A stretch of 64,000 nucleotides of DNA from Tachypleus tridentatus (GCF_004210375.1 NW_027467782.1:30669276-30733275); one strand, 5' to 3'. Positions 1 through 64,000 are shown, numbered from the stretch's first letter. Program-made: numbers and translations. The notes: generated from the letters alone by a model not told the origin.

Positions 1-310
1 NNNNNNNNNNNNNNNNNNNNNNNNNNNNNNNNNNNNNNNNNNNNNNNNNNNNNNNNNNNNNNNNNNNNNNNNNNNNNNNNNNNNNNNNNNNNNNNNNNNN
101 NNNNNNNNNNNNNNNNNNNNNNNNNNNNNNNNNNNNNNNNNNNNNNNNNNNNNNNNNNNNNNNNNNNNNNNNNNNNNNNNNNNNNNNNNNNNNNNNNNNN
201 NNNNNNNNNNNNNNNNNNNNNNNNNNNNNNNNNNNNNNNNNNNNNNNNNNNNNNNNNNNNNNNNNNNNNNNNNNNNNNNNNNNNNNNNNNNNNNNNNNNN
301 NNNNNNNNNN
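1..310. other. Assembly gap (N)
   Basis: All bases are N. Anything upstream, including the 5' exons of the SMG5-like gene, may be hidden here or further left. Confidence 0.99.
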
Positions 311-1480
311 TTTTCATTATGATTGAATATTCATATCTTTTATCAGGCTTGCAAAACTGTGTCAATAAAGCACCAACTATCTGTACAAATGTAGCTGTTC
401 TGTTTTCACAGTTTTCAGAAAATATTTACAGGGTCATCACTGTGACCAGTTGTACTTGGGCACAGTTTATAACTTGTCAAATTAGCTCTTCTGAGCCATT
501 AGGTTTAAATGTTTGTACTTTAGCACAGATGTGACACCATTTAAGAACTTTCATGAAATTGTATTTTGTAAACATGAAAATGTAATTATATAAAGCTGTA
601 GGTTTGAATTTGGGTATTTGTCTGTAGTTTGTACTAAATACTATATAAGTGATTTGGAAGTCAAGATAATGAAATTTCATATCCAGAAGTACTTAAAATA
701 TTATAATTGTAAATTATTCATAGTGAAATGGTAAAACACCCTTATGTTAAAAATGTATTTAAATGCTAACAAAGCTTTGTGGAAACTTAACGATAATCAC
801 GATGTCACATTACATTTCCCAGATAAATATTCTTCAAGATTTTAATACATTTCACCATTTCAACTTGTGACTGGTTAGATATCTCACAATAATGTTAATA
901 TGATATTTTTATTTTAAAAAAATTTCAGGATTGGTAATTTTCAATTTTGTTTGTATAAAATACATCTTGACTATAAAAAAATATTGTCTGGTCATTAGTA
1001 ACTTTAGTGACACAGATTTTATCGTATCATTATTACTTATCTCAGATGCATTGCATGGTATTTTTAAATATTGTAAGTATATATTTTAAAGTGTCTAACA
1101 GATTGTATTATTTCTGTATAAAATTGTTCATTATTATTACATTCTTATGACAGAGACTTTTTACTTTGAAAATAATTTATGTTTTGCAATAGTTTATGTC
1201 AAACAACCTCATGTTGGATTAAAGTTATTAATGGTATTTATCAAGTTTTGGACTTCATCATAACGATGACCAGAACAGTTTAAAATAGTTCCAATTTATC
1301 TTCTTCATTTTTATGACTTCTAATAGATCAGATATTATTATTTCTTTTGTTTTTCTTGTCACATTTTGAGGTTTATTTCAGTAATAACTTTATATTTTTC
1401 ATTTATCTCTTTGTTATGGATATTTAAATATAAAACTTTGTAATTTCTCAAATGTCTGTCAAAATTCTTTATCATGTAAA
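311..1480. other. AT-rich non-coding stretch, no feature seen
   Basis: Only short random open frames occur. No exon with plausible splice sites, repeat motif or RNA gene was recognised. It is probably intron of the SMG5-like gene. Confidence 0.5.
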
Positions 1481-1939
1481 TTAGGGTTTCCCAGAATGGT
1501 TGATATTGATCCCCTTGGTTTGGTGAGACTGTAAAGGGGTGAATAAGGACTTAAGTGGTGATAGGAGGACAGAAATAACCTCCTGTGCTAAAGTTGGCCT
1601 ATGCATCTAACTGCTGTATGACTCTCCAAGTTTGTATGTTGTTAAAACTGCAATTAGTCATGTAAATGGTTGGACTTCTGAAGAGACAGAGAAATAGGTT
1701 TAATGTTAGAAACTTCAGGGACTCAAACTCTGAAACCTACAGTCCGATATTCATCAGGCAACTTTTAGAGAAAACCTCATTCTTTTTCACATTTTATGTT
1801 TCCTAATGATTGCATCATAAAAGTTGATTATATTTTGAAGTTTCACTTCGAATTTATGTTCTAAGAATTTGAGAATCAGTGACCGCTTTATAAATTTCTA
1901 AAGGGGTCAACATCTCAAAAGGCTTTAGGAAATCCTGAT
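1481..1939. mobile_element. Possible hAT-like MITE
   Basis: The left end reads TTAGGGTTTCCCAGAATGG and continues to TGATCCCCTT. The right end, ending AGGAAATCCTGA and preceded by GGGGTCAACATCTC, is its imperfect reverse complement. This gives degenerate terminal inverted repeats of about 35 bp around roughly 460 bp of non-coding DNA. CAGGG-like ends are typical of hAT elements. I found no clear 8-bp target duplication, so the superfamily call is tentative. Confidence 0.4.
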
Positions 1940-2153
1940 ATTATTTTGATATATTTAGGTGTATGGTATACGACGTACTTGTGCTGTTTATGACCTCCAA
2001 GTTCTTATCATTCATGTTCTATGTAAAGTATAAAATCAGTGGCCTTTTAATCATTTCAAACCAGTTCATGTGTTTGGTCGAATAAACGCACGACAAAAAA
2101 TTTGTCATTATCAATTGCTAACTAATTTCTGTGTGTTATGAAAACAATGATTC

Positions 2154-2390
2154 AGGTCATTCTGAGTCAGACTTAGAAGAACAGCAGTGACACAGCTAGT
2201 TGCACCAGTGGTAGTGTGACTGAGCATGTAGTCGAAGAAGAAGAGTTGAGTGACTACGGTGAGCACAGTGGACTTAGCGTTGAGAGTGTCACGAGCACTG
2301 CTGTTGACTGCAATGGAGGACTAGAAGAAAATTTGACTAGTAATAAGGCAGTTCTGCAAAATGGACTTGATTGTATTAGCATTAAAAGTA
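2154..2390 (+). CDS. SMG5: SMG5-like exon: acidic linker
   Basis: After an acceptor-like ATTCAG the sequence reads [10 protein letters not shown] and then meets a stop. The adjacent frame continues [19 protein letters not shown] and a long Glu/Ser-rich stretch to about 2390. The two frames together look like one acidic, low-complexity segment, as found between the 14-3-3-like and PIN regions of SMG5, implying one frame break near 2190. The 3' boundary is uncertain because the frame runs into intron-like sequence. Confidence 0.5.
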
Positions 2391-5300
2391 AAATTTTGTT
2401 ACATAGTGTTATTTTATGCTCAGATTGATAAAAATAAGTGTCTGGTATTTCAGTTTTAAACATTTTTGTTTTGTATAATATTTTAATATGATGAATGTTT
2501 TTGTCAGTCTTTCGATATAGTCAACACCAAAATATCTTTTTGAGTATTATCATCCTAAATATAGGTCTCTAGTGGAACAGGAATTGACACCCTCAGTAGT
2601 TGAAGTCATTAAAATCATCAACCAAGAAGGACTTTTGCCGGGTATCAAAGTTGTTGCTGATTGGCTAATCATCAATAGTGACATTATTGTAACTTATGGA
2701 GAGGTGATTAAAGCTGTTTCTTTGTTTGTTTAAATTCTGGTATATTTATGTTAAATTGTAATTTTTTCTGGAGTGTTATTATCTTACTACAAGTTATTTT
2801 AAACTGTGGTATTCATATATGATATCACTATTTTTGCTTTAAATAACCAATTTGTTCTGGCATTTGATTTATATAAATATGTATGACTAATTGCTATTTG
2901 ATCATTTGATATCGTATGGTAATTTTTATATGGAATCAAACTTTTGATATGCACTGCTGGCCAAAACCTTAAAGTCAGTGAACATGAAAAAATATGCATT
3001 TTGCATTGTTAGACTCAACCACTTATTTGAGTCGAGCTTTGAAAGATGAAAATAAGAAAAGGGAAAATAAAAAATAAAAAACTTTTCAGCATTTAATAGG
3101 AAAATGTGAACACTATGAAATTAGCCTAAATACTAGCTGGTCAAAAGTTTAAGACCATACAGAAACGAAGCGTTAATCGGTAAACACGTAATGAAATTTA
3201 GTGATTTGTGTTCAAGCATTAGCGTTGTCAACATCTCCCACTGACATCTCCTGTGTTACATTGGGTAAAAACATGGCAAAGGCTAAAAAGTTGACAGAGT
3301 TTGAACTTGGCAGAATTGTTGAGCTGCAAAAGCAAGGTCTCTCTTGATGTTGCAAATTTCTTAAAAGACCCTGAAAGATATGGAACGAGAATTTCAAGTG
3401 GTTGGGCCATGAAAATTTCACCGGTGTTGAGTAGTGTTGATGCAGAATGTAGATCAAGAACAATAAGATGGCATCTGTGAGAGAAAGGCTTTGAAAACTG
3501 TAAACGTCTTCAAAGGCCATGCCTCCTTCCACACCATGAAACAGCTCAGTTAAACTTTGCTGAGAAGCACCAAACATGGGACCTAGAAAAGTGGAAGAAG
3601 GTTTTGTTCTCTGATGAGAAAAGATTTTACCTGGATGGTCCAGATGGCTTCCAACGTTACTAGCACGATAAGGATATCCTGGGGTACTTTCTCCTTCCAG
3701 TATTATACAGGGCATCAAACAGCAGCTGGTTACATTGGCATGTTGGAGAGAGCATCCTTATTGACTGAAGGCCCTTACTTTGTGAAAATGACTGGATCTT
3801 TCTCAAGAACAATGCTGCAATCCACAATGCCCACAGCACAAAGGACTGTTTCATGATGAATAACGTGATTCTTTTGGATCATCCAGCGTGTTTGCTCAAA
3901 CTGAATCCCATTCAAAATGTTTGGGGGTGGATAGCAAGGTCTTTGATGTGAAAGAATTAGCAAAAGTATAATATTACTACAAATATATAGACAGACAGAC
4001 CAACACCTGGTAGTTGTTGTGAACTTACTGGACTGCTTTAAGTTGCTGTAAGTTTAATGCTTGGTATTTTCTGATGCTAGTCCTCCAAGTGTTCAAGGTT
4101 TTGTCTGGAATGGACCAGAATGGAAACAAACACAGCCTTTGCCAGAGGACTTTACCCTACGTGGGCTAGCCCCACTTGAGAATTTTCACCTTCAGTTGGA
4201 ATTTGATACATCCTATGGACTTAGTTCGAAAGAAGCTAGTAATTGTTGATTTAAGTCAAATTAAATTACGTGATTTATTTGCTTACATATATAATAAAAA
4301 CTCTGAATATGCAAAAGAAGTAATCTAGTAAAAGAAGAAAACTATCACATTTTGACATAATAACTTTCTACAATATAAATATTTATCTCTGCTTAGTTTT
4401 TTTGTTGTAGTTATTTGAATTTTAAAAGAAGTTCTATATGTGGAATTCTGACTAACCAGTTGTTATTTCATCTAGAAACAGTTGAATATGTAGCTTTTTT
4501 TGTATTACATGGTTGATCTTTATATTATAAATAATTATTATGTTACTGTGTAGTAAATTAAAACTTTATTGGATGATAAAACTTAAGTTTTTTTACAAAT
4601 AATTTAGTGCACTTACCCCTGTCACAACTCACATTTCATCCTTCCATAACTTAGAAATAACAACGTGATTTTTTGTTCAGGCAAATGTTTCAACATTTTT
4701 CTGCAGATGTTCTTCAGGTAAGTAGCTTATGGGATGTATGTGTGGAAGGCTGTAAGCTTACAACTGTAAAAAGTGATATATTACAACAGTCTCTCTGTGA
4801 TAACTTATAGTTGTTTGGCTCTGTTTCTTTGTTGTTGTTTTCCTGAATTACACGTTGTACTCAAGTTTAGTGATTGCATAAAGGCTTCTACAAGTCATTA
4901 TATGCTAGTGGTTTATGTCTATTTAATTTGTGTAACGAGAGTGATGTAAGATTGTGGGATATAACACTGGAACATTCATTGTAACTGAACAATGTCATAT
5001 ATATGTTGTTACTGCCTTCATTCTGTGTAAACATAGTTACTTTTGTTACTTCAGTATCCAAACTTTTGTCATGAGAACACTGAAACTGGCCAGTTTAGAT
5101 AAAATGCTTGTGTTTAATTTTTTTTTGCTCTCCAGCTTTCATTAGTTCTCTTAACTTTTTTACAATCATTTTGTGTGTTGTAATAATTAATATTTATTTA
5201 CCTGTTAGATATCAGTGGATATGTATTCTGGAATTTCATATTATACCACTAATATGTAGACTTTTTGAGGGAAAAAAAAAGTTTATAAATTAATGTACAC

Positions 5301-6700
5301 AATATTAATGAGATTGTTCAAAAGTGTTAAGTTGAATTTTGTGTTAATCAAGATTTGATTTTCTCACACAAGTGTATTAGCTAAAATGCATACATAAACA
5401 TTTGTTTTTTTTGCTTGTGGTGTTACTAGGTTTTTCTCCACATACAGTGTCTTCACAATTTTGGCCAGTTATTAGCTAGGCTCCCAAAGACAGGAGTCAG
5501 TTTTAACTCTGAAAAAGAATGCTTTACTGCAAGTAGCACAGAAAAAAGTTTCAGTGGAGCTGTAAGTACTGAGGCTGTAAGTTTATAACAATCTAAATGT
5601 TATTGTGTTATTGACTAGTTACTGGTGTCCATCTCTTTTTCATAACTGTTTCTTTGTACACTTCTCCTTTTGTTCTTTTTTTCTGTTTCTGTTATAAGCA
5701 TTAGTGATAAACCAAAAATTTGAATTTGATGCCGACTGAAGAAATGTGTAAATATTATGATAAGACAGTTAAAGAGTAAGTGAATATTTGTTTGAAACTT
5801 CCTGATGAAACCATAAACAACAGAAGAGTTTTGGAGAAAGAAAACTAACACTGGAAGTTTTTGTCTGACTTGTATGCACCATTATTCCAAAAACTGAATT
5901 GTGAATTTTTTATTAACTTTAGAGAAGTATTGAATTAATTTCATACTTCTGTTTTATGTCATTACACAAGAAGAAACCTTGCACTAATTACTAAATGATA
6001 TATATGTATATATATAAATGTATGTGTGTGTGTGTATAGTTTCTAGGCAAAGATGAGACTTGTTTAGTTTAGTGCCTGGGTTTTAACAAGCAGAATAAAT
6101 TACTTTGTTTTTTTATTTAACCTGTTAAATTTTATTCAGGTATTTGTTGTTTTCAAGAGTATTTTTTAGTGTTAATCTTTTGAATTAATTATATTTCTCA
6201 AGGAGTTGAGCAACCTGTAGGTCAAAGAAAACAGATGATGTGGAACATGGCTCATCTGTGGTTGAAGGTAGGAATGTTGTGAAAAATATATTGTCATGAC
6301 TCTATAGTATTATTAGAAATATAAATATATGTTAACTGTCTTATGTTGTATAAAGCATATCAGTTTATGATGTCAATTTATTTTTATATATTTTTTGTTC
6401 TTGTTTGCAAATTCTACTTGACTAATATTTTAATGTTAGTGAATTTTCCTTTAGTATACAAATTTTTTAAATGATGAAACATATCAGTAATATTTTTTGA
6501 TTCATATGTCTAATATTTCACTGATATGGGTATGTGGATCTAGGCTGAAGTGAATGATTTGGAATCTAAAGTGAAAGGAGGAGGATTTCCCCAACTTTCC
6601 CCTTATCTGGTTCCTGACATTAGCTCCTTCTGTCAACATTTGGCATTGTCAAAGCAGCTGAGATTATCCAAGAGATTTGTTATTGTTGTGCCATCTGTTG
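2154..6700 (+). CDS. SMG5: SMG5-like gene (3' part, multi-exon, incomplete)
   Basis: Gene-level entry. Seven exon-like blocks encode, in order, an acidic Ser/Glu-rich region, an EST1-type helical segment, the PLPED segment, a segment like the human SMG5 stretch following IRSFGHFIARL, the RNRLMRDMAQL-like helix and the SPYLVPD start of the PIN domain. SMG5 binds phosphorylated UPF1 and recruits decay and phosphatase activities in nonsense-mediated mRNA decay; its PIN domain is known to lack full catalytic residues. The order and spacing match the SMG5 C-terminal half as I recall it. Two points are odd: the acidic exon needs a frame change near 2190, and phases do not close cleanly around the 37-bp mini-exon. 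The remaining PIN exons are not visible before the next locus. It could be a truncated or decaying paralogue, or a gene with assembly indels. Confidence 0.75.
2565..2703 (+). CDS. SMG5: SMG5-like exon: EST1-type helical segment
   Basis: An acceptor (AATATAG) and donor (GAG|GTGATT) bracket 139 bp. The open frame reads [20 protein letters not shown] followed by [14 protein letters not shown]. The LLPxIKVxxDWL pattern is typical of the EST1/SMG5/SMG7 helical domain (human proteins have LLPxVKVxxDWL-like strings). No stops. A Tc1-like transposon lies in the following intron. Confidence 0.75.
2951..3975 (+). mobile_element. Tc1/mariner-superfamily DNA transposon, decayed
   Basis: The left end has the CTGGCCAAAACCTTAAAG motif at about 2956, repeated as CTGGTCAAAAGTTTAAGACC at about 3139. 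This resembles the paired direct repeats of IR/DR-type Tc1 ends. The transposase starts at 3273 ([20 protein letters not shown]). Pieces in several frames follow: [11 protein letters not shown] at about 3358, [15 protein letters not shown] at about 3606, [15 protein letters not shown] at about 3809 and [13 protein letters not shown] at about 3900. These are the DD34E-type landmarks. Many frameshifts and stops, and a missing right terminal repeat, mark it as dead. It sits in an SMG5 intron in the same orientation as the gene. Confidence 0.85.
4081..4238 (+). CDS. SMG5: SMG5-like exon: PLPED segment
   Basis: Acceptor GATGCTAG and donor GCTA|GTAATT. The frame reads [18 protein letters not shown], then [18 protein letters not shown] and LQLEFD. 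SMG5 and SMG7 share a PLPED..L.GF.PL....L.FD signature, so the assignment is strong at family level. No internal stop up to the donor. Confidence 0.8.
4681..4717 (+). CDS. SMG5: SMG5-like mini-exon (putative)
   Basis: TTTTTGTTCAG precedes 37 bp that end in CTTCAG|GTAAGT, a perfect donor. Read as [12 protein letters not shown] it leads into the next exon ([12 protein letters not shown]), matching the human VRICCIRSFGHFIARL area. Its phase does not agree with the upstream exon, so one boundary is wrong or a base is missing. Confidence 0.45.
5448..5576 (+). CDS. SMG5: SMG5-like exon: [12 protein letters not shown] segment
   Basis: Acceptor CCACATACAG. The frame reads [20 protein letters not shown] and continues to [18 protein letters not shown]. 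Human SMG5 has CIRSFGHFIARLQGSILQFN here. There are two perfect GTAAGT donors, at 5562 and 5577, 15 bp apart and in the same phase, so the exon could end at 5561 or 5576. Confidence 0.7.
6203..6267 (+). CDS. SMG5: SMG5-like exon: [14 protein letters not shown] helix
   Basis: Acceptor TTTCTCAAG and donor TTGAAG|GTAGGA. The frame [21 protein letters not shown] matches human RRNRLMRDMAQLRLQLE just before the PIN domain. It ends in phase 0, which fits the next exon. Confidence 0.75.
6544..6700 (+). CDS. SMG5: SMG5-like exon: start of PIN domain
   Basis: Acceptor GATCTAG and donor TGTTG|GTAAGT. The frame begins [14 protein letters not shown], then [16 protein letters not shown] and [14 protein letters not shown]. 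Human SMG5 reads MSPYLVPDTQALCHHL...SGRFIVIIPRTV, a very close match marking the first strand of the C-terminal PIN fold. Clean frame. The exon that should carry the following DGLDLLKKE-like segment was not found downstream. Confidence 0.85.
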
Positions 6701-9126
6701 GTAAGTACATTCAGTAGCACAGTTTACTTTTACTATTAGTTTTTGCTTCATAATTAACAAATAAAACTGAAGGTTATAGATACTCTTGTTGAGTCAAGTT
6801 ACTCAGCACAATATGAAAGTCAAACATAGAAAATTGTGTTATTCCCTTCTTACTCAGAGAGGTTGTTCCACTATAATTACTTCTAGAACCTTCTAAATGT
6901 GTATTGAAAGTTTTTTATACAAATTTGTATTTCATCTGCTATTTTCTCAATTTTTAACACTATATGGGTGCTGTCTGTTTGACTGGCCTTGTAACCAACA
7001 CAACAAAACATGATATCTTAATTATCCTTTCCTTCTTTTTAGGATGACTGCAGATTTCAGCAGAAAATTACAATTATTTATCCTAAATGGCAACAAGCTT
7101 GTAACAGTGTACTTCTGTTTTTAATTTTGTTGTTTTGTTTCTCTTTTATTCATGCTTCATTATAATCTATAGTAACAAAGTGCAGGGAATTTATTTTAAA
7201 AACAATTAGGATATGTCACCTATCATCTAACAACATATATTCTTTGTGCATTCCTCAAGGCAACAAAATTCCCATTTACCTTTTTTTTTTAATCTAATCT
7301 ATTAAATTTTTAATTTGTACATTTTAGGACTTTTTGGTTAAAGTTTACACATCTATAAAAAAAAATAACATGTTAAAGAAAAAATTCAACACTTCAGGAT
7401 TGAAACCTTTTTGATCTTGGAAGCTGATCTTCATCGAACCTAAGTTGGTTGTCCCAAAAATAATTGTATAATTTTCAAATACTCATTTTGGAAATAAAGT
7501 TCAAAGAGTAAACCAGAATTACTCATACTTATCTTTCTTTCTAACTTACCTACTTATGAAAAGGTTTAAAACATTTCATTACCTAGTGGAATACTGATAT
7601 CCTTTTACTAAAATGAAACAAAGACATTACAGTCACGTAGGTCATAGAATGGCTTTTTTATTGGTCATAAATATGTAATGTTAACAAGAAAGCATGAGTA
7701 AATAAATAATTTAGAAAGAGATCAGACATTCTTATTTTAGTTTCTGGCCTGTTAGTATCTGTAATCAGAGTACCTAATTATGAAATATTGTAACACTTAA
7801 AGGGAAGAAAGAAAGCTTAAAACAAGCCTCCATGGGAGTGTACTTGTAATTCCAGTTCAGATTTAACACAAAGCTATCTGGTTGGTGAGTGCATGGCCAT
7901 CCTATTTTATCAATGTTGATTTCATTTATTGTTCATGGAAGGTGATCCACTATCTTCTCATAATTCTGAAAGTGAAGTGGTCCTATTCTAGGTCCTTGGT
8001 TGAGCACAGGTACCATGGAGGCATCCTGATGGATGGGTTCTATATATATATATATTTATAACCATTCTGTTCAAAATACAGCAATGGTGTAAAGAGTATA
8101 CCATCCCTTAAATTGAGTGGCATCATAGAATTAAACATCTAAATGCAGTTCTCCTCTTCAATTGGATGTGCTCATCCTATCCTCATGCAGATGTTTGAAT
8201 CCTGCAGGCTGGTTTTTGAATATCAAGAGAGCCAATCAACTTTAGTCCTCACACAGGTTTGGGGTTGTCCATCTGTCTCCCTTGATTCTTCCTTCTGTGA
8301 ATTGGGTAATGGAAAGTAAGCAGTATATTTCTGTTTCTGTCTTGGGCACTCCCTCATTCTCTCATGAGATATGGATGTTACTGACCTTTGAATGTTTTGG
8401 CACAGTCCTACAGTGACAGGAATTTATTGCTTGCAGTGAGCTTCCAGCAAATACAGGATGACACATTTCCAGATTTCTGGGTCAATCCTGTATCATGCCC
8501 TGGAGTCTGTGTTTGCCTCACATCCATGATTTTAGGGCCTGAAATGACTGTGATGATCCTTGCCTTACCTTCAAGCAAATGTCAGTACCCAGCGAGGAGG
8601 TTTTAGATGTGGTTAACATGATAAATATGAGTTGGTTACGTTTGTGTCTGACATCTTAATTAGATGAACACAATCCTCCTATGGCAGTTCCTGGAGGGGG
8701 CATATAGATACAAGCCAACTTTAGTTGAAACTGGCAAAAAGTGTATGTAGAATAAACAGACATACAAGTGAATCACACTTCTGCTTTATATATTTATATT
8801 AATAATATTTTAATATAATAGCCTACATTTAATCCTGATGTTAAGGTTAGCAGTTTAATTTTTAACATTTCTAACAAAGGTGAAGAATTGCATATTGTGT
8901 TACATAATCTAACAGCTGTTCAGTTTTTAATTAAATTATAATAAATGGTTTCAGCTTGAGTTTTGAGTTAAAAGTTCAAATATGTCTTATGAGAGAAGCG
9001 TAAGGTAAAAATTATTTTCAAACTTTCTTCACTAAAGAAAGTTTGAAATACGTTTTCTCTATTTTATTAAGCTTATGATATATATAAGAAGATTGTGATA
9101 GTAAACATATATACTGTTACTTTATA
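6701..9126. other. Non-coding stretch without the expected PIN exons
   Basis: I looked for the continuation of the SMG5 PIN domain and saw none. The part from about 7800 to 8700 has a different, less AT-rich texture with short TA repeats at 8041 and may be an unrecognised dispersed repeat. A small 12-bp hairpin (TCAAACTTTCTT and its complement, 9018-9046) precedes the Tudor exon. Confidence 0.4.
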
Positions 9127-9351
9127 AATTGGGAGACTACTGTCAGGCAATATTTTCTGAAGATGGACTTCTATGAAGCATGTGTTATGAGTACTAATGA
9201 ACAAGAAGGGACATGTGTTGTTCACTTTCTAGGGTATGGTAATGAGGAAGAAGTTTGGATTGGAGATCTTCTTGCATCTCAAGGAAAGCATGCAAGAGCA
9301 CAGCAGGAACTTGCAGCCCAAGGTTATTTTGTTGATAACATTGATGTGGAG
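9127..9351 (+). pseudogene. SMN-like Tudor-domain exon, frame broken
   Basis: One frame reads LGDYCQAIFSEDG and stops shortly after. The neighbouring frame continues DFYEACVMSTNEQEGTCVVH, then FLGYGNEEEVWIGDLLASQG, ending NIDVE before donor GAG|GTAAAA. Together this is a Tudor fold of SMN type (human SMN: KCSAIWSEDG...[21 protein letters not shown]). SMN Tudor domains bind dimethylarginine in Sm proteins during snRNP assembly. About two bases appear to be missing between the halves (near 9166). No acceptor AG is evident at the left, and no other SMN exon (such as the C-terminal YG box) is visible. Either a gene remnant or an exon hit by an indel error. SPF30-type Tudor proteins are a less likely alternative. 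Confidence 0.65.
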
Positions 9352-11031
9352 GTAAAATATGCATACTCAGTCAGTAATTTAAGACTTGTATAACATTATA
9401 CATTTATATATATTTATTATATTGACCTTTAAGTCATTGCTAACCTACATCACAGAAGCTACAAGGATGCAGCACATGTGCACCCATCTTACTGTATCCA
9501 AGAGCATAAAACTGACCTTTAGTCATCACAAAGTTACCTATCTTGGCTGAGCTTTAGTGGGCTAGTATTTTCAGTTATATATGTATTATCATTACTACAA
9601 TTAACAAATATGTTTTTAAACTTATTTCTTTTGTAAAATATAGAACTGTAAATAAAGAAGTAAAGCAAACAATTATCTCTTCCAGTTACAACCTTTGTAC
9701 TCAGTTGCTCTTTGCCTTATGTTGCTAATATTTAAGAAACTTCACACGTGGAAGATGAGAAATTAAATAATTTTTAAAGGTTTTATATATATACGTTTGA
9801 ATAACCAAAAATTTATAAATTACTATATTGATACCATTATAATTTATCAAGTGTAGTAACTAAGCTGTATTTGGGTCTTAAAGAATATGAAATTTCAAAC
9901 GGGCTAAAGACCCAACTTACCAGCACAAAGTAATACTTTAAAATGGTTGAGAAAACCACTTGAGGGATATTTTAAGCTTTTGATTGGTTATTCACAAGAT
10001 GTAAGTGCATATAAGGACCTGTTTTCAAAAATGGGAAGAAGTGAGTAGAGCCACTGTGTTTAATTCAGTATATGAATGATATATCAACAAATAGAAAAGA
10101 TAGGAGGTTCTTATTTCATATTCTAGCTTCTCAGTATTAGTAATTTGAGTTCCTAATTTGTACAAAACAATAAGCTTCGTACTTGGACACCCAATCTGAA
10201 CCAATGCTGCATTTAACGTACCTTGTGACACACAGAAATCAATGTTTAAAAGTGTTTTTTTAATATTTATTTTTAAATTAAGAAATAGAATAATGTATAA
10301 TATGAAAATTTACAGTATAATCTACAATTTGATACCAAACATAATGACATAAATTCATAAAATAGTATTATAGTATTAAAGCAGTATTATAATTGCCTGA
10401 GAACAAGCTATTTTTTTTATGTAATATATTGTAATGAATATATGTGTGTCCATGAAAGATATCATAAGTGAATGTTTTAAAAGTATTGCATGGTATTGTA
10501 AACAGTATAAATACAAAAATGCTTTGTTTCTAAACTCTGCCACAGTGATTTTGTATCTAAACTTTATGTAGTATTTGTCAACCTTGACTGTGTTCTTTAG
10601 GTTTATTCCCATTTTGTTTACAACTATTTAGTCTTAGTGCCAATGGAAGTAGACAGCTTTTATGTCACTAGTTGCTCCACACATTTTTATTTTTGTGTGT
10701 TTTATCTTGTACAAAATAATACTTTTTCAAGAATTGAAAGAAATCCTTTAATTATTGCACAGAATAAGTTTTTTCCTTCAGATAACTTAATACTTGCATG
10801 TTAAAATTTTAAATATTTAGTATTGTACTTAAAGCTGGTAGAAGTATGTGTAACATTATTCTAAAACTGAAATCTATAAAGCTATAAAATTAATGATAAT
10901 TATTGAATTATAATTTCAAATACTAAAGATTACTTGTAGTAACATCATTCTTTCAAAGAGGTAACTGCTAAAATTATACTTCTAGTTTCATTTTAAAGGT
11001 ATTTTAGTTTAAAAAATAAAATTGTGTTCTA
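9352..11031. other. AT-rich non-coding stretch
   Basis: No exon, RNA gene or clear repeat recognised; only short frames with random composition. Confidence 0.4.
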
Positions 11032-11039
11032 TTCACCAG

Positions 11040-11316
11040 GGCCTGGCATGGCCGCGTGTTAAGGCATGTGACTCGTAATCTGAGGGTTGCGGGTTCGCAT
11101 CCCCATCGCGCCAAACATGCTCGCCATTTCAGCTGTGGGGGCATTATAATGTTACGGTCAATCCCACTATTCATTGGTAAAAGAGTAGCCCAAGAGTTGG
11201 CAGTGGGTGGTGATGACTAGCTGCCTTCCCTCTCGTCTTACACTGCTAAATTAGGGACGGCTAGCACAGATAGACCTCGAGTAGTTTTGTGTGAAATTCA
11301 AAAACAAAACAATCTT
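11040..11316 (+). mobile_element. tRNA-derived SINE, copy 1
   Basis: The tRNA-like head carries an A-box-like segment and the B box GGGTTCGCATCC. The body reads CAATCCCACTATTCATTGG and AAGAGTAGCCCAAGAGTTGG, and the tail ends in AAAACAAAAC. Perfect flanking target duplications TTCACCAG lie at 11032-11039 and 11317-11324. Nearly the same sequence occurs at 26928. The family looks like one abundant in horseshoe crabs (from memory). The internal pol III promoter boxes are visible. Confidence 0.9.
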
Positions 11317-11799
11317 TTCACCAGAAAGAGTTATTACCTGAGTGTGCACTTCAGTGTAAGTTCCTGAGCATGCTGCAGGCCTCTAACAAAGCTCTCATTC
11401 CTACATCTATTAATGTGCATTGTACCAGTCTGTTGTTTCATCATTATTAAACCATAGCCCCCCAGCAGTAGGAGGGTGACACATCTTTTATGTGTAGTAG
11501 TCACCACAAACACAAGTGTAGTCTTTCCTTTCTTCATTATCAAGTAGAATAATACTAAGTTTAAACTTAACAGTTAGAACTTTCATTTGAATTATGTTGA
11601 TTTTGATTTTCTTTTAATTCACCTTTTATTGTTAGGGGAAACATGTCCTACTACCTGTTATTGTTATTTAATCCAATGTACAAGTTTCATCCAGTAATCT
11701 TCAAGGTCATTATTAGATCTATGGCTATTGCCATACTTGTTTTAGTGTATTTCTAATTATTGCCGTTATTTTCTTTCTTTATGATTTAAGAAAGAGGAC

Positions 11800-14700
11800 T
11801 ATCATAATATGAGCTTCATGTTTTCAACTGAATGTTCCCACATTAATGATATCCTTCAAGGTTTTTAAAACTCTTTTACAGAAGTCATACTATACTGTAA
11901 TGACAACTGCAGACAATGATCAGTGATACTGCCATTGTGCACAATTTGGCTGGTTTGATTCTTATCTCTGATATAGGATACTAACTACACTTGCTTTAAC
12001 TTCTCATTGAAGTTCTACTTTTGTCTTTCTATGCTTGGGATTTACAGTTATGTGTCTTTTGTTTTCTCTTTCTGCAGTTAATTTCTGCTAAATCTTGAAC
12101 ACCTGCATGGTCCTCTTTCACCTGATACTTTGAGTCTAGAGATATATTTTTCTTACATTTTTCTTTCAATCTACCCTTTTTCACCGTATTTCAATTTCTT
12201 TTTTGTTCTTCTGCTCCTTTTATCCATCATGACCCTTCCAGCTTTTGTGAGGCAGCTTGCACATATTTGTTTTCCACTTTGCTCTGGGTTTTCTTCCATT
12301 TGTTCCATTTAGTTGGATATTTTTTTGGACTGCTCCTTATTAGGTTGCTTTATTTTCTGTTTAACCCTTATCCAGGACTTCTGTCTTGGGTCCTTGTGAT
12401 ATGGTGTTTGGGTTTTGTGTTTTTTTTAATTGTTGGTATCTTTAGCTGATGATGCAGTTCTTCAGCAGTGTTTGTATTCACCAGATTTTTATTTTATATG
12501 TCTATATATATTGTTTTTTTGGAGTGATCCTCCTCTTTCTCTCTTGTCCTCTTCTTACTATTAACTATCTCCTTAAGCCATGGAGGCAATTCATTCCTGA
12601 GCTACTTGTTGACTTTAGTCCTGTAAAACTTTTCCATTGGTGAATCCCTTTGCTACATCCCATGAAGCTCTGTAGGTTCTTTCTCAGAGGTTTTTCCTTC
12701 CATCTTTTACTCTGCACCTCTCCTATTGAATAGGCTGTGAGGTAATTCCTCTGCTTCATTCTAGAGTTCTACTTCTGTATTTTTTTATCATTCCAATGAA
12801 GGCAGAAGGCTATTAGTCTGTCCCACTTAACCCAATTTTGGTCTTTCTTTGGTCAGTTTTCTCATCATGATGGATAACTTCCACATCTTGATTTGTATAC
12901 ATATTTTTGCTTCCTTTGATTTACCTCAGTGATCAAATATTTGATTCTCAATAGTTCCTTTTAAGTTGGTTATGGCCCAGACTTTTTTTTCTCCGAGGTC
13001 ATATTCTTGAAGCCTATTATATCACTAATCTATAGACACTTGGTCTCCACTTACCACACCGAGTGTGGCTTACTTGTTTTGACTTCCTTTTCCTTCAGGA
13101 GTAGTCTCATTTCAATCTCAACCCTCCTCTAACTACATTCGTGGAGAAGGCACAGCCTACATTTTTTGTCTTTGTCACTTGGAGGTTTTTGATACCAGGA
13201 CTCTTGTTTCCTTTGTTTCCTGCATGAGTTATTTTGAGGATTCCCTCTCTCTTGAATCTTTTGTTCCTCTTAGATTTGCCCATACACATTTCCTTCAGTA
13301 GTTTATGATCTGTCAATGCAGGTATCAGTTGATCTCACATGGCCCTGGATACCCTTTTTTTCCCCATTTATACAGACTTGCATATGATTGAGCCTTTCAG
13401 ATCTCAGATCAGTGACTGTGTGCTCCTTCTGCATATAAATGTGAGTTTCTGTATCTTTGGTGACTGTAGGTGGTACTTAGTGCTTAACACTCGCCAGTTC
13501 TGTAACAACACCTTTCAGCTGCTTCTGTTCCAATGAGGTACAGCTCTGGATGGCTGATCCATTTCTGATGCCAAGGGCAAGGTTTCTCTGGTTCTATATT
13601 TTTGAGCTTGTCTCTCCTCACAGTCTAACCTTCATTTTCTGTCTCATCTGTTTGGTATTTTTATTGTGATCCATTCAAAAACATCTGTTGTTCCCTCCCC
13701 CATTGTGGAAGTACTCACTCTCAGAACTTCTTTTGTCTTGGTACTGGTCTTTCTCATATAAGATCATGATCATCAGATTTAGTTACTTATGAATCATGTC
13801 TTGAAAACTTAAGCTTAGGTGATAGAAGAACAACTCTCCTAGATCTGGTACCTTTACATACAGTGGTTTCTCTATCTTCTGGTATTTGTAGTGGATTTTT
13901 CTCTCACTTTGACCTCCTATCATTACTGCCTTTCCACTCACTTTACTTTCAATCTCAGATACTATAGGATGTGATACAATAGTGTCCCATCACATACACC
14001 ACAGTAACGTTTCATGTATCCTGGCTTTTGTCTCCCTCTTTTTGTCAGTTTCCACTCCACAGAACAACTCTCTCCCAGATTTGGAACCTATCCATACAGT
14101 GGTTTCTCTATCTTCTGGACTGCTTGTTTGTTTTTTCTTTGTTTTTTTCTGGTCTTATAACTACCTTATTCAACATATATATATTATCCAGACAGTGGGA
14201 TGTACCAATAAGCAGTTGGTGTGTAACAGGAAATACTTACCCAAAATATGCATTCAATGGGTAGCATGGAAAATGTTAAGCCATCTGCCTCTGCTTATTG
14301 CCTGCTGTTGATATGGAGTTTTATACAAGACCAGCCAATCATTAATTGACAAAAATGTAAAACAAATTGACAGTCAGGGGGTGTCTATACATAAACACCT
14401 GGTGTCTTTAGTTGTAGTAACCTTTGTGCTGTCTCTAAGTAATGGACATAATTCCAGGTGATTGTGTCTGATGACAGTGGTCCATTCACATCTTCAGTAT
14501 TCTCCCATGCAAATTTCTCTCTTCCCTATTTCTTATAGTACACTTGTTTTGTTTTGTTTCTTTTTTGAGGGGTGGCTTTGCTTCATTAGTTACAAGCTGC
14601 TGAGGAAGTAGATATGGAGAATTTCTCATTTGGTGATGTGATTGCTGTCTCCTGAATGTGCTCAATTCCATTCTGTTGAGTGTAGGGCAGTGGTTTCCTG

Positions 14701-15340
14701 AAGGTGTATAGGGCATATGTTCTTCACCAGTCATACACTATATCATGAGTAAATCCATTGCAATGCTGCTCACCTCCCTGGTTGAGATCTCTCATTTTAC
14801 CATCAACTGGATGCCAATTCATAGAGACTGATTTTGGATTAGAGATGGACCAACTAACAGAAGTTTATATACATTTGTTGGTAAGGATTAATTGTTCTAC
14901 AATTGTCAAGTGCTCCAACTCTGTGTAATTGAGTCTTGTATGGGGTAGATGTAGTCTCTCCAGTGCTCCACTTCTGATAAATTCAAACTTGGAGGAGGAT
15001 GGTGTGCAGAGTGGAACCTATCTGATTGGTATTTGAGTGAACCTCCACACTGACGATCTCTTCCTACTGTTATTCAGGTGTTAGGTTCCTGAGTGGCTGG
15101 TGTTGGTTCTGGATTTGCACATGCACAACATTTTGACTGATGGCATGAAATTTCTTCTTTCTTTCTTCTGAAGTTGAGGTTTAGATGGTGTGGACTCTCT
15201 CTCTGCCATTGGTTGAATGATACATACCAGATGCTGCTTGGCTTTGGAATGAAGATGACCAGGCAGGTGTTGTCTGGTGGTGAATGAAAAGTTTTTCATA
15301 TAAAAAGCAGCATTCAATGCTTAGATCTGTTAGTTAAGAG
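11800..15340. repeat. Unclassified pyrimidine-rich repetitive block
   Basis: About 3.5 kb of CT-rich + strand with texture unlike the surrounding AT-rich intron. It contains an internal direct repeat: AGAACAACTCTC followed by CATACAGTGGTTTCTCTATC occurs near 13830 and again near 14060. On the - strand short Lys/Arg-rich frames occur (for example 13316-13107 and 12759-12565), as in a decayed mobile-element ORF read antisense, but no diagnostic motif was recognised. The + strand hydrophobic frames at 12.1-12.6 kb are by-products of T-richness. Confidence 0.4.
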
Positions 15341-15494
15341 TGCATGCTTGTTGCAAAAATATTCTTTGTGCAGGAAAATAACAAATTTGATATTTGCCTG
15401 CACATAATGTTATGTATATAGTTTGTATGTAAGTATATTTAATTTTAAGAAATGTATATAATTCTGATATTTTACTACATTTAATGTTATAAAG

Positions 15495-15577
15495 GCAGAA
15501 GAAAAGCTAGACTTCTCTGTGATTCCAATTGTTTTGAAAAGTGTTGAAGGATGTGAAAGTTTACAAGTTCAAGTAAT
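15495..15577 (+). CDS. Unassigned exon, possibly ATR N-terminal HEAT repeat
   Basis: Acceptor-like TTATAAAG and a perfect donor AAT|GTAAGT bracket 83 bp. The frame reads AEEKLDFSVIPIVLKSVEG and CESLQVQV, helical in character like a HEAT-repeat half. It lies upstream of and co-linear with the ATR exons, so an ATR N-terminal origin is possible, but I cannot match it to a remembered ATR segment. Confidence 0.4.
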
Positions 15578-15779
15578 GTAAGTATGAAAGTTTAGAACTG
15601 ATACAAAAATTTATTATAACTGTAAAATGTACACAATACCTTCTCTATGTTCTTGATTTTTGTTGAAATGTTTGAATAAGACATATTACACAAAAAAAAA
15701 AAAAGGATAGTTAGAAATTGTAATATTTTAACTATAATAAGATATATCCACTTCTAAAATCATACATAGTTTATTTTAA

Positions 15780-16260
15780 TCACTTTATGCACATGTAGAT
15801 GGCACGTCACCACTAAATTTGAGTTACTGGAGTGGGACTATTTATTGTTTTTCTTGTATATGATATGTTTTACTTCTAAATTTTAACTGCTAGAGTAAGC
15901 CTTCCAATCTCTTTTGTGCTGGAAAGTTGAGTTTTTAGTCTGTTTAAATTTCATAATTTTAGGTGCAAATACAGCTCAGTTACTAAGCTTAATGAATTAT
16001 AGTGGAATTCTGTGGTTATCAGTATTGTAGTTTTGAATCTTTGGTTATCCCAATATATATTTAAAACCTTACAAAAATTTTGTTTCATGTCCTCTATGTT
16101 TGAAATATCCTAAAGATTAGTAAGCTATAACAAGCATCATCCAGGTGCAAAGGTTGTAGCTGGAAAAGACAATTGCTTTCTTCATTTCCTGTTTTATGTT
16201 TTAAGAAAAATAAGTTTAAGAACATGTTTGAAAATGTTAATATGCACATATGGGTATTCA
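15780..16260 (+). mobile_element. Fragment of TTAA-type dispersed element
   Basis: This shares ordered stretches with the element at 21636-23680, such as the AGTTTTTAGTCTG-like string, CAAATACAG.TCAGTTAC, TGGAATTCT.TG.TTATCAGT and AAATTTTGTTTCAT. It looks like the central part of the same family without its ends. Confidence 0.6.
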
Positions 16261-16650
16261 CCTACTTTTGGCCATGTGGTGTATCTTTATTATTCAGTTG
16301 TGATTGTTAAAATCTTGATAGTGTATTTCCCTATGTAAATTTAAACATTTCTGTTACAATGCTTTATTGTCTTACTTTTAAGTATAAAATGAAAAAAATA
16401 CACAAAATATATGTAAGAAATTTCTGTTGTGATGTTTGCTCTTTATTTCTTTTCTGGCATTGAAATAATGAATATTAATATAAATACAGAAATATATCAA
16501 ATTTTGTAAGCTTTTATTGAATGTTTATTGTGAATTATTAATGATTTTACCTATGATTACAGTGTTTATGCCAAAAATTCTTTTTTACACATTCTATCAT
16601 TTTCAAATTAGTGGAGAAAAATGAAAATTATGAAATTTTAACATAGATCT

Positions 16651-16699
16651 ATATGATTTTGTATCATATCTATATAACAGTTATGATACAAAATCATAT
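16651..16699. repeat. Perfect 18-bp inverted repeat (hairpin)
   Basis: ATATGATTTTGTATCATA (16651-16668) and its exact complement TATGATACAAAATCATAT (16682-16699) are separated by 13 nt. It could be a MITE remnant or a structured intronic element. Confidence 0.8.
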
Positions 16700-17401
16700 G
16701 TTTGCTTAGTATTCAGACTTGATTTGGGTAAGAATAAAAACAAACTGAAAATTGCCTTAGTTTTGATGTACCAGAGTTGTTTCATGATTATTCTTCCAAT
16801 ACCAAACATTACTTCCTCTCACATCAATAAATAGTTTGGTGCTTTTATCTATATGTAAAAAAAAAAGCATGCCTAACAGTTAAATGGTAAAGTGTGTCTT
16901 GCATGCAGATTATCATGTGACAACCTTCCCACCAATAGTAGTGCAACACACATGCTCCTGATATGTGCAACTCCCTCTGTTCACTTTCACTGAATTATTA
17001 CTTTGGTTGGCTGTTCTTGTATTGTGACTTTAATTTGTTCTCGTTTCATGTGTTTATTGTTGTTTTTTCTCATATTTGTATCAATTTCTTATCAAAAAAA
17101 GTACTTATCACTTTAAAATACATATTTTATATTATATTATATATTATTTTTATTTTATATTAAATACATATTTAAAATACATATATTTTTTTACCTGTTA
17201 CATATGTAAAGATCAAAGTATTTAGTAGCTCATGTTTATAATGTATTGTTTATTGAAAGTGTAAAACAAGCACATAAATATGTATGTTAGTCTTTGGTTT
17301 AAAATGGGAAAGGCTGTATATGTAGTTTTAAAACTGAAATATATACATTGTTATCACTGTTAGAAATCACTTGTACATCCATGTTGCTTTTCGAATAATA
17401 G

Positions 17402-17595
17402 AGCACTTTACGCTACATGTTGCCTCCACTTGCTACTAAAGCTTCTCCTGAAGCTTCAATGTTGCTGAAAGTACTGGCCAAACAGATGAGAATGCAGAAG
17501 CAAGAACTCTTAATGAACCATTTTAAATACATATTTTCATACCTTGTTCAGCACTGCTCTAAAGAAGAATGGAAAAAGCACTCACCTATGTTCAG
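17402..17595 (+). CDS. ATR: ATR exon: HEAT segment before UME
   Basis: Acceptor AATAATAG and donor TTCAG|GTAAGT. The frame begins STLRYMLPPLATKASPEASM, then KQELLMNHFKYIFSYLVQHC and SKEEW. Human ATR reads VLLPDLAAKASPAAS...REILINNFKYIFSHLVCSCSKDEL. Open throughout; ends in phase 2. Confidence 0.93.
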
Positions 17596-20500
17596 GTAAG
17601 TACTACTTGCATTCAACTTTGGCTTATATTTGCTATTACTTAGCCATATAATTGTGTATTTATACAGCACTTTATTAAAAACAAACAATACTAATACACT
17701 TTTAACATAATACTGGTATTTGGCAAATTTAATTTGTATGACAATGTTTAGAAGTAAGATGTTTATGGGAGAAGGAAGGTCAAAGTTTGTAGTCTCTCAA
17801 TACTGTATGTTATTTTATATCTGCAGTTCCATACATTATTTACATTTTTTGACTCAATTAATTAAATACTTAGAATTAAAGTCTCGGTTGTTTTTTTCAC
17901 ATATTATTATATGGGAAAGCATGGGATTCGCTTCAGTAGATTTTTGTAAAAACTTGTATCTCTGTGAGATATATGGTATTAATTTAATAAAATCTAATTT
18001 AAACTGACTTTGATTATAACAGAATTTCTTATTTTTAAACTGAGACTAATATTGAGATAGGCAGCTTGTTGAGATGTGATTACCAGAGAATACATAATGA
18101 ATTACTTCTTCACATCAGCACTCACTATGAACAAGTCTTTAGTGGACTTGCAATGTTGGCATGGAAAGATGAAAGTTATGATGGAACAAAGCCTATTACA
18201 AAACCAGAAGATATAGTAATGGCTACAGTTGAAATTTGAAATACTTAAAAAAGTTGCATTACATATCTACAACAAATAAAAAATCTGATTCTGTGCTGTA
18301 AAATGTAAATTTTGGGCAAATATCTCAATAAAGATAAATAAAAACTGACATGCTGTATCAAACTATTATAAGTTTAGTTGGAATTTCTTTTGGTAGCATC
18401 TTGACTGAGATTTTTCCCTGTATCTCCTTTTTTGTGGACAGTTAATGTTGAATTGTTAGTTAAAATAAACATTATGGCCATTCAAAGTAAATGGAATTGT
18501 TAATATTAAGTGAAGAAGTATCAGTAATAACCACTTGTTTAATATATTTACTTTTTAGTAAAATTCTAATTTCCTGAGAGCTAATTGAATAAGTAAAAAC
18601 TACTTAAATATTTAAAAAAGAAACCTAAGTTTTAGAACTTCATCTAATTAATATAAATTAAAAAAAAGTATTTGTGAATGTTTGGTGTGTAAGAAACTTT
18701 TATAAATCTTTGAAAACGTTAAAAAATGAAACATCTAGGAGAATTCACATCTAGTGTACTTTGATGACAATTTTGTTTTAAATCTTTACATTATAAACTA
18801 AAATATTTGCACTTTTTTTAATACAGTACATTATGCAGAATATATTAAAAGCATGCAGCCATGTATGGAAAGTAATAAATTTAAAAGGCTGGCTGAATAA
18901 AGTGTGAATTGAGAATCACCTTGAATATTGATATTTCTCAAAACTTGAGACTTGAAGTATCCAGAAAATTCCAAATGATTGTTTCTGAGTAAAATTTGTC
19001 AGTTATTTACTCTTGATGAGTCATATTGGTCAGTTACTTGTATCTGACTTTAAAAATCTGGTATTTATACAAGGAAATTATAGGTTAACATAACAGAAGT
19101 TTAGCATTGTTCAGAGTAAAGTATTTACAGCAGTGGTGCACAAACTTTTGAGTCAGGGCCACAAACGGACTTCGTAACTGTAATATGGACATGCTTTCAA
19201 GTAAAGCAATTTTAATAATTACAAGCTACCGGAATTGTGAGCTCGCAATCTTTATGAGAATTAAAGTTGTCAGAAGTATATTTACCTAAGAATTATATAC
19301 TTAAACATTATATTACAGCAATTATTGTAATATTGTATATGTAGGAAATAAGTACCAGGTATAATTTTTACAACACAACTAAAAGTAGAGTAAGAAACAT
19401 AACCAGAGCAAATAGCTTCATTAATAAAATAAGTTGGTATTTGTTAACTTTTGTGAAGAGGAATTGAAATTCATTTTTAAATCAGTAAAAAGTTATTATA
19501 ACCTTTAATTGATTGCTTTATTTTAATCCATAGGCCAAATTTTACAGTCACGACTTTTGGTTTTCTTGCTTTCTTTGATTCCCAGTTGCTTAATGCAAAT
19601 TTTCCATTAGAGGAAAAGAAACTAGTAGGTGTTTTATTACATGATAATTAGGAAATTTAAATTTATTGCTTGAAAGTTTTGTGATTCATTTGTATATTTT
19701 ATTTTATTTATCTTAAAAGAAAGTAAAGTCAGTTCCATAAAATTCTATGTATATCACATGTTTGTTTATTATTGGTTTTCTAAGTTAAACTATTGTTATC
19801 ATTATTTAGTAAAAAAAAACTTTATAATCTTAAAGTCATATTGAAAATATGAAAGTGAAATTTATGTAAATAAATATTTATGAAAGAGCAAAGACTCCCT
19901 GTATGAATAATACAGGCTTGGCATTGCCCAGTGGTTAGCTTGTAGGGTCCAGGGTTTGACATATAATGCTACTGAACATTCTTCATGCTTTCAGTTGTGA
20001 GTTTGTTATGAAAGTAACCGTGAATCCCATTATTTGACTCATACAGTTGGACAAAGCTCTTGTGGTTGAAAGTAGAAGTCTGTATGTTAGTAAGGTGCTG
20101 TTCCAGTTATGTATCATTTATCCTAAGAATTGTTGAAACTGATGTAATCATCCAAAATAGTAACTATAGGTTGTAATGCTATAAGAACTAGAGTTGATCA
20201 TGCTGGATGAAGGTGATGAAGTTAACCATCTTAGCTCCAATAAAAGAACGAGCTCTTTCTTCATCTTTATCCTCCCATGAATTTATCATAGGAAAAAAAA
20301 TTATAGACTTAATACTGAATGGAACACAGTTATCTATTCACAGAAAATATAGTTTAATTTTGTAGGATATTTGATATGTTATTTTAGAGTTAATTAGAGT
20401 ATGGTGCATGTTTTGTCACTAATGGTCAGTACTCTGGTATGTACCATTTACCCATAGAAATGTTTCTTGAATATGGTTTGTGCTTTATATATGGAACCAA

Positions 20501-23500
20501 TCAGCTTCATATTGTAGTATTAGGCTTACATTTAATTATTTCCTACCTCTAAATACATTAAATACAAGGATTGATAAGCTTGCCTGTAGGAACAACACAT
20601 CCAAATATTGGACAATATTTTGAGTAGTTACATAATTGTATTCCATCCTGTTTAACTAATTGTGGACATTAATGAAATATTAAGAAATTTTGTTGGTTTC
20701 TAAGGTTTTTAAAGAACTGACTTGCTAGTATTAAACTTAGTGATACAACATCAATGAATTTTTTGTAGTTTTGCAAACATGAAATGTTTGTTATTCTGTA
20801 TAGAGATTGTAGCAGTTTCTCTTAAGTGTATCGAGTTTTAAAATGTAAACTGTAGCTGCAACATCCCTATCTTTATATCATCAGAAATTTCATTTAATTA
20901 CTGTTGTTGGACAGGTTTATTTTAAACAAGCGTAAGAAGTTTTACCAGTGTCACTGTATGACACTTATGTGCTTAATTTTGGTAGTATATATTTGAGTTT
21001 TCATGTTTAAAACCTGGACACTTTTTTTTCATAAAACAAAAAATCTAGAACTTTACAACTGCTCAAAATTCATTAAATACATAAAGAGAACTTTATATCT
21101 AAAACTAATTTTCTCATTTATTTTAGGCATTAGGAAGTTTAAATTCTATTATGGAGCTAATGGGTCCAAAGCACATTACTGCAGTGAGGATGAAAGTGAT
21201 GGCTACTCTAAAGATAGCTATTCATTTTACTGAGGAAGATTTCCCTCAAATTTGTACTCAAGCCTGGAACACTTTTGTTCATAAGTATATTTTCTTTACT
21301 TTGCAATTGCAAGAAAAGTAACTTTAATTAATCTACTTATCTAATGAAATTTCTTAACTTAAACACATTTTTTTATAATTTTATTGATGCCATCGGGTCT
21401 TGAAAATGGTAAAAGTGTAGAAAACTCTAAAAACAATTTTGAAAATAATATTCTTTCATTGTGTCTAATATTTTATAAATATTTCTTTAATAACGTCTAC
21501 TTTGATTTGATGTGGTTTGTTGTCTTAAGTGTTTATGATCTTTGTAGACTTATCTTTCACATCTATTGGGAGTGTGTACTTGTGATTAGTCAGTATTGCA
21601 TTGCATTGTGCAGGTAATAATATGACTTTTATTAACCCTTTTCAGATGGGTCACATGTCAAAGGCCATGTTATTACATTTATTAAGTTGCATTCAAAGTT
21701 TTATTGAAATACAGTTTTATGAATTTATCTCTATTTCTGGTATCAAACTGTAGATTATAATTCAAATTTTGATATTATACAGTATTTAATTTTGTAGTTT
21801 AAAAGTAAGTATTAAACAAATACACCAAAACTTCAATTTTATATGTTCTGTGTTGTGTTGAATGTAGCACTGGTTCAAATTAAATGCTTGTGATGTAAAA
21901 ACACAACGTCTGTAGATGTACCAACTAGGAACTCAAATGGATAAGCTAAAATAAAAAAAACAACACTTTTATCCTTTTAATTTTCTAAACTATAACAATA
22001 TTTGTTGAATCGTACCTTTTCATTTTGAGAAATGGTCTTGTATATACATTTACTTCTATATATGATCTGAAAAAACAATCAGAAGCTCAGAATATTTTTT
22101 TAATGATTTTCCTAGCCATTTTCAAATGTGATGGTGTCCTCTCTTTCTTTCGAAACAAACCTTCATGCTGCTAATTTGAGTCTTTAGCCTGTTCTAGATT
22201 TCCTGTTTTATTTGATACAAATACAGTTTAGTTTTTAAACTTGATAAATTATAATGGAATTCTATGTTATCAGTGTAGTAATTTATAACTGTTTGATTGT
22301 TCTAATGTACATATAAAATATCAAAAAGAAAATTTTGTTTCATAACCTCCACATGGGACATTTCTGAAGGCTTAGCAAGCTAAGACAAACAGCAATGAGG
22401 ACATAGGTTGTAACTAAAACTGATAATTGTTTGCTTACTTTGTTATTTACTGCTCTACGTTTTGAGATAAATTAGTTTAAGAAAATTTGTTTTTAAATAG
22501 TAATGTTCTATATAAATATACAATTTATAATAATTGTATATGACTGTATTTTACCAAATACTAGTCCACTAAAATGCAGATGATATAGGTCACTTTGTAA
22601 AACCTAAAGGTCAGTTTTATATTATTGGATACATTAACATTAGCAAACATGCACTGTGGCATTGTAACTTCTGAATTGTTAGCCAAACAGGCTGAAAAGT
22701 CAATATTATGAAAATAGTAAATCTATATAAATGTATAATGTCATGAGATTTAAGCAGTTGTGTCTAAACATTTATGTTTTGTAATCTGTAGTCATTCTTG
22801 AGTAAAAAAAAGCATAATGTATATTGGTTTTGTATTTTTATATGGTGATTACGAAATTGGTCAAATTGACTGAATCCATGTAGAAATTTGTTAATGGACA
22901 TGAAATAAAATATTTCTTCTTAAGAAACATTTGGTAAAGCCAACTAGATGTTATAAGGATTTCTCATGTGAAATTTTAACTTAGAAGTTAATTGAATTTT
23001 GATATGTATCAAATTTATGATATTTGCTAACAAAATTGATACACACAATTTTCTTAACACAAATATATTTTAATATACAAACAACAACAAAAACAATAAC
23101 TACAGTTTGTGATAGTAGCTATTGCAAATATTAGTCAATATACAAGAATTTTTAAAAACTTATAAACTATACTGACTTTTCTATCTGTCTAGAACTGAAT
23201 ATTGTATTGACAGTCCAGGTCCATGACAAGCAAATTAATTTTGAGTTGATATTGTTACACTTTGCTTGAGCTAGCCAGTTGTTTATTTTTGGATGGCTTG
23301 ACACTGCTTACAAGCTGACTTTTTATCAACAAAGATATTCAATATTAAAATGTCTATAAAAGGTTTTGGGGATGACACAAAGGAAATTTGGAATTTTTGA
23401 GATTAAGAAAAGTATTTTTAATCTCAACATAAAAATTACTTTGCAAATGGAGTGATCCATATATTCACTGACAAATCTTTACTCTAGTTTATTGAAAATA

Positions 23501-26500
23501 CTTCACTAAAAATATTTTTCTTGTTTGTGTAACACTTATAACATTAACTGAAAACTGCCAAACTATGGGAAGATATGCACACTATTATTTAAGGATAGAA
23601 GTATTATGTCAAAAGAGATTTTAAATGAGTACAAAGAGGTCACATGGTTGGTCAAATTGACCGAGCCCATGTTGAAAGAGTTAAAAGTTAAGAATCTATA
23701 ACATATTTTAGGACCAAAATAGAAATTGTCCATTTTTTGTTATCAGTTCTCACTCAAAATCTGGTTTTCATAAGTGCTGTTTATGTGCATTACATGTTTA
23801 TGTTTTTGTTTTTAGTTTTTTTATTAGCATATTTATAATATGGCATCCTAATTTCAGTTTTCATAAAATATCATGGTTTTAGGGATTTGGTCATAGTTGC
23901 ATGTTCAGGCATATGAAAGTATGACTAATCATTAAAAAATTATATAATACAGAATTTAACCTTTTGTTTCTTTGTGTCAGTGTGGAATTGCAATCTCTTG
24001 ATCCCTTCTTAACCAGGTGATGACTGCTTTACTGCCCCTTCTTCAGTTTCACCCACAAGGAGTTGCTACTATATTCCACTTTTAGTTGTTGAAAACAGGT
24101 ATGAATGAAGTTCATATTTATTTATGTTATTCTTTTTACAACTTTAGATTACTGGTTAATATGTTTGACTTTTTTCATATGCTACTAGAAATAAAAATCG
24201 TGCTTTACATTTTGAGGCTGTGCATGCATTGTAAGCATGACAACCAAATCATACTGAGTAGTCAGACAAGAGTTGGCAGTGGATTTTGATAACTAGTTGT
24301 TTTTCCTCAAAGTTGTCAGTTAAAAAATTGTGGGTGTCTAGTGCAGATGGCCAATGAATAAGTTTCTGTGAATATCTTAAAACAAAAACAAAGCATCTGT
24401 GTTAGAGACACAAATAAAGATCAACATTTTTGTAGGTGCAGTTAAAGCTTCCATAAATATATTAATGTTTTTTTGTACTAAAACACTTTTAGTAATACAC
24501 ATTATGAAAATATAATATTAATGATACATCTACTAGTGCACTTTACCTTTGAGGATTATATTCTGTTATATCTTTATAAGATAAATGTTTAATATTCTCT
24601 CTTCTTCTATGATAGAGCAATTCTGTACAAACTTTTTTTTATATCTAATAAAAGAGCATTTAACTGATAGTTGGTATGAATTAATAACAAATCTGCACTT
24701 TAGAGCAGTGTATGATTGCTTAAAAATTTAATGCTAGATATTATATTAAATTTTTTATAGTAAAGAGCAATTTCCTGTTGATCTGATGATTGTTCAGAAT
24801 CATGGTGAGGTAAACAATTCTTGTCACATACTTGAAAGTAAAGAGCACTCTCACTCTCTATTAATGTTAGAGGACCTTTACATCTTTCAGAGTCAAATAC
24901 ACTCGCAAAGATCTGATTTACAGGTCCTGTTGCATCCTTTAGAACAAAGTTCCTCTTACATTTTTTTTGAGCCACAAACAATTTCATGAAGATGTAATAA
25001 TATAAACCCTACTGCATCTTTCAGAGCAAAAAACATTTTAATGAGGATATTATGCTATGTATCCCATTGCATCCTTTTACCCTATCCACTGAGGTATTTT
25101 TACAGTGCATAACACGAGGGTTTAGTGTCACACATTAAAATGTTTATTAAATAACTTTATGGTTATGTTATACCAATTAGAATAGCATAAAATATTAGCT
25201 AATAATCTATATTTTAATAGCATATAAGTTTTAAGTTCTTAACTCTATAAGGTAATATTTGAAAAAATACAGAATTTTTCCTATCCTGTCATCATCCTTT
25301 AAAAAAGTATGAAATTGTACATAAACTATTCTCCATAAAATTGTCATTGCTCAGGTAAACCACTTTTATTATAGTCCTCAACGTTGTTTGGTTACAGAGT
25401 TATCAAATATAAAATCAGACCCATTCTGCCACACCCACCCATCACATCTTTTCTTTCATAATTCATTAGTAGTTCACTCATACATTTAATTATATATTAC
25501 CTATAACCAGCAGACACTCAAGGTTTTTCATCTGTCAAATGCCGTGTTGTATAACATTCTATTCTGAACAGTTAAATGTCAGTTTCTCTCAGAGTATGAA
25601 CAATGTTCCTCTAAGAAATTTAATGACTAGCTTGATTAATTTGTAATGACCATTGTTCTAGTCAAAAGCCAGAAAAATTTTGAGGGGTAATGGAATTTGT
25701 ATACTTTTTGCATGTTATTAGTTTATATTGTTTGGAGTAGTATTTAATTAAATAAAACTCATTAATTGCAATACAATGAATAAATAGTATACAAAAATTA
25801 GGGTTAACTCTCTTTAACAACCGAGAGCAAACAAAAAAATATTTGTGATGTATTTTATTTCTTGTTTTTCATGGTTATTTTTATGTATAATAAAATAAAG
25901 ATGCTTCTTGAGGCTCACATGTAAGCTGCTTTACTAGTTTTAGTAGCTCGTTGGTAATGTAATTCAATAGCATGATGGAGCTGCACATTCCCAGAGTTAT
26001 TTACAACTTATAAGCATCCAGAGAGTAGTAAGTCATGTCTCAAAAATCAATAAAACAATTAAATTTAAATATAAATAAATGCATATTGTTACAAACTTAA
26101 AGCTAATTAGGATAAACAAATGGGTTGTTATATTACTATACGAAGTCATTATAGAAATTAAAGTAGGTAATTCAGATTTTATTTTATTTTTATGGTTGCA
26201 CAGTTAATCGTAATTACCAATCTCATTTTGAAGTGGGTTAGAGAAATAATATACATATATTATCAAATTTTGTGAAAAGAAACAGTTTTAAATGTATTTA
26301 GGAAGTCTTAGGGATTAAATAAAGGAATGTTGAGACTTTGAGATAAGGAAAAGTATTTTTAATTTAGATGTGAAAATTACTTGACACACGGACTTTAAAA
26401 ATAAAAAAATACTCAATATACTTATGGACAAATATTTATTTTATTTTATTAGAAATACTTCTAAAAATATAATATATTTGTATGTTAAAGACTTACAATA

Positions 26501-29500
26501 TAAAATTAAACACTGCCATATTTTGTGAAGATATACACACTATATTGAAAGTTAAAAGTATTTAATCTAAAAAGATTTTAAACAAGTACAAAGAGGTCAC
26601 GTGGTTGGTCATATAAATCGACCCTATTTCACCCTGGTGTCCTTTACTGCACATGATACAAAGTTTTAGTGTCTTACATTCAAACTTTTACTAAACTGCT
26701 TTTTGTTTATGATACAACAATTATTATAACATAAGAACTTGACTAGTAATCCATATTTTAATAGTATGTAAGTTTTAAGTTCTTAATTCTACAAGGTAAT
26801 ATTAAAAACATCCTGAATTTTCCCTAAGTATTCTTCCTTCTCTTCTCTGTTTTACCCACCACCCCTTGAAAAAGTACAAAATTAAGCTTAAAGTACTTAC
26901 TATAAAATTGTTGTTTCTCTCACTAACGGCTCGGCATGGCCAAGCTGCAGCATAGGCATCGACTCGTAATCTGAGGGTCGTGGGTTCGTATCCCATTCGC
27001 ACCAAACATGCTCGCCCTTTCAGCCATGGGGGCGTTATAATGTGACAGTCAATCCCACTATTCGTTGGTAAAAGAGTAGCCCAAGAGTTGGCAGTGGGTG
27101 ACGATGACTAGCTGCCTTCCCTCTAGTCTTACACCGCTAAATTAGGGATGGCTAGCACAGATAGCCCTCAAGTAGCTTTGTGCGAAATTCTAAAACAAAT
27201 CTCTCACTAACTGTGATTGTTGCTACTTTCAATTTTATTTGGTTACAGAGCTATCAAATAGAAAATCAGATCCTCCCTTGCCATCTGTCACATCCTCCTT
27301 TTCAGAATTTGTTACTAATTCTCTTACATTTAATTACATATTACTTGTAGATAGTAGAAAGTCAAGCTTTTCTTTTGTCAATTGATGTGTTAAATTATGT
27401 TTTGATTAGGTTGGCATGAATTTCACTTATAATACAACTTTGGTTCCCACAGGAATCACAATGACTAGCTTGATAAAATTGTAAAGTCTCTTGTCGCATA
27501 GTTAATCTGTGATCTTCAGTATATTATTTAAATAAATAATAATTGTTTAGTGCATTACTACCATTAGTATAAAAAACAGGCTTAAGTTTCACTGACAATC
27601 AACAGCAAGAAACAAGAAGTTTTGGTAAATACTTTATTTCTTGATTTTCATGTTTGTTTGTTATTTATTATTATAAAAGTAACTAAAATATAAAAGTAGG
27701 GATCTTTTAGGTTAGTAAAGACTAAATTAGGTAAAATAAATAATATGATAAAAGTGTTTCACAAGGCACCCAAATGAACTGCATGTGCTCCAAGTGATTT
27801 AAACCTTATAATGGCACAGATAGTAGCTAGAAAAGGTTCAAAGTGCAAGAAAACAAAATTTGATTATAAATGTATGTGCACTATTATGAGCTTAAAACTA
27901 CATCAGATAAACAAAAGTAGTTTCATGTTACAATTCTAAGAATAAAAGAGGGTAATTTAGTTTTATTTAATGGTGGTTAGAGATTAATCGAACTGACTGA
28001 TCTGGTTTTAAGATAGGGTAGAGAAAATGAAAGGTGAAATATGAAGTTTTCTGGGAAAACATTTGAAATGTATTTAAGTGGTTTTATAAATTGCACAAAG
28101 GAATACTGAAACTTTTTGAGGAGAAAAATATTTTTAATCTTTACACACTGATCCTCAAACAAATACATAATATATTTACAGACAAACCTTTATTGTAGTT
28201 TGTTAAAAATACTTCAAAAAATATGATTTTGTTGTGTGTGAAAGACTTGTAATGTTAACTGAAAGACTACCAAGTTTTGTTAAGACTTGAAATGAGTACA
28301 AAGAGGTAATGTGTTTGGTCATTTTAACTGAATTCATGATGAGAGGGTTAAATCCAAAAGCACTTTAATGAAATCATAACATTACAAGTCCCATTACAAC
28401 TTTCTGAGCCAAGGAAAGTTCCATGAAGATATAATAATGAAGAGCCTGCTGCTTCTTTCAAGGGCAATGACCTTTTCATAACTATCTGATATTACAGGTC
28501 TTGTTACATCATTTTAGAACCAAAAATAATTTCATGACTATTTGACATTATAGGTCTTCTTACATCATTTAGAACCAAGAACACTTTCATGACTATTACA
28601 GGTCTTTTTGCATCGTTTAGAACCAAAAACACTTTTATGACTACCTAATATTACAGGTCTTGTAACATTTAGAGCTGAGAAAACTTTCATGGTGATGCAA
28701 TGTTACAGGTCTACCTAAGGTGTTCAAAATCAAAATTATTTTCATCAGGATGTAACATTGTGTCCTTTTGAATTTACCACTTTCATAGTAATTTGATGTT
28801 GTAGGTTCTTTCATTTTAAGAACACTCTTGATATGTTGTAACTGTAAAGGCCTATTTACATCCTTCCAAGTCCAGAACACTTTCTGGTTGATCCTTTGCA
28901 TTTTTTTGAAGTGAAGAATATTTATGCTTTTATTTATACAGTGAAGAACAGATACTATTAAAGTCGTATTCAATGAATAATATTTGTAAAATTATTAATT
29001 TAAAAGAGTGGAATAGAGATCATCAAAATAGTACAGCCTTGATATTGATGAATCTTCTGTCCAGCTGAAGGAAGTGATAGAAGACACCAATAAGAACTAC
29101 ATATAATCACATTCTGTTCTCATTTATAAAATCACACATTTCTCTTCACTAATTCACCAACTTGTGACAACTGCTGCAGCCCTTCCAGGTAGCACCTCTG
29201 AAGTGGAGTGTGTCTCCTCCAATGTGCACAGCACAGTCACAGACACAAAACACTACACCCACCTTAAATGAAGTTGATATGAGGAATAAGAATGACTAGG
29301 GCTATTTTTATAACATTAATCCACAACTGTTTGCAGGACCATGAGCAGTGATTTGGTTAATAAAAAACATGATCAGTAACAAAAGTTGATGTGTTTATTG
29401 TTATTACTTAGTAAAATCTACATATACATCTATACTAATAATGAAATTAACTTTGACATGTGATTCAAAAGCACTCATGTAAAGTAAAGTCAGATACATG

Positions 29501-32500
29501 CCCTAAATCTAATAAGCTACATGTGTGTCACTCTGTCCTTTTTTTTGACAGTTGGCTGGATTTTGTTCCTCTTGCACAAAATAGTAAAAGTGTTTTCTTT
29601 TGCATCCCTCACATTTAGTTATCTTAAATCAACAAGTAAAGTATAGTGTTCCTCCCTAGTGCAAAGACAATGGCTTTACAGAACAGAAGAACCAAATCTT
29701 GTATTGTACTCTTAGACTTTGAGAGAAGGATGAACCCACCATAAATGTTTCCCTAACTCATGGATTGTGTTTTAAATAATAGATATTATTGTATAAGAAA
29801 ATTTAAAGGCTGAGCACTATGTGCTTGGTGTGATTCTTTTGTGTGGTAAGGGGTCTTACCAGGAAAGGTTCCATATTTTTAGTTTACTTTCTGTAGATGG
29901 GTGGCCTTGTGGTGACCCCTTCCAGGATTAACCTGAGAACCAGTTTTGACGTTTTCAACAGGTGTTGTGGACATTGTGTCAGATGTTGGTGTTTGGGTAT
30001 GATGTTCATGAAACCCTGGTGTAGCTGCAATGTCCTTGTTTAGCATTGAAACGTGTAGCCTCATAGGACTCCATTGTGGGCAGGGTCAATGGGTAGTAAA
30101 TCTTCCTCTCACTCTTATGAATTCCGTAATCCTTGAAAATCACCACAACCATCAGATCTTGTAGCACAATTTTTAATCCTTCATTCTTTATCTGATTAAT
30201 CCTTAGGGCATATGTCTCCCATTTTCATTTAAAAGGGATTAGAGTGGAATATTAGCTTTCCCAAGTCCATCAAGAAGCTATGTTTTGGGGACATCTTTGT
30301 GGAAATATCAACCCCAAAACACAGTGAACACCTCCTGAATTTTAAGGCCATTGGGGATATACTCATTGATGTTACTCCCCCTTGCTACTGTGAATTCTTT
30401 ACAAGGAGTAATTGTTGAGAGTAATTTGAAGAACATTCCTGAGTTGGAGATTTTGCTTGTTTCCCCAACCAAGGAGTTTCTGTTGTGCAGCCATTTCTTC
30501 ACTTGCAAGGACAGAATTATGCTGCCAACCAGTGTCGTAATTTTGACATTTAAATTGTTACATCTGTCTGCCTTGACATCTACCTGAATTGTAAGGTGTG
30601 GGTATATTCCTAACCTCTCTGATTTTTTCAGTGCCAGCAGTTTTGATTTCAAAGACATCACATCGTAGTTCTTTGACATGCACTTTTTGTGGTGGCAAAG
30701 ACCACAATGCATATGAGTACAAACTGGAACCACATTGCATTAAAAGTAGTGGTTGTCACCTCTTTTACTTTTGTCCTTGTCTTAGGTGGGTGGAGGAGAA
30801 AGAGGTACAGTGTTTTAAAACAGTTGACAACATTTAGCTTGAAACTCAGAAATTATTTTTCCCCAACCCATTTCAGACATATGCTTCTGCACTATGTACC
30901 ACTGCTGCAGTGCGAGTGCAGAAAGATTTATTTTCCAACAATGTGAAGAGTATTTTGCCCTCTTTGGATAAGTGAATTGGCAAGTCAGTGTCTACTCCTC
31001 ACTCTGTTCCCACCATTCTTTCCAGTGATTGCCCAGGTCCAGGTTTTTCAGCCCTGCTTCTGGCAATATGCTATTAAACTTTAATCCTTACCACAGCATT
31101 CCCTTGAGGTTCTATCTTCCTCAGTGAGCTGTGCTCTTTAGAATAGACAGTCTGCCACTCTTCTTTTAGCCTTCATATTCAGGTGCACTGGTAGAATTGG
31201 GTGTGCCATTGGATGTCATTGCTGTTTCCACTGATCAGCCCATACTGCAATAGCTTATTATCATTCCCACTTGTTTATCTTTCTTTGAGTCATCTGAGGA
31301 AGGCAGATATTTCCAATTGAATGTACTATCTCTTTAATAAATATCTTTCAAACCATTCTTCTATTCCTATTTATGCATATGGTTTAAAGAAGGTGTTTCT
31401 GTACAACCTGCCAAGGTTTTTCTCCAAATGATTGAGAGGGGGAAGTTGTCCTTACTAGGTTATGCATTGGTCACAGCTTTTTAACTCATTATTTTCTTTC
31501 ATCTGCAACTGAGCCACCAATCATAAGTGATGGCACCATTTTCTATATGCCTTAAGTATGGGTTTACCTTTGACATTGGAAATGGTAACACTGTCCGACT
31601 TCCTCATGTCTTTAACTTTTTATGGGCCATTTGCCTTTTTAATTCTATTTAGATTTTTATACAAATTTTGGACATTGTTTTGTTTTAATTTAATTTATTT
31701 TTTTTATAAGACATTCTTTGTTTAATTTATTTTTTCATTCTTTTCCTATTTTACTGCTTGTTTGGTGTAGATAGTCTAGTTGGTTTGTGCCAATAAACAC
31801 CAACCAACTGAACACAATGTAGAAATATCAAAGTTGTTTTGATTAACAAAGTTTCCATTTCTTTGTTAGGTGGAATTGCCATAATAAAATGAGAAAGTGC
31901 TTAACAGTCATGAAATACAATTATATAGAAACATCGCAAAGTCTAAAATAGTGGTTATGTACATAATAATGTGAAGGAAGTTTTTCATGACAATATGACT
32001 GAATCTACTTTACTGAATTATTTTGCATGGTGATGTATTTGTTTAAGCAGTCAGTCAGGTTTAAAAGCAATCCTTTTGGCAAGTTGAAGTAATGTGTTCA
32101 ATAAATACAAGTTGATTTTGTTGCAAACTGCAGGTAAAGAACAGTATTTAGGGAAAAGATGCAAGGCTCATATCACTTGTTATTGCACTGAAATTGAAAA
32201 AAGTATAATTAAGGGAACATGAAGACTGAAGAATTCAGTAGTACTTATTCAGTAACCTGTTTCTATTGTTTTTTTAGCTGTATTGGACTCACTGCAGTTT
32301 ATTTATTGTATTCAGTGCAATTATTTTGTTACAAAATATAATAAACTTAGTTTATTGGAGTTCGTGTATCTGTTAAAATCAGTAAAATAGATCCCAGTAA
32401 ATGACAAGTTTTAGAAAAGATGTTGGAAAGCCCTTCATTTTTTTTTTTTTTTTTTTACATTAACTTGCATGAATAATTTATGTGCATCTCTAAACAACAG

Positions 32501-35500
32501 TTCATAAGTTATTTGTAATATATAGGAATACATTCGTGAAGATGAGAAACACACTTCAAGTAAAATGTATTCTGAAGACAGCTGGTATGGATATTAGAAC
32601 TTTAATTAACATAAAGCAGAGTCAGTTGCAAACTCTCTTTTGTTAACCTGAAGATTACATGAGAAGATCAAAATATTCTTCTGTGCTTTATGTTAATTAA
32701 AGTTCTAATATCCATATTAGCTGTCTCAAGAATACATATAGGAATACAGATTATTTTGAAGTAGAGAAGTTTGAGTTGAAACTTAAATAAATGTTTATCT
32801 TCTTTTGTTTTGTTTTTAGATTAGAAATGAGGAGATTAAATGAGAACCAAAAGTCTTCATTTTTTTATTTAAGTGTAGAAGATGAAAACTTTGCTTATGA
32901 TTTGGTTCAAGAGCTAGTTAGGTCTTTCCTAGCAGCTGAAGACACCAGAATACAAGTGAGTGGTTATTTTATACTGAAGTGTGTCTTTTGACTCTGTGTT
33001 ATTGGTTTTATTTCACATTGACATACTTATGAGAAATGGTTAGAATAATTAGACTACCTATACAAAAGTTGCACAGATTTGAAAAATACTTTATTTTCAC
33101 TTTACTTAAATTTAAGTTTTTGATTTGTTAAAACTTAATCATTTATTTTTTAAAAAATTAGTTTAAAATATAATCTTAATTATCTATGAACCTTGCCATT
33201 TATTTCTTTCACTATACATGAGATATTAAATTTTTTCAGAAATCTCAAAACAATTTGTTGATCACAGTAATCACTAGATATTCAGTGAGATATGACATTT
33301 AGTTTACATTACCCAGTTGCTTTCTTACCCAACAAATGGTTTGTAACATGATGTTCTGAAATATGGACAAACATGTTTTGAATCTCCTGTGGTCTTCAAA
33401 ATATGGATACAAATGGGTGAAGAAGTTCAGTGCAACAAAACATAAGCCACATTTTAAGGTGTGTTACCAAATCCTGGACGTACGAATGACAGCAGAATGT
33501 GCTTTTATATATTTCAAATGCTGCATACCATTTTGGATTGTATATATGCTTTGAACAAAATACAGATTGTGACAATCATAACTCGCCACTGAAACACACT
33601 GTAAATGGAGAAAGTTTTAAATCGTCATCAGGTAAATAGAATAAATAAACTATCAAAAGATCCTCTACTGAACTATCACTTCTCATTTGACAGTGCTTAG
33701 GTTTGGAAGAGCTTTTTCTTTTTCTTCGAGATGGTGATTCCTCCTTTTCTTCCATTTTCCATCTTTCCCCTTGACTTTATCCGTGTAGGCTTCTGTGCTC
33801 AGTGAGAGCTCTTTGTTGACATACTGCTTCCTACCAGGATACGTTTTCTTTATCCTCTGGCAATCCTCCTCTGTTCATGATCTTTTACCTACTTTTTTTG
33901 CCAGTTAGGTCCATCTTTTGTTTCAGTTGGTCTATTTCTCCTGGAATTTGTTCTAGGTATACTCCTATCAGATCTGACAATTTCACTTTTCCCTTGCTTG
34001 CCATTGTCATCCATTCTAACTCTTCCATTATATTGCAGTTTCCTCTTTGTTTGGGGTTTTATCTTCCACCTGTAGCCATTCTTCATAATTCTGTGTGACT
34101 GACTGTTAAGTTTCTATTTATACTTTTCTTTTCTTTTCACAGGTCTTCTTTTCATTCATCATTATTTTGATCCTGTTCTGTGGTCAGACACCAGGATTTT
34201 TTTAAACTTTAAATCCACACTGTACTTCCATGATGTGTTCAATTTATCTTCCATGGCTTCACACATTCACCATTGAGATGGGGTGTTCCACAAAATCACA
34301 TATAGGTTCATGATTTTCATGATATTTTGTGTTTCATAACCAAGCCCATCCCAGACTGTATCACCCTTGGACTGAATGGGAAAACAGAAGGGGTTTGTTG
34401 TCCATCCCAATCATTCCTAGAATTAATAACTCAGTATGGTCTGATTTTTCAAAATAAGATTTTGTGGTTATGTGGTGATACTGCTTTGGATTTCACCACC
34501 ACATTGTCACCTTCCTTGCTTCAAGTGGAGTATGGGCATCCTTACAACTCCAGTTCCAAATTGCTGAGGTGGTTGACCCTGTAGGCACCCAGCTGAATGA
34601 GTTACTCACAATAACCAATCAATTACAGAATAGGGTGGTGGTATTTTATGGGTGTAGATGATGTGATATTCTTCTCTTTATGATAACCATTGACAACAGA
34701 ATGAGACATCAAGATGTAATTCATCCCTTTATTGGAAACTGTCATCCTACTCTCAACTAAATGTTGTTACACTATAAGAAGGTTTTGAATTTAGAGTGAA
34801 CTCATTTACTTAAGTTCTCACACATATTTCAAGTTAACTATCTTCCTAACTCAATTTTCTCCATCTTGGCTGTGGGTCACAGCAATGATTTGTGAAATTG
34901 TTCTGGTTCTGTCATTGGCTATCTCTTGTTTCTTGTTTTCTCATCTTAATATTAGGGGTATGATATTGTCTATGGATGGTCCTGGCCCATTTCACAGTTA
35001 TGGGAGTTGATTACATGCAACAGACATTCTGTTGGTACCAATTCAATAGCTCAGATCTAATCCTAGTGTCATACCCAGGAATTAGAGTGGGTTTCAATTC
35101 CCCATTTCATGGGATTGAGGTAAAGAGGGTATGCTCTTTATTCTACACTCACATGGATGTTGGTATCCCATGGGCATGTTTTGAAAGTAGTTGATTTACT
35201 ATGTGTAGTCCATTGCATCCAAGCTGCTGTACACCTGGGTGTGTATCTTTTGTTTACCTGCCTTTCCTATTTTGAGATTGAGTTACAGTATTGGTTATGA
35301 CCACTTTCTTGCCACATTCTCTCTCACTCTGATGTACTCCTCTCATTTTTTTCCCTTATATTTCACACGTTCCATAATCGGATGAAGAGTATCCCTGGCT
35401 CAGAAATGGTCCACTTCCCTTTCTATGATCTTCAGATCCGATTCTTTCATTTCCAAGATATCCTTCAGATAATTTTAAAATATTCTTTGTCATATCCTCA

Positions 35501-38500
35501 CACTGGTCCCTCCTTGTTATCAATGTAAGATTCTAGCTAATATTGTGAGAGTAGATAATTACCATATCAGAAGTCTTAATTTTCCCTATACTGAAAATGT
35601 ATTTTCAATGTACTTGCCATCTCTCACAAGATTAACTGTTCTTATTTAGTGTTGCCCTTTGTATGTGAACTTTTCTTGATGCATACTACAAGTCTTCCAC
35701 TCCCCTTGAATTGGGATTTGTTTATCAAGGAAATCATCATCCATTATCCTCTCATATTCCTGTTAATACTTTAGGTCTTTTACAGTAAACACAGTCACAT
35801 GATACCTTATATCTTTCACATTAAACACAGTCACACATAATACCTTATATCTTTCACAGTAAACACAGTCACACACGATACCTTATCTTTCACAGTAAGC
35901 ACAGTCACACGTGATACCTTATATCTTTCACATTAAACACAGTCACACATAATACCTTATATCTTTCACAGTAAACACAGTTGCACATGATACCTTATAT
36001 CTTTCACGGTGAACACAGTCACAACGTGATACTTTATATCTTTCTTCTATATCTTTCACACTAAACACAGTCTTGCATAATACCTTATATCTTTCACACT
36101 AAACACAGTCACACGTGATACCTTATATCTTTCACAGTAAACACAGTCACACATAATACCTTATATCTTTCACAGTAAACACAGTCACACGCGATACCTT
36201 ATATCTTTCACAGTAAACACAGTCACACACGATACCTTATATCTTTCACAGTAAGCACAGTCACACGTGATACCTTATATCTTTCACATTAAACACAGTC
36301 ACACATAATACCTTATATCTTTCACAGTAAACACAGTTGCACATAATACCTTATATCTTTCACAGTGAACACAGTCACAACGTTATACTTTATATCTTTC
36401 TTCTATATCTTTCACACTAAACACAGTCTTGCATAATACGTTATATCTTTCACATTAAACACAGTCACACATAATACCTTGTATCTTTCACAGTAAACAC
36501 AGTTGCACATGATACCTTATATCTTTCACAGTAAACACAGTCACACGTTTACTGTGAAAGATATAAGGTATCATATATGGTATTGTGTGTATTTATTGTT
36601 ATTTTTATTTCTCCACTTCCTAACGTTTTTCTTTCTTTCTGGAACTGAAGTTTTTCATGCTGTGTTTATGACTGTTTTCTTATGTAAAGTACACATTTTT
36701 CTTTTTTGTAGGACTGTGCATCTTATGCACTGCAGGAAACCTTACAGATATATACTTGTCAAAGTGGAGAGTTGTCACAAATTGTGAGACCAAGTGGTAG
36801 TCTTTGGAACAGGTTTTCAGAAGAGGTTCAAGAAATTTTGGTACCTTTGCAGCACTCTAGGTATGTATTTTATTTTTTATTATAATGAAATTTAGACAGT
36901 AATTTTCAGTTATTTTCTTTCTTATCAATTTTTTTTCTAACATTGTTCATTGTGTTATGTTTTTCTTTTATCTTTACTGTGTTATAAAACATTACAATTC
37001 AACAGTATTTTAGCATAGTTTAAACATTAAAAACTCAATTTTTTTTAATATTTTACATAAACTGAAAAGTTATTTGAATATTGAAGTTGTTCTGCTTTTT
37101 TAATAAAAGTTAAAAAAAAAAGTTCATCAGGTTTTCTGTTATTATTTGATAGGTACATTATGTCTAGTAACAAGAGGACTTCCTTTCCATGCCCAATATA
37201 TGGGAGCAAACTAGGAAGCACTTTTAAAGATTGGGCCTGTAATTGGGCATCTTGTCTTCTCAGAAGGTAAGAAGCACTTTTCTGTGATAAAAGAAATGAG
37301 ATAATTAGGTTGCTAATCAATATTATTGTTATAGGTGATTATTATATTAATTAAAACCATGACAAAATTTGAACTAGAGATCAGACTGTGTAGATAAAAG
37401 TATTACTGAAACAGAGGCACCTCACAGTTCAGCTAAACATATCTGTTCACACAGTTCTTGTAAGTCTGAGTTTCATTTCCTTTTCTAATTCAGGAGAATG
37501 TTAATTTCAACTATTAAGTAACGTGCACACAGTTCTGTAACATTTGTCACAGTTTTAGCCCATTAGGAGCACATTATTGAAACTTACTCTACAAATATGT
37601 TTAGAACATAAAGGTGGTATACACTTTTAGAATTTCTTTTGGGGGGGTAGACTACTGTAGTATCAAAGACAAGTACTAGATTATAATCACCACATTACAC
37701 TTAAAATTCTCTCATTTTGTCTTTGTATATGTTAATTTTCTGTTTTTAATGGAAAGAAAAGAAATAATGCAGAATAGTTTTTTATAAAACTGCTTTTTGA
37801 GAACAGATTATGCCATAGAGAAAAACAACCAAAATCATTTCAATTTAAAACTAACTTTTCCATGCTCATTAGCATGTTTTTAAATGCCCTTAGTTTTATA
37901 AAATTTATATGGTTTTGTGTATTTAATTTCTCAGATAAAGCGAGAGAATACAGCTAGAGTTTTTCAGTCATGCTTCATGATTGTCAAAAACGATGTGAAG
38001 ACAGCAGTTTTTCTTCTTCCTCACATCATGGTTAATGTTTTACAAGATGCAAGCAATGAAGAAAAGGAAGATGTTTGTTTTAAGAAATAATATAAAGTAT
38101 AGAAGTAAATGTACATAATTCTTTATATGACATTTTCTTTTTTCAGAAGTAAAGAATGTAATACAACTGATAGGCTGTGAGATTTTAAAGACAGAGCTTA
38201 GCATTGATAGCCATTTGACAGACTTCTGCATCTTCTCTTATCAGATTGGCCAATCATTAATTTTGTTTAGATCTGGTAATAAAATGTTTTAAGGGGTAAG
38301 AAAGCAGGGAACAGAAAGAAAATACCAGTACCAGTACATCTGCTTTGATGTTTACAGTAAATAGAAAAGATTCTGAATTGGTTAATTATCTATCAGTCAG
38401 CCAAAGGTATTCTGACTTTTGGGACATTTTACTTAACTTTAGTCTTTCAGTCGTTTTTCAGGATGTGAATTCTATTGTGAGAAACTATTTTCAAAATAAT

Positions 38501-41500
38501 ATTAAAAGTACTTCCTTTTATCAAAAAATTTTCTTTCTTTCTTATTGTTGATTACAAATCCTAGTTCCATCTTACATATCTAGTCAATTTCAACTTGATT
38601 GAAAGTAACATTATTTCTTTTGACAGTTTATTTTGCCAGTTACAACTGTCACTGCCAGAAACAAAGATAAAACTGTCAAAAAATGTATGAGTGACCTATG
38701 GTCAGATCTTTGAAATTGAGATCAACGTTACTTTTGTCAGTCTAATTAACAATATTTTTGCTAAGAGTATTCTTGGACAGCATGAATTTATATCTAATAA
38801 TGTTTTTTTTTAATAGATATTAAATTATTTATGTGTATCTTATGAGTGCTATAAACTTAACAGTAACATTCAAGAAGAAATAGTTTGAATTATTAGAATA
38901 ATTTGTTTTTATTTACCGTACATGTTTACTTAGCTTATGTGCACTGAAGTCTTGTCATAGCTTTCAACAAATATAATGTAATATGAAAAACATGAATGTT
39001 AAAATAAACTATAATCCACTTTTGCATGTTACACCAAATGTTATAGCATTAAAAATACCAGTTGAACAGTGATTTTGATTTATATAATTATATAAGACAA
39101 CATTGTTTGTTTTTTGAATGCTGTGCAGTGTAAGACTACAGTGTTACTGCAATAGTAAATGATGCACAGGCAGATAGGTTTAAAAAAACTGCATCTAGGT
39201 TGAGTCAGGTGTCTAAAGCTCTGTTTGGTTGGTTAAACTTGCTCTTAGACTGTGTCAAATGTCTGTAGTTTTTTACTTTGGCACTGTAAGTATACAGACT
39301 GCTAAAATAGAGACTATACGAGGATAGCTTGTATTTCACACACCTACTAAGGTGCATTATGCTCACATATAGCAGGAAATGACTTGCTTCTTATTGTGCC
39401 AAGAACATACCAAGTGGACCAACAATATAAGAATAGTAATTTTACAAGTGAGCTATGTCTCACCCTGCTACCACATAACAGCTATGTGCTTATTTGATGA
39501 GTATCTGAGAGTCAGGTTAAATACCATATTCATATGGAGACATTGTACATATGATGGTGATTCAAGTTGGTGTTGACAGTAATGAACATTGGAAGACTTT
39601 GTTTTACGATCTTCTGATTGGACTACTAATGCCTTAAATTCTATTATCCTGTGTTCTGTCACATAATGAATTATGATTTTCATTCTAACTGTGTAGAAGT
39701 AATCAGTACATCGTCTTCAAAAAAGAGGGGATTGAGTGAAGTGTGTCACCAGTCTTCATATCCATTGTTCATGCATGAGATACTCTTGTGAGCTTCATCA
39801 CATCCTATGAAATAATTCAGAATACTGAAAATGCCCTGAAGGTATTTGTTTTTAATGGAGTGATTACTGATGCCTTAGAACTTAATGAACATTCTGATTT
39901 CGAGTATACAGCATCAGTGCTGTACTGCCTTTGTTGTTCATGGTGGTTGTCCTACATATTAAGATGAAATCCCCAGAATTGTGGAGGTGTAAAGATGACT
40001 GATTTATACCAAAATGAACTGAAAATGTGAGCTGAATAATGTGTTCACAGCAGTTTTTGCGTTATCATAGATGTTATAAATTACAAGAATCTATGAAATA
40101 TTTTGCTGCATATTTTAGTAGTAGAATTTTTAAAAGCAAAATGGAATGTGAAATAATTTTTTTAACGTTGATAATCAAGGTAGATTTTAATCTCACTAAA
40201 ATTTAGAATTAATATGTGTTATTATAAAAAGAAAAGCAAAACTTTTTTTATGTATTTGGGTCTATAGATCTACAGAGAGATTATGGCTGTTCTAAGCCAT
40301 GTTGACCAAGCTGAACAGAGCAAATTGAAGTTTCATGAGAAGACTGACCTTTGCCACTTGAGTGCCCAGACTGTGTTTTCAATATTGGATTGTTTAACGG
40401 TTTGGTGTCATCAGTATTTTGTGATGTTGAGATCTAGTAACCAGAATAACTCCAAGCCTGCAAATAAAGGGAAAGGTAGTTGGAATACTCATTAATTAAT
40501 CATGAGCTTAAGTTACTGGTATTTTATGTTCTTTTTCTTTGAGAAATTAAAGACTGTAAATATTATAAAACAATTAAAATGCCTGTTCTAGTCATTGATT
40601 AACAGCCTTATTTATGTTTTTTACAACATAAAAATGTCACTTTGCTAGGAAATAAGTAATGATTTATTAGGGTAATAATTTCAAAATTTGAAGCAGAGTT
40701 ACCAGAATATTTTCTCATGTAAAATAATTGAATTTACTACAAGACTTTCATCTGTAGAAGCTAGTGGTGGTAATAACTTTTGGGTAACAAATTTTCTACA
40801 GTGTTCTTTAAGAAAAATTAATTTCATTATTAGTCTAGCCTGTATTTCTAAAACTGTTGTGTTGCCTTTTAGATTCCTTTAGGTAGAGGAGAAGGTTTGT
40901 CCACTTAGTTGTTGTTACTTTCTCATTGTGTAAAGCATCATTCTTTGGCTACAGGTTGAGATCCAGTCATATATATTTATATACACACACAAAACATTGT
41001 GGTCCAATAACCCTAACCACTAACATGAGATACAGGTTTCATGACTGCCTAAATCCAACCTTGGCTACCTGGTTGAGGCTAACCTATACGAATGATTACT
41101 CGTATTCTGTTCCACCTTGGATATAAAAATTAAGTTTCAGGTGAAGAGCATATCTGTTCTGGAGGTAGTTCAGTTCTCCCACTCTTGTACTATTCTTTTC
41201 TTGGTATACTCCTGTTCTATGAAGACACTTTCTGTATGGATCATGCCTGCACCAGCCCCTCCACCTTCTTAACATGGGATTCTAGTGTCAGTAGATGGTA
41301 TATTTCGAAAGTTAACTGAACATGTATTTTCGATAATACTTACCTTCACTGACACTCTCCTGTTCTACCTTCCCACTAAAACCAAATGTATTTCTCAGAA
41401 AAAGTGACTGTGTTGTCAGGATGAGATGGTTATATACAGTACCTAGTTAGAAGGCACATTAAAGTTTGTGGAGCAGTTTGCTAGTTAGAACTTGTCTAAG

Positions 41501-44500
41501 GTATTTAAGTTGGGTATAAAAGACTGAAGTTAGTATTTTCAGTGCTTAGATGGGCAAAATATGGAATCCTTAGAAATCATGAAATAGCTGTAATGTCTGC
41601 ATAGGTAAGTATTATTGGAAGTGCATTTTAGTTTAAGAAAGCATTAGTTTCCATTTTTGATACATTACCATCTAAACCCTGAGTTTGACTTATAGTTTAA
41701 TGAAGAGCAATTGAATATTTTAAATGGTAGTGTGTACACAAACCTATGTATGTCACTTAGGTCTTTAACATTCAAGAGATGTACAAGCAAGTCATCATGT
41801 TCTTTCAAGAGCTGTAGTTTGTGACAGGACCTTTTCATCCATGTAGCAAGTGTATAGTTATACTGTGACTTAATCTGGTGCATTATATTCAGTACTGTGT
41901 GGTCTAACTTTCATGCAGTATTAAGGACTTAACAATGTTTAATCCTTTTACAATGGGTCATGGATCAAAGGCCATCTTGTTGTGTTTGTTGACTTGCATT
42001 CAAGATTGTATTGAACAAATATTTTATGAATTTATGTCAGTAAGTTTGGAATCAAATTGTAGATTATAATTTTACTATTTAATGTTATGTATGAGTTAAT
42101 TTCTTAGTTTAAAAATAAGTATTAAAAGAACATAAATATTGATTTTAGTGAGTCACATGTTATGTTTAATGCTGCACAGTTTAAAATTAGATGTTTGTGG
42201 TGTCAAAATACTAAGTTCACAGTTTCATACAAATTAGAACTCAGATTACTAACTTTGACAAGCTAGAATATAAAATAAAAAGGTATGAGGTCTTTAACAC
42301 AGTGGGCCCTATTCAACTCTTTCCAATTTTTGAAACAGTCCATTATATACTCTTACTACAGTATATGACATGTGAATAACCAATCAGTAGCTTAAGATGT
42401 TCCTAAAGTGGTTTTTAGCTATTTTAATCTTCGAAAAAGCTAGTGTTCTTTCAATCTAAGTTTTCAAGGAGTTGGTTGTGTCTTTAGTCTGCTCATAGTT
42501 TCATATATTTTAAAATTGATATAAATCTAGTTACTAAGTGGAATTCTATGGTATCAGTGTAGTTACTTATGATTTTTTGGTTATTCAACTGTATGTATAA
42601 AACCTAAAAAAAAATTGTTTGATATCCTCCACTTGTGAAATTTCAAAAGGCTTAGCAACTTATGTCCAGCAACAACCAAGTACAGAGATCGTAGAGAGAA
42701 GAGATAATTGTTTGCTTTTCCCATTTTTTTTCTATATTTTAAGAAAAGTTTAATAATTTATTTCTAAATAGTCATAATGTATATACATATATATAATGTA
42801 TAATAATTTAAATGTGTCTGTATATTACAAAATACTAGTCCACTAAAACACAGCCAAGACAGAAAAGACTAAAGGTCAGTTTTATGTTACTGGATATGTA
42901 ATATGAGAGCACCAGATCAATGCAAGTTGCACAATGCTAGCTAGGCATGACTGGAAGGTCAGTAACATAATAAATATATATGTAACATATAGCATTATGA
43001 GACTTAGTCTACTTAAACTAAACATTTGTATATGTTACAATATGTCATCATCATAGCACTAAAAAAATAAAATTATTTATTTCCTAATTTTTTAATGATA
43101 GTTACAAAGCTAGTTAAGTGACAGACCCCACAGCTGGAGTGTAGAAAATAACATAATGTATAAAGTTTTGCTGAAATCAAACATCTGAAATATATTTAGG
43201 AAGTTTTAGAGATTATGCAAATAATATTTGAGATTTTTGGGATGAAGAACAGTTTTTAACTCATAACATGAAATCACTTTGCACTCATACTAGTAATGAA
43301 ACAGACTCAATTTTCACAAACAGATCTTTTATAAAAATAGTTCATGAAACATCTGATTTTTGTAAAAAAAATACTTGTATCTGTACTAATGTCTACCAGA
43401 TTTTGTGAAGGTACATGTGCTGTATCAAAAGTTATAGTACAAATACTTAATGTGTGCAAATGTGTAGATGAACTTGTATATTATACTGAGTCTGTAGCAA
43501 AAGGGCTAAATGACTGCTAGTTATCATAATTTTTTCCTGATCTGTCTCTAGCAAAAGCTATCCTTCATATATAAAATGAAGTAGCATGTATAAACTATCT
43601 GTTACACCTTATTCATTGATATTTGTATGTAACTTCTAAAAATATGTAACCTGTAAACTTTAGAACTACATTGATAATGAAGAGAAATTCATCTTTGTAT
43701 GTGGCTTATGTACTTGTATTGTATATTGTGTCTTCAACTTGGTTCACTGATGAAAACTTTGACTGCATTTAACAGAAACAAGATATGTCAGCAGTCTCAT
43801 TTGAAAAACTGATAAGCTGACAATTTTGCAGATTTTGGTTTAAAGTGGAGAAACTATAGAATGATGTGTTGGAGCTTTCATCCTGAAAGGAAGCAAATGT
43901 GATGATTGTTATGGTATAAATAAAACCAGAATTTACAAAATATTCGATTTCTCAAAACAAGCAAAGTAAGTTGCAGTTTAATAATAAAATGATCTTGTGG
44001 AAACCACCAAAATGTGTTGCCAACTTGCCCTTGAAAGTAGAAATTCAGCTAATAAATGATGGCAGAGTTTCAATGTTGAATTCATTTGCAATTTTTCAGT
44101 TTCTGTGCCACATCTCCTTTAGCTCTATATATATATCAACATACTCCATGAAATGCTTCAGTTCATTGTAGAGTCAAATTATTGCAACATCAGTATTTTG
44201 GGATTCATCTTTAGTGGTTTTTATTGTTTTTCTGATAAGCTTCAAAGATCTGAAGTTGTTTACATGTACAATCTGTACTATTATAGTTCATTCAAACTTT
44301 GCTGCTTTCAACATCTGTTTTGTAACTGATATCAACTTCTGTTTAGAACTTTATCGTTAAAATAATAGATAAAATTCCAAATTATTGTGCTGTGACCAAT
44401 TTTCTTTTGACTTGATGGAGGTTGTTAAGATTTTGTTATTGACAAATAAAACCCATAATTACACATTTTGCAAGGTGACCTGTTTTTCTTGGACCTGACA

Positions 44501-47500
44501 GAAATTTTTGTGATTCTATTCTTTACATAATAAGACATGGTTTGTAATTATTGGTGACCTAATGGAGGTCCTATGGGTTTTGTTCTTGACAGAATAAAAA
44601 CGATTCTTAGTTGTTGAGATGTAATCTGCTACTAGGACCTCAAGATGGCTGTTTTGGTTCTGTTGTTAACAGAATAGAATTATTCTCAGTTATTGAGATG
44701 TGACCCATTACTAAGACCTCATGATGACTGTTGTGGTTCTGTATATTCATAAGCTCATGCATAGAATGAATACACCAACTTTCCTTAATCTATAATAAAT
44801 GTTTTACATGTAAAGACAATGTATTTTTCGTTTTTTGTGATTTGCTTTTGCTAATGCATGAATTGACAAAGTTGTTATTTCTCTTGTGGACCCACATAAT
44901 GATCCCAACTATAAGTCTGTTTATGACTTCCTGAAGAGTTTCCAGAAGCTTTTAGCTCCTTTGTTTGTCAAGGCTAAATAATTATCAATCAAGAAAACCA
45001 AGAATCATCACGACAGTTGGCTTTCTTGCATAAATAATTTTGAAATGATATCTCTTGTAATTTTGTATAATAAAATATTAATACTACTAAGATTACATCA
45101 CATGCCAGAATATTCTGTTTGATTTCAAATGACAAAATAATAGTTTAAGGAAAACAATAGATATTGGTAATTTTGCATTGAAACAGATTTTAAGTGTGAA
45201 TCTGCAGTGTGTGTTATATTCATGAGATGAATAGAAACCAAACTGTGTAAAGTTTAATACTTACAATCTTTCAATGAGCTAATTGTATAATAAAATTCTG
45301 GGCTTGTACCTCAAACTCAGATTTGTGCTATAACTTTTGCTACTGTCAGACTTACATCTTCTGTAGTACAACTTTACATGCACATATACATAAAATTATA
45401 GCTCTCAAAGAATATTTTCAGAGTACTCATGTTAAAATGTTTTTATTTTTTATTGTCTACACCTTTTCTCCTGATAATTTGGTTATTTGGTTCATATCAA
45501 CAAAATTTCCCATTATTTCAATGGTACTGTCACAGGGCAGACTCAGTGTACCTTATTTCTGATCCTGTGCCTCTCCTTACCTGTTAATGAACTTCAGAAT
45601 CACTCTTTATAAGAATAAGGAATCTAAGAATATTCAGTATTCAAATGCAAAAAATGTTTTTATATATATATAGGATGAATGCATTGTTTTTTATTACTAC
45701 TTTTTTCAGTTGTGATCAGTATGCATCTATTTTTTTGTCTTAGAAACTGTACATCCTCCTTGATGAACCAGATGGAGTGGCAGGAGTAGCAGCATCTCGT
45801 CAAGAAGACCCCACACTTCATGATTTGATTCTAGGTCATGAAGCAACTGGTATGTAAAAGTAAATATTTCTTTATGTATGTAACTGTTAACCCTTTCCAG
45901 ATGGGTCATGGGTCAAAGGCCACATCATTGCACTTGTCAACTTACATTCAAAATTTTATTGAACTACTATTTTATAACTTTATCTTCTTAAGTTTGGTAT
46001 CAAACTGTATGTTAATATTTAAATTTTCATATTATACGTTATTTAAAAAGACACCTAAACATCGATTTTTGTGTGTCATGATGTGTTTAATATATGTGTT
46101 TTTATCTGATTTTTGAGTTATCTGTGAACTTTTAAATTTGGTTATTTGTTAGTAATTCAAATTAGCATATACTAAGGTAATTAGAGAACTGATTTTGTGG
46201 TCTTTATTTACTGAGTACTAACTTAAACATAATTAAATTTTATCCTGTGTATAGTATTATCTACTAATTGATTTGTTCCCAGTTGGTACAGCAGTAAGTT
46301 TATAGATTTACAATGCTAAAATCAGGGGTTCAATTCCCCTCGGTAGACTCAGCAGATAGCCAGATGTGGCTTTGCTATAAGAAAACATACACACACACAC
46401 ACACTAATTGATTTTTGTTGTTTTTTTTTATAAACTGGTAAGTCTATAACCTAGTTATTTTTGGTGAATTTCTGTTTTCTCAATCACTATGATTTTCTTT
46501 TACACAGATATACTATCCATTTATTTTATTAATTCAAGCTATGCTATTTTTATTAATCTATTCTATTACATTGTATCCAACATAAAATTTATACAATTAT
46601 ACACTTGTGCTTTTAATGTTTTAAAAAGTTGTCCAAAGATGATGAGAAGTCTTCATGACAACACTGGTATTACTGATGATGATCTTTTGCTTCCAGCATC
46701 TCTCTTCATCCTCAGATAACTTAACTCTGGGTGTACAAGCTAAAGAGGCATATTGAAAACTTCTTAAACAGCTTACCTGTTTGCTGTGGATGGACATACT
46801 TTGTCAGCATTCAAAACTCTAGTAAAGTATAAAAGCAAAATGGGGTACAGTTGATTTCAGATCTTGATAATGCCAATAGAAAGAAATAATTAATTAACAT
46901 TATTGTTGAAGCCATTCAAGTTGCAGTACTTTTATGCAATGCTTAGTTGTGGTAGTTACACATGAAAACTGGCTCTAAAAATAAACAAACTGATTTTTGC
47001 TAAAGCAGTGAAGCAATGTTTTACAGTTTATTTCTGTTGTTGCCTTACAGAACATTGGGAGCTTTGGCGATGTAGGTACAAGTAATCTAAAGAGGATTAT
47101 TGGTGATGGACTTAAAGATGATGGAAATGTTTTAATTCCATCAAAGAAATATGCTTACATGCTAATTTTAGCTACAGCTTATGAAGTCTCTTTTGACAAA
47201 TCCTGTTTTTTTAAATATTGCCTTTAGAATTAAGAACTTAAAACTTGTATACTGTTATAATATGCATTATTAGCTGAGATGTTTATGCTATTCTAATTGT
47301 TATAACAAATTAATTAAATTTTGATTGTGAGACACTAAGATCTTGTGTCATGCCAAGTAAGTAATACTTTTGGCGATCGGTTTATCTTTTCAGAACAAGC
47401 ATCATAGTGTGAGAATTGACATTTGCTCAGTAGGTAATACCCTCTTCTCTAACTCATTTTCCATTGCATCAAGAGCTATGAAAGTTAACATAATTTCTTA

Positions 47501-50500
47501 TAATGTTGTAATCACTCACACAAAGCATAACTTTTCATAGTCTTCGATCTCATTTGTTACACATCCCAGAAATTGTAAATTTGTAAATCAGACCCAATTA
47601 GTGACCATGCCCACATAGATCACATCCTCTTGTTTCAGAAATTGCCAGTAGTTATCTGTGATGGTTAATACCACATTATGTGTAAATAATAGAAAGCCAA
47701 CATTCTAAGGCTGGTGTAGAATCTCTAGCATCAGGGAAACATTTGCTAAGGCTTTTATTCTCTTAACATCTTTGTATATTTTGGTTTTTTCTGATTTACT
47801 TTAGATAAATTTTGTTCCATGATTATGATATAGTGACCTAATTTTAATTCACTAACTTGACAGGTTCTCTTCTGCCAAAGAAAATCCACAGTCAATCTAA
47901 TGAGACTCTAATGAGGATGATTTGTTAGCTACATTCATTGGCACAACTGTTTGAGCATAAATGTCTTCTTTATTTATACTTCTGTGCATAAATGTCTTCT
48001 TTATTTATACTTCTGTACATAAATGTCTTCTTTATTTATACTTCTGTACATAAATGTCTTCTTTATTCATACTTCTGCACATAAATGTCTTCTTTATTCA
48101 TACTTCTGCACATAAATGTCTTCTTTATTTATACTTCTGCACATAAATGTCTTCTTTATTCATACTTCTGCACATACATAAATGTCTTCTTTATTCATAC
48201 TTCTGCACATAAATGTCTTCTTTATTCATACTTCTGCACATAAATGTCTTCTGTTATTCACACTTCTGTACATAAATGTCTTCTTTATTCATAGTTCTGT
48301 ACTAGTTTAATTGTTCTTCTGATACAGAAGAGCATTGTAAGTCCTCATTTATCTAAAGAAACTGTCCCAAGAGACATATCAGTTTGATTTGTTAAAACAG
48401 TGAGTGTTTATTTATCTCTTATTATGGAAAAAAAAAAAAAAAACTATTGTGCCTGCAACATGTATAATAAAATTGCATCATGATAAAATAAACTATAATT
48501 TGTACAATTTACAGAAATGAATAAAACATTGTTTTACAAGTAGTAAGATTAAAGTTTGTCATTTTTATATTCAAACTTTTATTGATTAAAGTTTCAATTA
48601 ATAATGTTTTATACAACACATTGAAAAACTCATTACTGCCACTTCACTGGAAATTCGTGGTTTCACTGAAAGTCTTTTCACTAGAGATGTAGTACTGTAA
48701 TATAAATAACAGTGAATCTTGTTTGTTTTTTTATTAGAAATTTGTTTAGAATAGCACTTGCTAATAATACCAGGAGGTTTAATGACCCTTCTTGTAGAGC
48801 TGGCTGTCTGGCAGCAAGTAGAGGAGGAATCCTTTACTTACTTTACCAATCGACTTCTGTTTATTTACTGTCCTGTTGACAAGCTCGTATTTTAGTTTTA
48901 CTGCTGTATCATACAGTTTCCTTTCTTCTGAATGTTGTGAGGAATACTTTCTATGGTTGTCACTTTTGCCATATTATTGCACGTGGAGCCATATTCTTTC
49001 ATTAGAATTGAGTGGATATGGCAGAGCTTGTTAACTGTCTCATTTACTTTTACCCCTATGTGGTATGGCACACAGTGACAGAGGATGGTCTTACTATACA
49101 GTTTCTTTATTTCTGTCATCCATATGGGAAAATACTGAATTACTGATATGATACCTTTCCTATACTAACATAATTGCTTTCCTAGAGTTGCGTTACACTC
49201 TCTTTGTATAAATTTTGCTTATCACTAGCCTTGAGACTTCTGTCCAGATTTATGTTTCCATGCAAATAAGTATGCAACAACCCTCCAACAGTAAGAGAGT
49301 AACACACTTTTCTAGCACAGCTGACTTCCTCCATTCTGAAGTATACAATCATCATTTCATGACTGGGCAGTTTATAAGCATTGGGTTTGTCTGTTGGCAG
49401 ATGTGACAGCTTTTGTACAGCAAGTGGTGGACAAGTTCATGAAGCCTCTGCCTTTCTTTTGTACATGACATATCTCCACTTATGTTTCTTGTTTGAGATG
49501 GAAGGAATTTTGTCAGTTTTTTTATTATTACCTGCATCCTAATCATGTACCAATGCTGGCTTGAAACTACCTAAACCTTTTTTATTCTTTTGTACAATTT
49601 AGTTTCCTCAAGTTTGTTTCATTCACCTTATTTCTGTAGAAATCTTCAATCTTACAATGGTGTTTTGGTGCATGCTCTTTTACTTATCTTTTCAACAGTT
49701 GTGTGTTTATCTTCTTCAGCATTATCCTTTCATATTTGGTTGATTTGTTGCTACCATTTGTTAGGAGCATAATGCCCTTGTTACTTAAGTCCTTTAACCC
49801 CACCCCTATTTTGTTCTCATATGTTTTCATCTGCCTGTGTAGTTTTACTAAAATATTGTAAAGTGTTTCATTTCTCTGTATTCTACATGGTATATCTCCC
49901 TTTCAGTGCAGTATGGAAGTTCTTGCAACTTACCAGTTTCTAACTGCTGGAGTGGTGGACCATGAAGGCTTCGTCAAGTGCATGACAACTTTCAATCAGT
50001 AGAGAGTAGGGTGGTGGTGCTCTGCTAGTGCATATAGTGTGTATCCTTTTACTACTGAGCAATGGATGAAAAATTCCCAATATTGTATGGTTTTCTGTTA
50101 AACAAGTCTGCCTCATGCATTTTACTCCTGGCTAACTTTTTCCCACATTTTACTATCACTTGAATATCAGTTCTCATGCAGTCTTGTGTTTGAGTCACAT
50201 ATAACCAGTCAGCATACGGCCTCCCATGTATGAATGATAGGGACCCTACACCTACCATGGACCAGACAAAAATTCCTGACACTACATGGTTTATGACTGG
50301 AGTTGACCCACCATGTTTGCATTCCCTTTTTTTTTACCATTTCCCAGGTGTTAAGTTCTCAGGTAGCCTTTTCTTAGTTGTGTACTGGGTCTTCAAACAT
50401 TTGCCGTATCTAAGTTGCCAGAAAAATGTTGCTTTTCCTTTCTGCTTCCTGCCATTGAAGTAAAGATTTTTGGGACCCTTCTCCTTCTGTAGACTAGAAG

Positions 50501-53500
50501 ACATGTATTCAATACTACCTGGTTTTGGACTAGAGTTAACCTACCATGTACTTTCTATTGCACCTAGCTACTACACCATCAAGCATATCCATTTTCCATA
50601 CTGGACTTGTTTTCTTGGTGACACGTATCTTCACTACAGGTGAAGACTATACCCTGCATGTGTGTTCCTATGCTTTTGTAGTATAGGGTATTGTGCTCCA
50701 TTGTTTTCTTCAGGCACTTTCTGAAGGGAGTTCACCTAAGTTGCTTTTGTTTTGGTTTCTCCACTGTTTTAGTGTGGGATTTAAGCTCTAATGTGAGGGT
50801 AGGTGAGATATTGTATTGAATGTTAAGGTTTTCCAATGTTGAAAATGTATTTCGTATAGGTACTTACCTCTGTCACACTTCCCACCCTTCTTGTTTACTT
50901 CCAGTACATCTTTAATTGAGTAATTTAAAGTGATAATTGAATAATTATTATAGATTATGCCAGCTGTGCTAGGATAGTACATCACACCCCTATTGGTGGA
51001 AAGTTGTCTCATGCTCATTTTTATACTACAGTTCATCAATAGCATGTGGAAATGTTAATTGAGGTGTGAGTCTCAAGGCTAGTGGAGAGTAACAAATTGT
51101 GCATGTGGAGGGCAGTATGACCTGAAAAAAAAATTGTTATGTGAGAGGATCTAAGTTTTTATTGCAAGTACATTTATGGTGTTGGAAAATTTTAACTTTA
51201 TACAGTACTGCCTGGAAATTGTTATCAGATATTATGTCATGGAACTTTCTATTTGCAGTTCATTGTTTTCCATAATCTAGAAAACAGCTTGTTGTGTGGC
51301 TTCCATCTCTGTTCTTGAACTTCTTGTATAAGACTTTAAGTTTCACAAGAAGAATGTGTTGTTTTGCAAGACAGTAAGTACCCAGTCGTCTCTCTGTTTA
51401 ATATAGGGACCATTTGTGAGTGCGATGACAGATCACTGCTTACATTTTAAATAACTGCTGACAAAATTTTTCTGATTCCCTCTTTGTCTTCTCTCTCTAT
51501 TTTCTGTTCAGGTTAATTACCACAGATTCCAGTGGTACCAGATGTTTATTTAACATGAGGAACTATGAAACAAGTTGGTGATCAGTTATCTTAATGGTGA
51601 CTCTTTAACATAGGTCCAACCATAACTGTATCTTTAGGTGCCATTTAGGTAGTCTCTTTCTTGATTGGTATCTGTAAATCATTGTGGAGCTGTAATTTCC
51701 CAACTAAAAAGGACAGTGGTTCAATGATGAACTTTCTAGAAAAGTTTATTTTTATTATTTTACATTTAACTTTGAAAAGTGAAAATTGCTTGATTCTGCA
51801 GAACACTTTAAGGCATTATAAACAAGGGAGAAAATACAAAAGATTAATAATTGGTGCAGCTATGTGTATTTTAATAGTCAATATAGTTTCAGTTAAAAGG
51901 TAATAAATGAAGTTCATTCTAAGAATGTGTATATTTTGCCTGCTAATTGTTCCATGTTACCTGTACCTTAGTACAGTTTTGTAACTCCATTTTTTATTTA
52001 TCAAATTTTTAGCAGATTTCTTCTGATAACTGGGGAGTTGCAGTTGGAAAAATTCTTCTTTCTGTTAAAGAAAAGGTATGAGAAACTTTTAATAACTAAT
52101 ATATAGTCATTTATATAACAAGTTTAATATGTAGTAACTTATGGATGACACTTTTTTGCCAAGTGCCCTTGTTTCTTAATTAGTAATTGTAAAAATTACT
52201 AATTAAGAAAGTAAATTTTAAAGTTAGCTTATTTACAACAAACAAACATACTTATCTCAAATAATAGGAACGTTTATGTTGATCTTTCCAGTGGTGGATT
52301 AAAGGTTGTATGTGCTTAGTGGCTAATAATCTTTGAGGGTCCTACAATGGGCCTCCATTAAGACCATAAGCCCTAGGGCTGAGCCCCTTCTAGCCCCAAC
52401 CTAAATGACCCATTGGATCTTTCAATTTAAATTATATTGTAGACTTTAAGAAAATGTTTATTGTGTTGCACTCTTGGTTTCACTCAGTGTCAAGCCTCTA
52501 ACATATTTGTACCACACACTGCAAAAGTAATTGTTGAGCATTTTAGTCATCCTAAGTGGTGCTCAGCAATAACATATGGTAAATGTACATTTTTATTCTT
52601 TAAGTTATGTTACATTTTGAAATTTGAATGACAGTATGATTACTTTCTAACATTTAATGTAGAATATCCTGTTTGTGAAATAAAATTTGGCATCAACATT
52701 ATCCATGTCTGTTCTTCTGTAATTTCAAAAGTAAATGTTGAGTTTTGTTTCTTTGTGCAACTTTTCAAACTGGAGACAGGCAAATGATTGAACAGAGACC
52801 ACTATTTGCAATATATGATGTATGGTCAAAAGTTCTAAGACTTCACTTTTATTGCACAGAACAATGTACATACATCAGTATTATATTATATCCCGTTCAA
52901 AGTAATCCCTCCAGCTAATACACACTTGTCCTGATGTTCCTGCCATTTTCGAAAGCCTTCAACTTTTGTGTGACTAAGTTCTGCTTTCACACAATTGTGG
53001 ATGGTTGGAATGTCATCAAATCACCTTCCTTTCAACTTAATTTTGATTTTGGGAACAGAACAAAATCACATGTGGCAAGATTGGGAGATTACAGGGGTGT
53101 GGTATCACAGGAATGTTTCTTTCTGCCAAACGTTCTTGAACAGATACAGCACTATGTGAAGGTGCATTGTCGTGACAGAGAAACCAATAATCATTTTCCA
53201 CAGCTCGCAGCAGTTTCTTCTAATTTCTTCCCTCAAGCAAATTAGGACCTTTTTATAAAATGCTTGGTTAACTGTCTGGCCATTAGGCACGCATTCATGA
53301 TGAACAATACCTTGAACATCAAAAAACACGATCAACATTGTCTTTACATTTGATCAAGACTGTCATGTTTTTTTGGAAGTGGTGATGATGGAGATTTCCA
53401 CTGGGGTGACTGAAATTTCGTTTCAGGGTCATAACTGTGTACCCATGACTCAATCACCAGTAATAATGATGTTGATGAAATTTGGATCAATTTCTAGCCT

Positions 53501-56500
53501 TCTTTTCAGATCCTCACACACTTGTTGATGGTGAAACTTTTGGTCATCCATCAACAGCCTTGGAAAAAATTTTGCAGACACTTGACACATGCAGAGTTTT
53601 TCAGCTAAAATCACATGACATAATGCAAAGGAAATGTTCAGTTTGTCAGCAATTTCATGAATAGTTAATCTTTGATGACTTTGACTATTTTCTTTCATCT
53701 TAGCAACCATTTCATCAGTGGATGATGTTGGTGATTGCCCAGAATGGGCGACATCTTGGAAGTGTTTTATCCACTGATAAACAACAGTTTTACTTAAGCA
53801 ATCATAATTAAAAGCAGTTCTTAACATTTCAATGATTTCTGTTCCTACTGTACCATTTTTCATAAAAAATTTGATGCAAACATGTTGCTTTTATTTTCTG
53901 TCCATTTATATTTCAACAGAAGCAAGAGATGCTTCTGTCTTTGAACACGGGTATAAGGTCTGGATAAGTGGTTTATCCGTGAGGTAGATCACTATTTGTA
54001 CTTTGTACACACCTCAGTAAAGCTTACTGCCTCTGTACTGGCACCTGTAACAGAAGAAATCTTTTTTGATCAGAACTCATATATAAGATATATCAAGTTG
54101 TTTATGAGTTATGTTTGGAATATTATTGTGTGAGTAAACATTCAAATAATAAATAATATATATTAAAACAAGAACACTTGAGTTCATGTCCTTTTTAAGT
54201 CACACAGTTTGAAAAATTATGAGTTCTCTTACATAGTAAAAGTTGAGCTAAGATTGTCCATTTCATTGATTCCATAAACTGTAGTGGAAAACTATTTTGT
54301 AATTTTAAAACAAATCGTCTTTTTTTTGCTATTACTTATTAGTCAAGAAAATATAATATCAACAAAAGTATCATATTTTGTAATTGTTATTGTATGTATG
54401 TATATATATTATCTACACTGTATGAATATTCAAACTAAATCTACATCATGGGAAAAGAAAATGGCTCCCTTTAAAGAACTATGTACATCTACTTATTGTA
54501 GTTGTTGTATATAGTTGAAATCTAGTCATTTATTTGAAAGGGATGAAAATAAGTATGTGTATCTGTATCATAGTAATAGTTCTTAGTTTAAATTTAGCTA
54601 TTTATTTGAAACAGATTAAAATAAGTATGTGCATTTGTTTATCCTAGTTATGGCTTTTATTTTAAATCTAGCTATTTATTTGGAACAGGTGACATAGAGA
54701 TTTGCATCTGTTTACCTTGTTTGTTGTCAGGGTGTTTTAGTTTATTGTATATATATGGGCTGGATTCTTTGTAGTTGGTGTCTGGGACTTGGCAACAAAT
54801 TTCAATAACAAACAAACAGCATACAGTTCTCTTGTTTCAGGTAATAATGTATTAAAACAATTAAAATGTATAAACAAATGTTTTTTTCATTATTTGCTAG
54901 CACAGTTGTATCTAGAGCATTAAATACTTGTCTTCTTTTCATCAAAATCCACATAGCTTGGTCCAGTTACTTTAGAATCCAATTCACAAAACAAATTAAT
55001 TCTTGTCTTCTATGTTGTTACAATATAGTTTGTGATAATTTCAAGTTAGAAATCACCAATATATGCTTTTTATGGCTAAACTCACAATCACACAGGCTAG
55101 ATCTATCTGTTCAATCAAACTAACCCAAACTACATTTTTGACACACATTTATAACCTCACAGAGGTCTTAAACATTCTTCACATTATGAGTTATTGTGAT
55201 AAAATAATATTCAATCAAAACAATGAGAAAAATTTAGAAGTTTCTAATAAAATAATGCAATAGTACAGCAAGTATAAATCACAGTCTGTGATTCATACAC
55301 AGAAAAGTAATTATAAACTACTGCTACTAAAAATAACTAAATTGAACACTCTCTCTTATACTACTTAAGTAATAACACTTACATTAAACTTAAACACTTG
55401 TGTGGATATAACAATAAGCTTCTCTTTAAGAAACGTGTTTACAATTATTTTTTGTACTATATACAAAGACTGTTTCCAGTTCATCCAAAAAATCTACTCA
55501 TACAGTCTTGCACCAACATTTGCAGTCCTCTTGTTGGATTCAGTGTGGGACCAGAAGTTCTTGGGGTACAATACCTAACTCATGATTATTGCACAGTCAG
55601 TTTTATACTTCTGGATCTTTGCAAGTGGTTGATGATTCATTTGGATGATGAACTCCTTCCATACAGACTGTTGAAGAAGTTCCAAATGTCAGTATGGTGG
55701 CCAAACACTTCTTGAGTCACAGATCTCACTGCTCAGTGTCTTTCTGAACAGATCCCTGAGTTTCTTCAGATGGTTACATCATACACAATGTTGGTGGTTT
55801 TTTTTGCAACATTTTTCTCATCAAGAAGTTGAATGCTGCTGCTGAATTGATTAATCCAGATGGCATCTTTCTTGAATTGGTACCATTCATCAGGTGTCAA
55901 AAAGGCTCTTTAAACTTTGCCAATACACTTTTCTGAGATTGACCTTAGTGACGAACTTGGGCCCATTTATTTTCACTGCAATAGCATCTGGGTTGCCCAT
56001 AGGTTTGGAGCCAAATTCTGTCATAAAGTTTATTTTCTGGAAATCTGTACAGATGGTTGTGAGACATTCATGGTCTTCATGATTACCACCAGTGAACAGT
56101 AAACTTAATTCAAAGGCCCAGTTATTCCAGCTTCTAACATTACTTTAACTTTTAGCTTAATCAGGCTTTTATTATGTAGAACATTTGGTAGGGCTTCACT
56201 TTGACTGAGTTCTTGGTCATAGTCACAGTCTGTCTGGCTTTATCTGTCTGTGGAGACAGATGCACACTGCTACTTCTTTCTTCAATTTGTCATTAATTTC
56301 TTCATTGATGTTGACACTTTTGTACATGTCATCTACACCCAGTGGTCTCAGATTTTCATATTTTTTTGTGTGTGTGAAAATTACTAACCTTCAGATGAGT
56401 TTGTTGTGTCTTTAAGGAACAGAAACCTTCTTACTGAAATGTTAATCCTTCGACTTCTTAGGTGTTAGTTGTCCAATCAAGTCCATGGCAACTGTGTTGG

Positions 56501-59472
56501 ATAGCACTCCTATAAGAGACATTTCATCTCATGGCTCTATGGCTACATTCATTCTAGGTAGAGTCCCTTTATTTTGTATGCCATCTTCTTTATTCCTTGG
56601 TGTCATTTCACAAGTTACTTGTTGGCCAACTTCTTCATTACTTGAGTCTAGTGCTTTGTTGGTACAATGATCTGTTTAACTTCTGGTAGAAGTGCTTTGA
56701 TAGATCTGATACAGCACTTCCTTCTGATTCTCTGTTCTGTATATCCTTTTTTTCCTCATTTTTGTGCTCAATTGTCTCTTAGACATTGTTTCAAAGTTTC
56801 ATCATTGAAGGGTCTTTCTTCTGTGCTTCCTTCAATTCCCATAGACATACATACACAATGTCACTTTTTGAGATTTTCAGAGGGTTGATGTTTTGCTTGC
56901 TTTTATTTTTTTGAATTCTTGTGGTGACTGCAGATACTTCATCAGCCTCCTTTCTGTCTGGTTTTTTCAAATTTCTGTTGTCAGGTATATTGCTGATTAC
57001 CATGTCATAAATGGGTGCTTTCTTATGTGTTGTCTCAAGGTCTCCCACATAGTATGGAGTTCCCCTTTATTGTTACTATAGGAAACTTTCTCACTGTCCC
57101 ATCAGTCAGCACACATATATGTACTTTTGCCACTATCTGGTCATTTGATACTAGAGTAATTCTCACTTCTGCTCCCAGTGTTTCATTTCACTGTCATGTT
57201 TTTGTTGCCAAACATAGTGTTCACCTACTGATAAGTTGTGATTGATCCGTTTGTTAATTTGAACTGACTGTCATTCAAGTACTGTTTAATCATGAATTAT
57301 TTTATGTGATTTCTGGCAACAGTGACAATCATTCTTCTCTAGTATCTTACTAGCACCATCTTTGTAGGTAACTCTAACTGCTTGATTTGAGATTCTTGTT
57401 GGTTGCAAACCTGCAATCATATCACAATATGTCTCATTTTCTAACAAGTGTAGTATCTCCCATTTGTCTGATGACTTCTTGTCACCTGTGGTGGCATCCT
57501 GCTTGTAATCCCTCTTCTTGGCTTTGAATGGTTATGATTGGATTTGCCTGTTATGTTCTCCCCATGGGCTTCCACATACTATTTTGCCAGCTTGATCATC
57601 TTTATCATGTCATTTGGTGCTCTTTCTGGTACAAAAAATGACATGTAAGTGGAGTACATGATAATGAATTATTCATCTGTTAGTAGGTTTACCAGTCCTT
57701 CAAAACTATCTTCACACTTGGCCATGTAAATTCACCTTGTGAAATATTGCTGTAGACATGCCACAAACTGAAATATAGTTTCTCTAGTGTCAACTTTGCC
57801 TTTTCTAAATTCTAACAAAAACCATCCTATGTAATTTCATTGCATTTCAGCAAGGCAATTTTTAACATATTCTAGTCCATGGCATCTTCTGATATTACAC
57901 CTACATACACTTGTAGTCCTTTTACTGTGAAAAGGAAACTAAGCAAAAATGTCAAATTGTTTTTGTCCCAGTTTTGACCTTGAGGGGTGAATCCTTCACT
58001 TCTCATTAGATCATTCATGTTGTCTTTCTATTCATCAAGTTTTGTCAGCCCATTGTTAATGATCCTTCAATTTGCTTGTTAAACTTAGTGACTTCAAGTT
58101 GTACTGTTATATTCTCTTTGTTTTTTAGTCTCTCCTCTCTCTCAGTTTCCAGTTTTTTCATTTCTTTTTCAGCCTTTCTTTTTCTTCTCTTTTTTGTTAT
58201 TTGTTTCTCTCTTTATGTCTTGTTGTTGTGTAACAAACTCTCATATATCACCATCTTTAAGGCTAAGTTATTTGCCCTTCACCATCCACTTATCAAAGCC
58301 AGTTAAAATGGTGTATATGTGGCCTCTACAATATTTATTCTATTGCTTCAGCTGTGAATTTATAGGCCTATGCTTTACAGTAAGTGTCTGACTTGTTGGC
58401 ATTTCAACAGTGAAGAAACAGCATAGAGTTCACTTTTTTTAAATAACAGTAAATTAAAACAAGTCAAACATATATTCAAATGTTCATTACACTGTTGGCT
58501 ATTACAGTTGTATCCAAATCTTTAAATTGTTGTCTCCTTTTCTTAAAGCTCACACAATCTTGTTCATATATATTTTTACTTTGTTGTTACAATACAGTCT
58601 GTGATAATTTCACTTCAGAAATAACCAGAATACACTCTTTATGGCTAAACTCCCACTCAGACTGTCTAGATATATCTAAGTGACCAACTCAAAGTGCATT
58701 TTGGATGCATATTTGTTGTCTGAAAGAGGCCTCAGTTGCTTTACACAATGGTTTTCATGGGATATTATGATGCAATAATTTGTGATAGTGTGAAAATTGT
58801 TGGAAGGTTCTACTGACATGATTCAGCAATATACAACAAGTGCCAATTCACAACAATTTAATCAAAGTATGATACATGCACAGCTACGTAACAAACCTGT
58901 GGTAAACCATCTCCACAAAAAAATAAGTGAATTTAACACCAAAGATGTATTCAAACTGTTTAAATCTACCTGTTCATTGAGAGCATATGAAAATAAGTTC
59001 ATACCATGAATGTGATGTTATGTAGAAGATCTTGTAACATAAATTTTCAATTAATTTTGATTTTGCCATTGGTTATAATCATACACAACATTATAGCAAA
59101 GTTCTTGAGAAAAACTTAGTTTCCTTCCTGAGTTTTAAAGTATAATCATAGTATAAATAAACTTTTGTATCTCCATAAGAAAATAAATGCTTTAATTAAC
59201 AAAGATGTATTTCCAACATTCAAGTGCAATATATATTTTTTTATATGTTAGTAATGTAAATGTATTTGGAAGAAGTGAAGAGGCATGTCACTTAAAGATT
59301 ATTCATGTCTCTAGGAAATATTCAAAATACTTTTGGATTGATGTGGTAAATTTTGTTCCACCCTTGACTATCTCACATAGTGTAAAATTGTAAGAACTCA
59401 GCAGATGGGACCTTTATCAGCAGCCTCCATGGAAAATGGTGCATACCAGCGTGGATACAGTCACGTTCTCAG
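17402..59472 (+). CDS. ATR: ATR-like checkpoint kinase gene (HEAT-UME-FAT part, multi-exon)
   Basis: Gene-level entry; exons are listed separately. ATR is a nuclear PI3K-like kinase that, with ATRIP, senses RPA-coated single-stranded DNA and phosphorylates CHK1 and other targets. From 17.4 to 59.5 kb about twelve exons on the + strand match consecutive segments of human ATR from roughly residue 900 to 1860: the HEAT segment before UME, UME, the RLDFS...DSSFAYGL region, the FAT start and the PLSAASFERGSYQRGY segment. The C-terminal FAT, kinase and FATC domains must lie to the right. Clean exons: 17402, 21127, 32820, 36712, 37153, 37935, 40268, 45744 and 52013. Disrupted: the exons at 19534, 23981 and 59381, with phase problems at 18045 and 37266/37935. 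Segments expected in 24.1-32.8, 40.5-45.7 and 45.9-52.0 kb were not found. Decaying paralogue or indel-prone assembly; both remain open. Confidence 0.85.
18045..18215 (+). CDS. ATR: ATR exon: EIGSLLR...HNELLLHI segment
   Basis: The frame reads TNIEIGSLLRCDYQRIHNEL, LLHISTHYEQVFSGLAMLA and ends KPITKPEDI before GTAATG. Human ATR: TEIELGSLLRQDFQGLHNELLLRIGEHYQQVFNGLSILA. The 5' boundary is uncertain: ACTGAG| gives a phase clash with the previous exon, while the earlier ACAG| at 18022 would add a frame with a stop. One base may be lost here. Confidence 0.85.
18216..19533. other. ATR intron
   Basis: AT-rich. At 19131 CAGTGGTGCACAAACTTTTG followed by GGGCCACAAACGG resembles one terminus of a hAT element; no matching right end was seen nearby. 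Confidence 0.5.
19534..19624 (+). pseudogene. ATR: ATR exon: start of UME domain, frame broken
   Basis: One frame gives ILQSRLL. The next frame gives GFLAFFDSQLLNANFPLEEK ahead of the donor CTA|GTAGGT. Human ATR: LQPKLLGILAFFNMQLLSSSVGIEDKKMA. The halves join only if one base is missing in the T-rich run near 19556-19560. An indel error in a homopolymer or a true frameshift would look the same. Confidence 0.75.
19625..21126. other. ATR intron
   Basis: At 19915-20110 a degenerate SINE-like stretch is visible (GGCATTGCCCAGTGGTTAG head, CATGCTTTCAGTTGTGAG, GTGAATCCCATTATTTGAC), resembling an old relative of the tRNA-derived SINE. No exon seen elsewhere in it. Confidence 0.4.
21127..21284 (+). 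CDS. ATR: ATR exon: UME domain core
   Basis: Acceptor TTATTTTAG and donor ATAA|GTATAT. The frame ALGSLNSIMELMGPKHITAV continues RMKVMATLKIAIHFTEEDFP and ends TQAWNTFVHK. Human ATR: ALNSLMSLMKLMGPKHVSSVRVKMMTTLRTGLRFKDDFPELCCRAWDCFVR. Intact; ends in phase 2, fitting the next exon. Confidence 0.95.
21636..23680 (+). mobile_element. TTAA-flanked non-autonomous DNA element (piggyBac-like), copy A
   Basis: The left end is CCCTTTTCAGATGGGTCAC and the right end CCGAGCCCATGTTGAAAGAG, the latter reading CTCTTTCAACATGGGCTCGG in complement: imperfect terminal inverted repeats. TTAA lies immediately outside both ends (21632-21635 and 23681-23684), the target duplication of piggyBac-type elements. About 2.0 kb, no coding potential. 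Other copies: 41943, 45891 and fragments at 15780 and 25-28 kb. Confidence 0.8.
23981..24098 (+). pseudogene. ATR: ATR exon: end of UME domain, frameshift and in-frame stop
   Basis: Acceptor TGTGTCAG and donor AACAG|GTATGA, in the right phase. The first frame reads NVELQSLDPFLT. The next frame reads QVMTALLPLLQFHPQGVATI, then FHF, a TAG stop and LLKT. Human ATR: CLDHACLGSLLSHVIVALLPLIHIQPKETAAIFHYLIIENR. A frame change near 24015 and a TAG at 24082-24084 replacing the residue after HF are seen directly. This is the best single evidence that the copy is not functional, unless the reads are wrong. Confidence 0.8.
24218..24395 (+). mobile_element. tRNA-derived SINE, old 5'-damaged copy
   Basis: The body matches the SINE at 11040: AAGAGTTGGCAGTGG, TGATAACTAGTTG and AGTGCAGATGGCC, with an AAAACAAAAAC tail. 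The head is poorly preserved. Confidence 0.65.
24780..25079 (+). repeat. Degenerate ~55-bp minisatellite, left half
   Basis: Units vary around GCATC.TTT.AGAGC.AAAAC and TTCATGAAGATGTAATA. The same motif resumes at 28352, so this is one array split by the elements at 25080-28347. Confidence 0.65.
25080..26621 (+). mobile_element. TTAA-type element, tandem copy 1
   Basis: Begins CCCTATCCACTGAGG and ends near AAAGAGGTCACGTGGTTGGTC, the right end shared with the element at 21636. Internal strings TTTAATAG.ATGTAAGTTTT and AAAATCAGA recur in the next copy at the same spacing. No coding potential. Confidence 0.6.
26622..28347 (+). mobile_element. TTAA-type element, tandem copy 2 (with SINE insert)
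   Basis: Begins CCCTATTTCACCC directly after copy 1 and ends ATTCATGATGAGAGGG followed by TTAA (28348-28351). It carries a complete SINE at 26928-27199. Minus the SINE and its duplicated target it is about 1.44 kb, close to copy 1. Confidence 0.6.
26928..27199 (+). mobile_element. tRNA-derived SINE, copy 2
   Basis: GGCTCGGCATGGCCAAGC head, GGGTCGTGGGTTCG B-box region, CAATCCCACTATTCGTTGG body. Flanked by perfect 12-bp target duplications TCTCTCACTAAC at 26916-26927 and 27200-27211. Younger looking than the host element. Confidence 0.93.
28352..28970 (+). repeat. Degenerate ~55-bp minisatellite, right half
   Basis: Repeating pattern TTTCATGACTATTTGACATT, ACAGGTCTTGTTACATC and TTTAGAACCAAAAACAC, about ten degenerate units. 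Continues the motif of 24780-25079. Confidence 0.75.
29000..30150. other. ATR intron, no clear feature
   Basis: The part from about 29150 on is less AT-rich and may be the upstream part of the LINE remnant that follows, but I see no diagnostic motif. Confidence 0.35.
30160..30960 (+). mobile_element. Jockey-like LINE, ORF1 remnant
   Basis: Frames on the + strand read LLPLATVNSLQGVIVESNLK, NIPELEILLV and LPTSVVILTFKLLHL. They continue CTFCGGKDHNAYEYKLEPHC (a CCHC zinc knuckle), CLRWVEEKEVQCFKT and FSPTHFRHMLLH. This is the gag-like ORF1 of Jockey/CR1-type non-LTR retrotransposons: the family pattern is NSSKGVI...VPE.EIL...LPTN.VVLTF, then CCHC knuckles, then CPRWVEEKEIQ..K. Several stops and frameshifts; the first knuckles are poorly preserved. 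ORF2 was not recognised, although 31.0-31.8 kb may hold decayed remains. The 141-residue - strand frame here is a shadow. Confidence 0.75.
30961..32500. other. ATR intron, possible LINE downstream debris
   Basis: The first part continues the texture of the LINE remnant but shows no reverse transcriptase motif; the rest is AT-rich intron. A run of T lies at 32439-32456. Confidence 0.35.
32568..32734. repeat. 51-bp inverted repeat next to an ATR exon
   Basis: The left arm 32568-32618 contains GATATTAGAACTTTAATTAA; the right arm 32684-32734 is its complement with about four mismatches, separated by 65 bp. It could be a foldback or MITE. The right arm ends 85 bp before the exon at 32820. Confidence 0.85.
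32820..32955 (+). CDS. ATR: ATR exon: SVEDENFAYDLVQEL segment
   Basis: Acceptor TTTGTTTTTAG and donor CAA|GTGAGT. The frame reads LEMRRLNENQKSSFFYLSVE then DENFAYDLVQELVRSFLAAE. Human ATR: RLDFSTTETQGKDFTFVTGVEDSSFAYGLLMELTRAYLAYADNSRAQ. Intact; ends in phase 0, as the next exon requires. Confidence 0.93.
32956..33680. other. ATR intron, no feature seen
   Basis: AT-rich; no exon or repeat recognised. Confidence 0.4.
33690..35670 (+). repeat. Unclassified long dispersed repeat, copy 1
   Basis: Shares with 49.1-50.9 kb the string GAGGTGGTTGACCCTGTAGG (GAGTGGTGGACCATGAAGG there), AATCAATTACAGAATAGGGT / AATCAGTAGAGAGTAGGGT, then GGTGGT. It ends in a GAAAATGTATTTTCAATGTA-type terminus. CT-rich, about 2 kb, no recognised coding motif on either strand. 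Confidence 0.6.
35776..36546 (+). repeat. 38-bp minisatellite
   Basis: Unit GATACCTTATATCTTTCACA plus GTAAACACAGTCACACGT, about 20 copies. A larger duplication with 356-bp period is visible: the unusual segment with ACAACGTGATACTT and CTTTCTTCTATATC occurs near 36021 and again near 36377. Confidence 0.95.
36509..36574. repeat. Perfect 28-bp stem at the array edge
   Basis: The last array unit (36509-36536) is followed after a 10-nt loop by its exact reverse complement (36547-36574), forming a 28-bp perfect hairpin. It lies about 140 bp upstream of the exon at 36712. Confidence 0.95.
36712..36860 (+). CDS. ATR: ATR exon: DCASYALQETLQIY segment
   Basis: Acceptor TTTTTTGTAG and donor TCTAG|GTATGT. 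The frame DCASYALQETLQIYTCQSGE continues PSGSLWNRFSEEVQEILVPL. Human ATR: DSAAYAIQELLSIYDCREMETNGPGHQLWRRFPEHVREILEPHLNTRY. Intact; phases fit on both sides. Confidence 0.95.
37153..37266 (+). CDS. ATR: ATR exon: IYGSKLGSTFKDW segment
   Basis: Acceptor TTTGATAG and donor AGAAG|GTAAGA. The frame YIMSSNKRTSFPCPIYGSKL continues GSTFKDWACNWASCLL. Human ATR: YKSSQKSTDWSGVKKPIYLSKLGSNFAEWSASWAGYLI. The open frame is clean. The phase 2 end does not fit the phase 0 start of the next exon, so one base may be missing at that junction. Confidence 0.93.
37935..38072 (+). CDS. ATR: ATR exon: FLLPHIMVNVL segment (FAT start)
   Basis: Acceptor ATTTCTCAG and donor GAT|GTTTGT (weak). The frame IKRENTARVFQSCFMIVKND continues VKTAVFLLPHIMVNVLQDAS. 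Human ATR: VRHDLASKIFTCCSIMMKHDFKVTIYLLPHILVYVLLGCNQEDQQEV. Ends in phase 0, as the next exon requires. Confidence 0.93.
38073..40267. other. ATR intron, no clear feature
   Basis: No exon or repeat identified. The open frames at 39.4-39.7 kb show only a faint transposase-like impression, which I did not accept. Confidence 0.4.
40268..40475 (+). CDS. ATR: ATR exon: EIMAVLSHVDQ...LSAQTVFSILD segment
   Basis: Acceptor GTCTATAG and donor GAAAG|GTAGTT. The frame IYREIMAVLSHVDQAEQSKL continues DLCHLSAQTVFSILDCLTVW. Human ATR: VYAEIMAVLKHDDQHTINTQDIASDLCQLSTQTVFSMLDHLTQW. Intact. Confidence 0.95.
40476..41942. other. ATR intron with fragment of the long dispersed repeat
   Basis: From about 41.0 to 41.4 kb the texture and a terminus CATGTATTTTCGATAATACT followed by TACCTTC match the ends of the repeats at 33.7 and 49.1 kb. 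The rest is AT-rich. Confidence 0.45.
41943..43505 (+). mobile_element. TTAA-type element, copy B
   Basis: Left end TCCTTTTACAATGGGTCATG preceded by TTAA (41939-41942). The sequence tracks copy A throughout (for example ATCAAA.TGTAGATTATAAT and GTGGAATTCTATGGTATCAG). The right end is degraded to AAGGG followed by CTAA. About 1.56 kb, older than copy A. Confidence 0.75.
43776..43912 (+). pseudogene. ATR: Candidate decayed ATR exon (QDTLAVASF segment)
   Basis: After TTTAACAG the frame reads KQDMSAVSFEKLIS then stops. Further on, GAFILKGSKCDD appears in another frame. Human ATR has IPQDTLAVASFRSKAYTRAVMHFESFITEKKQN in the gap between the exons at 40268 and 45744, where this piece lies. The match is short and interrupted, so it may be chance. 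Confidence 0.3.
44395..44745 (+). repeat. Degenerate ~80-bp tandem repeat
   Basis: About four units sharing TTGA.ATG.AA.C, ACTA.GACCTCA.GATG.CTG and GGTTCTGTTGTT..CAGAATA. The two best copies start 80 bp apart (about 44588 and 44668). Confidence 0.7.
44746..45743. other. ATR intron, no feature seen
   Basis: AT-rich; short TA repeat at 45661. No exon recognised. Confidence 0.4.
45744..45849 (+). CDS. ATR: ATR exon: DEPDGVAGVAA segment (FAT)
   Basis: Acceptor TTTGTCTTAG and donor ACTG|GTATGT. The frame KLYILLDEPDGVAGVAASRQ continues EDPTLHDLILGHEAT. Human ATR: KLYAAMHEPDGVAGVSAIRKAEPSLKEQILEHESLG. EPDGVAGV is a hallmark of the ATR FAT domain. Intact. Confidence 0.97.
45891..46130 (+). mobile_element. 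TTAA-type element, copy C (left end only)
   Basis: TTAA at 45887-45890 followed by CCCTTTCCAGATGGGTCATG and GTCAAAGGCCAC, then family sequence to about 46130. The rest is missing. It starts only 41 bp after the ATR donor at 45850. Confidence 0.75.
46275..46402 (+). mobile_element. Second SINE family, tRNA-like, (AC)n tail
   Basis: The head contains GGTACAGCAGTAAG and the B box GGGGTTCAATTCCCC; the body AGCAGATAGCCAGATGTGGC; the tail is (AC)n. Perfect 12-bp target duplications ACTAATTGATTT lie at 46263-46274 and 46403-46414. Distinct from the SINE at 11040. Confidence 0.9.
46415..47955. other. ATR intron with rearranged TTAA-element fragments
   Basis: At 47225-47320 the sequence is the reverse complement of the start of the elements at 25080/26622 (AAGAACTTAAAACTTGTATAC). 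At about 47585 AAATCAGACCC and following bases match their interior in the direct orientation. No exon recognised in 46.4-47.9 kb. Confidence 0.5.
47956..48303 (+). repeat. 31-bp minisatellite
   Basis: Unit CATAAATGTCTTCTTTATTC plus ATACTTCTGCA, about eleven copies with minor variants (TTTATT/TTCATT, GTA/GCA) and a few small indels. Confidence 0.95.
49100..50900 (+). repeat. Unclassified long dispersed repeat, copy 2
   Basis: Homologous to 33.69-35.67 kb (see that entry). It contains an internal repeat (TTTATGACTGGAGTTGACCC near 50291 and TTTTGGACTAGAGTTAACCT near 50522). It ends GTTGAAAATGTATTTCGTAT followed by AGGTACTTACCTCTG, the complement of a strong 5' splice site. Confidence 0.6.
52013..52075 (+). 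CDS. ATR: ATR exon: SDNWGVAVGKILLSVKEK segment
   Basis: Acceptor AATTTTTAG and donor AAAAG|GTATGA. The frame QISSDNWGVAVGKILLSVKE K matches human ATR GKSTTWSVRLGQLLLSAKKRD. Short and open. About 80 residues expected between this and the exon at 45744 were not found. Confidence 0.85.
52172..52210. repeat. Perfect 17-bp hairpin
   Basis: TTTCTTAATTAGTAATT (52172-52188), 5-nt loop, exact complement (52194-52210). About 100 bp downstream of the exon at 52013. Confidence 0.85.
52289..52415. mobile_element. hAT-type MITE with 8-bp target duplication
   Basis: Starts CAGTGGTGGATTAAAGG and ends AATGACCCATTG (CAATGGGTCATT in complement). Perfect 8-bp direct repeats GATCTTTC flank it at 52281-52288 and 52416-52423, the hAT hallmark. 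127 bp, non-coding. Confidence 0.8.
52826..53880 (-). mobile_element. Mariner-type DNA transposon, decayed
   Basis: On the - strand the transposase starts at 53863 (MKNGTVGTEIIEMLRTAFNY). A helix-turn-helix region follows (TIHEIADKLNISFALCHVIL), then AKFFPRLLMDDQKFHHQQVC, and IIITGD near 53450 carries the first catalytic Asp. LIVFFDVQGIVHHECVPNGQ (near 53335) and CHDNAPSHSAVSVQ (near 53170, second Asp) lie further on. At least two frame changes and a truncated C-terminus make it inactive. The opposite-strand frames are shadows. Terminal repeats not resolved. Confidence 0.9.
54513..54715 (+). repeat. Three ~73-bp tandem repeats
   Basis: Units start AGTTGAAATCTAGTCATTTA, AGTTTAAATTTAGCTATTTA and TTTTAAATCTAGCTATTTAT, at about 54513, 54585 and 54659. 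Confidence 0.75.
54779..55430 (-). repeat. LTR of the Gypsy-like fossil (left, 3' LTR)
   Basis: Aligns in order with 58385-59010: CAACA..GAA.AACAGCATA, CTTGTCTTC/GTTGTCTCC, TTGTTACAATA.AGT.TGTGA and ATGGCTAAACTC. End position approximate. Confidence 0.7.
58385..59010 (-). repeat. LTR of the Gypsy-like fossil (right, 5' LTR)
   Basis: Partner of the repeat at 54779. The gag-like end of the interior adjoins it, giving the - orientation. Confidence 0.7.
59381..59472 (+). CDS. ATR: ATR exon: GPLSAASMENGAYQRGY segment (FAT)
   Basis: Acceptor CTCACATAG and donor CTCAG|GTAATT. The frame KIVRTQQMGPLSAASMENGA continues YQRGYSHVLR. Human ATR: LKLVRAEQIVPLSAASFERGSYQRGYEYIVR, an unmistakable match. Just upstream the neighbouring frame reads TISHSVKL, which would align with the human residues ahead of VRAEQ, so the true exon may start further left with one base missing near 59391. 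Its 3' half and donor are the apparent source of the 61-bp array that follows. Confidence 0.92.
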
Positions 59473-59558
59473 GTAATTATATTAAATCTCCATTTATATA
59501 AAAGTATAAATCACCATACATGTTATCATGTTCTTCAGTAATTTTTTATATCTACTTA

Positions 59559-59690
59559 CAAGGGAATAGTTAATACCAGTGTGGATTCCACCATGATCTC
59601 AAGTGATTGCAATTAATTTTATTTCTATTTACAAGATAAATTGTATGTACCAGGGTAGATATAATGTTCTCACGTAACTGTTTTTATCAC
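59559..59690 (+). repeat. Two diverged copies of the ATR exon-donor segment
   Basis: TTACAAGGGAATAGTTAATA, CCAGTGTGGATTC and CTCAAGTGATTG (from about 59557), then TTACAAGATAAATTGTATGT, ACCAGGGTAGATATAATG and TTCTCACGTAACTG (from about 59630). Both align with the exon end ATGGAAAATGGTGCATACCA, GCGTGGATAC, GTTCTCAGGTAATT. They are intermediate in sequence between exon and 61-bp unit. Confidence 0.75.
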
Positions 59691-59847
59691 ATTATAAGAA
59701 AAGTGATGCATTTCATGCTTACAGAATTAAGAAATAAGAGTTTAAATGAAAGTAACTAACAAAGGATTAACAATCATATTGACAAAAGTCTTAAAGTAAT
59801 GGGGACAAAATAAACTGAAGAAGCAAAAATATAAAAGTTCTGAGGTT

Positions 59848-62800
59848 ACATGGAGAATGGTACATATCATTGTGGATATCTTTGAAGTAATTGTTTTAAT
59901 GTCTAATTACATGGAGAATGGTACATATCATTGTGGATATCTTTGAAGTAATTGTTTTAATGTCTAATTACATGGAGAATGGTACATACTGTGGATATCT
60001 TGAAGTAATTGTTTTAATGTCTAATTACATGGAGAATGGTACATATCATTGTGGATATCTTTGAAGTAATTGTTTTAATGTCTAATTACATGGAGAATGG
60101 TACATATCATTGTGGATATATTTGAAGTAATTGTTTTAATGTCTAATTACATGGAGAATGGTACATATCATTGTGGATATCTTTGAAGTAATTGTTTTAA
60201 TGTCTAATTACATGGAGAATGGTACATATCATTGTGGATATCTTTGAAGTTATTGTTTTAATGTCTAATTACATGGAGAATGGTACATATTGTGGATATC
60301 TTTGAAGTAATTGTTTTAATGTCTAATTACATGGAGAATGGTACATATCATTGTGGATATCTTTGAAGTAATTAATTTTAATGTCTAATTACATGGAGAA
60401 TGGTACATATTGTGGATATCTTGAAGTAATTGTTTTAATGTCTAATTACATGGAGAATGGTACATATCATTGTGGATATCTTTGAAGTAATTGTTTTAAT
60501 GTCTAATTACATGGAGAATGGTACATATCATTGTGGATATCTTTGAAGTAATTGTTTTAATGTCTAATTACATGGAGAATGGTACATATCATTGTGGATA
60601 TCTTTGAAGTAATTGTTTTAATGTCTAATTACATGGAGAATGGTACATATCATTGTGGATATCTTTGAAGTAATTGTTTTAATGTCTAATTACATGGAGA
60701 ATGGTACATATCATTGTGGATATCTTTGAAGTAATTGTTTTAATGTCTAATTACATGGAGAATGGTAGATATCACTGTGGATATTTTTGAAGTAATTGTT
60801 TTAATGTCTAATTACATGGAGAATGGTACATATCATTGTGGATATCTTTTAAGTAATTGTTTTAATGTCTAATTACATGGAGAATGGTACATATTATTGT
60901 GGATATAATCTTTGAAGTAATTGTTTTATATGTCTAATTACATTGTGGATATCTTTGAGAATGGAGAATGGTACATATCATTGTGGATATCTTTGAAGTA
61001 ATTGTTTTAATGTCTAATTACATGGAGAATGGTACATATCATTGTGGATATCTTTGAAGTAATTGTTTTAATGTCTAATTACATGGAGAATGGTACATAT
61101 CATTGTGGATATCTTTGAAGTAATTGTTTTAATGTCTAATTACATGGAGAATGGTACATATCATTGTGGATATCTTTGAAGTAATTGTTTTAATGTCTAA
61201 TTACATGGAGAATGGTACATATTGTGGATATTTTGAAGTAATTGTTTTAATGTCTAATTACATGGAGAATGGTAGATATCACTGTGGATATTTTTGAAGT
61301 AATTGTTTTAATGTCTAATTACATGGAGAATGGTACATATTGTGGATATCTTGAAGTAATCATTTTAGTGATTAATTACATGGAGAATGGTACATATTAT
61401 TGTGGATTGTGGATATCTTTGAAGTAATTGTTTTAATGTCTAATTACATGGAGAATGGTATGTGGATATCTTTGAAGTAATCAATTACATGGAGAATGGT
61501 ACATATCATTGTGGATATCTTTGAAGTAATTGTTTTAATGTCTAATTACATGGAGAATGGTACATATTATTGTGGATATAATCAATTGTGGATATCTTTG
61601 AATATCTAATTGTTTTAATGTCTAATTACATGGAGAATGGTACATATCATTGTGGATATCTTTGAAGTAATTGTTTTAATGTCTAATTACATGGAGAATG
61701 GTGGATATAATTACATGGAGAATGGTACATATCATTTGTTTTAATGTCTAATTACATGGATGGTATGTGGATATCTTTGAAGTAATTGTTTTAATGTCTA
61801 ATTACATGGAGAATGGTACATATCATTGTGGATATCTTTGAAGTAATTGTTTTAATGTCTAATTACACATGGAGAATGGTAATTACATATTGTGGATATC
61901 TTTGAAGTAATTGTTTTAATGTCTAATTACATGGAGAATGGTACATATCATTGTGGATATCTTTGAAGTAATTGTTTTAATGTCTAATTACATGGAGTGG
62001 ATATGAAGTATTGTTTTAATGTCTAATTACATGGAGAATGGTACATATCATTGTGGATATCTTTGAAGTAATTGTTTTAATGTCTAATTACATGGAGAAT
62101 GGTACATATCATATTTTGAAGTTTTGATTGTTTTAATGTCTAATTACATGGAGAATGGTACATATCATTGTGGATATTTTGAAGTAATTGTTTTAATGTC
62201 TAATTACATGGAGAATGGTACATATCATTGTGGATATCTTTGAAGTAATTGTTTTAATGTCTAATTACATGGAGAATGGTACATATCATTGTGGATATCT
62301 TTGAAGTAATTGTTTTAATGTCTAATTACATGGAGAATGGTACATATCATTGTGGATATCTTTGAAGTAATTGTTTTAATGTCTAATTACATGGAGAATG
62401 GTACATATCATTGTGGATATCTTTGAAGTAATTGTTTTAATGTCTAATTACATGGAGAATGGTACATATCATTGTGGATATCTTTGAAGTAATTGTTTTA
62501 ATGTCTAATTACATGGAGAATGGTACATACATGGAGAATGTCTAATTACATGGACATATAATTGTGGAATACATATCATTGTGGATATCTTTGAAGTAAT
62601 TGTTTTAATGTCTAATTACATGGAGAATGGTACATATTGTGGATATCTTTGAAGTAATTGTTTTAATGTCTAATTACATGGAGAATGGTACATATCATAT
62701 GTGGATATCTTTGAAGTAATTGTTTTAATGTCTAATTACATGGAGAATGGTACATATCATTGTGTGGATATCTTTGAAGTAATTGTTTTAATGTCTAATT

Positions 62801-64000
62801 ACATGGAGAATGGTACATATCATTGTGGATATCTTTGAAGTATTGTTTTAATGTCTAATTACATGGAGAATGGTACATATCATGTGTGGATATTTTTACA
62901 TGAAGTAATTGTTTTAATGTCTAATTACATGGAGAATGGTACATATTGTGGATATCTTGAAGTAATTGTTTTAATGTCTAATTAATGGAGAATACATGGA
63001 GAATGGTAATTGTTTTAATGTCTAATTACATTGTGGTGGATATCTTTAATTGAAGTAATTGTTTTAATGTCTAATTACATGGAGAATGGTACATATCATT
63101 GTGGATATCTTTGAAGTAATTGTTTTAATGTCTAATTACATGGAGAATGGTACATATCATTGTGGATATCTTTGAAGTAATTGTTTTAATGTCTAATTAC
63201 ATGGAGAATGGTACATATCATTGTGGATATCTTTGAAGTAATTGTTTTAATGTCTAATTACATGGAGAATGGTACATATCATTGTGGATATCTTTGAAGT
63301 AATTGTTTTAATGTCTAATTACATGGAGAATGGTACATATCATTGTGGATATCTTTGAAGTAATTGTTTTAATGTCTAATTACATGGAGAATGGTACATA
63401 TTATTGTGGATTGTGGATATCTTTGAAGTAATCGTTTTAGTGTCTAATTACATGGAGAATTGGTACATATCATTGTGGATATCTTTGAAGTAATTGTTTT
63501 AATGTCTAATTACATGGAGAATGGTACATATCATTGTGGATATCTTTGAAGTAATTGTTTTAATGTCTAATTACATGGAGAATGGTACATATCATTGTGG
63601 ATATCTTTGAAGTAATTGTTTTAATGTCTAATTACATGGAGAATGGTACATATCATTGTGGATATTACATTTGAAGTATATTTTGTTGTTTTAATGTCTA
63701 ATTACATGGAGAATGGTACATATCATTGTGGATATCTTTGAAGTAATTGTTTTAATGTCTAATTACATGGAGAATGGTACATATCATTGTGGATATCTTT
63801 GAAGTAATTGTTAATTACATGGAGAATGGTACATATCATTGTGGATATCTTTGAAGTAATTGTTTTAATGTCTAATTACATGGAGAATGGTACATATCTT
63901 TGAAGTAATTGTTTTAATGTGTTTATATATCTTTGTAATTGTTTTAATGTCTACATGGAGAATGGTACATATCATTGTGGATATCTTTGAAGTAATTGTT
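59848..64000 (+). repeat. 61-bp tandem array derived from ATR exon/5' splice site
   Basis: Unit: ACATGGAGAATGGTACATAT, CATTGTGGATATCTTTGAAG, TAATTGTTTTAATGTCTAAT, T. Roughly 65-70 copies reach the window edge and probably continue. Many units are identical. Common variants lack the CATCA/CATTG portion or read TAGATATCACTGTGG, and a few scrambled patches occur (near 60930, 61700, 62530 and 62990). The unit matches the ATR exon end at about 26 of its first 32 bases and then GTAATT plus intron-like sequence after a short gap. Confidence 0.97.

Follow-up and report, generated by a model that had tools for sequence, protein, structure and literature searches.

Probable origin of an intronic 61-bp tandem array from an ATR exon-intron boundary in Tachypleus tridentatus

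The stretch of Tachypleus tridentatus DNA analyzed here (64,000 nucleotides, hereafter "the window") includes part of an ATR gene, one intron of which contains an array of 61-bp repeats. Very probably, the array goes back to a neutral tandem duplication that spanned a splice donor, followed by recent local expansion. This supports the proposal of the initial annotation that an ATR exon-intron boundary was duplicated locally and later amplified within the gene's own intron. From alignment to one another, the exon, two decayed copies (c2 and c3) and the array are shown to be homologous (Table 1).

Table 1. Features of the ATR locus and its repeats, in window coordinates
Feature	Position	Strand	Basis
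Upstream ATR exon	40268..40475	+	phmmer, Pfam, splice boundaries by eye
ATR exon, 92 nt, CKIVRTQQMGPLSAASMENGAYQRGYSHVLR	59381..59472	+	phmmer, translation, splice sites
Putative repeat seed (last ~45 bp of exon and first ~25 bp of intron)	59427..59497	+	end-point grid, circular matches
Probable decayed copy c1, adjoins seed, donor-like CAGTAATT	59498..59558	+	weak shuffle support
Decayed copy c2, donor-like AAGTGATT	59559..59631	+	shuffle tests
Decayed copy c3, donor-like CACGTAACT	59632..59693	+	shuffle tests
Stretch without detectable copy, between c3 and array	59694..59845	+	shuffle tests
61-bp tandem array, continues past window edge	59846..64000	+	Tandem Repeats Finder, unit statistics

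The exon next to the repeats matched residues 1824-1853 of the ATR chain 23ew_A (phmmer, E 1.2e-05), and reading the sequence places an ACATAG acceptor before it and a GTAATT donor directly after its final CAG. Upstream, the region 40268-40492 matched ATR chains (E 6.8e-08, residues 1548-1609 of 23ew_A) and gave a Pfam M-HEAT_ATR hit with an E value of 0.0013, which falls short of the family's curated cut-off; by eye, this exon is bounded by AG/GT. The two exons lie on the same strand with gene order kept, and the upstream one shows that the ATR gene here has several exons and runs on the + strand.

The exon and the array unit share 25 of 30 bases in an ungapped alignment (local score 35), and 42 of 61 aligned bases agree between the array consensus and the exon segment. 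None of 2000 dinucleotide shuffles reached a score of 35 (best shuffle, 29), so the likeness stands above that of shuffled sequence. The earlier description (about 26 of 32 matching bases, then GTAATT and early intron after a gap) was right in substance. TTACA had been taken for an array feature absent from the exon, and its best match is in the early intron. Similarity by itself has no direction, and the array could in principle have come first, with part of it taken into the exon, making the repeat the source. We consider this extremely improbable, given that 9 of 16 residues of the exon peptide SMENGAYQRGYSHVLR, by a count made by eye on the phmmer alignment, recur in PDB chains of ATR. Because this peptide is common to those chains, the exon is taken to be the source, as was originally suggested.

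It is also improbable that a genome-wide satellite landed in the intron and that its resemblance to the exon is due to chance or is secondary. The ~150 bp without a detectable copy that separate c3 from the array would fit such an arrival. However, when the unit was used as the query against the pre-array window, the top pieces (scores of 45, 35, 34, and 32) were the exon and the sequence directly following it, and the next scored 30. Elsewhere in the window, none of 3936 overlapping 90-bp comparisons on both strands reached a score of 26 (best, 23.5). Moreover, a single choice of seed end points is jointly best for the array, c2 and c3. Other comparisons within the window count against the favored duplication. 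With stringent scoring, the match between the exon end and the pre-array intron was equaled by 12 of 1304 other blocks, and with lenient scoring by none. With two scorings, 16 and 7 of 918 other segments were as like their own downstream 360 bp as the exon is, with the highest values at the N run and at sites of local duplication. At 25.0, the score of the exon against its own downstream sequence falls above the window's 95th percentile (20) and below its 99th (62.9).

We scanned the seed end points on a grid with a step of 2. The ~70-bp segment 59427-59497 was best for the array, with a dimer score of 51.5 versus at most 34.5 for the exon alone. When the scores of the array, c2 and c3 were summed, the top seeds were 59427-59495, 59429-59497, and 59431-59499. 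Treated as circular, the seed scored 35 against the array, 29.5 against c3 and 26 against c2 (z of 10.8, 7.8, and 6.8 relative to their own shuffles). No score was reached in 2000 shuffles each, which bears out the two diverged copies that had been placed at 59559-59690. An exon-only stretch with six intron bases gave z of 10.1 for the array, 8.7 for c3 and 7.8 for c2; judged by their own shuffles, c2 and c3 thus fit this stretch no worse than they fit the circular seed. Thus, the suggestion that the seed crosses into the intron rests mainly on the raw scores and the end-point scan, and end points near 59427-59497 are supported less firmly than the homology.

From 5′ to 3′, the order is exon, c1, c2, c3, the copy-free stretch and the array, so that a third, weaker copy (c1) sits between the exon and the two diverged ones. 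Against the exon end, c2 was matched by none of 3000 shuffles under both scorings, and c3 by 5 and 0 of 3000. For c1, 34 of 2000 shuffles reached the circular score, and 144 and 74 of 3000 reached the exon-end score; its global alignment beat 3000 of 3000 shuffles, with end points picked after inspection. We regard c1 as a decayed copy of the seed, supported less firmly. The donor-like GT sites, as read in the sequence, are spaced 65, 65, and 71 bp from exon to c1, c2 and c3. In the 152 bp before the array, tested as two pieces, no copy was detected, as 74-474 of 1000 shuffles reached the scores against the seed and array unit.

The copies could instead be what is left of a genuinely duplicated exon, one used alternatively or in a mutually exclusive manner, as c2 and c3 retain donor-like GT sites, a pyrimidine-rich stretch ending in ACAAG and resembling a 3′ splice site precedes each of them (by eye), and c3 is open in the exon's frame across ~13 codons. 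However, the best-fitting repeated segment excludes the acceptor and the exon's first ~46 nt, and the alignment places an in-frame TAA in c2, making this reading very unlikely. The proposal that the two diverged copies are intermediate steps toward the array is not supported by the comparisons. Agreement with the exon segment is 31 of 61 bases for c1, 43 of 69 for c2 and 39 of 62 for c3; the array is nearer to the exon than these copies are, and it is almost as near to c2 (40 of 60). A five-leaf tree gave no firm branching order (supports of 43 and 63). The copies may be older sisters of the array.

Tandem Repeats Finder reported the array at a period of 61 and its multiples. The window edge interrupts it, so its length of more than 4,000 bases (at least 4.1 kb) is a lower bound. 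The array is homogeneous: ATGGAGAATGGTA anchors occur 64 times, with a spacing of exactly 61 in 34 of 63 cases, and the consensus is matched exactly at 31 places, comprising 46% of array bases. Given these 31 exact units, the expansion was probably recent. The term "satellite-like" is generous for what is seen, a single intronic array with ~68 unit lengths inside the window. We give some weight, as a minority possibility, to the array being partly an assembly or consensus artifact in which true copies were multiplied or garbled. Several units are scrambled mosaics. Where consensus stretches of ≥10 bp meet (shorter stretches excluded), the phase changes at 47 of the 53 junctions and is kept at 6. 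Of the 64 intervals, 54 measure 50-72 bp, and these contain 34 indel events along with 18 base substitutions. On the other hand, 30 of these 54 units match the consensus at every base, and the unit, c2 and c3 are independent of array length.

For the favored origin by duplication across the donor, we infer the following sequence of events. A ~70-bp segment, made up of the 3′ end of the ATR exon and the first part of the intron that follows, would have been duplicated in tandem into that intron through slippage during replication or through unequal exchange. Of the exon, only the last portion would have been copied, and because this lacked the 3′ splice site, the extra copies would have been free to decay into c1, c2 and c3. 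One descendant would have lost ~8 bp of its exon-derived part to give the 61-bp unit, and this may have been amplified recently into the array. Most likely, the array is spliced out along with the intron and does nothing for the cell. The locus would thus preserve, in legible form, the way in which such an array can begin.

The exon beside the array belongs to ATR, a checkpoint kinase gene. When its translation, CKIVRTQQMGPLSAASMENGAYQRGYSHVLR, was compared with sequences of solved structures, three ATR sequences were the sole matches up to E 10 (E 1.2e-05), and the peptide aligned to residues 1824-1853 of 23ew_A. Base composition was used to pick candidates for further ATR exons, of which one (40268-40492) was taken to a search. 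It matched the same three ATR sequences (E 6.8e-08; residues 1548-1609 of 23ew_A), with one other, unrelated match at E 1.8. Both exon peptides are encoded on the + strand and are collinear with ATR. Given two pieces in gene order on one strand, a multi-exon ATR gene fits better than a stray fragment. For the short exon by itself Pfam returned no match, whereas the upstream exon matched M-HEAT_ATR below threshold. The 3′ boundary of the short exon reads CAG/GTAATT (59472/59473). Because its peptide is common to the ATR chains in the PDB, we take the exon to be the source of the repeat, in agreement with the initial annotation.

Coordinates of the features discussed (donor-like GT sites were located by reading; spacing is from the preceding site)
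Feature	Position (strand)	Donor-like GT	Spacing	Remarks
Assembly gap	1-310			310 N at window start
Open frame with SMN Tudor domain	9088-9390			Pfam PF06003, E 1.2e-05, exceeds cut-off
Open frames with near-identical peptide	11004-11216 and 26802-27107 (-)			TANSWATLLP...; no Pfam match
38-bp tandem repeats	35764-36547			Higher-order period 356 bp, 93% matches (Tandem Repeats Finder)
Upstream ATR exon	40268-40475 (+)			
31-bp tandem array	47956-48302			11 copies, 93% matches; between both ATR exons
Open frame, mariner transposase-like by eye	53450-53890 (-)			Pfam HTH and others, all sub-threshold
Open frames resembling retrotransposon pol pieces by eye	55890-57531 (-)			No Pfam match for 55890-56144 and 57286-57531
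ATR exon	59381-59472 (+)	59473		92 nt
Seed (exon end and intron start)	~59427-59497			~70 bp
Decayed copy c1	59498-59558	59538	65	
Decayed copy c2	59559-59631	59603	65	
Decayed copy c3	59632-59693	59674	71	
61-bp array	59846-64000			Runs off window

Elsewhere in the window, the near-identical peptides of two open frames probably mark a dispersed repeat.

The match between the exon and the 61-bp unit proved better than that of shuffled sequence, as the initial annotation had required: 59381-59500 scored 35 against the unit, a value reached by 0/2000 dinucleotide shuffles (best 29). When the unit was used to scan the pre-array window, the top pieces (45, 35, 34 and 32) were the exon and the stretch right after it, and the next scored 30. 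No piece elsewhere in the window scored as high as the exon, the decayed copies c2 and c3, or the array. The exon end also resembles the pre-array intron, with scores of 28 and 22 under two scorings. These scores were reached by 0/3000 and 0/3000 shuffled introns, 2/3000 and 0/3000 shuffled exons, and 12/1304 and 0/1304 other 360-bp blocks of the window. A less favourable control found that 16/918 and 7/918 other segments equally resemble their own downstream DNA, the highest of them coinciding with the N run and with local duplications. A similar downstream test gave 25.0 for the exon, between the 95th (20) and 99th (62.9) percentiles of the window, and 11.5 for the other ATR exon, under the window median of 14.5. 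Local self-similarity is thus in itself not rare in the window; the evidence lies in the mutual, repeated matches among exon, c2, c3 and array.

Compared as a circular sequence, a seed at 59428-59497 (45 bp of exon and 25 bp of intron) had scores of 35 (array), 29.5 (c3) and 26 (c2), none of which was reached by any of 2000 shuffles. Its score with the first decayed copy, c1, was 16.5 (reached by 34/2000 shuffles), and the maximum elsewhere in the window was 23.5 among 3936 overlapping 90-bp comparisons on both strands. On a grid of end points, the array optimum was 59427-59497, and the summed scores of array, c2 and c3 peaked at 59427-59495, 59429-59497 and 59431-59499. With the best end points the array scored 51.5, versus at most 34.5 for exon only. 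A seed confined to the exon is also disfavoured by the upstream part of the unit, which fits the early intron (11) over the upstream exon (4); the corresponding values are 10.5 versus 5 for c2 and 11 versus 5 for c3. The motif TTACA, originally described as an array feature absent from the exon, finds its best match in the early intron. Taken alone, the short AT-rich upstream piece fits modestly, its scores being reached by 24/2000 (array), 62/2000 (c2) and 76/2000 (c3) shuffles. Shuffle z values for the exon stretch plus 6 intron bases versus the circular seed were 10.1 versus 10.8 for the array, 7.8 versus 6.8 for c2 and 8.7 versus 7.8 for c3. Since c2 and c3 fare no worse with the exon stretch, the precise limits of the seed are less secure than the homology itself. 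Relative to the seed, the aligned array unit is without ~8 bp around ACAGTCACG. A duplication at CTCCAT microhomology (59425 and 59488, found by reading) is indistinguishable from the homology of c1, and we make no claim for it.

Identity is 51-61% among c1-c3 and 51-63% between these copies and the exon segment. The initial annotation had viewed two diverged copies as intermediate steps towards the array. Alignment placed the exon segment itself closest to the array consensus (42/61 matches), followed by c2 (40/60), c3 (36/58) and c1 (31/54), and the tree yielded supports of 43 and 63. From these sequences we read c1-c3 as old, decayed sister copies, with the array descending separately and having expanded recently; a chain to the array that passed through c2 is a possible alternative. 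In the 152 bp that separate c3 from the array, no copy was detectable.

Tandem Repeats Finder reported a period of 61 and its multiples from 59846 to the final window base, with ~68 unit lengths visible inside the gene. Spacing between the 64 array anchors is exactly 61 in 34/63 cases, and 31 places are identical to the consensus. Among 53 junctions between consensus stretches of at least 10 bp (shorter stretches being omitted from the count), 47 involve a phase shift. In the intervals of 50-72 bp (54/64), indel events number 34 and substituted bases 18, and 30/54 equal the consensus. Indel-type changes thus outnumber substitutions. The units that depart from the consensus are unusual, and may reflect either genuine slippage while the array is young or assembly consensus error. 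At least three overlapping bases occur at 4/47 phase-changing junctions, compared with 6.6% under a random-jump null, so the array junctions show no clear microhomology excess. Hairpin-driven expansion was rejected, as folding of the unit is not above that of shuffles (z +1.06) and that of the seed is ordinary (z -1.06). Rfam gave no match across the window at gathering scores, and the exact 31-bp unit core had 0 matches in viral contigs and 0 in prokaryote genomes, as expected of animal sequence.

If a piece without an acceptor became multiplied inside an intron, it would then drift, expansion would proceed via slippage or unequal exchange, and splicing would remove the array along with the intron. 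Most likely the array does no work. Within it, GAAGTAATT occurs 56 times on the sense strand; these copies, descended from the exon donor CAGGTAATT, agree with the U1 consensus CAGGTAAGT at 6/9 positions, versus 8/9 for the exon's own donor. That the array supplies decoy 5′ splice sites beside the true donor, so that its length would tune the binding of U1, the speed of splicing or the dosage of ATR, seems very improbable.

Satellite DNA in the strict sense has hundreds to thousands of units per array, and its long arrays are usually heterochromatic and lie at many genomic loci. Intronic minisatellites are tandem arrays with units of roughly 10-100 bp, a further minisatellite trait being variation in length between individuals; by unit length, the head-to-tail period of 61 fits a minisatellite. 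Like those grown from local unique sequence, it is a head-to-tail array in a gene, with a homogeneous recent core. Unlike them, its seed can be named, as a conserved coding exon end and splice donor, and decayed copies lie beside the exon. The locus also recalls tandem exon duplication, in that exon sequence was tandemly copied within its own gene. However, the copied piece comprises the second exon half and an intron portion of ~25 bp, which does not make a full second exon; tandem duplication of a whole exon, with acceptor and donor, was rejected, as the best-fitting seed omits the first ~46 nt and the acceptor. According to a review (PMC5615363), any sequence could in principle give rise to satellite repeats; the seeds it mentions are ribosomal spacer and transposable elements. 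Like satellites seeded in those ways, the array is a tandem family from pre-existing sequence of another kind, whereas its seed is a protein-coding exon-intron junction and one local array is seen. A narrow literature search, covering titles and the opening parts of abstracts, found no tandem array that had arisen from the end of a coding exon with its donor, which does not show absence from print.

Where a tandem array came from is often difficult to establish, since its seed has since decayed or moved. Here coding constraint keeps the seed where it is, sister copies in decay adjoin it, and the young array follows. How unique sequence became an array is thus readable at one locus and testable in related species, and the locus is also an example of splice-donor sequence multiplying within an intron.
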